Origin: Owenia fusiformis
Lineage: Eukaryota > Annelida > Polychaeta > Sabellida > Oweniidae
Reading direction: 5' to 3'
Assembly: GCA_903813345.2 (NCBI GenBank)
Contig: CAIIXF020000011.1
Span: 27,892,166 to 27,956,165 of the forward strand
Length of the DNA stretch: 64,000 nucleotides
The notes under the pieces are model-generated. The model searched no databases. It worked only from the letters and a program-made list of their open reading frames with translations, and was not told the origin of the DNA. Shown one piece after another: positions 1 through 64,000 of the stretch (within the stretch, counting starts at the first letter, position 1; every line of letters begins with the position of its first letter). The translations under genes and the position numbers were made by a program.

Positions 1-320
1 TTTTGTCTGCATGTGGGTTCAAGCATTGCCTTTTAAGTTATGATTTTCCCTATGGATGGTTTTCACCAGGCAAGGATGACCTAGTTTTAAGCGTTGTTAA
101 TGAGCAGACTAATCGTGCAGATGACCCTCCGATTTATGAGAAGTTTAACCAACAGTCATTTGCCAAACTGGACCTTGTACATTATGCAGCTGTGCAGCTC
201 AGGAAACAGTTATTGGTGGCCTCAAATGGAAGATCAATTATTCCTAGAGTGGAGAGCTTAGTGGAACAAGGACTTTTGCCACAACTTTTAGTTGCACGTT
301 TACTATTGCAATGGAAGTAA
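1..320 (+). CDS. 3' terminal coding exon of an unidentified gene (partial)
   Basis: An open frame enters from the left edge and ends at TAA 318-320, encoding about 105 residues. No splice acceptor is needed inside the window, so this is the tail of a larger protein. It is globular in composition, with no membrane segment or low complexity. A stretch with aromatic residues (YDFPYGWFSPGKDDL) leads into a FNQQSFAKLD...LRKQLL helix-like end. That end faintly recalls the C-terminal tail of Golgi galactose sulfotransferases (FN..FW/F followed by a helix ending LR), but the match is too weak to name. An AATAAA at about 508 gives a possible poly(A) signal. The gene converges on SEC63. Codon use and lack of stops make it likely real; the function is unknown. 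Confidence 0.5.
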   Translation, partial: LSACGFKHCLLSYDFPYGWFSPGKDDLVLSVVNEQTNRADDPPIYEKFNQQSFAKLDLVHYAAVQLRKQLLVASNGRSIIPRVESLVEQGLLPQLLVARLLLQWK

Positions 321-2450
321 TAATGCTTGGATAGACTCTTAATTACATTCATTGGTGTATAATTTTCAGAAATATATTTACTCAGATGTATTTTCAACTA
401 AAATTGTGAAAATGAAGTGCCTTGCCAGGACTAAATTTTTCAAAAAATACAATTTTTAGTTAATTTTCTTAATGTGAACAATACCCCAGGAGGTTGCCTA
501 TTTTCTAATAAAATATATCAGAAGGTAACAGCCATACTTTCTCTTTCAAAATGGGGGATGGTATAATATATAGTTGAATCATGACATCCACACATAAAAA
601 ATAACATTCCATATCATACATGCTTGATATGGTTGAAATTTTAAAGCAGAATGACCATTCAAAGTGGCATTCTCCCAATACTGACCAGTGCAAGTTAACT
701 GATAAGCATAGGCCCAGGTTAAGTACTGTAGTAATCCATACATATAATTCACAGGTGCACAACATCGATTGAAAAATTTGATATAACAAAACTAGAATTA
801 CAGTTTTGTACATGCCTCATAGTGAATTTTATTTTTGATAAATTAAATTACAAATCATACAGATTACTTTACTACAAATATATGTGACAATCTGTGAATC
901 GCCCATTCAGCCATTGGTGTCTCAAAACAATTAAGTGTTGTAAAAATGATTATTGCAACCAGGAATTTCTAGAATAGGATATAGATGGCACTACACAAAC
1001 TGTTGTTTATAATTAAGGTTATCAATTTTGCATAAACTATATATATTAAGTCGAATGAACTCCCAACTTTGAACAGGACTTATGTCTTAGGATGATTTCT
1101 ATTAGTCGTTTGAGTATGGAAGGATGAAACTTATAGGTATACTCAACATATTCTATTATTTGAACCCTTTTTATGAAATATGTAATGATGTGGTATAAAT
1201 TACTTTATTTCCAAAACCAGACAAAGAGCGATAATTAATATTTGATAAAAATTGTAGAAAGGGAAGTACCATTTCTTTATAAAAACACATAACATACATG
1301 TACATTTATAATACTATAAACATTGTTAACTTAGACGTTTGAGTGTTCAATTTGCCAAAATCACCAAATGTAAAAAATAGTCGCCAAATTAACAATGTTT
1401 ACAATAATTACCATTTGCGTCATTTCCAATCGCAGTAACAAACTGAGAAATGTATGACAACAATATCACTTTATACATTCAAGTATGTACATGTCATTAT
1501 AGATAATGCCATATATAAGTGGAGACTATTTCTGAATAAATTGGTCCTCTCTATGTCAAAAATTGAAACTAGTACTGGAACTATATTTTGACACACATTT
1601 CATTTTGGTAATATTTTGAATTGAATGCCCAACAACAACATCTATTTCGTATCAAAAAAAGAAACCAAAAGAGAATTTCACCTCAGTATTTTCCATCTCC
1701 ATTACCAATATTTGGTCCAATGTAAGACATATTCACCAAACTAACAAGTAGTGTCAAAATGCCAATTGTTACAGTATTTTAGGCCTACAGAAAAATATTG
1801 ATAAAAATGTAGTTTTGTTCCCTTTGAAATGTTGAAATAAAGACAATATAAAACATTAGGAGATCCCATCATTCTGTATTTATTTACAACACTAGAAAAT
1901 ATTTTTGCACAAGAATGTGATAAACACAAAAATAAATGACAATTTGATAATATATTCATAAAATCCCCACAATAAGTTTTGTGATGTAACCAGGACTATT
2001 GCAAGACATAGAAATCTGATGGAATGCAATTTGCCAATAAACCCTATATTTCTATATTTCATATTTATGAAAAAAACACACACAAAAATACTGAATAAAT
2101 TGCAGATTCACTTATAGCTTAGACATACTAGCACACTTTGTCAGGAAATTCTGACCAATTAGGATACAAATCTGTGTGCTGTTGAACACTTGTGGATGTG
2201 AAAATCTTTTGTGCTATTTGACAAATGGTCTCTAATTATAATGCTATTAAAGCAATTATTTTTTCCAAATAACACCATAATATATTTTGGCAATACAGGT
2301 TTATGAGAAACTTTGAATCTAGTCATGAAAGTGGAACAAAATTAAAGCTAACCTTGAACTACAAGGATACCACTACAAGTTATGTTCCAATTAAGAATTT
2401 TTTGAATTTTTATACCATATAAGGAAGCATGCTTTTGAGGTTATCAGGAG
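321..2450. other. convergent intergenic/3'UTR interval, no gene seen
   Basis: AT-rich sequence between the tail of the left-edge gene and the SEC63 3' end. All frames are broken, and no RNA gene or transposon ends were recognised. A short inverted pair (AAACATTGTTAA at about 1317 and its complement at about 1391) could form a small hairpin. Confidence 0.5.
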
Positions 2451-2456
2451 TTTATT
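2451..2456 (-). terminator. candidate SEC63 poly(A) signal AATAAA
   Basis: TTTATT on the plus strand reads AATAAA on the minus strand, about 200 nt past the SEC63 stop codon. It is the nearest canonical hexamer outside the coding region. Confidence 0.4.
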
Positions 2457-2653
2457 GAGTCCCAAGAGGCACAACACCTGTCGATAATGAATTTCGAGAA
2501 CCCAAATTATTGCAAACATTTTTAAGTTGAGGTACAAAATAGTTTGCAGGTAATATCAAGGCCTCCTAAGGTGTTTGAATAACTCCAGTTTTTAGAATGC
2601 GGATATCCATGATAAAATCATGATGTGAACATTTCAAAAAATGATGATTTAGT

Positions 2654-5600
2654 TTATTCATCATCGTCTGATTCATCATAGTCTGATGACAATTCTGATT
2701 CTGAATTATCATCTTCGTCTTTCTCCTCATCATCTGAAATTTCCCATTGTGGATGGCTTTCGACTTTCTTGGCTTCTTTAACATCCATCTGAAGCAAAAA
2801 AATGCAATATAACAATCAGATTACAGTAAAGCCTTGTATGTGAGCATGTCATTATGTGCACCCTTCAAACAAAGTTCTAGTACATCAATACTTCATAAAA
2901 GCAAAATTCTTTAGATTCAAGGAGTCATAAAGATTCCCTTAATAAGGAGCATCCATTTAGGCTTCCATGGGTTTATTACTAAGAAAATATAAACTGTATT
3001 TAAAAAATAATAATTTATTAAAGGTCTTCTCAAATTATCACCGAATGGGTGGAAGACAGAAAGACCGTTCACAACAGTACCAATAGGGCATTAATTAATA
3101 ATAAAAATGAAGAAAATTATATTACATATAAAGACATATAATATCAAATATAACAAAACAAATTAGATGATACCTTAATGTTTTCAGACTGGTCAAAATC
3201 AAACAATGAGTCAGAGCGTAGAACAACTGTGTACTGGTAGTTTCCTGGCTTAGTTGGGGCGGAGAATTTAAGACTGATCTGAAATTAAAAAATTCATAAA
3301 ATTTACACATATCTGATATTTAGACATTCAAAAAGTTGCCATTTTAAATCATGTAAATGTGACAGATGTTAGTTAATCGTTTTAGAATAAGTTATGGATT
3401 GTGGCAAAATTAAATATCTGAAGTTATTCAATGATTTTGATAAAAATAGAAATACTGTCCCCAAGAAAATCTGTAGTTCATAAGTACAAGCATCTATGAA
3501 AATACAAGAATGTCTAAGTCACAGGAGCCAATAATCCATATCATAGAATAATGCAACTTACTTCTTCTTCGTGTTTGAGACTGGTCACTTGAACAGGAGC
3601 AGTTATGAGTTGGTGGTGTTTTCTATCTGCTACATAAACCCACCACCATTCTTGCTTGTCCTGCAAGTAAAGTGAAATGAACATATATATTTAATTATTT
3701 GTTACATTCACGGACTCTTCCCATGGTTTTCATTTAAGCAGAATGGAACATATAATCAAAGTATACATACTGGATGCTCAAATCATATTGATATTAAGGT
3801 ATATTCCTTATAAATTAAGATTCACTAGATTCATTAACTGCTGGAAATCCAAATTAACATCACTATTTCATTTTCTTTTAACATCCAAAATATCACCACC
3901 TGTCATTTGTTACACTACGCCAAACACCAACTGCTGTCCATTCGTAACCAATGCCGAACACTGACTGTCGACCACTAAAAAAGTTGTGGTGGTGACATAA
4001 AAATCGAATACACATAGGCAGTGTTTTCAGTAGGCTTGTCCAAAATTGCGTCCCTTGGACGTAATGATTTTCAAAAAATGTGTCTCCCTTCAAAAAACTG
4101 CGTCCCTTGAAAAAATGTTCCCGGGAATTCAAAAGTCACGTTTTTACACTGGATGAAATAAATTGATGAAATTTTGTACCACTGCTTTTGCTATTTATCG
4201 GTCTGAATCAGCGTTCTTGCAAGTCTAGTATGTCATTGAATGATACAGATACCATCATAACTTATATTCTCCCATTTAAAACACCTTTTCCTTGCGAATT
4301 TCGAAACAATTTGCTATTGATTTTGCTTTAGCATGTTTAGTTAAGGGGCAATCTGCGCGAGGTTCAACTTTTTAGTTCAGTTTCTTGCGCATATGCAGTC
4401 TCAAATAATGATCACGTGATCACACTTGACCAATTGAAAATGGTTTGAATCAGGTCTTAAGCTACCGGCCAATCGTAGGACTCATACTGATTACTGCTCG
4501 GAAATCGAGTATTGTATAAATTTTTGTCCTATCACATGCCTCGTACTATTTCGATCAGAAATCAACTTCCGGGAAGGAAATTTCGAAAGAAAATTTTATT
4601 TCTTTTAGAAATAGAATTTTCTTCAATTATTTATTGGATTCTGACGTAATAAAGAGACTGAAGGTAAGATCTTTATCAAATCATTCATCCAAAGTTGATC
4701 GTATGAGTATGGCTTGCACTGCGTCCACAAAACGCAATCACTTTTTATTTCCGGGTCCATGGATTTTTCATTACGTTTTTGCAATACTTGGACGGCGTTA
4801 TTGAAATAGCAGCATAGGAGAATCTGGCAGCAGTATGTAATCTTACCAGAGGGAAGTATGGGCAGTGGACGCTATGAGTTTCTTTGGACTTGGCCTCTAG
4901 TACATTCTCTTTCTTGGCCTCTTCTTGGAATTTTTCCCATGTATCATCATCATCTTCATTTGATTTAGGATCCCTATCATCAACGTCACTATCTGTGACA
5001 TCAGATATGTCACTGCAGGAGTCTTCAGCATCGCTGTCTTTCGCTTTCTTGGGCTTTTTCACACGCTGCAAATTAAATATTTTTGTTTTAAAAAAGAAGT
5101 GTGAGAAAAATTCAGTTTCAAAATTTAACTTCAATTTTGCACATTTCATGTCCACAGGTAAGCTTTAATTAAATGTTTCATATTTTTGTTGGGAAAATTA
5201 GAATTTTGGGGAGGTCACTTAAAATCACCAGTTAATGGTGTGGCACGTACTCCATTTGGTGTGCTTTCATTACTCTGGCTTTCCTCTGTTTTCCCAGCAT
5301 CTGAAGTTGGAGAGGCCGTCACCTTCCTCTGGATGACTTGTTGTTTAAAGGGAATAGGCTTTTTCTTGCCTGCCTTTTTACCACCCTTTTTCTTCTTCTG
5401 TTTTTCCCAAATTTTTGGCTTTATAGTTTGCACTTCCATCTAAATACACACAAAATTTTTTTTTTAATTACACTCATAAATAATTATAGAAAATGTAAAC
5501 AGGAATAAAATGAAACAGAAATCAGAGCCAACAATACATAGCCTGGGGTCTAGGATTGCAAAATTATGATCTAATTAAATATGAAGATGAAAATTTCTAA

Positions 5601-8600
5601 ACCTTTGAATGAAAATATTGATGACTGAACTGAAAGATCAGGAAACTGTATTTAGTAATGCATTCACAATACTTTTGCATCATCAAGATAGTACATGTAA
5701 ATACGATGTAGCCTAATGGTCCACTCTATTATTGTCCTCTTTGACTATATGTCACCCCTGATTGACCATACATGGTACTGCACATATTTTACTTTTACAC
5801 AATGATTAAGGGTTTGATTAGACACCAGATTAAGGATAACACTTGAAAGCGGCAAAACATACAACTGGAAGAATGTGCAAAGACTTTCCCAGAGCTTAAA
5901 AAAATCTAAAACCATTTTGTAAAATTCCTACTTTTGTAGTTTCTTCATTTTCATTTTCCTCTTCTTCTCCCTCATTATCCCCTTCACCATTCTCCTCCTC
6001 ATTAAGCAGTGCAACACCGCTGTCCTTGTCAACATCATCCCCAAGCAGAACCTGTAATGGTTCACGTGTCAGACTGACATTCACTGTCACTATTGACCCT
6101 GCAGTTATACTGGAATCCTCATCATCCAATACTGAAAGAAATGAAAAGTTTTACACAATAGTATTCAATATTCATTTTTAACAAATTCAACAAATTGCCC
6201 ATTGTGGTTGATTGGCTAGTCTGGTTGATTAGTCATTTGTCTTTACTCCTTCAATATTACCATTGATGTCACCTCAATAATGATATAATTAAGTACGAAA
6301 TTATCACTTAAGAATTGTTCTCCCTCAACAACAAAATAGACAGGCTGATCTCATTCAAGTTTGTTTTCAGGTATCAAAACGAGATGTTCTTTTGAAAGTG
6401 CTTTAATTTAGAAAATCTTTTAGAAATCTGAATATACAGTATAACTTTTCATAATGAATACTCGTAAGAACACATTGCAAATGAAATATTTTTGTGCACA
6501 TGGTTATTAAGGACCACTCCTTTGAGTAGTACATATACAAATGTATACCTGATGTGTGGACTTTCATGGTGATATGTGGCATAGATGTACACACATTCAT
6601 TATATCTTTATATTCTTCATCTGATATACTGCGTAGTAGAGATCTTCTATCCTCCTCCTTCATACATACAAAATCTTTAATACCTCGAATATTTCGCTGA
6701 AATAGCAAAAAAGAATCATAGTTTTTTAAGAGTGATGGAGATGAAGTGTGCCATAATGACCAAGTATGGCATTTGACAGCGTGGTCAACATATATTCACC
6801 TTTTCGTCAAGCTTTGCATTTCAAATTTGTATGGTTTAAAGGAATATTCCTTGCCAAACCATCTCTCTCCTCATATGGTAGCTATAGCCATATATATGCT
6901 TGCCATGTTTAGCAAAACACGCAAAAATGTTTTGAAATGGTCAAATTTGATCCCTTAGAAATGTGATGCTCAATTCCAGTAAGCTGCCATCTTTTAAAAT
7001 TTCACACAGGAAGTGATGTCATCGACTCTCAACTTTGCATATAGCATTAGGTGAGGAGCTATTAAGAATTACAAAACGAGCTAAATATTCTTTTTCAACT
7101 TTGTATCTTATTTAATCCTTCTGAAAATCTCTTCTTTTATTCTAAGTTGACAAGCCCTGAAAATATTTTTGCACAGAAAGTAATGATCACTTGTCTAGAA
7201 GTGATTTTGTGCTACTTTCCTATACTGTTATGTGCAAGGCTATAGAAGTCGAGAGTTGATGACATCACTTCCTGCAAGAAATCTTAAAAGATGGCAGCTC
7301 ACTGGAAATAAGCACTAGATTTTTAAATGATCAATATTGACCATAGTAAAACATTTTCCCATGTTTTGCTAAATATGGAAACTATATATATGATTGTAGC
7401 TACCATATCAAGAGAGAAAGGGTCTGGAAAGGAATATTCCTTTAATTTTAACTCAACATACCCTTTTTGTTACAAAATGGCGGAGCATATCTTCAGAAAT
7501 ATGCGGTAATTGTAACAATGGACTTTTTGTATCCCATAATGCCTGGATGACCATTTTACTCATTCGCATGCAATTCTCCACAGTATCAAGACGTGGCTCA
7601 TGGGCAACTGGAAATATAAAAACACTTCATGGGGAATTGTGCAATCATAGGCAACTGGAAACACATAATCGTTTCATGGGTAACTGGAAACACAAATTCA
7701 TGCCGGGGCAACTAAAAACTCAAAAACATTGCATTGCCAACTAAAGTCATTTATACCATTAATGGATCTTTAATATCTTCCGAAAATCTCATGCCTCGCT
7801 GTGTGGCTAATTACCACTTTATGACAATCCAACAATCATGACTTACCTCTGCCAGCGTGTGCTAGGGCAACAAGTTGAGCCAATATATTCACCATCTCAT
7901 TTATAAGATAAGGACACTTCTTTAGCATATATTGTCTGTCTGAAATATTGAAATATAATACACTGTTAATATCCATGTAAAATGACAATGTAACATAAGA
8001 AGAACATATAAGTTATCATCATCTGATAAACTGCTATAAACTAAGTTAGCTATAGTGTACCTGTATACTAACCATCTAATAGTTGTTTCAATAGTTAAAA
8101 TCAGAATTAGCATAGAGCATGTATTTTTTTAATATTGTATTGATTCTTACCTAATTCTAGTGTTTTGGGGGGTAACTCAATGCGAGAGAAATGTGCGTAC
8201 AACAGTGCTCTGGCTTTAACACTGTATGGGAAACACAGGGGTCTTTCTTTATTTTTCTCATTCAAGTTGGGTAGATCTTTCATAAGCTGAAACATCATGT
8301 ACGAATGCAGTGGGTCAAGTTGTTAAATTAAGAAAATAAACAAGTGAAATAAGTCAAATAGGAAGCACATTGTAATCTTTCCAGATTTTTTTCAAATAAT
8401 GTCTTCAAAAAATCCACTTGTGATTTACCAAATTCTCAACTTGTGCCAAATGTGCAAATTGACTCTCAACAGGGCACTTGACTGCTGTTGTTTATTCAGT
8501 TTATGCAAATTCACTTCAGAATTCATTTTTAATATTTCACCGTTTCTTATACTATTTAATTTATCCATTGCACAATGTTAAACATAATAGTAGTGCATAC

Positions 8601-11600
8601 ACACGATATACTAAGGTCTTCCTTACCAAAGGTATTTCTTCATTGTCACTGGGCCGTTCCTGTACTTCCTGGTTGTGACTCCTGCTGAACTCCAGTGAAC
8701 CCGCCAATATCATGACAGCCCCTAAAATTGACAAGAAACCAAATAAGGTCACATTTCTTGGAATCGCTATGACCCCTCCTTTACCCAGAAGCACTTTTGT
8801 AGGGAAGATGGACAAATATGTTAACGCAGAACTATGTTACAGTATAATTTTCCAAAGAAAGTGTAAAGTTTAATTTTATACAAAATATACATGTCCCTTA
8901 ATATGCTAATAGCTACAGAAGTCATGCTAAACTTTTAAGTAAGTTTTGTAAATAAACCAAATAACACCTAGTCAGGCCATTGGTCCATTTTATTCCTCTT
9001 CCTTAACAGCAATATATATAAAATGAAAGGAAGTTCTGAAATCTAAATGACTTAGGCCTAATATTTGAAGTATTTGAGTTACTTTTGAGCATTTTGGGTA
9101 CCTTGGAAGTATTTTGATTAACTTACTTTTGAGTATCATGTTAGGAGTTTTGTGTAGGAAGCAGTAATAGAGTTGAGTAGTGTCTAACAGGACTGCATCT
9201 CCACTGAACTTAATAGACCTGTACCACCATGTACCCTAAAAGGAAAATTCTCTTATAATCCATTCTTTATTCATTTAATACAATACACAGTGCTACTACT
9301 AAAGACTTACATGGTAAAATGTTACATTCTGAGTGATCTAAAATCTAATCTTGTGCACAGGTATAATCTTTAAGATTTACACAGACAAAGTTCTATATAT
9401 TCTCCAAATACAAAGGCAGCAGTCACAGGACAAGGCATTAGCATGCAAAATGTCACCACCTGCCATGCCATTTGTTACAGAAGCCGAACACAGAACGCTT
9501 ACAACCAAACACCAACTTGAAATGTAAATGAGCTATTGCTTACCACAACCAGAGGAAGGATGATCATGAAGACCAAACCATAGGCTGCAAGGACCCACAC
9601 TGAATTCTGCTTCTCCACAATCCACTTCGGCAAGGCAATACCAAAATGGGTGGCTGAAATAACATGGCAAATACTCGTGAGTTTACTGTGTATTCAGATA
9701 TAGTACCGCTACATGAATTGCTTCATGCAATGCAATTTGGAATCTGAAGTATTTTGATAAATTGGAATTTAAACATTTATTCATTATCCATTTTGATTAT
9801 TATGTCACAAAATTGTCTGAAAGTTTTGAGTGCCAGCTGTCCTCACCTCTTTTAGAGGTACCAAAGGTGTTCCACTTACAAAAGTTTTACTGTAATCAAG
9901 TAATATGAACAAGAAACAGCCACCTGATAGTACCATGCTTTATTCATATTAAAATTTGAATGAATTGCACAATTTCTCTGCTTTTCTCAACAATTCAAGT
10001 GTTGACTACACACAATGTATCTTCATTCCTTGCTAAGCTCTCTCTATTCCACTCTATTCTCAACTTCAAAACATGACAATGAGACAATTTGTGCCCTGCT
10101 GACATGATGTTTATACAGATCCCATCTTGTAACACTCATAAAGGTGCATCTAGTTGAGCTAGTCACCTGAAACTTTTTGTGGAAATGTTCCATGGAGTCT
10201 AGCTTTAATGTGCTAAAGAACAAGTAAGACATCAAGAAAGCAAAGAAATTAAACAACATTATGTGGGTGGTACTTTTTTGTGTCACCCTGTACTTACCCC
10301 CTGGACCATCAGGATTGCCATATTCCTCCCAGTTCTTTCTCGCCTCATCATCTGTTAATCTAAAAAACGCAATATTTTTTTTTGTTTTTTAATTTTTAAT
10401 CTTTAACCTGCCATAGTCTCTCAATCAACTAGGTTCTTCTGAAGTTTTACGGAAGTTAATTTGCTTTGTTTTGAGAATGCCTTATATGGTCTACTACTTA
10501 CGCTGCATGAGCCTTGGCAATTCTCATAAACTTCTTCTGGTCTCCACCTTCTTTATCTGGATGGTACTTTACACTGAGCTGTCTGTAAGCTTTCTTCACC
10601 TCTCTAGTTGTAGCACCCTAGAACAGAATGTGAATGTACAGTAAAGAAATTTGCTGTAATTGAATTTTGGACATTTCTGGATTTAGAACTAAATCCCTTT
10701 TGTGAATTTTCTCTAAAACATAGGTAACGGTAAGTCAATCTACACTGATCACTTACCCTGTCAATGCCTAACTCAGCATAAGGGTCAAACTCTGTGAAGT
10801 CTAATTCCACCTGAGACACTCTATACAGCAGTAGTGCAAACCCTATCCACCCAATGATAAATGCTACTTTTCTGAAAAATACAAATAGAGGCATCTTTCA
10901 ATTTTTTAATACCTCATTTCATGCATCAAGTCTAATGTTGGATTACAGTCTTCCTCCATGACTCCCATCAGAAAATATTTTGATTGCGATAGAAACATTT
11001 CAGGCAATGTTTGGTCATATATATCCCACAACATGTGCAATTGGAATGATTTTGGTACCCCCCAAAATGATGTGGGAATCATGGGAGGTTTTCGACTTAA
11101 TTACAGAGTTGTTCTATTTTATAGTGTGAATGTATTTTACACAATACAATTGCATATTTAAGATAGGCAATGACCATGGGCAGTTGATGAGTTCTGACTA
11201 GGCAATGATCTTCCCAGCATAAAGCAAGTGGGCACAGCACCCATCTGGGAATCCTTTAGCACTCACTTAAAATTGAGAAAATCCTGAAAAATGGGCAAAC
11301 TTTGACCAATTTTGGTCTGAATTGTGAAAATGAGAATCCTGTAGAGCCCTGTTAGGGTTGAAAAAATGTTAATCGGAACTCGGAAGTTTAAGCAAGATAC
11401 TGTCTTCATATATTTCACTTTCTTGTATAATAAACCCTCCTCTATTAAACTGCAGTTCTTGATATAAATTTTTAATTTCTCATACATTACACTCGATTTT
11501 ACAGAATAAAGGGGGGGGGGTATAACCCTTTATACATTAACTCCAAATACAATTCACCCTTCATTTTCTTAAAACACTAGCAGAGAACAGGGAGATGGGT

Positions 11601-14600
11601 CAGAACCACTTCATGCAAAATATTTTCATCATACATACATCATACCAGTAAAAGTTCAATATATTAAATATGTGTAATAACTGAATGTTACTTGACTTGC
11701 ACATATATATTTCTGGATTACATGTACCTGTTATACATGTTACATGCAATAATGGAACTAGCAGCTGGCTTATTAAATTACTCTACATAAAAGGTGTAGT
11801 ATTACATTGATAACATAATGATACATGTTATTAGATAGACAAATACTTATACTGTAAATATGTACATCATTTGGTTTTATAGCATAGGGAAGTTAAAATT
11901 GTTGAACTTGTTTTGAATATTTTAAATTCTAAAAAACAAAGTTTAAGAGAGGAAATTATAGCATGTTTACCTTCATCAGGTCCATTCCAATCTAATTACA
12001 TTTTTCATTTTATTACAGTTTTTAAACCTTTTTAAGTAATTCCATATTTCAATATGCAAAGAGAAAAGGCTAGCAATTCAACAAGGAAGGTGATATGTCA
12101 ACGCATCATTCCAAGGGTCAAACTGACCCCCAAAATGTTTGAACTGAGTTTTTATCTAAACATTGCTTGAAATTTGTTAGAAAGAATGAGGGGGATTAAG
12201 GGGAAAAGTAACAGAAATTCCTAAAATAAAACTCATTTACAAATAGAATGTATGATTCGTCATTGTATTTGATACTCTTGGTCTCCTGTGTGATACTATT
12301 AGTGTATATATTCAGTGGAAGAAAACTTCAATTTTTTTGAACTACATGATAGACATTATTTTATCAAAATAATGGCACTTAACCGGGGAAATTCATTCAT
12401 GATTCACATTATCTATTGCACAAACACATCAGCTAGTAGGTCTATTGTTGTAGTTATTGAAATCCTCATTACTCCTCTTGGAGATGTACACAAATATCGT
12501 GTTAATCTGAGTTACCTTGGCAACTAGATATTAAATAGTTACATGAACACACATTTTGTAAATTGTTTAATCATTAATTAGTAATTTTGGGAGGCAGAGG
12601 CTAGAGCAAGCCTCCCTCATGGGCGAAAATTCTTTCAAACTCATGCAGTTGTAAGCACTTTTCAAGTGATTTTGGGCTGAAATTGGCACATTAGATCCTC
12701 CCCAAGATTTTTTTAAAACTGAACTCCCTCTTTAGTAAACTTGAAAAGAAACAAGTCATTACGACAGGTAGTAGTAGTTTTGTACTCACAATGCCCTCTT
12801 TTTAAATTTTTGCCATGGTTTGCCCTCTTTTAGTCTCTGATTCTTTAATAGACACCCTTCGCATCTACACTGTTTCTTGGTTTTCTCTGGATCCTCTGAA
12901 AATCAAAAGTAATATGTGAAATAAAATTTAAAAGTATCTTATATATCATAGATTCAAACATGTAATTCATATATCAAAGCTTCAAACATGTGTAACTTCA
13001 AACATGTAAATACATTAAAGAACAGTAACTCAGCTTGTGGAACTATGCTTATATTGGTAATATAAATAGACTAAATTGCTATATATTGCCAGTTGTGTAT
13101 TGTGTAATATGTATATGGCAAATAAATCACCATTTAATTTCATTTGGGGTAACTTTGATGTATGGGGTAACTTTGACACCTTGTTGTTTATTTCCTCTAA
13201 TTTCCGATCTAGGGGGAAGCCATATTTTTCTTCTCGCATGGATTGGAATCTCACAAGCTTCCTTTTTTTAATTCATACATGGCTGAAAACAGGAATTCTA
13301 ATTTCTAACAAGTAAGTCAAAGTTACCCCATTTCTCATCTTGACATTGCCTAACATGTCAACCTTACACACCTTTGCAGGCCATCCAACTAGCAGCAATT
13401 TACTTATTTGTCACGCATTTGCTGAAGATATTGAAGTCATGCCCATTTTTGCGTGACAGAATATGTCACCCAAATAGGCATTTTTTGATAATTGTCAATC
13501 GAAACTATTTCAGGGGATTTCCACATGAAGTGCCTACTTATCACGCATTTGCTTCCATTTTAGATGTTCCCAGGTTGACAGGCCTGCATTTGCCCTACAC
13601 ATCAATCCCTTCCTGATCTTTACATTTGTACATGGGCTTTCAAGAGAAAGCTCATGATTTATAAGATTGTAAGATGATAACGGTTTATAAGCATATTTAG
13701 CCTGTTTAACCGATCAATGATGTATAAAATGATAGTCCACAGTATTTACTCACTTCGAGAGCCATGTTAGATTTTGAAACTTATGGCTCTCAAACGGGGA
13801 AATGGACAGCTGAATAATAGTGACCTTTTAAACACGAATTAAGTCGATCAGCTGCCTACTTTTGTTCTCTCACTATGTTATACATCATTATCATCCTTCC
13901 CCTGCAAGTATTGGAGCGCTGAAGTACTTCCTTTTCGATCAAGACTTGTAATTGTTAGTCGAATGACGTTTTTACTGCCAAATTCCAATATGGTGTTTTC
14001 TGCACGGACATTTCCGTGAATTTCCGGAGGTTGTTCGAACCTAATCATTCTCAAAATTCATTTAGTTCGTTGCGTATCTCGCTCCTAGCAAACCGCCATA
14101 TTGGAAATGGGTCAAAAAAACATTCACTCGATGAACAATTTACAAGTCTTGATCGAAAAAGAAGTATTTCAGCGCTCCTGCACGGATTGATGATACTGAT
14201 GTAAGACACAGTTAGAGACCAAAAGTAAGCCGCTGAAATCTTTGCTCATATTTAAAGGTCACTATTACTCAGGTGCCCAAGTGCGCCGTGGGAAAGCTAT
14301 TGTATCAAAATCCACATAGCTTTCGCAGGAAGTAACACTGTACGACTATCATTTTGTAGCATGAAATTTTGAATCGGAGTTGAAAAGTAGACAATTTACC
14401 TCAAAATGAGTAATCATGTAATACAAAAATCACAATTATCAGAAACGTGTTTCAAGTGTCATAATGTGAAGACAGGGACATAATATCGACTATTTGCACA
14501 ACATATGTCTTGTGTTCGATTTTGAAAGAAAAAAATAAAAACGCTGACTTCCGGCAACTTTAGATTGATATTTCAGACGTCTACAGTGAAAGAATCATCA

Positions 14601-14735
14601 CAAATATTTACCTTTAGCTTCTTCGTATGGCCATAAATAGTATGTACAAGGGATCAGGACTAAAGCATAAAATGAGAGGAGGAAATAGTAAAAAGTCCCC
14701 CCTCTCTCATCGTATTCGAATTCCATGCCAGCCAT
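2654..14735 (-). CDS. SEC63: SEC63, ER translocon J-domain protein (18 coding exons)
   Basis: Exons, 5' to 3': 14735-14612, 12895-12790, 10871-10757, 10617-10502, 10359-10298, 9653-9544, 9235-9127, 8721-8627, 8286-8151, 7939-7847, 7607-7462, 6696-6549, 6131-5932, 5439-5251, 5065-4847, 3660-3562, 3278-3174, 2788-2654. All junctions are GT-AG and phase-consistent, giving 768 aa (human about 760). Three membrane segments lie near residues 13-33, 79-95 and 192-210. A lumenal DnaJ domain lies between the last two, with HPD at 134-136 for BiP recruitment. The Sec63/Brl region follows, with [20 protein letters not shown] and [13 protein letters not shown]-like blocks, then a lysine-rich linker, [10 protein letters not shown], and an acidic tail ending [10 protein letters not shown], the kind that binds SEC62. 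The start ATG ([10 protein letters not shown]) opens the first membrane segment. For exon 14 the GTACGT donor at 5250 was chosen because it keeps phase; the frame stays open 11 codons beyond it. Function is known from the family: it partners SEC61/SEC62 in post-translational import and in BiP cycling. Confidence 0.97.
3893..3999 (-). repeat. gtgacat-family mini-element fragment in SEC63 intron 15
   Basis: Starts ATCACCACCTGTCATTTGTTAC and ends GTTGTGGTGGTGACAT, matching the ends of the larger copy at 44926-46638 and shorter ones at 9435, 26430, 28270 and 30365. The interior shares the GCCAAACACCAACTG-type segment. Confidence 0.55.
6840..7441. repeat. 602-bp TTAA-flanked fold-back MITE in SEC63 intron 11
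   Basis: The left end, AGGAATATTCCTT preceded by TTAA (6836-6839), mirrors the right end AAGGAATATTCCT followed by TTAA (7442-7445). The arms remain complementary for over 200 bp each. For example, CATCTTTTAAAATTTC and GGAAGTGATGTCATCGACTC on the left match their complements around 7255-7300. It has no coding capacity. TTAA target duplications are the signature of piggyBac-type transposition. A transcribed copy would form a long hairpin. Confidence 0.8.
9430..9530 (-). repeat. gtgacat-family fragment in SEC63 intron 6
   Basis: Carries CAAGGCATTAGCATGCAAAATG, then TCACCACCTGCCATGCCATT and the accessory ACCAAACACCAACTTG segment. This is the same right-end module as at 44926-44955 and, in reverse, at 28400-28430 and 30470-30503. 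Confidence 0.55.
13146..13335. repeat. small inverted-repeat element in SEC63 intron 1
   Basis: Left GGGGTAACTTTGA occurs twice (13146 and 13164) and is mirrored by TCAAAGTTACCCC at about 13318-13330. The spacing suggests a short MITE-like unit, although target duplications were not resolved. Confidence 0.4.
13370..13600. repeat. TCACGCATTTG-family repeat in SEC63 intron 1
   Basis: Contains TCACGCATTTGCT motifs at about 13412 and 13542 and ends near AGGTTGACAGGCCTG. The same motif and end recur at 51731-52213, so this is a dispersed repeat family. Confidence 0.45.
13722..14360. repeat. about 640-bp fold-back element in SEC63 intron 1
   Basis: Sequence from 13722 (ATAAAATGATAGTC) is imperfectly complementary, arm against arm, to sequence ending at about 14360 (GACTATCATTTTG). 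Matching landmarks are AATAGTGACCTTTTAAA with TTTAAAGGTCACTATT, GGAGCGCTGAA with TTCAGCGCTCC, and TTTCGATCAAGACTTGTAA with its complement at 14137-14155. The turn lies near 14035. It has no coding capacity. Confidence 0.75.
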
Positions 14736-15295
14736 TTTCTACGTCATCAACGTAATCCGGCCCTGTGTAATTTTGTAAAAATGGAAAAATTCACAAACAA
14801 GTCGTATTATCAAGTTTCTTGAGGTAAATATGTAAATTTAAGTAATGAATTCCACCTCAGGCCTATAACACATATAAATGTGAAATATTTTACAAACAAA
14901 ATACGACATAACTGCTCTAAAAGATGTGTAAATCGAATAAAACGGAAACTTCCGGTTTTAAAATCTGGCGGTTCCTTCAAAAGTTCGTAAAATTGTCTCG
15001 ATATTTATTACTTTACTGTTTAGCCATTAACAATAACAGTTAGATAATTATTTTCATGGGTTATCGGTTATCAATGACCGAAGGGCTCCTCTGAGGAGCT
15101 GTAGAGTAACAAGTCAGATGGACATGAAAGAGTGCTAAACCCGGGTGCTTGCGCAACGGTAACTGAAAGCATGGCAGGACCTTCTGATCCAAAGTCGAAT
15201 GCTCTTCCACTGAGCCATAAAGTCTCACAGTGCCCACACTTGCATATGTTATTTTACCAAAAATAAATGAAAAGGTCAATATTTTTATTTTAGCA
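14736..15295. promoter_or_regulatory. head-to-head SEC63/FANCG promoter interval
   Basis: The two start codons are 560 bp apart in divergent orientation. ACTTCCGG (CCGGAAGT on the other strand, an ETS-type core) occurs at 14948-14955, with another in SEC63 intron 1 at 14547-14554. A CRE-like TACGTCA follows the SEC63 ATG at about 14741. No TATA box is clear. A donor-like GAG|GTAAAT at 14822 and acceptor TTTTAG at 15293 could bracket a FANCG 5'UTR intron. The ATG at 14781 closes after 13 codons and is not the FANCG start. A SINE sits at 15085-15238. Confidence 0.55.
15085..15238 (-). repeat. tRNA-derived SINE (degenerate)
   Basis: On the minus strand it reads TTTATGGCTCAGTGGAAGAGC, a pol III A-box/D-arm. 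An anticodon-arm-like GACTTTGGATC (TTG in the loop) and AGGTCCTG follow. The B-box half is decayed. It resembles the units at 44374 and 44650. Confidence 0.55.
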
Positions 15296-18200
15296 ATGGT
15301 AGTGGAAATGGACCCTACAAGGATTGGACATGTAGATAAAGAGTCTAAATGGCAAATACTGAAAGGTAGATTAGTAGTTAGTACTTCATATTTCAACCAA
15401 AATACAATTTGTTGTTTAAATGACTCAATTGTCAATCACTTGACATAACATCTCTTAAAACTTTATGTAAGAAGGTACAATATGATGTTACAGCTATTTT
15501 ACTTTTGTATAGCCTACCAATAATTTATTCCAGGACTTCCACTTCACCATGACCACCTTGCTTTAGAGATAGAAGTGATTTGCAAACTCATCTATTCCAG
15601 TATGGTAGAACATAACAATGAAAGCCTTGAAGATGTCATTCAGAAACTCATATTTACACTGAATAGAGGTAAAGAGGTTAATTTTACAGGTTGGGCCATA
15701 AAACATGTAACACTCCTATATCTGCTCTTGTCAATAGAAAATACATTATTGTCCAATTTTATTGGTCCAGCCTGTATATGCATGTATAGAACACCACTCT
15801 CAGAACACCTGATAAGAAAATAAATACACTGAGGAATTTTCATAGCTTTTCACATTATTATACCATTTGAAAAAGATTCAAGTGTCGTAAAATATTGACT
15901 TACCAGATATTTGCCCCATTGCTATTTGCACTTGAGAAAATGTTAGAAATGGAATAAAATACAATGAATTTTTATACTTCAGTCAAAGGAAGAAGCCTTC
16001 CAGTTCAGCAGCTGCATGGAGGTACATGTATAGAGCAAACACTGAATGAAGTTACAACACTGTTGATCACTCTCCTTGCAGATATACAATCTCAAGGTAT
16101 AGTCTTTTCCAATGAATTTCAATAAGTAAGTAGTCATGCATCAAGTCTCTGTAATGTAAACCCATGGTAAGCCCATCCCCCAGAGTCATAATAAGTGTGG
16201 GGGGGATGTGTAAAGGTTTGATGAGATCTCATTTGAAATCATATCAAATTTCATAGAATGAAGCTTCAAATTAAAGTAAATAATTTGGCATTGTTTTTGA
16301 GATTTCTTGGTCAACAAACCAAATTGCTATTTATATTAGTTACCTACATTGTGAAGCTTAATGTGCATATACTACACATGTATACCCTTTAACATTGTAT
16401 ATTTTCAGTCACATTTTAAGGAGTTACATATCCACTTTCATGGCCAAGAATTTTAAAATCTTTTTCTTGGTGTAAATTTTCATGTAAAGCAGCAATTGCT
16501 GTATAAAGAAACAATGTATTGTTTTATAGAGATGTTGAAGAGACTGGTGAAAGTTGGTTTGATATTCGTGGTGGTACAGGGGAAGCAGAAATTCCATACA
16601 GATCCTCTGTTGTTAAAAATGCTCTTCAAAACTGCATGTGCTATAGTAAAGGTATGTTTTGATATCAATAAACATTAGTACATGTAATAAATAATGTTAT
16701 TGTAACAACAATGATTATCCTCAAAGCTTTCCAGGAAAAGAGAAAGTACAATTGCAAGTGTTAGGCAACAACTGCAGCTTCTCTCTGGTTAACAAGTTTA
16801 ACAATTCATGCACTTTTGGAAGATTTTTGAACTTTTTGTCATTAAGTCAAAATACACTTAGACTTAGCTTGTATTGGTGAATGTAGCTTTTGGCTGTCAG
16901 CCTACTATTTTATAAAAACTCATTTAGATATGAATAGCACAGTAGCAGGTTCTATTGATGGTTATTACTTATATATGAGTTGCCTATGAAATAGAAGGTT
17001 AATCCGGGAGCCAACATCCAAAAGTTACTTTTGCGAATACAAGCTAACTCTGTGTTGGGGAAATTACCTCGGACACCTCCCGTCATCTCACAAGGCAAAC
17101 CATCCAATGTGGTAATGCACAACACTTAATCAATTCGATGCTGTATATTTCAGAGTGGATCAAAAAATGATGAGCTAGTGAATGATAATCCAAAGGAGGT
17201 CCTACTTATTGTATGTAACAGCCAGAACATACAAAGTGACTCTGATGTCAGAGATGTAATCTGTTTGTTATATGGGAGTTATTTAATGAGCAACCCTACC
17301 CTGAGAGATCCCATTCTAGGTGATACCACCCTCTCTGGTATTATAGAGGTTTTAGATGTCATTAGCACTGAGACTCTGCTGCCACTAGCCAAGTATTTTA
17401 AAGGTAAAACTTTTTTTCAAAATTTTTCCACGAGTTGCTGATAATCTTTGTACTTGATGTAGGTTTGATAACATGAATTAATGAACAGTTGTCATCAGAG
17501 TTAAAAATGGACCCCATACTTGATTAATTTCTGCATTAATTTTCTCAATTGTTTACTTATTCATCTTAAACTGACAAATACTTGGAATTAAATGCCACCA
17601 ACCACTCAGGTTAGTTACAAAAAGGGAAAACTCAAGTTCTCCTTTTTGCACAATCAGTTTTTTCTGTCCAAATCACCCAACTGCTACATAGGTTTAGACT
17701 GTAATAAAGGTAACTTAGCTTGGGGATATCATATAAAATTACAAAAACAAAACTTTTATAAATATATGATGAATATATTTTATAAGCTTCTAATAATTTA
17801 ATATGTATACATGTAGATATTTTTCTCGATGGGAAGACATTTACAAATTATACAATTGTTTAGTAATTTTGATTTTTCATAGTAGTATTAATAGTTTTTA
17901 CTTTTTAAGACACGTTATCTGATATACATTTCTCCTTTAAATTATATATCTCATTTTCAGGTTTATAAATTATAAATGAGTCAGTCAAATTTTTGCAGAG
18001 AGTGAAAGCAATATTAATCCTGGCCAATGATTTCTGGTACTTTTTAAGTTATAGAAACTTTAATATTTAAGGATAAGGGTCCAAAGATCAGTTTATGTGT
18101 TTTTGCAATGGATAGCTCCATAATGATGAGAGAGGGATTAAATAATACCAAAAATGGCCATAGACATTAATGATAAATTATCTTTAGCAACATATAAAAA

Positions 18201-21200
18201 GAAAAAACTGCCCCATGTACCCTTATTCCTCTATACAGTATTTATGCTGTATCTTAAAAAAATACAAATAAAACATTTACAATAGGTGGACAGTAGTTAA
18301 CCATGGACAATGCCTTCAGTCTCTGATCATTTTAACCCTTGTATGTATCAACCATAATTACTTTCCATATACCACTCTGTTCAAGTTATAGTTTCACTCA
18401 GAAAATATGTACTGCACTCCAAACTTCATATTGCACTCATATTGCACTGAGTGTCTGTATGGAACGATCATGAGTGAATTATAACTAAAATATGTAATGC
18501 CTATGAATATTCTGTTGCAATGATTTTATGTTTATATATGCAACAATGTGGTCCATTTCTGCATGTACATTTATAATATACACTATATAAACCACACAAT
18601 TCCTTTAATACAATTCATTTTTTTCTGAATAAAAATAATTTAATGCAAAAATACACACATCCATGATACTGCACGTCTTCCAGGAACTATAGATCTATTC
18701 TTGAATAATAAATATACAATAAATCTTTGCCAAATTTGGGACTAGCTACCTTATCACTATATAAGGTCATAATTTAGTCGCTACAGGCCCCTGTGACCCC
18801 CTTTCACAAATTGACTACACAGGTTTGAAACCTTCTCACACAGGGAGGTGTGAAGTGGGGGATCCCAACAGCTTGTACCGAGACTAGTCATAATTCTAAG
18901 CATTCTATTTCCAGCACTATGTAATATTATGCATAGCGATATATCAAATGCAATGCGCCAACTTGAGCATGTACTAAAATCAAACATGACCAGAGTGAAG
19001 TTACAAGCATTTTCTTATAATGCCCTAGGGGTCTGCTTTCATCTCCAGGTAAATACAATAACATTTGTTTATTTTAAAAGAGATTCTATGAAGGGTATTC
19101 TCAAAAGCCTCTTAACAATTTTTGAAAATGTGAAAAGTACCCTGGACAGGTTGAATGAATCATATTATTTAACTGCCATATTCTCTCTAATGAGCGCATG
19201 ATGCGGTTCCAAAAGTAATGCATTAAACTTTGTGTTTTCTTGAGACCATATTCAACATGAAAGTTGCATGTGCCTTCATTGGAACTGTGCACTCATTAGA
19301 GAGAACACAGTAAATACAGTGTTGCTTGTACTATCTACAAATGCTTTTTCACGTCCATTACCCAATTTTCATTTGTCACTATTTTGGCATTGACACATGG
19401 CAGTGATTAATACTGACATATGTGAACTATTTAAGTCAAACCTGACTTATTTACATCTACATGTATCACAGTAATAAATGTTTGATTATAAATCTATATT
19501 CAGTCACATGTACATAATAGTAACACATTGACATATAACAATAAACCTCTGCTGTTTCAGGAAGTGGGGAAATATTTAATAATTTAATCATATTAAATTA
19601 TAAAATATGCTGGGATTTGATACATCCTTAACAAAACTAACAAAGACTGCACTAAATATTTACACTTGTATGTATATAACTAGCTGTTTGTGTAAATAAT
19701 TTGTTGAAAAAATAATTAGTGCATTTTTAGCAAAATTAAAACACCTTATTACTGCTTTAAAATTGATTTTCTTAAGAGATCACCCTAAACCTCTTTTGTC
19801 AAACCTTTTTCTTAACTTTTGAGATTTTTTGTGATTTCTTTCATTCTGACAAGTTTTAACATTTTAGAGTAAATTTTAAAAACTGGCCAATAGGTCATTT
19901 TTACAAAAAGTTCTTTTGTTAATGAATGCTTTCAAAACTTTTCTAGAAAAATAAAAGTGGTGACATGCTAAAACTATAATAAAATAAATAACAATAAGCT
20001 CACAAATGAGATGCTAAGCACCATTATTAAAATACAGTGACTTAATAGAGCCAAAAATACCTCTACCACCATAATATATATATACTATTTGAACTACTTA
20101 AAACTACATTCACTTTGGAAAAATACAAAGTGAGATGTGATCTCCATGGGGTCAAGTGTTGAAAAACTTTTCTCCAAAATGGAGCCACCACCAATTTTAT
20201 AGAATTCCCGCATGGACTCCAATAAAATTGATATGAGAATTGTCTCAGACCAATGTCAGTCTATAGTAAATTATTGACAGAAGGACAGATGGATAAGTTA
20301 ACAGACATACAGATGAGTGAATGATAACACAGGGTCGCTGTGTGAGTCAAAAAGTACCTCTACCACCATTATATACATATATTACACTGTTACACTTCTC
20401 AAAACTACATTTATTTCAAAAAAATGCAAAGTGAGATCTTATGTCACTGTGGCTGATAACCTGATGGTACCAGTATTTGTGAATATTCTTTTTTGAGTAT
20501 AAGTTATATATTTGCCACAGAGTCAATACTTTCTATTTGTGGTGTACATGGTGTAACTCAGCCAAAATTGACAAATCAAAAGCTGACTCGGAGTATTGAA
20601 CTCGATGTACAGTAGATGTTTCATCTATTGTACTCCATGACACCAATGGCCTTTTAACATTTCTAAAGCCTTTGATTTTAACTAATGCATTTAGATGCAT
20701 AGTAATGGAGTATCCCTTTAAGAAGAATCGTCAGATGGGTCTGTTTCCAAAACACAATCGCCATTCTCTTCAGCTGTATCGGTGTTATTGCTATACACAC
20801 TTGTGCTATTATCTGTCATACTAACATTGTTTTTACAATCTAAAAAGATGTTACCACCAAAATTTCCAAAGAAGAAATTATAGTTCATTTTCTTGTGTCC
20901 TTGTCTGGTCGACTCATCACGTATTAACTCTTGCTTCAGTTCCTCAATGGTCTGAGTCTGCACCCCTCTTCCTTGCATGCATTTCTTGCCTGCAATTAAA
21001 GTAAATAAACTATTAATTTTGGTCCTTTATTTCTGTTCATGGGATATAGTGAAGCCCTCTGTCAGTCTGTCCGTCCATCAGTCAGTCAGTTTTAAGTTTG
21101 GTCGTTTATATCTGTTCATGGGATATAGTGAAGCCCTCCATCAGTCTGTCCGTCCATCAGTCAGTCAGTATTAATTTTGGTCGTTTATATCTGTTCATGG

Positions 21201-24200
21201 GATATAGTGAAGCCCTCCATCAGTCTGTCCGTCCATCAGTCAGTCAGTATTAATTTTGGTCATTTATATCTGTTCATGGGTTATAGTGAAGCCCTCCATT
21301 AGTCTGTCTGTCCATCAGTCCGTCTGTCTGTCTGTCTGGAAAATAAACACCAGTGGATGGATTTTCTTCATGGCAGACAGACACAGGAACCTGTCGTTGA
21401 AGGAGCCCTTTTTTATGTGCTCCAATACATAGATGTACAAGTACACACCACAGCCTTTTGTACTAGTCATGAACAACTCAGTCAAACCTCCCTAAGTTCT
21501 TTACGCAACAAGCAAATTAATCTTGCCTGAACCAAGAATGGAATCTGGGACCTTATGCGTAATTATAGTAATCTACCATATCTGCTGAAATATGGAATGT
21601 ATACTTGGGTTGATTGTAAAATTACAAAAAAGGTAGGATAAAGAATATGAAAAAGTCGTTTGATCTTGTCCCAGAAGCAATATTTTGTTATTTTTATAGC
21701 CTAGAATTCTCCATAAGTAACTTCATATGTGAATGCTGTGAAAAAATAATCTTTGAATTAAAGAAAATTTGAGCTATGAACAACAAACATATAATGACAT
21801 CAAAGGAGCTTCTTCAATCAATGTTGATATAATATTGAAATTGTATATTAAAAGTAAAATTAAAACTAAATGTTAACATAACAAACCGCATATTTCTTGG
21901 TTGATTATCTCCTCGACAATATCATAGTTTTTTAAACAATTTTCCAGATTTTTCCTTCAGAGTCTTTGTTCACATAATATATGTTTTTGAAACTCAAAAC
22001 TGATCATAATCATAAGTAAAACATTTAAAAATCAAATCAATTGAATATCAAATATGAATTGATAATATAACATTAAATTACTCAATCATGCCAAAATCCA
22101 CTATAGCTCAGCGGTAGAGCGTGTACCAATTATGCATAGGTCCAGGATTCAATCCCGGTTCAGGCACTTAGGGCCACGTCGTGTTAAAAGGCTGTGATGT
22201 GTACATGTATGCCTATGTGTGAGTGCGAGATGAGTTGTCCAGGGGATGAGTTGTCCAAGGGATTGGTTTTCCAGGGGATGAGTTGTCCAGGGGATGAGTT
22301 GTCCAAGGGATTGGTTTTCCAGGGGATGAGTTGTCCAGGGGATGCATTGTCCAACAAATGGGTTGTCCAACGGATGGGTTGTCCAGGGGATGAGTTGTCC
22401 AGGGGAAGAAATGTCTAGGGGATGAGTTGTCAGGTTACCCGTGGTAGATATTGTATTGTGACATATAAAGATTAATGAATATGAGTTTTTTTTGTTGGAA
22501 TTTGCTTCTCCGTGGAATTTCCATTTTCTAGTTCAGATTGCTATCAGGTTATTTTATTGCTTATTTTTACAAAGAAATTCCTACCTTTTTTCTGAGAGCT
22601 TGGGGAAGATATAGGCTTTGGCATGGTTGGTTTCTCTCTGCTCTTCTTTGGGTGTTTAGCTTGTTTGGAACCAGCTGCCTCGTCTTCATCAGACACTGAT
22701 TCTGTCACATACTGTTGGAAACTGGTCTTTAGAGGGATGTAACAGGATTCATCAGTGTTGAGCACTTGTGACCAGTGGACAGATTCAAGGGTATCAAATG
22801 GTGAAGTTCCCTGAGGAAATGTGAAAGCTACTCTGACAGATATGAGAAAGACCTCAATGGTGACAATATCGGCAAACAAAAAATTAATCTCATTTGGGGT
22901 AATTGTGAATGTGTATATGTAATAAACAATGATAAAAGCAACTGCTTTGAACTGCTGGACAAGTATAGTAGCTGGGGACCAGAAATCATAACTGAACCTA
23001 AATGCTTCCTTTCTAAAGTGAGGAAACAAAGCAAACTTGTATGGGAGAAAGCTACCATCGAATTTGTATCCAAATACAACAACAAGGAAGAAAACATTAG
23101 GAACTGTGCACCAAAACATGTCTTTGTATCCTTCAATGAGATCAGAAAACTGTTTCTCTAATTTAAAAGCAGGACTAAAAGCCTGGATAATGAATCTTAG
23201 AAGACTAATTGACACACAAACTTGTATAATTCCAAACAAAACCTGGATATAACTGACAAGTTTCACTGATGAATTCTCAGCAATGTTTTCATATTCTTGA
23301 TAACCTTCTGAATATTCATTGGTGCTGATATGGCTCAGAGTGGAGTAATAGCACAGATAGTGAAGCATAACCAAATGACTGCTACTTATGAAATAAACAT
23401 GGCCGAGTAAATAACTCCGGTATATTTCCTGAAACAACAAGTTGACGATGAATAAGGAAGCACCAACCAAGAAAACCTTCACGTGGAACTCTTGACATTG
23501 AGTCATTAACCCATACAGGACACAGACTAGGAACAAACTAAACAAAAAAGTGTTGATCATTCCCCGGGGGTCAAAGTACATACTCAACGCCTGATTTACA
23601 ATGAATCCCCAAAATACAACTATACAAACAACTAAAATGACCACAGTTCGAACGAGGTATTCTTTTGAGACAACACCTTTATGACGCAACTGGTTTTCTT
23701 TTTTAGCAAGTGACCACATAGCCTTTTTAGTTAAATATATCCCATAACCCACAACAAAGATAATTGATGATTTCACAAACAGGAACTGGCACAAGGTTTC
23801 AAATGTCAATGGAGTTGTACCACCAGTTGCTTGAACGAGGATGGATGGATAATATGATGGTTCTAATGAGTTATCACTTGTCAAGCCCAGGAGCCAGATC
23901 CAGATCTGTGGAAGTCCCACAAAGTTCTCGATTAGTATTGACAAGAAGCGGTAAACACATGACCTTTTTGTTCCTGGATGCGGACAAGGCAGCAATTTTA
24001 GAATTCCCGAGAGTGTCAACAGACTACACAGGACAAATCTTCTGTTTATTTGAACCCATTCCACAATTGGAGAGATGGGGTATCTCCAGATTGGTTCCAG
24101 GAGGGTCCCATCCATATATGCATAGCTAATCCTGGAGAACTGATGCCTTTCTTGTCTCTTTATCCAGAAGCCTAGCACAAGGGCAGTGTAGAAATACACT

Positions 24201-27200
24201 ATGGTTATCCCTCGTAATAATATATGCATATCTAAAGTTTAGCGGAAACTTTTATTTTCTAATAAGATTCTAGTTACTTTGGCAGATTCTTTGACAGTTT
24301 GTTGGCTTTGGTTCTATTCACAGTTTCCCTGTCTGAAAACAAATGAATATATTTTGAGTAAATATGAGTACAGTAAAGGTCAATCTGACCTTGTGGTTGA
24401 AGAAAACTGTGTAACTACAAAGAAAAAATGTTTACTCTTGTTGACATGTATACATACATACATTCGCCACATCAGAATACTGTATAAACAGAAATATATT
24501 AATATGAAAATTGCAATTGAATAATCCTAGGATGCAGAAATGAAACACAAAAAGTCTTGTTTTACTTCGGTTATAACTTTTAAGTAGTGGTTGTTTTCTT
24601 GTAAACTATTGCTTTCAATATACAAATACAGTATGTATATGTTGTTTTCAATTTACAAACATCATACTATTGTGCATACCATATATGCATTTATATATGT
24701 ACTTACTTATAATATTTAGGCCAATTTAGGTTGTAATCTTTCACTGGTAGTGATGTAACTGCACCTAATAGTTGGCATGTTATTCTGAGAAGTGGGAATC
24801 CCCTTTTTGGATGCTTTTTTGTATGAGTCATAAAATATTTACACTCTACTATAACTAACCCCTAGAAATGCATAAGATACTCTGTTTGTCTAATTGTATT
24901 GCTTAGTATATTTTTGAAAGTACCTTATAAAATCTAACAGTCATCCGATAACCATTAATAAGGAACAGAAAAATAAAAACAAATAACATAATCATTAGCC
25001 AAATGGGCTGCTCATGAACACCAAATGCAAGATATAGTAGTGACTTAAGCGTTGCTACAGGGAATTCCCTGTGATGATGCTGAAATAACTACATTGTAAA
25101 GTGGTGCTTCCAAGGGGTCTTTCAAGATAAGGTTCAACAGCATCAAAACCATAAATTATTTGATAGCCTTCAAAATATTATGCATAAGAGCCTATCAATA
25201 TAGTATAGTATAAGGCCCACCAATGATAAGCAATAATTTATTGGGTGTTTCATATTGATCTGGGATTTTTATGATAGTATACCTAGATGATAAACATGAT
25301 TTCTCTAAATCTTAAAATCATAGATGCAATATAAGTTCACCACTGTTTTCTCAATGGAACACTGTATCTGAACAGAAAAAATCACAAAGATTACATCATA
25401 TTTAAGAAAGGTATTTCAAAATTAGAGGGCATTGTTTCTGTGGCACCCTGTATATATACAATATTTGAGCTTTGTAGGAGTTCTTTTTCTCTTTCCAGGG
25501 TAAACATCACACAGCTATCCAGAAGTTCAAAGAAGCAATGCATTGTGATGGCTCTCTTTACATTGCTCTATTGAACCTCTCAGTGCAATACAGGTGCCTA
25601 GGCCTACAAGATCCTGAGCTAGAAATGCTGCATATACTCATTGGTGTAAGTGGTTTCCATATTCTTAACCAGGCCCGAGCCAGGATTTGCCAAGGGGGGG
25701 TTCACTTTTTGAAAAATTCCAGGGGGTTCACTTTTGACAATGTTGGTCCAAAAATGGCTAAAATCACTTAAAATGTGCTCAGAATGGAGAATGGTTAAAA
25801 ACTGCATGATTTTGAAAGAATTTTTGGTTACGGGCCTGTTAACACAAGTGGTTTTGAGATGTTCATTGTTGTCATTGGTTTCTAGATATTCAGTGGTATA
25901 AGTAGTAAATAGATCAATGTAAGTAGTTTCTACATACTCATAAGTGTTAGTGGTGTCTAGGTATTCATCAGTATAAATAGTTTCATGATACTCACCAGTA
26001 TACCTGATAAGTTTCCAATTCACTCATGGCTAGGCAAGGTGTGTCTGATTCCAGCCAATCCAAACAGAGTATTTCTGAGTGACAGCAGTGCATGAAATAA
26101 TCAATAATGCATTTGTTGTGTATGGTTACTAAGGTGATGAGATGTTTTGGTGATGATGTTTTTACTTGACCCTTGCATAAAGTTTCATTGAAAATATGTT
26201 CTTTTATTGATTTTGTATCTTTTAGGTGATTTTATAGAAAATATTTTGTTAAAAGCAAAGATTTAGAAACAACACCTTCATGGTGTGATTAAGCAAACAA
26301 TGCACTGAGTACAAGGCTTAAATCGTTTTATACTCATTACTGTAATTTGTTCCTAGATTATGCAGATAGTAAAATCAGTGGTTTATGTATACTCAGGACT
26401 GTGTTACTGAACTGTATGGTATTATAATGTTACGGTCACCACTGAAAATGGTGACATATAGCAATATAGTTGTAGTCTGCAACTTTTTTGTGAATGGAGT
26501 TTGGCAATCGATGTCTGTTACAAATTCTTATAATTTGCAATAACCACTTGCAGATGGTGACATTTGGTAGTGTTAATGCCTTGTAAATTATTTTATGCTT
26601 TCTTCTTATAAAGGGATTCCTGTTACTCTATGATCTCAATGAAGGGTATTTATAGATGTTTAATCTGATTGCCTCATTTTTAATCCAAACTATAGCTAAT
26701 TCTTCACAAAAGTTTAGTGCAGCATCATTATTTTTATAAATAAATTTATTTTAGTTGTTGGAATCTGATACAGAGATGGCAAAATGGAACACAATGGACT
26801 GCCACACAAATAAAGCATTCATTGAACTAGATGATATCCTACTGGAAAGAGAGGAACTTAGCCCTACTGTAACCCTACCAGAGGTTCTGTACTACATGGC
26901 AAAACAATGCTTGCAGTTGCAAAAGTAAGTATATCAATTCATTCAAAAGTCGATTTATGTATATCATAATGGTTATAATTTGATTGAGATGTTTAACCAT
27001 ATTCCTCTAAAAGTATATTATTCAATATATTAAACCTCCACTGTCTCGCTTTGAGCACATGAATTTAATATGAATGCCTCCATTTTTCATGATCTTGCTG
27101 TTACTTTTTGAACGTGTCACCTGATAACTTGAAAGTCTACCTTCATAGTCTTACCAAGTGGCTATTGATGTAAGTCGTATGCATTATAATGACAATTTGC

Positions 27201-30200
27201 TATGATATTGAGAAGAAAGAAATCTTGACATAGTCACATATCTGTACTAGGTACAAGCATGCTGGAGAGCAGTATTTGAAGTTACTCAACCACCTTGTAC
27301 ACAACAAACAAGCCAAGGTAAATCAAATCTTCACCTTTGTATAGTGCCCAAAATTCCTACATTATACCACAATTTTCCAAATTTTGAACATAGTAGCCTA
27401 CATTATATCCTTATTTTTCAAGTTTTCAAGCTCACATTATATTCCAATTTTTTGAGCTTTCATCTGTTTTTTATTTTGTGTAAGTAACCCAAATCATTGC
27501 TGCGTGAAATCAAAATGACTGTAGAATGTATGAGGGATTTTGTTGGAACATGCTAGATATCCTTTGCCCTTGTGAAAAATGTATTCAGACCTAAAACTAC
27601 ACTGGACATACAAAGAACAAATAAATCGGATACTGATGTGAAATATAATGAGCCATAACCCTATTAACACTAAACAATTTATTATTTCAGAATGATGACA
27701 AACCAAGCGCCATCTATATTCCAAGTATACATAGACTTTTCCATGAGACTGCTCACTCCCTCCTTCTTGCTAAAGACTATGAGAGCTGCATCATGATATG
27801 CAGGCAAGCTATTAGCAAATACACACCTCAGCGCCAAAATAAATCTCATACAAGCAACAGATCAGAACATACGAAAATAACTCAAAGTGCAGGAATTGAT
27901 ATACCATGTGAAAGTCAGAATCTAGTCAACTGTGATAAACCAATGAAAAACAATTCAAATGTTAATAAATCTGACATCTCCAGAAAACGTTTACATTCTA
28001 ATTCAGTAGGAGAAAATGCGAATCTCATTGATGATGAGAATGATTCTGAACTACACCCAGGGATACCAGCTCATATATTGGCACTAGTGAGTCATGAAAA
28101 GGATAATGATACAGATGTCAAGTTTAGTCATTTGAAGGATGATGTCATCTCTTTGATGTATCTGACTGAGGCTCTTGTTCAACAAGGGAGCTTTGAATCT
28201 GCATTGGAAGCTATATCAAGGTAAGACTATTTATCATTTCTGATTTTGTTAGAGTTTGTGAATTATTTTTTGTGACTGGCATTTTGATGTCACCATCAAG
28301 AAGTGGTGACATATTGTTAAAGTCTCCAACTTTTTTGTGGATGGTGTTCGCCATCTGTAAAAAGGTGTCTGTATCAAATGGCAAGTGGTGACATTTTGCA
28401 TGTTGATGCCTTGTTATTTTGTGTCACCATTTGGCAGTTTTCAGGTTGTACAAGCAACTGACAGTGTCTCTTTAAGGTGGTATACGGGGCATATAAAAAA
28501 ACGCAACATGTAGTTATCTCGTTAAATCACAAATCTAGTGATGACTACATCAATTTCATTCCATAAAGCCACGTCTCTCCCCTTTGCAATGATATATCAT
28601 TTATTCACGTCATGTGGTAATGGTTGGGTAAGAAATCCTTCCATTTGCACAGTGGGTCAAAATCGGCTCTGGGCCAAGTTTTAGATATTGCAAAAATCAA
28701 TACAAGGGCTAAGTCCCAATGGAAACTCCCCTGACTTGATTTGTTGTGACTTTTACTTTTGAAGCTATCTCAGGAGCATCTGTGCTCACAAATCCTACAC
28801 CAGATATTGCAAAACCTCGAGAAAGAATTGCCCATGGGCTGCTTTTCTCTGCCTTAACCCACAGATGACTCAGGGCTGAACCATGCATGACATGGACAGA
28901 TGAGCACATCCTTATGTGCAAGGAAGTGGTGGCAATTTGGAGGGGTTATAGGATGTATTCTTGCAAGTATTCTTGAGTATGAACTATTTACTGTCTATGC
29001 CACACCTGTCACACCTTCTTCCAATAGCCCCCATGCCCCTTGTACTGACTTTTGCAATGTTTAAAACTTGGGTCCGAGCTGAATTTTGCCCCACTTTGCA
29101 AAATTAATGATTATTCCGCCAGCCATGACTCCCTGTGAATGAATGATATTCCATTGCAAAGAGGAGTAATTTGGCTTTTTGGTACATTGAATGAAAAGGA
29201 TGCAGTCAGCATTGTTTTATGTTTTCTTCCAATATTGCATCGGGCTCCGCACACTGACTTTTGCGATGTTTATAACTTGGCCCCAAGCTAATTTTGGCCC
29301 ACTTTGCAAATGGAATGATACTCACCCAACCATGACCAAATATCAATGAATGATATATCATTGTAAAGAGGAGACACATGGCTTTATGGTGCATTGAATG
29401 AAATCAATGCTGTTATCACTGGTTTTGTGCTTTTCCGAGATGACAATCTGTTGCGTTTTTTTTTGATACGCACTGTACACCTACAAAATTGAAAATAAAC
29501 ACATAACATAATAATGTTTCAAGTTTAATGTTAGAAATGGTTTTGATCCCATCTGTTTGGGTGTAAGAAGGGTGGGGATTAAATGTTGCATTATTAAATG
29601 TATTATCTTCAAAGCCAGACAATATTTTTTTATTTTGCAAACTGGAAATCTGTTTCTGCTTTTCAAAATTATCATTTAATACTATGTTATAGCCTATAGC
29701 AAACTTTTTGAGTGTATAACTTTTTAAATCTTTCATTTTCAGTGTTCTTTCCACTATTGAAGATATCAAAGGATCTGGTGAAACCCATAAACAATATGGT
29801 AAAAGAAAGAAAGAGGAGCAAGGTAAAACAATGGTTTACATCATGCTGAACATGTTTCTATTCCATTATTTGATTTTTTTAAATGCAAAAATTGTCCTTC
29901 GACTACGGGACTTCAAGATCCAGAATACCTTCAAAGAATGAGTTCCGTAGCCTTGTATTTGGAAAATGGCAAAATTGGAAGTTTTAGCATGCATGCGTAT
30001 GATTGATTTTGAAATGAAATGTATGTACTATATACATTTTCAGTGAAATTTTCAAATACAGTAAAAACTACTAAAAAGGCATAACATTCTTTAATTAAGT
30101 GGCATTTTCTCTGGACTTATTGATTTGCATCGCCTGTTAACTGTAAAATGCAATTTTTAATTCCATTTTAGATGCAGACAGCTCCAAGATATTCGCTCAA

Positions 30201-31530
30201 CCCTACTACGCATCTACTATACAGTCACTTAAGGGCCATGCATATTTTCTGAAGGGGATAACTCTCTTTAAACTCTCCAAACATCAGGACTCTTTACATT
30301 TCTTCATGATGTCATCTCTCTTCTCACCAGGTAAGTTGATCAGATCACCCTCTCACTCCTTTTATTATGGCACAACCAGAAGTGGTTACATATTATTTTA
30401 GTCTCCAACTTTTTGTGGATGATATATTTGGCAGTTAGTGTTTGGTGGTAAGTGTTCCTAACAAATGGCAGGTGATGACATTTTGCATGTTAATGCCTTG
30501 TTCCACATCTCAGTTTTCATAAGCATTAAAAGGCTCAAATATGTGTGTCCATGAGTCATGGAATTCAAGGATGTCATCAGCAGCAGCCTATTGGCGATTT
30601 TCCTATGGATATTCCTACCAAAATCCCCACTTGTTTCGAGGAGTTATGCAACTATTTCCACATTAAAATTTTGATTTCCATAATTTTGCCTGCTGTTTTC
30701 ATTCATTTTGCCTGTTATCAGAAATGCTAATGAAACTGCTGGAATTGCTTCAATAAACATTTGATCTCCACAAACGTTGGCAGTTAAATCAGTTTGTTAA
30801 ACAGTAAAGGATACAGATCTTGTGATGATTCCTTTATCCTGACCTAATCCAAACACTAAAGACATTGCAGTATAATATTCACATACAGTAAAAACTGTAA
30901 AGAACACTTCTCAGAGACCCAAGACCAACTGACTTGATGTTTAATGAACCTCTATAAGTGGAACACCTCCCTAGGGGAACACTTTTAAGAGGTACCAAAT
31001 GTGTTCCACTTAGACAGATTTAACTGTATCTAATTTTTAACTTTTCCAGATCCTGTAAGAATGTATGCCACATATCACCACAGTGTATGCTTGGCTGCTT
31101 TAGGGAAACCCAGGGTAGGCTATACCAACTGGCGAGATATAAGAGGCCTTAACAACCACAATGTCTATCAGATACAAGAATTAAAGGCTAAACTGAGGTA
31201 TGAAGATGAACATTAAATATGTGTATTGTAAAGAAAATCACATTTTTCTGAAGTAAGGCTATCACTTATCAGTAAATGTAAAATAAAGTGATTTAAAATC
31301 ATTTTGTCTGAAATGCTAATGACAAAATGTTTCAATTTTTGTTATCATTGTGAAGTTTATTCGTATTGGACTTAACTGGATAAAATTGAAGATAATATAA
31401 TTTTTCATGAGTTATGTACCATTATTTTTGCAGCAGGTGCTCAAAGTCCGACCAATCAGGATTGAGTAGAGTAGGCTACTGTACAGAGCTGGAAATGCTA
31501 CAATTAGATGTTGATGCATTAACAAAGTAA
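15296..31530 (+). CDS. FANCG: FANCG-like TPR protein, Fanconi anemia core complex (14 coding exons)
   Basis: Exons: 15296-15365, 15534-15668, 15983-16096, 16530-16651, 17154-17403, 18915-19048, 25499-25645, 26755-26924, 27251-27317, 27691-28220, 29743-29822, 30172-30330, 31050-31197, 31434-31530. All are GT-AG and the phases close, giving 740 aa (human about 622). The identity call rests on colinear TPR helices matching the vertebrate FANCG pattern as I recall it: ALGVCF..GKHHTAIQKFKEA, then YRCLGLQDPELEMLHILI, QCLQLQKYKHAGEQYLKLL, LLLAKDYESCIMICRQAI, SLKGHAYFLKGITLFKL, and HQDSLHFFMMSSLFSPGD. Exon 10 adds a long acidic/serine-rich insert that accounts for much of the extra length. In exon 4 two frames are open; only the EMLKRLVKVG frame joins exon 5 without a stop. 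Exon 3 has an earlier in-phase GT at 16020. FANCG scaffolds FANCA/FANCL core-complex assembly for FANCD2-FANCI ubiquitination. A different TPR scaffold remains possible. Confidence 0.8.
15687..15774. repeat. 88-bp TA-flanked MITE in FANCG intron 2
   Basis: CAGGTTGGGCCATAAAA at the left is mirrored by TTTTATTGGTCCAGCCTG at the right, and TA flanks both sides. It resembles the unit at 39626-39715, a Tc1/mariner-type mini-element. Confidence 0.6.
17404..18914. other. FANCG intron 5, no gene seen
   Basis: AT-rich intronic sequence with short broken frames only. I recognised no transposon ends, RNA gene or conserved coding blocks here. Confidence 0.5.
19170..19315. repeat. short inverted-repeat element in FANCG intron 6
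   Basis: ATTCTCTCTAATGAGCGCA near 19179 is mirrored by TGCACTCATTAGAGAGAAC near 19286, within ACTG...CAGT outer ends. It is a MITE-like unit of about 140 bp. Confidence 0.55.
20050..20450 (+). repeat. pair of about 100-bp direct repeats
   Basis: Two copies begin near 20050 and 20350 with AAAAATACCTCTACCACCAT / AAAGTACCTCTACCACCATT. Both continue through AAACTACATT and CAAAGTGAGAT. They lie downstream of the nested membrane-protein gene. Confidence 0.6.
20718..24229 (-). CDS. unrecognised multi-pass membrane protein, nested antisense in FANCG intron 6
   Basis: Two exons, 24229-22585 and 20989-20718, join G|GC in phase to give 638 aa. The ATG is the first after an in-frame TAA 9 nt upstream. 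About ten to twelve hydrophobic segments are visible, near residues 5-24, 65-82, 95-116, 146-166, 192-214, 226-242, 250-268, 274-296, 322-350, 370-388, 418-441 and 449-471. The C-terminal tail is hydrophilic, with an acidic patch (SVSDEDEAAG), a lysine/proline stretch, a predicted helix (QTQTIEELKQELIRDES) and an acidic end (ETDPSDDSS). I do not recognise the family; it lacks obvious GPCR, transporter or channel motifs. The 1.6-kb uninterrupted first exon with strong codon bias and a spliced acidic tail argue for a real gene, not a shadow. It lies wholly inside one intron of FANCG on the other strand, with its own promoter presumably near 24230-24500. Confidence 0.8.
21011..21330 (+). repeat. 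79-bp tandem repeat, four copies
   Basis: Units start near 21011, 21090, 21169 and 21248, each with TTTTGGTC...CATGGGATATAGTGAAGCC followed by GTCTGTCCGTCCATCAGTC. The GAAGCCCTCCGTCC piece is the 5' end of the dispersed repeat also seen at 61130. The array begins about 20 bp from the acceptor of exon 2 of the membrane-protein gene. Confidence 0.85.
22098..22200 (+). repeat. tRNA-derived SINE
   Basis: The D-arm/A-box TATAGCTCAGCGGTAGAGC is followed by an anticodon-like arm and B-box GGATTCAATCCC. There is no complementary acceptor stem and no U33 equivalent, so it is a SINE head, not a tRNA gene. Confidence 0.65.
22228..22432 (+). repeat. GATGAGTTGTCCAGGG minisatellite (about 15-16 bp units)
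   Basis: About thirteen imperfect copies of a unit like GGATGAGTTGTCCAGG lie immediately after the SINE. The peptides readable on both strands are products of the repeat and are not genes. Confidence 0.9.
25670..25838. repeat. CAGGCCCG hAT-type MITE in FANCG intron 7
   Basis: Left CAGGCCCGAGCCAGGATTTG and right GGTTACGGGCCTG are inverted ends of a family with CAGGCCCGTAGCCAGG termini. A related right end, CTGGCTACGGGCCTG, is at 40952-40968. It sits 25 bp past the exon 7 donor. Confidence 0.6.
25840..26030 (+). repeat. about 30-bp minisatellite resembling the FANCG exon 7 donor edge
   Basis: Units such as TACTCATAAGTGTTAGTGG, TATTCATCAGTATAAATAG and GATACTCACCAGTATACC repeat at about 30 bp. 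They match the exon 7/intron 7 junction (ATACTCATTGGT|GTAAGTGGTTTCC, 25634-25658). The MITE at 25670 separates the seed from the array. Confidence 0.7.
26425..26590 (+). repeat. gtgacat-family mini-element in FANCG intron 7
   Basis: Starts near GGTCACCACTGAAAATGGTGACATA and ends GTGGTGACATTT-like then GTTAATGCCTTG. It shares both ends with the copies at 28270, 30365 and 44926. Confidence 0.6.
28270..28435 (+). repeat. gtgacat-family mini-element in FANCG intron 10
   Basis: GATGTCACCATCAAGAAGTGG, then TGACATATTGTTAAAGTCTCC, a diverged middle, AAGTGGTGACATTTTGCATG and TTGATGCCTTGTT. This is a good full-length short copy of the family. Confidence 0.65.
28476..29481. mobile_element. about 1-kb inverted-repeat element in FANCG intron 10
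   Basis: Left GGTGGTATACGGGGCATA...AACGCAACATGTAG...TCTCG is mirrored by CGAG...CTGTTGCGTT...GATACGCACTGTACACC at the right, giving TIRs of about 45 bp. The interior holds two diverged copies, about 200 bp each, of a block beginning CTTTTGCAATGTTTAAAACTTGG / CTTTTGCGATGTTTATAACTT. No transposase is visible, so it is non-autonomous. Confidence 0.65.
30365..30510 (+). repeat. gtgacat-family mini-element in FANCG intron 12
   Basis: AGAAGTGGTTACATATTATT, AGTCTCCAACTTTTTGTGGA, then AACAAATGGCAGGTGATGAC and ATGTTAATGCCTTGTT. It is slightly decayed compared with the 28270 copy. Confidence 0.6.
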
Positions 31531-31733
31531 CAATGTAATAGACTAACAAAGACACTAGTGAATTTGAGGAAGTAACAGATGAATAACAGAATATGTAAAG
31601 ACACTTTCATAATCACTTGGAAAGAATCTTGACTTTGTACTGTTCTACCTTGGATAGTAAGGCCTGTGTTAGTTCTTAACAGTGTTGGGACTTCAGAAAT
31701 AGAGAGGTTGGATAATGTTTCTGTACTCTTATG

Positions 31734-32850
31734 ATGTTCATCACTCCAATGTATTTCAATGTTAAATGCAATTTCACTGTTTGACATTTTTTGTGTTGAA
31801 TAAAATCACTTATTACACCAATGAATCTCCATGTTAAATTCAAAGTCATTGTTTCTCACACCAATGTATTTCAGTGTTAATTTTAATGTAGTATTTCAGT
31901 TTTAAATACAATGCCATTGTTTCTCACCAATATATTTCAGTGTTAAACATAATGTCACTGTTTCGCACCAATGTATTTCAGTGATAAATTCAATTTAGTA
32001 TTTGTTTCTCACATCAATGTATTTCCGTGTCAAATACAATGTCACTGTTCTCACACTAATGTGATTTCAGTGTTAAATTCAAGGTCATTTTTTCTCACAC
32101 CAAAGTATTTCAGTGTTAATTTCAAGGTCATTGTTTCTCACACCATATATTTCAGTGTTAATTTCAAGGTCATTTTTTCTCACACCAATGTATTTCAGTG
32201 TTAATTTCAAGGTCATTGTTTCTTACACCATATATTTCAGTGTTAAATTCAAGTTCACTGTTTCTCACACCAATGTATGTCAGTGTTAAATTCAATGTAG
32301 TATTTCAGTATTAAATACAATGCCATTGTTTCTCACATCAATGTATTTCAGTGTTAAATACAATTTCACTGTTTCTCACACCAATGTATTTCAGTGTTAA
32401 ATTCAATTTAGTACTTCAGTGTTAAATTCAAGGTCACTGTTTCTCACACCAATGTATTTAAGTGTTAAATTCAATGTAGTATTTCTGTGTTAAATACAAT
32501 GTCAATGTTTCTCACTCTAATGTATTTCAGTGTTAAATACAATTTCACTGTTTTTCACAGCAACATATTTCAGTGTTAAATTCAAGGTCACTGTTTCTCA
32601 CAGCAATGTATTTAAGTGTTAAATTCAATGTCACTGTTTCTCACAGCAATGTATTTCAGTGTTAAATTCAATGTCACTGTTTCTCACACCAATGTATTTA
32701 AGTGTTAAATTCAATGTAGTATTTCTGTGTTAAATACAATGTCAATGTTTCTCACTCTAATGTATTTCAGTGTTAAATTCAATGTAGTATTTCAGTATTA
32801 ATACAAAGTCATTGTTTCTCACACCAATGTATTTCAGTGTTAAATACAAT
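31734..32850. repeat. 43-bp minisatellite derived from the last exon of methyltransferase A
   Basis: About 25 imperfect units of TCACACCAATGTATTTCAGTG + TTAAATTCAATGTCACTGTTTC fill the space between the FANCG stop and the methyltransferase A stop. Some 20-25 bp half-units (AATGTAGTATTTCAGTG) are interspersed. The unit is the plus-strand view of the last codons of copy A (FNTEIHWCEKQ plus stop); the final unit overlaps that coding end (32809-32850). Copy B has only one unit. FANCG's candidate poly(A) signal AATAAA (31799-31804) lies between degenerate outer units. Confidence 0.92.
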
Positions 32851-35800
32851 ATCAACAATGTCTCTGTTCTTTGCCTCTGGATGATTGCTGATCATTTCTC
32901 TGATTGTTCTTTCCACATTTTCCTGTTCTGATTGTTCCAGCTTTGATATATAACTTAGTGATTTCAGGTAGCTCATGATGAAATCTATTGTCCCCTGCAA
33001 AACAAGAATCATACCTTTACATAGCTTTATTTATACTTAACATTGATGTTGAACATCTTCCTAATATTTGAAACTATGAGATGAATGTCCAATGCCTCAG
33101 GGTAATGGCATGAGGTCCACTGAATATCAGCATTTGCATAGACAGACTTATTTGATAAAATTCAATAGTTTACCTAAATCTTGAGCAAAAAATATTTAAA
33201 AATGTGCATCGCCTTTAGCAAAGAGAGTCCAATAGAATTCTTCATAAAATACTTTCACAAAAAAGTACTCACAGAGTGTTTCAAATGTTGAAGAAACACA
33301 TGATCTTCTACAGAGGAAAAACCATGAAAATCCTCAAACACTCCCGCCCAAGCCTTCTTGGATTGATTAGGTGAATCCTTTATTAACGAGTCCTCTATAT
33401 ACTTTGCAATATCGCAAGTGATATCACTGGGTCGAGTTTTATCACGAACATTCCACAGAAAAACTGAAATTAGAGTAAAATATGTTGTAAAACCTTAATT
33501 ATCCCATCGAACGAAGTTCGCTCCGTCCGTTCGTCCGTCTGGGCAATAACTCAAATACCGTTGGCCCGATTTTGTTAATATTTTGTACACATATACTCTA
33601 TGGGGGCAGGGTTCACATTTGGTCTGTGAATACTATAAGCATGGTACACTGTCTAATGACTCTTTTGGTAGAAGGCAACCATTTTGAAAAATGGTCACCA
33701 TTTTAACGTATTTTATTATATCTCGAAAAGTAGTGGAGCGATTTTGTTCATATTTGGTATGTGAATACTATAAGCATGGCACACTGTCTAATGACACTTT
33801 TGGGAGAAGGTGGCCATTTTGAAAAATGGCTGCTATTTTTGCTATATACTTTGAAGTGCCAGCCATGGCTGTACGATGGGATTTGCTATGCTTTGGTGTT
33901 GCTGTTGTCTAGTTGATCCTAAGCTTATTTGAAAATAATTTTGAAAAAGTGTTAGTATTATGTAGGCCCCTTTTTCAATTGATTTAGACATTTCTGTATC
34001 CTAAAACTTTCACAGGTAACAGGATAGGTTCAACTGACTTGTTGAACTTTATAAGATATATTACCTAATCTTCCACGTGGAACCAATACTCTGTGCATTT
34101 CTCTAATTGCCTTTTTGTTTGAAAACCAATGTAAACTTTGGGCGCATATTATATTCTGAAATAAAAATGAAATGTGGAATGAATTAATTTCCAGTAAAGC
34201 TATAGCCTAATATGAATCATTTGAATCATTGTAAAATGTAACTTACCTTGACTGAGCAGTCGGGCAATGGAATAGACTCTGCAGAACACTGTAAAGTTTC
34301 TACATCTGGGGACAGCAGCTTCAATTTCTCTAGGAAATTCTCCAGTGGGTCTGCAGCAAGGATTCTTAAATCCTGAAAATAGTGAAAGAATGCTTCATTA
34401 TTTTGTGAAGTATCTATAATCTAAAAACCTGATTTTGATTGGCCAAAGATCAGTCAATAGTTTGTCCATTATCATGTAACCATCCAATGCTGTTTAGATT
34501 CCCCAAATATGTTGTGGTCAGACATAAACTCGCAAAATGTTACATCAAAAAACTTGTTTTTAAAGAGTATGCTGTATTTACCTTTGTGTCATATTCCAGC
34601 AGCTTTCTAGTAAATATCCCTGTACCTGCACCTAGTTCCAGAATATCATATGCCCCTAAAATGTAGAACATTTATAGAAAACAGGCTGTTAAAAATAATG
34701 TCATCAGTCTCTAAAATATAGAACTCATTGAATACAGGGTGTGCAAGAGAAATGTTATATGCCCCTAAATATAGAGCACTTGTAGAATATAGGCAGTCCA
34801 AGAATTCATTTGTCTCTACAATAGAATTCATTTGTCTCTACAATATAGAATTCTTGTAGAATACAGGATGTCCAAAAATGCACAGTTTGGATACCGCACC
34901 GTGATAAAGGTAGTGCAAAGGTGACTCAAAATATATGATATTCAAGAATAATAGCATATCTCCCTAAAATACAGAACTCTTGGAGAATATAGGGTGTCCA
35001 AGAATAATGTCATATGTAGCTATAATACATGGAAGATTTATAAAATATAGGGTGTCGAAGAAAACCATCATGTCCTTAGAATTTAGAACATTGATACTCA
35101 ATGTGTTTCCAAAATATAGCCTCTGGTCTAGTAGAATACAGAATGTCATAGAAAAAATCATATATCCCTAAAATACTATTGTATTTTACATTTTAGCGTG
35201 TGCTGAGTCCATGATTTTAGTAAGTTCATGTTATACCATTATTTAAGAACTCACGCTCTGTCTCCAAGTTCAGTTTGTTAAGCACAAAGTTGGTTGTTTC
35301 TTCTGTGTAGTCTGGTCTATGACTATTGTATGAGTCCCCCTGAAGTAATAGGTAAATGCATTTATTTAGAGTCCCCATCTCTTACCATATGCTTCCATTC
35401 AATTCATTGAGTTGCAGGTCAAAGGTCGCATGGTAAGCTTATAGAAGGGCTCTCGTCAATCTGTGCAGTGTTCATCCATCTTTCCTTGTCTGTCAACAAT
35501 ATTTGGACAAATGAAAACTGCCATTCATCCTCATATTCATTAATTGTGGTTTCATATGTTTAATAATTATACCTATATTAGGCATCTGTGTTCAGGTTCA
35601 ATTAAAATTCAGTTTTATCTCTACAGCATGATTATTCAGTCAAGGTTAAAAGAATTTATATTCTTAATATTTTAAGTTTCAAGTGACCTCAGTCATGTCA
35701 TTCTATTCAGGAAAATCCTACTGGTCTTCATTAATAGCAAGTCACCCCCCCCCCCCATGGTACATCCATCCTTTACTTCTAAATGTAATAGCCCATTGAA

Positions 35801-35930
35801 TCTAAGTCACCATTCACTTGAAATATATTAAGGTACAGTAAGCTAGGCTAGTACTTGAGTTACTTACTGATTTAAAGCCCTCCACAACATTGGCATGCAG
35901 TATTATTGCATCATTGTTCAATTTTTCCAT
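32809..35930 (-). CDS. class I SAM-dependent methyltransferase, copy A (7 exons)
   Basis: Exons 35930-35868, 35339-35255, 34655-34582, 34372-34247, 34155-34065, 33463-33273 and 32994-32809 are GT-AG and phase-consistent, giving 271 aa. An N-terminal HANVVEGFKSGDSYNSHRPDYT segment leads to SAM-binding motif I (DILELGAGTGIFT, exon 3). An acidic-strand motif (ILAADPLENFLEKLK) and a post-motif QSLHWFSNKKAIREMHRVL with RGRL follow; HWF is typical of the small trans-aconitate/ubiquinone-type methyltransferase families. The C-terminal helix is SYLKSLSYISKLEQSEQ. No signal peptide or membrane segment is seen, so it is probably cytosolic with an unknown small-molecule substrate. Copy B downstream in the window has exactly the same exon lengths (63, 85, 74, 126, 91, 191, 186). 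Its last codons seed the adjacent minisatellite. It converges on FANCG. Confidence 0.93.
33497..33895 (+). repeat. CCGTCCGTTCGTC-family dispersed repeat in methyltransferase A intron 5
   Basis: Opens CCCATCGAACGAAGTTCG and a CCGTCCG run. It continues with ACTCAAATACCGTTGG..CGATTTTGTT and AAAATGG palindromes, and ends GATGGGATTTGCTATGCTTTGGTG. The same architecture occurs at 52880-59135 and 61130-61830. Confidence 0.7.
34640..35200. repeat. intronic minisatellite carrying exon-3 acceptor copies (methyltransferase A)
   Basis: About ten decayed units of roughly 55-60 bp: CATATGYCCCTAAAATATAG, AACTCTTGTAGAATAYAGGG, TGTCCAAGAATAATG. Read on the gene's strand, each unit begins with the exon 3 splice acceptor plus the first exon codons (TTTTAG|GGGCATATG). 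Exon 3 itself is the outermost unit. Confidence 0.8.
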
Positions 35931-35999
35931 TGTTTTATTGAGCAATCAATCCAAACAAGGTTAACACTATCTCTGTACTATAAGAACTTGTCCCTTTGT

Positions 36000-36690
36000 T
36001 CTATTTGCCACTTATCTGCTTATATTATACATTAAGCTATTACTTTTATGAACAGACTTCTATCTTGTCCTATCCATTTAGTTTTAGTTTATTAACAAGT
36101 CATTCATGTGCTTATCTACTTGAGAGTTTATGTACACCATATCAACAAATTGAGATATCAAACTTGCTAAAAACACTTCATGTGGTGCACCAAAATTCAA
36201 TTTGATATAAAACTAATATAAGCTTTGTATGACCTTTAAGAAAATCTTGATTGATATTAGTTTGAGCTTAAAATAATTATTACATCATATCGTGCCCAAA
36301 AATATATGATCCCCTAAATAGTAATACTATATATTGCCATCATTACATTGCTTAAAAGGTAGTGTAGTTCATAATATACAGAAGAACAATTTATTGGTGT
36401 GATTTTAATGAAGTTATTTTTATTGATTAAATCTCTGATTAAATACATATTCTTCTACATCAATAATATGGTATGCATATCAACCGTTAACCATTATGTA
36501 ATATCTGACAATTGTAATGGATTGTGAGCAGATTGTGACATTTGATCTACTGCAACTGTACAGTGGCTGTTGCTTCCCAAAATAGAGAAAAATATGCAGC
36601 ATAAAATATAGGGATAGCAGTACCATTTTGCGGGCTTTGATCTTTAGAGCCTTTTTATTTACTCAATACTTGAGTAGATTTTATGCATAT
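36000..36690. other. intergenic, no gene seen
   Basis: AT-rich sequence upstream of methyltransferase A with no supportable coding region or recognisable repeat. The interval 37163-38417 up to the end of copy B is similar. Confidence 0.5.
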
Positions 36691-37162
36691 TCCAGCCTCC
36701 TAGACTTCCATCAACGTGAACATCAGAACTACATTCCTTGCGCTCAAATCATGATTCTCACGTCGCGAATGTGAAATCTTTTGGTGGGCACCCACCATTT
36801 CCTCGCTCCTGAACATATTTCTTTTGTGTTTCCTGGAGCTTGAAGATGCTGTTACCTTCAATTAGTGGATATTCATTAACATGCATGAAAACTGAGAAAG
36901 TGTTACTTCTGAATTCCTAATAAAAACACTTTGTTGGAATTTAAGTTATGTGTAATGATACAAATAAAATTACAGACTGTGTGGTTCGAAGCACGGATTT
37001 CTGTTCGCGAGTTGAGAAATATGTTCGGGACTGAACAAATGGTGGTGCGCGACTAAAGATTTCTCATTCGCCATGCGCAAATCGTGGTTCGAGTGCAAGG
37101 AACGTACTTCGTGAGGTCATACCTGATGTTTGCATTGTTGGAAGTTTAGGAGGCCTGTATTC
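36691..37162. repeat. fold-back element between the methyltransferase paralogs
   Basis: CAGCCTCCTAGACTTCCATC at the left is mirrored by GAAGTTTAGGAGGCCTG at the right. Inner blocks CATTCCTTGCGCTCAAATCATG and CACCATTTCCTCGCTCCTGAA have complements near 37080-37110 and 37030-37055. A partial relative flanks the composite element at 44898 and 46644-46810. Confidence 0.75.
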
Positions 37163-38417
37163 TATACATTTAATGAATGATGTGACAACTCTTAAGGCAA
37201 AGGTAAATACTAAATATAAATGAAGTATGTGTTTAACATTCAATCACAAATAAGCCCTCCAAACCCACCTTATTTTGTCCATTAACCATGATGTTCATGT
37301 GCTGAATAGCAATGGATTCATTTACAATTTTTTCCCTAATTTACACCTTCTTCGAAGTGAAGTAACAAATTAATATTTGGCTCAAAATATAGAGACATTT
37401 GTAAAACATACCACCCTTTAAGTTTCTAAAAGTAGTGAGTTGAGGAACTAAAATCATATTTTCTGTTGTTTTTATGTTAACTATTTTGCACTCTGTGTAT
37501 GCTCTAACCAAACGTTACCAGCTCCTTTTCACCAAATACTAAAGTGTAACGCCAGTGACGTTCACATGAGTGAAAATGTGAAAAAAGATTAATGATTTTT
37601 CCAGGTGAGAATATTTAAAGGCCCCATGTAAAGTTTAAACCACTTTGGCTTATATTGTAGTCTTACCCAATGTTATCAAAGTGTGATATGTGAAACTTTT
37701 TTTTTTAATTTCAAAAATTGTGAATTTATTTAAAACCAACTTTTAGAGGTCACTCATATCTTCTAATTAGCCACAATTCAAACCAATGCATAGCATACAT
37801 CCTCCCATGTTTTTTGCCAAAAAAATTAAGAAAATCAGTTGATAAACAAGCGAGAAATGAACTTATCAGTGCATGAAAATGGTTCTGAGAAAAATGCATT
37901 TCAAAATTTTAGTTCTCATAGAAACCAATGGTACAATGATATCTAAAACATAATTTATTCTTCCTTTTAACCTGGTTAGACAATCAACATTTGTTTTCTA
38001 TGAAAGTCTAGCATATTTAGAAAAGATTGACATCGAAAAAAAAAATTCAATTTTTTTCAAAAAGTTTTTGTTACCTTAGTGACATCACTAATGTTTCAAA
38101 ATATTTTTGATAAGCTAAAACATTGAAGTGGCCCATTAAATATGACATTTTATTATTGAAATAGTGTGTCTTTTGTTCAATCTTTGCATTGGTGTTAAAA
38201 ATATAATCTTTTTTGAAATGCATTAAGAAATATTTGATGATTATGAAATTTTTTGTTCAAAAATCTCTAAAATCACTTTTTAAGTCCTGACAAATAGTAA
38301 ATGAATGATAAAAAAATATTTTCAAACTTTAGACGGGGACTTTAACACTTTATATTTATTTGCCATTGCCTTGTGTTTTATATGTCTCTGCCTTTATAAT
38401 CTACAATACTTGCTGTG

Positions 38418-41400
38418 TTATAGTTTTTGACACCAATATATTTCAGTGTTAAATAGGATGTCTATTATGCCCCCCTTCTTTGTGTCTGGGTGATTGTTGA
38501 TAATTTCTCTAAACTTGCTTTCCACATTGTCCTGTTCTGATTGCTCCAGCTTTGATATATAACTCAGTGATTTCAGGTAGCTGATGATGAAATCTACAGA
38601 CCCCTGAAAAGTGAAAACTGGAATTGTATATGTGAACAAAAATAATTTCAATATCATCAATATTTATCTATGACAAAGAAGTAATTACACATAGGAGGGG
38701 GTGGGGGTTTTAGTAAGGATTTATATCCAATTGCTTGTTGCAAATTCTAGATATGCAACATATTCATTGAACTTTGTACATTAGAGTCTGGAAATTGGCC
38801 TGAAAAGTTCCTAAATCAATCCAATGTGATCTGCTCCATTCAAGAAATGGACCAAACTCAGAGATCCCGTTATTTCCCAAGGGCAAGAATAAAGCAATCC
38901 GTTATTATGACAAAATTAATATATCATTAGTCATACATTGAGGGAGGGGAGAGGCAAATAAAACGTGTGGGGTTTTCGACACCTGCAATTGGGCAGAAGT
39001 AATATATTCATTTATATTGTAAATTGCTGCATTGGTTCATTCTTTTATTGCATTGTTAAAAGTACAACATGACAAAGAAATCAGTTTCATGACATTTTTA
39101 TAATAGGCCAGTAGAATTTTGATTCCATTTTCATAGAGAATCCATTTATTTCTTATTTCAGTTGAGGTTTCACTCACCGAATGTTTAAAGTGTTGAAGAA
39201 ACCAATGTTCTTGTATGGGCGAAAATCCATTAAAATCTTCGAAAATTCCTATCCATGTTTCCTTTAATTGGGTTGGTGTGTCTTTTATCACGGAGGTCTG
39301 AATGTAATTTGATATATCGTAAGTTATTTTGCTGGCATCAGTTACATCGCGAGTGTTCCAAAGGAAAACTGAAATATCAATAGCATGTTGAAAATGCATT
39401 TAGAAATTGTAACTTGAGTGTATCATTTGTATTTTATGCAATTCTTATGAATACTCGCATCCTTCCAACTGTTAAGGAAAACTGTTCATTCAATAATCTA
39501 AGCGTTTTCAAACAAATAGGCTAGTTCAAGAGATGCTCACAATAGATGCTCACTTTAATTACTTAAACGAAATCTTTAAAAATGGTTAACATATGCACTT
39601 TTAACTCTTCCGTTTACATAACATACAGGGTGGGCCAATAAAAATTGGAATATTTTTCTATTTATTCAATTTTCTTTATTATTGCAGTTCAGTCCACAAA
39701 AATTGGCCCACCCTGTGGTAAGGATTTTTTGATCATCCTGGCACACTAATAAACTATTCATTTGTAAATGCTTATATATTCTAGAACATATAATGCTGAC
39801 ACACATTTGCGCCACAAACTGACAAAGGTCTTGAAGATTCTGCCCACAACTAGAGTAATCATAGATAAAAATAAAAATCATACTTCCAAGGCTGCTCTAT
39901 TTTGTTTCCAAAAAGGTTCCATTTCATAACTTGTATGAATAGTTCCACCACAGTGAGATATATAATATGTTTCGATCTCACTGGTTTCCATGTTATTAGT
40001 TGTGGTTTGTGAACAAGATAAATATTTATTGGACCATTATATCAAACAAGGAATCTTACCTAATCTACCATGTGGTACCATAACTCGATGAATTTCTTTT
40101 AGAGCTGTTTTGTTAGCAAACCAATGAAAACACTGGACACATACTACATTCTGAAATTAAATATAAAACAGAAAGGTGTCAGAAAGAAAGCGTTTACCAT
40201 CCACTTAAAAATGCATGTGATTTTATAATGACTGATAAAATAAACTCAAAGAGATCTCAACATTAACAGAATTCCATTTCCTCAAAAGAAATCCTTGTAA
40301 CTAGACCAAAAAAGCTAAGAATATGGGGGTCCAATAAATATGTCTGATATGTCTAAATCTTAATTGCTCTTTAGCACATTAAAACTAGGCTTCTGGAGCA
40401 ACTCCTCAAGAAGTTTCAGATGACTAGCTTAACTAGATGTACATTCATGCACAAACATTCATACTTTTGAAATTAAGCAGGGATAACATATTTATTTGAC
40501 ACACTGTGCATGTATAAGTTTTACTATTATACATCCCTCTGCTTCCACCAATTGTATTTAACTTTTTAATAAATTGGTTCACCTCTGTTACATTCCATTA
40601 CATTCTGTTCATTCCTCAGAAAGACGGATGAATGGACTAAATCAAACTGACTGGATGAAAAGAGGATTTCACTATATCTTTGTTCATTGGAGTAGTGAGC
40701 CAAGAGATTCAGCAAATTATGAAACTACATACTACATGTTGCCATATGAGAATAAAAATGTCAGAACTCACATTTTTGTGAAAATGGGAAATCAATATTT
40801 GAAAGTTTAGGCATCTGTAACTTCAATACTATCTATCTGTCATTTATGAAATTTTTACATTGTTTTTATCATAAATTTGTGTAAATTCACTAAAAAATTC
40901 ATGAATTTTAAGATTTTCCAAAACAGTTTTTGCCCGAACCCCCGGAACCCCCCCTGGCTACGGGCCTGGGAATATCACAGAAAGAAAGAGGATGATTTAA
41001 ATCGTGGAAATCTGTGAAAATCTCAATTTAATTTCCAAAATGGCACTTGGAACATTATTACTCTCAAACGACGATGTATTACCAGAACATCTCCTCAAGA
41101 GAGACAATCCTCAGATGTAACATACCTTTACAGAGCAGTCGGGTAATGGAATAGACTCTGCAGAACATTGTAAGGTTTCTACATCTGGGGACAGCAGCTT
41201 CAATTTCTCAAGGAAATTCTCCAATGGGTCTGTCGCAATCACTTTTAAATTCTGTAAATACCCAAGACAGCAACATGAGAATCATGTAATAAATGTATAG
41301 CATAGCACCATCTTGAGTTTAACCAAAGCATAAGCAATTATTACGATTGTCCAGGAGAGAAACTTAAGAGACAGTTTATCTTTAACCACTCTATCTTTCA

Positions 41401-44400
41401 TATTCATATTCCTTGAACTATAGCTTGAATATTTAGTTCTCACTTACACTAGTGTCATAGTGAAGAAACCTTCTAGTAAATAGTCCTGTACCAGCACCTA
41501 GTTCTAGAACATCATATGTCCCTAAAATGTAGAACTCCTGTAGAATACAGGGTGTCCAAGAGTAACATCATATGTCCCTAAAATATAGAACTCTTCTAAA
41601 ATACATGATGCTTAAAAATAATACTACACCTCCCAAATACAAAGAAAATAATGTCACAGGTCCCTAAAATATAGTTATCTTATGGTAAACAGGGTGTGCA
41701 AGTCATCTCACAAATCTGATAATATGAAAAAAACTCTTGTATAACACAAGGGTATCCAAGAATAATCCAGTTTGTCCAAAAAATGTCATATGTCCCTCAA
41801 ATATAGAACTCTTGTAGTAAAACAGGGTGTCCAAGAATTATGTCAGAAGTACCTGGAAAAGGAATTCTTGTTAAATTCAGCATATCCAAGAATAATATCA
41901 AGTCCCTAAATTATATGATTCTTGTAGAATATAGGGTTTCAAGGAAAATGTCACAAGCTAACTAAAATTTTAGGTAGAACTCCTGTAGAATACAGGGTAT
42001 ACAATTATCAAATGTCCCTAAAATATACAAGTTTTGGAAAATACACTGTGTCCAAGAATAATGCCATACTTTGTAATCCCTAAAATAAAGAATTCTTGGA
42101 GAATACAAGGTGTCCAAGAATAATACTCACTATGTTCTAAAATATAGAATTCTTAGAGTATACAAGGTCATAAAATATGGAACCCTTATAGACAACAAGC
42201 ATGGTGTCCAAGAATTATATAACTTGTTGAATGCAGGGTGTCCAAAAAATGTTATACGAGGGGTGATCCAAAAGTCTTGGACGCCCCGCTCTAACTTTGC
42301 TATTTTCTAATATAATTGCACGATCATTGCACGATAATAAAGATCAACATCTTAACAACTTTGTGTATAAGTTTCAACAGAAAATAATATATTTTAGCTT
42401 TTTGGTAAAGATTTTTTAATACTGGGTCCCTGCCACCCGGAACGGTATTTAAATATAGCAAATCACGTCACAACTGTTATAAAATGGCAAATACCTTAGG
42501 TGCGGGTGTACAATCTAACACCAGTCATTATATGAGAGAATTTTCGATTTTCAATCTGAGTGTCAACTGCCATCATCATCTTCACATATTAAGACCTACT
42601 TTTCAACATTTTTTCCACGAATTTGAACCCATCTTTCATACCGCTTTACCAATGAATGGAAGACATTTATGAAACCGCCATTCCTTATGTGATACAAATG
42701 CTGCTGGAGTGCCACTCTAAACCTCATCCAACGAGTAAAAAAATATTTTCTTTCAACCCTCCTTTCAACTTTGAGAAAATGAAGAAAATCACACGGAGCC
42801 ATATCTAGACTGTATTGTACATATGGTAGCTGCTAAAGGTCAATAATAGTGAAAATATCTTGTAGTATTCTTTGTTCCACTTTGATTTCTTTCATGATCT
42901 GCATTTCAGCAGCCATTTTGGAGCAAAAATGATACCAGAATGAGGGTTGCTTGTCTGATGTCACTTTCTTAGAACTTGACATATATGATCATTGTCATAT
43001 GTGACATTATAATGAAAACACAATTAATTGGTTGCCTAATAAGAAAGGAAGTAAACTAACATGGTTTAACATTCACAATTCAAAGAAAGACAGTGGTCAA
43101 GACTTGCGAAACAAGTCAAATGTCAGCAACATTTAAGGCTGAACGTTGTCATGTGTGAATACCGTTCCGGGTGGCAGGGTCCCCATCTTAAAAACTGTCT
43201 AGAAAACTACATAAAAGATATCATTTCTCCATGAAATAAATACACAAAGTAGTTAGGTTGTTGGTCTTTATAATTGGAAAGTTTAAAGTGATTTTATTAA
43301 AAACCAACAAAATAAGAGCAGGGCGTCCAAGACTTTTGGATCACCCCTCGTATGTCCCTAAAATATAGAACTTTTACAGGGTGTCCAAAAATAATGTCAG
43401 AAGTCACTAAAATACAGAAACATTGTAAAATGCAGGATTCCCAATAAATCATAGCCCCTGAAATATATACAGAATATATGTAGAATATATCTACTCATAC
43501 TCAATATTAAACATCATATGCCTTTAAACACAAACATATTTACTTTTATGTTATTTAATAAATATGGAGACACATATAGACACACTTTGCTATAATTATT
43601 TAAAATGATTTTAGTAGGTTTTCAATTGAGATATAGCATAAAGCTCACCTTCAGTTTCCAAGTTCAGTTTGTTGAGCACAAATTTGGTTGTTTCTTCTGT
43701 ATAGTCTGGTCTATGATTGTTATAGGAGTCCCCCTATTAAAATATTGAGTACAACATAAAGTTTGTTTCTTGCATTGATTTTAACTTTTATTTGAAAAAT
43801 GGTAGAAAATTTGAATATTTGAGGAATAAAAAGCTGACAAGTTTTTTCCCCAAAATGTTTTTTCAGAAATCTCTAAAATAACTTTTAAAGTCACAAAAAA
43901 TAGTAAATGAATGATCAAAACATATTTTTTAACTTTACCTGGGGTCTTTAACAATTTTATCATCTCTGAATTATAAAGCACTTAAATTAGAATTTACAAC
44001 CCAGTTAACTGACACATGGCAAGTTATTAACCAATTCATTTCTCACCATCTGGTACTGATAAGGGTGGATACTGGATACCGCATCATCACATCTACATTC
44101 TACATTATAGATGGTAGCATTATTTAAGAAACAACACATTAAAATGACATTGACATTCTGTTGCCCAAATTTCAGTTGAATAATCATAGCTGTCAGTGAT
44201 TTCTACAATTTTTCAAGATGACATCCCTGAATTGAGAATGACAGTCCCATACTATATGGCTTATCAGTCTGGGAAAATCTTAAAGTAATGCATGGGCTTT
44301 CAAGCTCTCTTGAAAGCAATGATAATTCTTGACTAAATAGATCTATAGATATAGGCCATGTTTACAGTACCACTGTAGTGGCTAGCCCTTATGGCTTATG

Positions 44401-47400
44401 GGTATAGCTTCAGACTATGATGCGGAAGGTCCTGAGTTTGATTCCCACTCGGGTATTAGATTTACCACAGTCCCTTATTAACATTTCATGTCCAGTATCT
44501 GGCTTGTTACACTACATCTCCCTGGAGGTGCCCTCGGGTCATTACATTGGTATCTAAAGTGGGATTTGCTCTTGTGTATATACAGGGTTAAATGGGACAT
44601 CATCCTTCAATAGGGGATGGTGTAATGACCCTCAATAACAAGTTGCTACTACAGAGCCCTTATGGCTCAGGGGTAGAGGTTCTGACTCTGGAACGTGAGG
44701 TCCTGGTTTTGAAATTATTGCACAGGGCATTGAATTTAGCACTACAGACAAGCATCCTGGGTCATTCGATTATTATAGTAGATAACCAAACCAGTCTGGC
44801 CCAGTTATTTACTCCCTGACAGCGTAGATCTAGATTTACGACGTCAGGAGAAGATAACTAGGCCAGAAGGGTTTGATTATATAGTAGACTACTCTATATA
44901 TCCAGGCCTCCTAGACTTCAAACAAGGCATTAACATGACAAAATGTCACCACCTAAAACAATTTGGTCAATTTATTAAAGCAAGTTGGAAAATACCTTTT
45001 GACCTTAAGAAGGTTTGATTTGAACTTCTTAGAACATGTAGATGATTTTGAAAAAAAAATTGAAAAAATACCTCTTTGACTTTTTTTGACATTGAGAAGG
45101 TCATTGAAGGTCAAATGTAAAGTCAGATTTGAACTTCTGAGAACATGTAGATGATTTTGAAAAAAAAATTAAGTCAATTTGAAGCAAGTTGAAAAAAGAC
45201 CTTTTTGACCTTGAAAAGGTCATTGAAGGTCAAATGTCAAATCTAAAGTCAGATTTGAACTTCTGAGAACATGTAGATGATTTTGAAAAAAAAATTAGTC
45301 AATTTGAAGCAAGTTGAAAAAAGACCTTTTTGACCTTCAGAAGGTCATTGAAGGTCAAAGGTCAAATCTAAAGTCAGATTTGAACTTCTGAGAACTTGTA
45401 AAGTCAAATTTGAACTTCTGAAAAGATGTAGATGATTTTGAAAAAAAAATTTGGTCAATTTGAAGCAAGTTGAAAACACACCTTTTTGACCTTTTTTGAC
45501 CTTGAGAAGGTCATTAAAGGTCAAATGTCAAATCTAAAGTCAGATTTGAATTTCTGAGAACATGTAGATGATTTTGAAAAAAAAAATTAGTCAATTTGAA
45601 GCAAGTTGAAAAAAGACCTTTTTGACTTTGAGAAGGTCATTGAAGGTCAAATGTCAAATCTTAAGTCAAATCTAAAGTCATATTTGAATTTCTGAGAATA
45701 TGTAGATGATTTTGAAAAAAAAATTTAGTCAATTTGAAGCAAGATGAAAAAATACCTTTTTGACCTTTTTTGGCATTGAGAAGGTCATTAAAGGTCAAAT
45801 GTCAAATCTAAAGTCAGATTTGAATTTCTGAGAACATGTAGATGATTTTGAAAAAAAAATTTAGTCAATTTGAAGCAAGTTGAAAAAAGACCTTTTTGAC
45901 CTTTTTTGACTTTGAGGTCAAATGTCAAATCTTAAGTCAAATCTAAAGTCAGATTTGAATTCCTGAGAACACGTAGATGATTTTGAAAAAAAAATTTAGT
46001 CAATTTGAAGCAAGTTGAAAACAGACTTTTTTGACCTTGAGAAGGTCATTGAAGGTCAAATGTCAAATCGTATATCAAATCTTAAGTCAGATTTGAATTT
46101 CTGAGAACACGTAGATGATTTTGAAAAAAAAATTAGTCAATTTGAAGCAAGTTGAAAACAGACCTTTTTGACCTTTTTTGACCTTGAGAAGATCATTGAA
46201 GGTCAAATGTCAAATCTAAAGTCAGATTTGAAGGTCAAATGTCAAATCTAAAGTCAGATTTGAATTTCTGAGAACATGTAGATGATTTTGAAAAAAATTT
46301 AGTCAATGTGAAGCAAGTTGAAAAAAGACCTTTTTGACCTTGAGAAGGTCATTGAAGGTCAAATTTCAAATCTAAAGTCAGATTTGAACTTCTGAGAACA
46401 TGTAGATGATTTAGAAAAAAATTTAAGTCAGTCTAAACAGTATTTGTTAAGTTATAGGAAGTTGTAAGAAATTGTTACAGACGCCGGACGCCAACCGCCG
46501 GACGCCAACCACCAACCGCCGGACGCCAACTGCCGTCGCAAAAAAACGGAGACCATAACAATATGTCACCACTTTTGGTGGTGACATAACAAAAAAACGG
46601 AGACCATAACAATATGTCACCACTTTTGGTGGTGACATAACAACGCTAACATCAGTTCTGAGCTTGGGAACTACATTCCTTGCGCTCGAACCATGATTCT
46701 CACGTCACGAATATGAAATTTTTAGTCGGGCACCACCATTTCATCGCTCCTGAACATGTTTCTCCACTCTTGAACAGAGATCCGTGCTCGGGAACAATTT
46801 GTGCAATGTGCAAAGTGCATCTGGGTATTTCGGATTCCAAGTGCAAGCAACAACAGGAGTCTGGTTGCAGTTTACATTGACCCTTATACATGTACATGTG
46901 TATTTCAATAGTCATAAACTCTCCGCAGCCAATGAAAAGCCATGTTTTTGTTTTTATTACCTAGCCCTTTCTCTGAAATGTCAATGCGTGGGATTGTTTA
47001 CTGGTTTACCCAATGTCATCCTAAGAACTTAAAAAGTTGAAGTGGATATTTACATGTTAATGCCGACTCTTCAAATGTTGAGGTGCATAGTTGTGCAAGA
47101 AACCTTTGTAAATGAAAAAGAACGGTATTATAACAGCCTTTTTGAAACTCTTGATGAATCAGGAAATAAACCTTCAGTATACTGGATCACAATCTCAAAG
47201 GTCATTGGCAACAAATTTACAAGTAGCATTCCTTCTCTAACCTGTACAATTTCTGGGAAAACTGCCATAAAATCAGTCGAAAAGGCTGATATGTTTTTAA
47301 AACTATTTGCTTCTAAATTTCATATTGATAATCCAGAATCTTTTACTCTACCAAACTTTCCAATGCATTGCAACGTCACAAGTGAAGCTTTATCTACAAA

Positions 47401-50049
47401 TGACAATGAAATATTTGAAATTCTAAAAAATCTGGACACATCCAAAGCATGTGGCCCAGACAAAATCTCAAACAAGATGCTTAAAATGTGCTCAAAATCC
47501 TTATCAAAACCTTTGTCTAAACTATTTAACCAAATACTACTTGATCAAACATTTCCTACAATTTGGAAAAACAGATCGGTATGCCCGATCTTTAAAAAAT
47601 CTGATAAATCTGACCCCGCAAATTACAGGCCGATAACTCTCCTAAATACTCTCTCTAAAGTTCTTGAGAAAATCATATATAAGAATATGATATTTCATAT
47701 GACAAATAACCATTTACTATACAACTTTCAATCTGGATTTTTAAAGGGACACAGCACGCAAGACCAAATTGTTGCAATTACAGAATTTATCCATCAGCGG
47801 CTCGAAACAGGTAATAATGTTAAAGGGATCTTCCTAGATATAGCGGCTGCATTTGACACCGTTCCCCACAACCTACTTCTTTATAAACTTGCAAAGTATA
47901 ACTTTGATCAACCCACTGTAAATCTCATCAAATCCTATCTCTCAAACAGAAAATTTTTTGTTAACGTCAATGGCAATTTATCTGAACCCTCTGAAGATCA
48001 CTATGTAAATGCAGGGGTTCCTCAAGGTTCTTTATTAGGACCACTTCTTTTTCTCATTTATATCAACGATTTGCCAGACTTAGTTAAATCACTGTGTTGT
48101 ATTTATGCGGATGATACATCCATTTTTCGCGAATTTGATCCAGCAAATCCAAATCACTCACTGGCTATTCTTCAAAATGATCTGAATCTGATTTCCAAGT
48201 GGTCTGATACATGGAAGTTATTTTTCAAAGCCTCAAAAAGTGCGGATTTGACATTTATTAAATCTAGGCAAGAAGCTCCCGACCTTGCACCCTTATTTCT
48301 TGGAAAAGATGAAATTCCAAAGGTTCGATCTCATAAACATCTTGGTGTTATTTTTGACCACAAATTAACTTTTAATGACCATGCTAGACATGTGTCAAAT
48401 AAGTATCAAAATATGGTAAATGGCTTAAAGGCAATCTCTAAAAAAGTTACCTCAAGACATCTTGAAAAAATTTACAATGCTTTCATTTTACCGATTTTAG
48501 ACCATGGTGATTTATTTTATGCAGCGGCATCAAAATTTGCGCTGGCCAAACTCGAAAGCACTCATTATAAAGCTGGTTGTATTATAAGTGGAGTCATCCA
48601 TGGATCAAGCAAAATTAAAGTTTTTGACATCCTGAACTGGAAAACTCTTGAATCTGGAAGAAATTACCATAAACTCTTGTACATGTTTAAAGTCTTTAAT
48701 AAGATGAAACCTTCATATGTGTCAAATGTATTCAATGCCTATTTAGCTGATCATAACAACACTCAGTTGAGAAGAGTGCTATACTATAAGGTACCTGGAA
48801 ATATATCAGCCAGGTTATTAAACTCTCCATCATTCCAACTTGGAGCTCTTGGAATAATGTTGATCAATCTCTCTCCAAAATAAAAGAATTCTTGCATTTT
48901 AAATATCGCCTTAAGAATTCCATTCAGGATGAAAATATATATACATGTATCATTCCAACTACTAAAATGCTTATATCAAGAAAGAAAGAAATCGCCTTAA
49001 ATAGACTTAGGGTTGATTTATTTCTAAATGCTCACTTCTTTGCTCACAATTTTAATTCAGTCTTATCCCCAGCTTGTTCATGTGGAAATAAAATAGAAGA
49101 CAGCAAACATTTCCTTCTCAATTGCACCCTATACAACCCCCAACGGAACAAACTTTTTGCAGAGCTTGCAAAATACAATGTGTTTGATTGTTTCAAGCAA
49201 ATGAATATGACAAACAAAGTTAAATTACTTCTGTTTGGAAATTCTAATAAAATGAATTTCAAAACAAATGAATCTCTGGCACACGCAATTTCAGATTTTA
49301 TAGAATCATCAAGCAGAGGTTGATCAGACTTTGTAAACATCCTTTTCATGTCCTAGTGTCACCTTCACCATCATCATTTCATTCTTCATACTCATTCATT
49401 TTATCACATCTTTTTAAATTCTTTGTTACATTTATTTTCCAATCAAGTTATTGCCTGTATGTATTTTATCTATTTGTGAATATGTCTGTAATGCCTCAGG
49501 GCGATTGACATTATTACACTTTGTTAATTGTAATATACTATTCATGCAATAAATACTATTAAAAAAAAAAAAAAAAAAATTTGTAGCCCGATTACGCCGC
49601 AATGGAAGATTGGCTCCCAGAATGCAACATGACATGTGCCAGCTTTCAAAATGCCATTCCGCCATTTTGAAACCTGTCACGAGTAAATAAGATTAACTGA
49701 TGTTGCATTCTGGGAGTCAATCCTCCTTGGATCACAAACATGGCGATTCATGAAAACATTCGTTCGATTTGGAAGGGAATTTTCCATCATTTGCAGGTAT
49801 GAACTTTGGATTCATTTATTGTGCTACTTAAAGTGAATGGGAATTATTTTTCTACCTTCTTGGAGAGTTTGAGACACGAAACTTGGAATTTAGCTCATTG
49901 TGACAACTTTTGATGGTTGAGTTTTATTTTTGTCCCCCACTTTACTTTCAATTGAGACTGATTGGATTCGACAAGACTCTACTCAACACAGCTGTGCAAG
50001 TCCCCAAGATGAGCTAAAGGCGAGATTCCTGTTGCCAATCCTGTTGCTT

Positions 50050-50081
<32 letters not shown>

Positions 50082-51123
50082 CTGTTGCTTGTTGATACTA
50101 TCCTTCGCAGAACGATTACTCCAATCTGTGCCAGAAGGCGTCATACATAATCTCATTTTCAAATATTCCTGGGGAAAACGTTTCACTCACTCGTGTGTAT
50201 ACTCACAAAATACAATGTACCCACGCTCCCGGGGGGTTCACTGTATATAAACCTTGACGGGGATCCTCGGCGCACATGGGGTACCTTTTTGGACATTTGG
50301 TATGGCAATGGACCCAAATTTTAGGATGTGGTATGAGAATGCCCCCTCATTTAACTTTTGAGAGATGGAAATGGTCAGATTTTTCAACTTTCTGGTATGA
50401 GAATGGTCATGGAAAATATGTTATCTCACAATTATGGTATGGAATTAGTCTAGTAGTTACACATATCCTAATATGAGGTTGTTTTGGTTCGTTTTCCTCA
50501 AAGATCGCCTTGTTCTTGGGACCTTCTTCAGTTTAAATAAATAGCTTTTTCCCCAGGAAATATTCTACTTTGGACCAGTCATGGCATTGGTATGGCATTG
50601 GTCCTATATTTTGACATTTGGTATGGCATTGGTTTCATATTTGGGCATTTGGGATGGCTTTTGGGCACTATATCGGTTGGTATGGGAACACATTCAAATT
50701 TGACATTTTGGTATGGGAATAAATTGATATCTGAGGGTTCAGCCTAGGATCCCCGCCAAATTTTGTACACAGTGAACCCCCCGGGCCCACGCTATGCCAC
50801 TGATGCCTGATATCTATTAATTGCGGATCTCCTGGAAAACAGCCTTGTTAGAAATTCATAGGCACTCCTTATAGGATCGGTAAGAAAACCTACCAAAAGT
50901 TTGTAGCACTCTGAAAAAGCCTACTGAAATTCTGAATCTGTTGAGGGTTGTTGTGAATGTGATCCCTCAATATTTTTAGAATTCCTGTGCTGTTAGAGAT
51001 CACCTAATATGACATAATTAGGGGCTAACGTCGTTATGTTACATAGCTAGCTAAACTTACTGATTTGTAGCCTTTCACAACGTTGTCATGTAACATATTC
51101 GTATTGTTGCATCTGTTTTCCAT
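38418..51123 (-). CDS. class I SAM-dependent methyltransferase, copy B (7 exons)
   Basis: Exons 51123-51061, 43733-43649, 41521-41448, 41251-41126, 40150-40060, 39368-39178 and 38603-38418 reproduce every exon length of copy A and give 271 aa. Motif I is YDVLELGAGTGLFT, followed by TDPLENFLEKLKLLSPDVE, QCFHWFANKTALKEIHRVM and SYLKSLSYISKLEQSEQD. Exon 4 differs from copy A over its last 35 codons only at silent sites, while exon 6 is widely diverged (VTDASKITYDISNYIQ against KTRPSDITCDIAKYIE). Intron 1 is 7.3 kb and holds a LINE, hAT and composite elements. Intron 2 holds a minisatellite split by a mariner copy. No disabling mutation is seen. It starts 398 bp from the divergent CCDC174 gene. 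The substrate is unknown. Confidence 0.92.
39626..39715. repeat. 90-bp MITE in methyltransferase B intron 5
   Basis: CAGGGTGGGCCAATAAAAAT at the left is mirrored by AAAATTGGCCCACCCTG at the right. It is related to the 88-bp unit in FANCG intron 2. Confidence 0.65.
41505..42256. repeat. 56-bp minisatellite carrying exon-3 acceptor copies (methyltransferase B), first part
   Basis: Units CATATGTCCCTAAAATGTAG, AACTCCTGTAGAATACAGGG, TGTCCAAGAGTAACAT begin at the exon 3 acceptor (41521/41522) and repeat about 12 times with decay. The array resumes at 43351-43500 beyond the mariner insertion. Confidence 0.85.
42257..43350. mobile_element. defective mariner-type element, 1094 bp
   Basis: Perfect 30-bp terminal inverted repeats begin CGAGGGGTGATCCAAAAGTC and are flanked by TA (42255-42256 and 43351-43352). 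Complementarity continues imperfectly for about 190 bp to CTGCCACCCGGAACGGTATT and its mirror at about 43162-43182. On the minus strand, 42802-42596 encodes a mariner transposase C-terminal stretch (MAPCDFLHFLKVERR and LVKRYERWVQIRGKNVE). The N-terminal and central catalytic parts are missing or scrambled, so it cannot be autonomous. It split the minisatellite in methyltransferase B intron 2. Confidence 0.85.
43351..43500. repeat. exon-3-acceptor minisatellite, second part
   Basis: TATGTCCCTAAAATATAGAAC, CAGGGTGTCCAAAAATAATG and decayed units continue the array from the other side of the mariner insertion. Confidence 0.75.
44374..44480 (+). repeat. tRNA-derived SINE
   Basis: GCCCTTATGGCTTATGGGTA (A-box) ... 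GGAAGGTCCTGAGTTTGATTC (B-box region). It is the same family as 44650 and 15085, and lies in intron 1 of methyltransferase B. Confidence 0.65.
44650..44815 (+). repeat. tRNA-derived SINE, second copy
   Basis: GCCCTTATGGCTCAGGGGTAG, then TTCTGACTCTGGAACGTGAG and GTCCTGGTTTTGAAA. It diverges in the B-box. Its body shares TGGGTCATTCGATT with the downstream part of the 44374 copy (CGGGTCATTAC). Confidence 0.6.
44926..46638 (-). mobile_element. composite gtgacat-family element with about 130-bp internal tandem array
   Basis: The right-end module GGCATTAACATGACAAAATG and TCACCACC starts the element. The left-end module with GGTGGTGACAT ends it, next to two direct copies of CAAAAAAACGGAGACCATAAC. 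Between them lie about eleven units of roughly 130 bp (GGTCAAATGTCAAATCTAAAG, TGAGAACATGTAGATGATTT, AAGCAAGTTGAAAAAAGACC). AACAA flanks both sides (44921-44925, 46639-46643), a probable 5-bp target duplication. The insertion splits a fold-back-family repeat. Confidence 0.75.
46639..46810 (+). repeat. half of a fold-back repeat split by the composite element
   Basis: ACTACATTCCTTGCGCTCGA, CATGATTCTCACGTCACGAA and CACCACCATTTCATCGCTCC match the left arm of the element at 36691. The missing start (CAGGCCTCCTAGACTTC) lies at 44903-44919, on the other side of the insertion. Confidence 0.7.
47042..49579 (+). mobile_element. 5'-truncated non-LTR retrotransposon with poly(A) tail (Jockey/CR1-like)
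   Basis: From about 47090 a reverse transcriptase reads through to 48883: [56 protein letters not shown] (catalytic DD) and a thumb motif HLGVIFDHKLTF. A one-base shift near 48845-48855 moves the C-terminal domain to another frame (WNNVDQSLSKIKEFLHFKYR..., to the stop at 49321), which ends with a Cys/His motif (CSCG...KHFLLNC). No endonuclease domain is present. The 3' end has AATAAA at about 49549 and an A-run at 49561-49579. It lies antisense in intron 1 of methyltransferase B. The clade is not certain. Confidence 0.9.
49601..49730. repeat. small inverted-repeat unit after the LINE
   Basis: GATTGGCTCCCAGAATGCAAC at 49608 is mirrored by GTTGCATTCTGGGAGTCAATC ending at about 49722, with about 75 bp between. 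It is MITE-like. Confidence 0.65.
50228..50785. mobile_element. 558-bp hAT-type MITE with perfect 8-bp target duplication
   Basis: CCCGGGGGGTTCACTGTATA at the left and TACACAGTGAACCCCCCGGG at the right extend as about 40-bp TIRs through GGGGATCC. CCCACGCT flanks both sides (50220-50227 and 50786-50793). The interior is built of GGTATGGCATTGG/GGTATGAGAATGG-type short repeats with no coding capacity. Confidence 0.85.
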
Positions 51124-51521
51124 CGTTTATTGCGATTTGGTTGAAACAGTGAAATTACTTTTATTTTCCAAAGATGCACTAAAAAGACAAACGTACAAAA
51201 TAGTGAATGTTTATCCGATAGACTCATGCGCAAAACTGTTTAGTTTTAAACCTACCATCTAATAATAATAATATCATATAATTCTGTATCATTCATCTTT
51301 CTTTCAAGAAGTGTATTTATGTATTTGAAAGGATTCAAAACTATTAGCCTTTGTGAATAAGTTCTACCTTCAACCGTTTGCCAGCACCAGAATTCATTTT
51401 TAGATCGTTCGTTAATCTTGTAATGGATTCCCCCAAATGTGAAAAATAAAAAATAGGCTCATGTTTTTACGTAATATTGTTTTTCTAGTTCACACATCTC
51501 TGATCTGATGAGGTAATCGGC
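51124..51521. promoter_or_regulatory. head-to-head methyltransferase B / CCDC174 promoter interval
   Basis: Two divergent ATGs 398 bp apart leave room for one shared promoter. No TATA box or named element is clear, and no other gene fits. Confidence 0.45.
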
Positions 51522-62951
<11,430 letters not shown>

Positions 62952-62966
62952 TAAGATTAAATTCAC

Positions 62967-63464
62967 TTAAAGCTGGACTGCGCTCCGAAACGCTATCTTG
63001 GGTTGTTTCGGGGGTGAACTTTATCATTTTGAGCCTAATGAAAGATTATAGAATGATGAACAAATGGGGCAAATCTTGTGTAGAAATACTTACGATAAAT
63101 GTGTCATTTCAAAGATTATTCTTTGAATTGCTTCGATCGGCGCCGACGATATGATTTTGGAAAAGTTTCTAAATGAAGAACGTGATGTCACTTCCGAATC
63201 ATAGCATTCAAAATAAGTAGCGTTTAATTACTTTCAACAGTCATAAGAAGACGGTGGTCTAGGGGTACAATTCTCGCTTAGCACGCTGGAGGCCCGGGTT
63301 CGAATCCCGCATTCGCCTTTTTATTTTTTTTAACTAAATGATTGTTCTTTGATATAACGCAGAAAAAACAATTTTTATTTACATAAACTTTATATTAGAG
63401 CTTAAAAATGTAAAAACAATATATGTCAACATATTGCGTTTTGGAGCGATGTGCAGGTTTAAAA
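62967..63464. repeat. about 500-bp inverted-repeat element containing a tRNA-like unit
   Basis: TTAAAGCTGGACTGCGCTCC, GAAACGC at the left is mirrored by GCGTTTTGGAGCGATGTGCA, GGTTTAAA at the right. The element lies in CCDC174 intron 6. Confidence 0.6.
63246..63320 (+). ncRNA. tRNA-like pol III unit (probable pseudo-tRNA)
   Basis: A-box TGGTCTAGGGG, an anticodon arm CTCGC-TTAGCAC-GCTGG (AGC in the loop, Ala-like) and a canonical B-box GGTTCGAATCC are present. The T-stem pairs 4 of 5. A T5 then T7 run directly follows, as a pol III terminator would. The acceptor stem does not pair and the anticodon stem has a mismatch, so it is probably not a working tRNA. Confidence 0.5.
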
Positions 63465-64000
63465 TCATCATTTTTCAAACTTATCCCTCTTCCAGTTTCA
63501 ATTTCTGCAATGTGTAGACAGAATTTGCTTTTCTGTTGTTTTTTGCCAGATAAAAGTACTTCTCTATTTGACTGAGCAAAGAACTCATCATAAACTGCAA
63601 AGACACCATGTAGAATCTATGCAAAACTAGCTTTTTCACCAGCAGAATTCATTGATTCACCTTGCTGAAAACTGGGAGATATGACTCATGGTCGTTTGTC
63701 TTCTAAACATGCAAAATATGGGATGTAAAATTGGATTCACCCACGATTTTCAAATGCTCAAAAATTGTGTTGAACTTTGACGTGTTTAAGTGTAACACTC
63801 ATATATAGATGGCAGGTCAATTTTCATCTCAACCACTGTCTGTAAATAGAAGCTAGTAAATAGCCAGAAAAGGAAACCAGAACTACACGTTTTGTGTCAT
63901 TATCATATATCATTGGCATTATCCACCAATTTCTTTTTTAATTCACATTTTGAACTTCAAGAGGTATTTTCTGGAAATTTTTCCATGATTATTAGTAATG

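Follow-up and report, generated by a model that had tools for sequence, protein, structure and literature searches.

The tandem array that lies behind a methyltransferase gene of Owenia fusiformis (gene A) is very probably a minisatellite born from the 3' end of that gene's own coding sequence, on the A lineage and after the split between A and its paralogue B. The array occupies positions 31734-32850 of the window, as we call the whole 64,000-nucleotide stretch of DNA that was analysed. It runs on the minus strand, which is the sense of the gene, and its start lies inside the last exon of A. Direct support for this origin comes from the anatomy of the array, the age of the coding tail that it repeats, the A-likeness of its units, the lack of coding constraint on them and the block duplications among them. 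The models of genes A and B cover the six recognised exons of each, those of A from 35339 downstream. The genes, the units at their ends and the array are placed as follows.

32809-35339, minus strand: gene A, six exons (35339-35255, 34655-34582, 34372-34247, 34155-34065, 33463-33273, 32994-32809), from reading frames and colinearity with B; Methyltransf_11 at E 5.5e-16.
32809-32994, minus strand: last coding exon (exon 6) of A, 186 bp, with its stop codon TGA at 32811-32809, from the frame, a CAG acceptor and colinearity with B.
32808-32850, minus strand: founder or terminal unit at the end of the exon, IVFNTEIHWCEKQ plus the stop TGA plus C, 43 bp, from sequence and alignment.
31734-32807, minus strand: non-coding array of 19 long and 6 short units, with degenerate pieces distally (about 31716-31844), from Tandem Repeats Finder and wrap-around alignment.
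38418-43733, minus strand: paralogue B, six exons (43733-43649, 41521-41448, 41251-41126, 40150-40060, 39368-39178, 38603-38418), from its match to A; Methyltransf_11 at E 4.3e-16.
38459-38417, minus strand: single unit of B, from its match to A's exon unit.

Both genes match the class I SAM-dependent methyltransferases (PF08241), for which near-full-length bacterial homologues exist; gene A scores 59.4 bits with Methyltransf_11 against a Pfam gathering score of 21.2. Exon lengths are equal in A and B (85, 74, 126, 91, 191 and 186 bp), the internal exon edges of gene A carry AG acceptors and GT donors, and the two proteins are 72% identical over 250 residues. A literature search on the family name DDB_G0268948 returned nothing useful. 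Compared with other class I SAM-dependent methyltransferases, nothing unusual was noticed in the protein; the odd feature is the array behind gene A. Over the joined exons, dS between A and B is 0.66 and dN is 0.16, and over the few sites of the last 13 codons these values are 0.35 and 0.14. Synonymous divergence is uneven along the genes: dS is 0.35-0.42 for exons 2, 3 and 6, rises to 0.64 for exon 1, and reaches 1.1 for exon 4 and 2.1 for exon 5. Residues 61-96 form a run of 36 identical positions, and gene conversion tracts may be present.

Parsing of the array into units was based on wrap-around dynamic programming alignment of the minus strand to the exon-terminal 43-mer. This 43-bp unit consists of 13 codons, the stop and one further nucleotide (IVFNTEIHWCEKQ*), and in the exon of A it reads ATT GTA TTT AAC ACT GAA ATA CAT TGG TGT GAG AAA CAA TGA C. 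By this alignment the array extends from 32850 down to about 31716 and is degenerate distal of 31844. With pieces starting distal of 31840 left out, it resolves into 28 pieces in the order LsLsLLLLLsLsLLsLLLLLLLsLLsLs: 20 long units (L; 37-43 bp), 6 short units (24-25 bp), each missing an identical 18-bp stretch, and 2 further truncated pieces. Among the 20 long units, the first (32850-32808) coincides with the exon end, the two forming a single continuous sequence with no break. Tandem Repeats Finder returned overlapping rows across 31866-32850, with periods that include 43, 25, 68, 85 and 111. Head-to-tail tandem units of 43 and 25 bp fall within the range of roughly 10-100 bp that characterizes minisatellites. 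An earlier note on this DNA had counted about 25 tandem units of 43 bp. The count agrees with our parse, but two unit lengths are present. Its further description of a 43-bp unit that encodes the gene's final residues and stop, and that merges seamlessly into the exon, is confirmed by alignment of the units to the exon.

Such a seamless merge could also arise in the opposite direction, if a pre-existing satellite had supplied the coding end and the last codons of A derived from the array by exonisation. The exon unit is 41/43 identical to the internal unit at 32364, which suits that direction as well. Against it, the last exons of A and B are both 186 bp long, with an equal tail and the stop in an identical column, and bacterial homologues end there too or close by. 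A tblastn search of 72,556 plasmid records with protein A matched 138 records, 10 of them covering at least 80% of the query, and 7 of those 10 (Cupriavidus 3, Azospirillum 2, Caballeronia 1, Embleya 1) were used to compare C-termini. In a MAFFT alignment with A and B, six of the seven homologues end in the A/B column and the seventh two residues later (an example pair of C-termini is VSFPYSTEAYCCERH-stop versus VDIVFNTEIHWCEKQ-stop), and all nine sequences, the 7 bacterial ones plus A and B, retain the Thr of the NTE motif. The tblastn alignment of the seven extends to residue 249 in 4, to 242 in 2 and to 229 in 1, and the remaining C-terminal alignment is MAFFT's. A prokaryote genome collection searched with protein A gave 131 stretches that fit a pattern and 0 confirmed relatives. 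Since A and B share an end column and the bacterial homologues end in or near it, the array is far younger than the coding tail, which presumably forms the final beta strand in the methyltransferase fold. The direction from exon to array is thus well supported by these sequence comparisons, in agreement with the earlier note, which had the final stretch of the last coding exon give rise to the array, and we find exonisation barely credible.

The units also carry the signature of one paralogue. Seven sites of the unit differ between A and B, and across 27 array pieces these sites are A-like in 145 of 153 cells, B-like in 5 and in another state in 3, which assigns the array to the A lineage. The unit consensus differs from A at 2/43 sites and from B at 9/43, and mean identity to the 18 long units that measure 41 bp or more is 0.91 for A's exon unit and 0.76 for B's unit. 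At the equivalent site, paralogue B holds a single unit that is 36/43 identical to A's exon unit. Both the single unit in B and an amplification that followed, or was specific to, copy A had been proposed beforehand, and the comparison bears them out; as judged from one genome, amplification occurred on the A lineage, with a past loss of the array from B as a less likely alternative.

We searched the 64 kb on both strands for further copies of the unit. Outside 31600-32880, the best ungapped match is B's exon end (36/43). The next best, at 27/43, is the other strand of B's exon end, and the best of 50 shuffled units reached 28. No third copy of the 43-bp unit was found on either strand of the 64-kb window, and no better-matching satellite, from which the exon end might itself have come, lies within the 64 kb beyond B's exon end. 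These results bear on the idea that a mobile element, Helentron/Pearl-like or of another kind, captured the exon end and carries the array as its central repeat. According to the available part of one survey (PMC7492417), bivalves commonly harbor such elements with tandem repeats inside them, but here the unit is absent elsewhere in the 64 kb except at paralogue B's exon end, and the array starts within a genuine exon with no element flank between, rather than being bounded by an element on both sides. Monomer size is weak evidence on this reading, since the screen described in the available text of PMC7492417 took in only monomers of 100-500 bp. A captured exon end is, in our judgment, very improbable.

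There is no sign of coding in the array units. Among the 13 gap-free long units (of 18), codon changes from the consensus are non-synonymous in 28 cases and synonymous in 3. Early stops or lost frames affect 11 of the 18 long units, and changes at the three codon positions of the 18 number 24, 10 and 18, of about 250 each. Between genes A and B, in contrast, dS exceeds dN. A unit length of 43, which is not a multiple of 3, had already led the earlier note to reject a coding expansion; the stop within the founder unit and the 28 versus 3 changes support this, and they set the array apart from coding tandem repeats, whose units are read in frame with synonymous changes in excess.

Instead of coding constraint, the array shows internal turnover, most clearly in the following blocks.

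32651-32783, minus strand: 133-bp block, 130/133 identical to a copy 240 bp further on, a recent internal block duplication.
32411-32543, minus strand: second copy of the 133-bp block (130/133 identity).
32264-32368, minus strand: internal long-short-long block, which matches the exon end and the first units after the stop (32751-32854) at 92.4% identity over 105 bp.

Blocks recur further within the array at offsets of 43, 85, 179 and 308. The 92.4% identity over 105 bp indicates that the exon unit shared longer blocks with the interior of the array. Among themselves, the 18 long units that are 41 bp or longer have a mean identity of 0.88, and the array is therefore not a stutter of one unit. 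The same divergence is relevant to the concern that the repeat was expanded or collapsed in assembly. Tandem arrays are often mis-assembled, as is generally known, but long units that have diverged to a mean pairwise identity of 88% and that are ordered in mixed blocks argue against an artefact, which we regard as extremely unlikely. The copy number of the array could be off, for example by way of the block repeated at 130/133.

Most likely, then, the array is a neutral minisatellite behind A that was seeded at the stop codon. Its neutrality and the molecular process that follows are what we infer from the sequence. A 43-bp stretch, made up of the last 13 codons, the stop and one further base, would have been duplicated in tandem at the stop codon. 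Because every copy carries a stop, such a duplication would have been tolerated: the first copy in the reading direction would keep frame and stop and still encode the C-terminus, and later copies would fall outside the reading frame and be free to multiply by slippage or unequal exchange. Copies in the array would then have lost 18 bp to give the short unit, built mixed 43/25 blocks, duplicated as blocks and drifted, with the exon copy held by selection on the protein. The flank that A had before amplification is gone; when A's original 3' flank was sought in the 3' flank of B by blastn (31001-37500 versus 37501-64000, E 1e-3), there was no match.

Hairpin-driven amplification was considered as a route and found no support, as a lone long unit folds no better as DNA than its shuffles. 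In the gene sense of A, DNA folding z scores are -0.68 for the exon unit, -0.23 for the consensus and -1.39, -0.17 and -0.15 for the units at 32364, 32475 and 32211; the reverse complement of the exon unit scores -1.09, the 25-nt short unit -2.35 and B's unit 0.13. Folded as RNA, without a control, the exon unit reaches -9.1 kcal/mol and B's unit -4.7 kcal/mol. The RNA of 31954-32850 has a z of -5.47 versus 20 dinucleotide shuffles, but shuffling destroys the repeats, and for this reason we do not build on the folding of the array RNA. With 30 mononucleotide shuffles, a 900-nt stretch gave z of -2.2 in the A sense and -0.3 in the other sense.

The position of the array directly behind the stop raises the matter of how the transcript of A ends. 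Read in the A sense from the stop (32809) down to 31361, there is no AATAAA and one ATTAAA, at 31887. In B, an AATAAA begins at 38360, 58 nt behind the stop. On the plus strand, AATAAA occurs at 31282 and, inside the array, at 31799. The earlier note had placed the poly(A) signals of both genes in or near the array. This claim found no support for A, where the A sense offers only the ATTAAA and no AATAAA. Given that no AATAAA precedes 31361 in the A sense, we infer that the array probably lies within the 3' UTR of A; alternatively, it plausibly displaced A's old signal.

Across 31734-32850 the A sense contains 14 AATACA, 3 AATATA, 1 ATTAAA, 0 AATAAA and 10 GTGTGAG, and AATACA is found in 13 of the 20 long units of the wrap-around parse. 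One could propose from these motifs that the array has been kept for the 3'-end formation of A, as a ladder of weak poly(A) sites replacing AATAAA. Many long units do carry AATACA followed by a GU-rich stretch, and A is without AATAAA from the stop to 31361 where B has one at 38360. However, AATACA is a weak variant of the poly(A) signal, and its presence is dictated by the founder codons for Glu-Ile-His. Furthermore, AATACATTGGTGTG is intact in only 6 places, and the short units are without the GU-rich part. Retention of the array as a ladder of this kind is quite unlikely, and we continue to favor a neutral minisatellite.

On the plus strand, the sense of the convergent gene, 31734-32850 contains 18 TTTCAG, which resemble splice acceptors. 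This convergent neighbor, called FANCG in the earlier note, was represented by a rough, incomplete exon set. Its Pfam matches, to ANAPC3/TPR, were weak and sub-threshold, PDB yielded none, and the name FANCG was not confirmed by them.

Several other repeats occur in the window. A repeat at 33611-33840, in the intron that separates exon 4 of A from exon 5, recurs at about 76-86% identity in tandem arrays at 53225-53620 and 58495-58913, and further large tandem arrays are located at 45060-46421 (periods of about 125-409 bp) and 57562-58435 (162 bp). An open frame of 564 residues (22544-24238, minus strand), without a Pfam match at E 0.01, is followed after about 110 bp by a 16-bp tandem array of 12.7 copies (22229-22431). 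Scans of the window gave 0 Rfam matches and 0 tRNA genes.

A second, older set of repeats touches an exon edge in both paralogues and was located by profile search.

34641-35090, minus strand: decayed tandem repeats in intron 1 of A, closing at 34677-34641 with a unit made up of the exon-2 splice acceptor and the opening 15 nt of exon 2.
41507-43427, minus strand: decayed units of the same family in intron 1 of B, likewise closing, at 41543-41507, with the exon-2 acceptor and the opening 15 nt of exon 2.

These repeats, with the pattern TTCTAYATTTTAG|GGACATATGAY, follow a 52-bp profile and have decayed to about 73% identity, and neighboring units are mostly 50-65 bp apart. All 26 profile matches (E 1 or better) are on the minus strand, in intron 1 of A or B or where exon 2 begins; blastn with the edges gave one extra weak match of 30 bp, on the other strand at 34132-34161. 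Among 19 program-aligned units of the 20 profile matches at E 0.05, mean identity is 0.735 within B (66 pairs), 0.727 within A (21) and 0.731 between the two (84). Equal identities within and between A and B suggest, at the level of sequence, that the intron-1 array is older than the separation of A and B and has since undergone decay alone. In A, the portion of exon 2 that is repeated encodes A-Y-D-I, and the 7 bacterial homologues have a two-residue gap there, so the start of exon 2 may have come from the array instead of having given rise to it. The motif TTTTAGGG, a possible decoy acceptor, is present twice in intron 1 of A and five times in that of B.

We scanned all 24 edges of the 12 exons of A and B, as 40-mers, for copies within 2.5 kb, with 200 random positions for comparison. 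The 3' edge of A exon 6 ranks first (best 32/40, 12 copies at 28 or more), followed by the 5' edge of B exon 2 (30/40, one copy at 28 or more) and the 5' edge of A exon 2 (26/40); the remaining 21 edges score 20-24. Two of the 24 edges thus reach at least 28, which is no general excess at exon edges, since 6% of the random positions also do so. The 12 copies at A exon 6 stand out, with at least three copies found at 1.5% of random positions, and the scores of the exon-2 edges are explained by the decayed intron-1 repeats found by profile search.

It is a doubtful proposition that exon edges twice became the terminal, selected unit of an array, earlier the exon-2 acceptor and start in the A/B ancestor and then the end of exon 6 in A. 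If it were true, a functional coding or splicing edge would be left anchored at the end of a drifting array, the drifting array would offer many decoy 3'-end or splice signals, and the exon-2 array may have moved the start of that exon. An exon-2-edge array in both paralogues raises the question of whether the exon-6 array is a single accident, although the scan of edges gave no general excess.

The array behind A can be compared with systems described previously. The available text of PMC3389668 credits Haber and Louis with the view that minisatellites originate by slippage between short direct repeats. An origin by slippage or by unequal crossing-over, with direct repeats of 5-10 bp, is described, and slippage, conversion or unequal crossing-over make up the model of expansion, in the portions available of PMC3389668 and PMC6947457. 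Oyster Helentrons carry satDNA-like short tandem arrays, some in or near genes, as far as the accessible part of PMC7492417 describes them, and the array here is like them in being a short tandem array in or near a gene. In that same text, however, the oyster repeats are dispersed and flanked by element sequence, with monomers mostly of 140-180 bp within a screen of 100-500 bp, whereas the array here is continuous with an exon and its unit occurs at no third place in the 64 kb. In the open-licence literature searched, as far as those texts were available, no array derived from the coding end of a gene came to light, which is not proof of absence.

In its imperfect units of tens of bp, its block duplications and its degenerate far end, the array resembles minisatellites and VNTRs, including those of the 3' UTR or 3' flank. 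For most minisatellites the founder sequence is not known. Here the founder is identified and still functional as the coding end of a gene, the paralogue B has one copy of it, and bacterial homologues fix the ancestral end. The birth of a minisatellite, and the interplay of selection on its terminal unit with turnover, are therefore open to direct comparison in sister species. The minisatellites treated in the available text of PMC3389668 and PMC6947457 have sources in transposable elements or in sequences flanked by direct repeats; in contrast, the founder behind gene A is a functional coding end that includes its stop codon.
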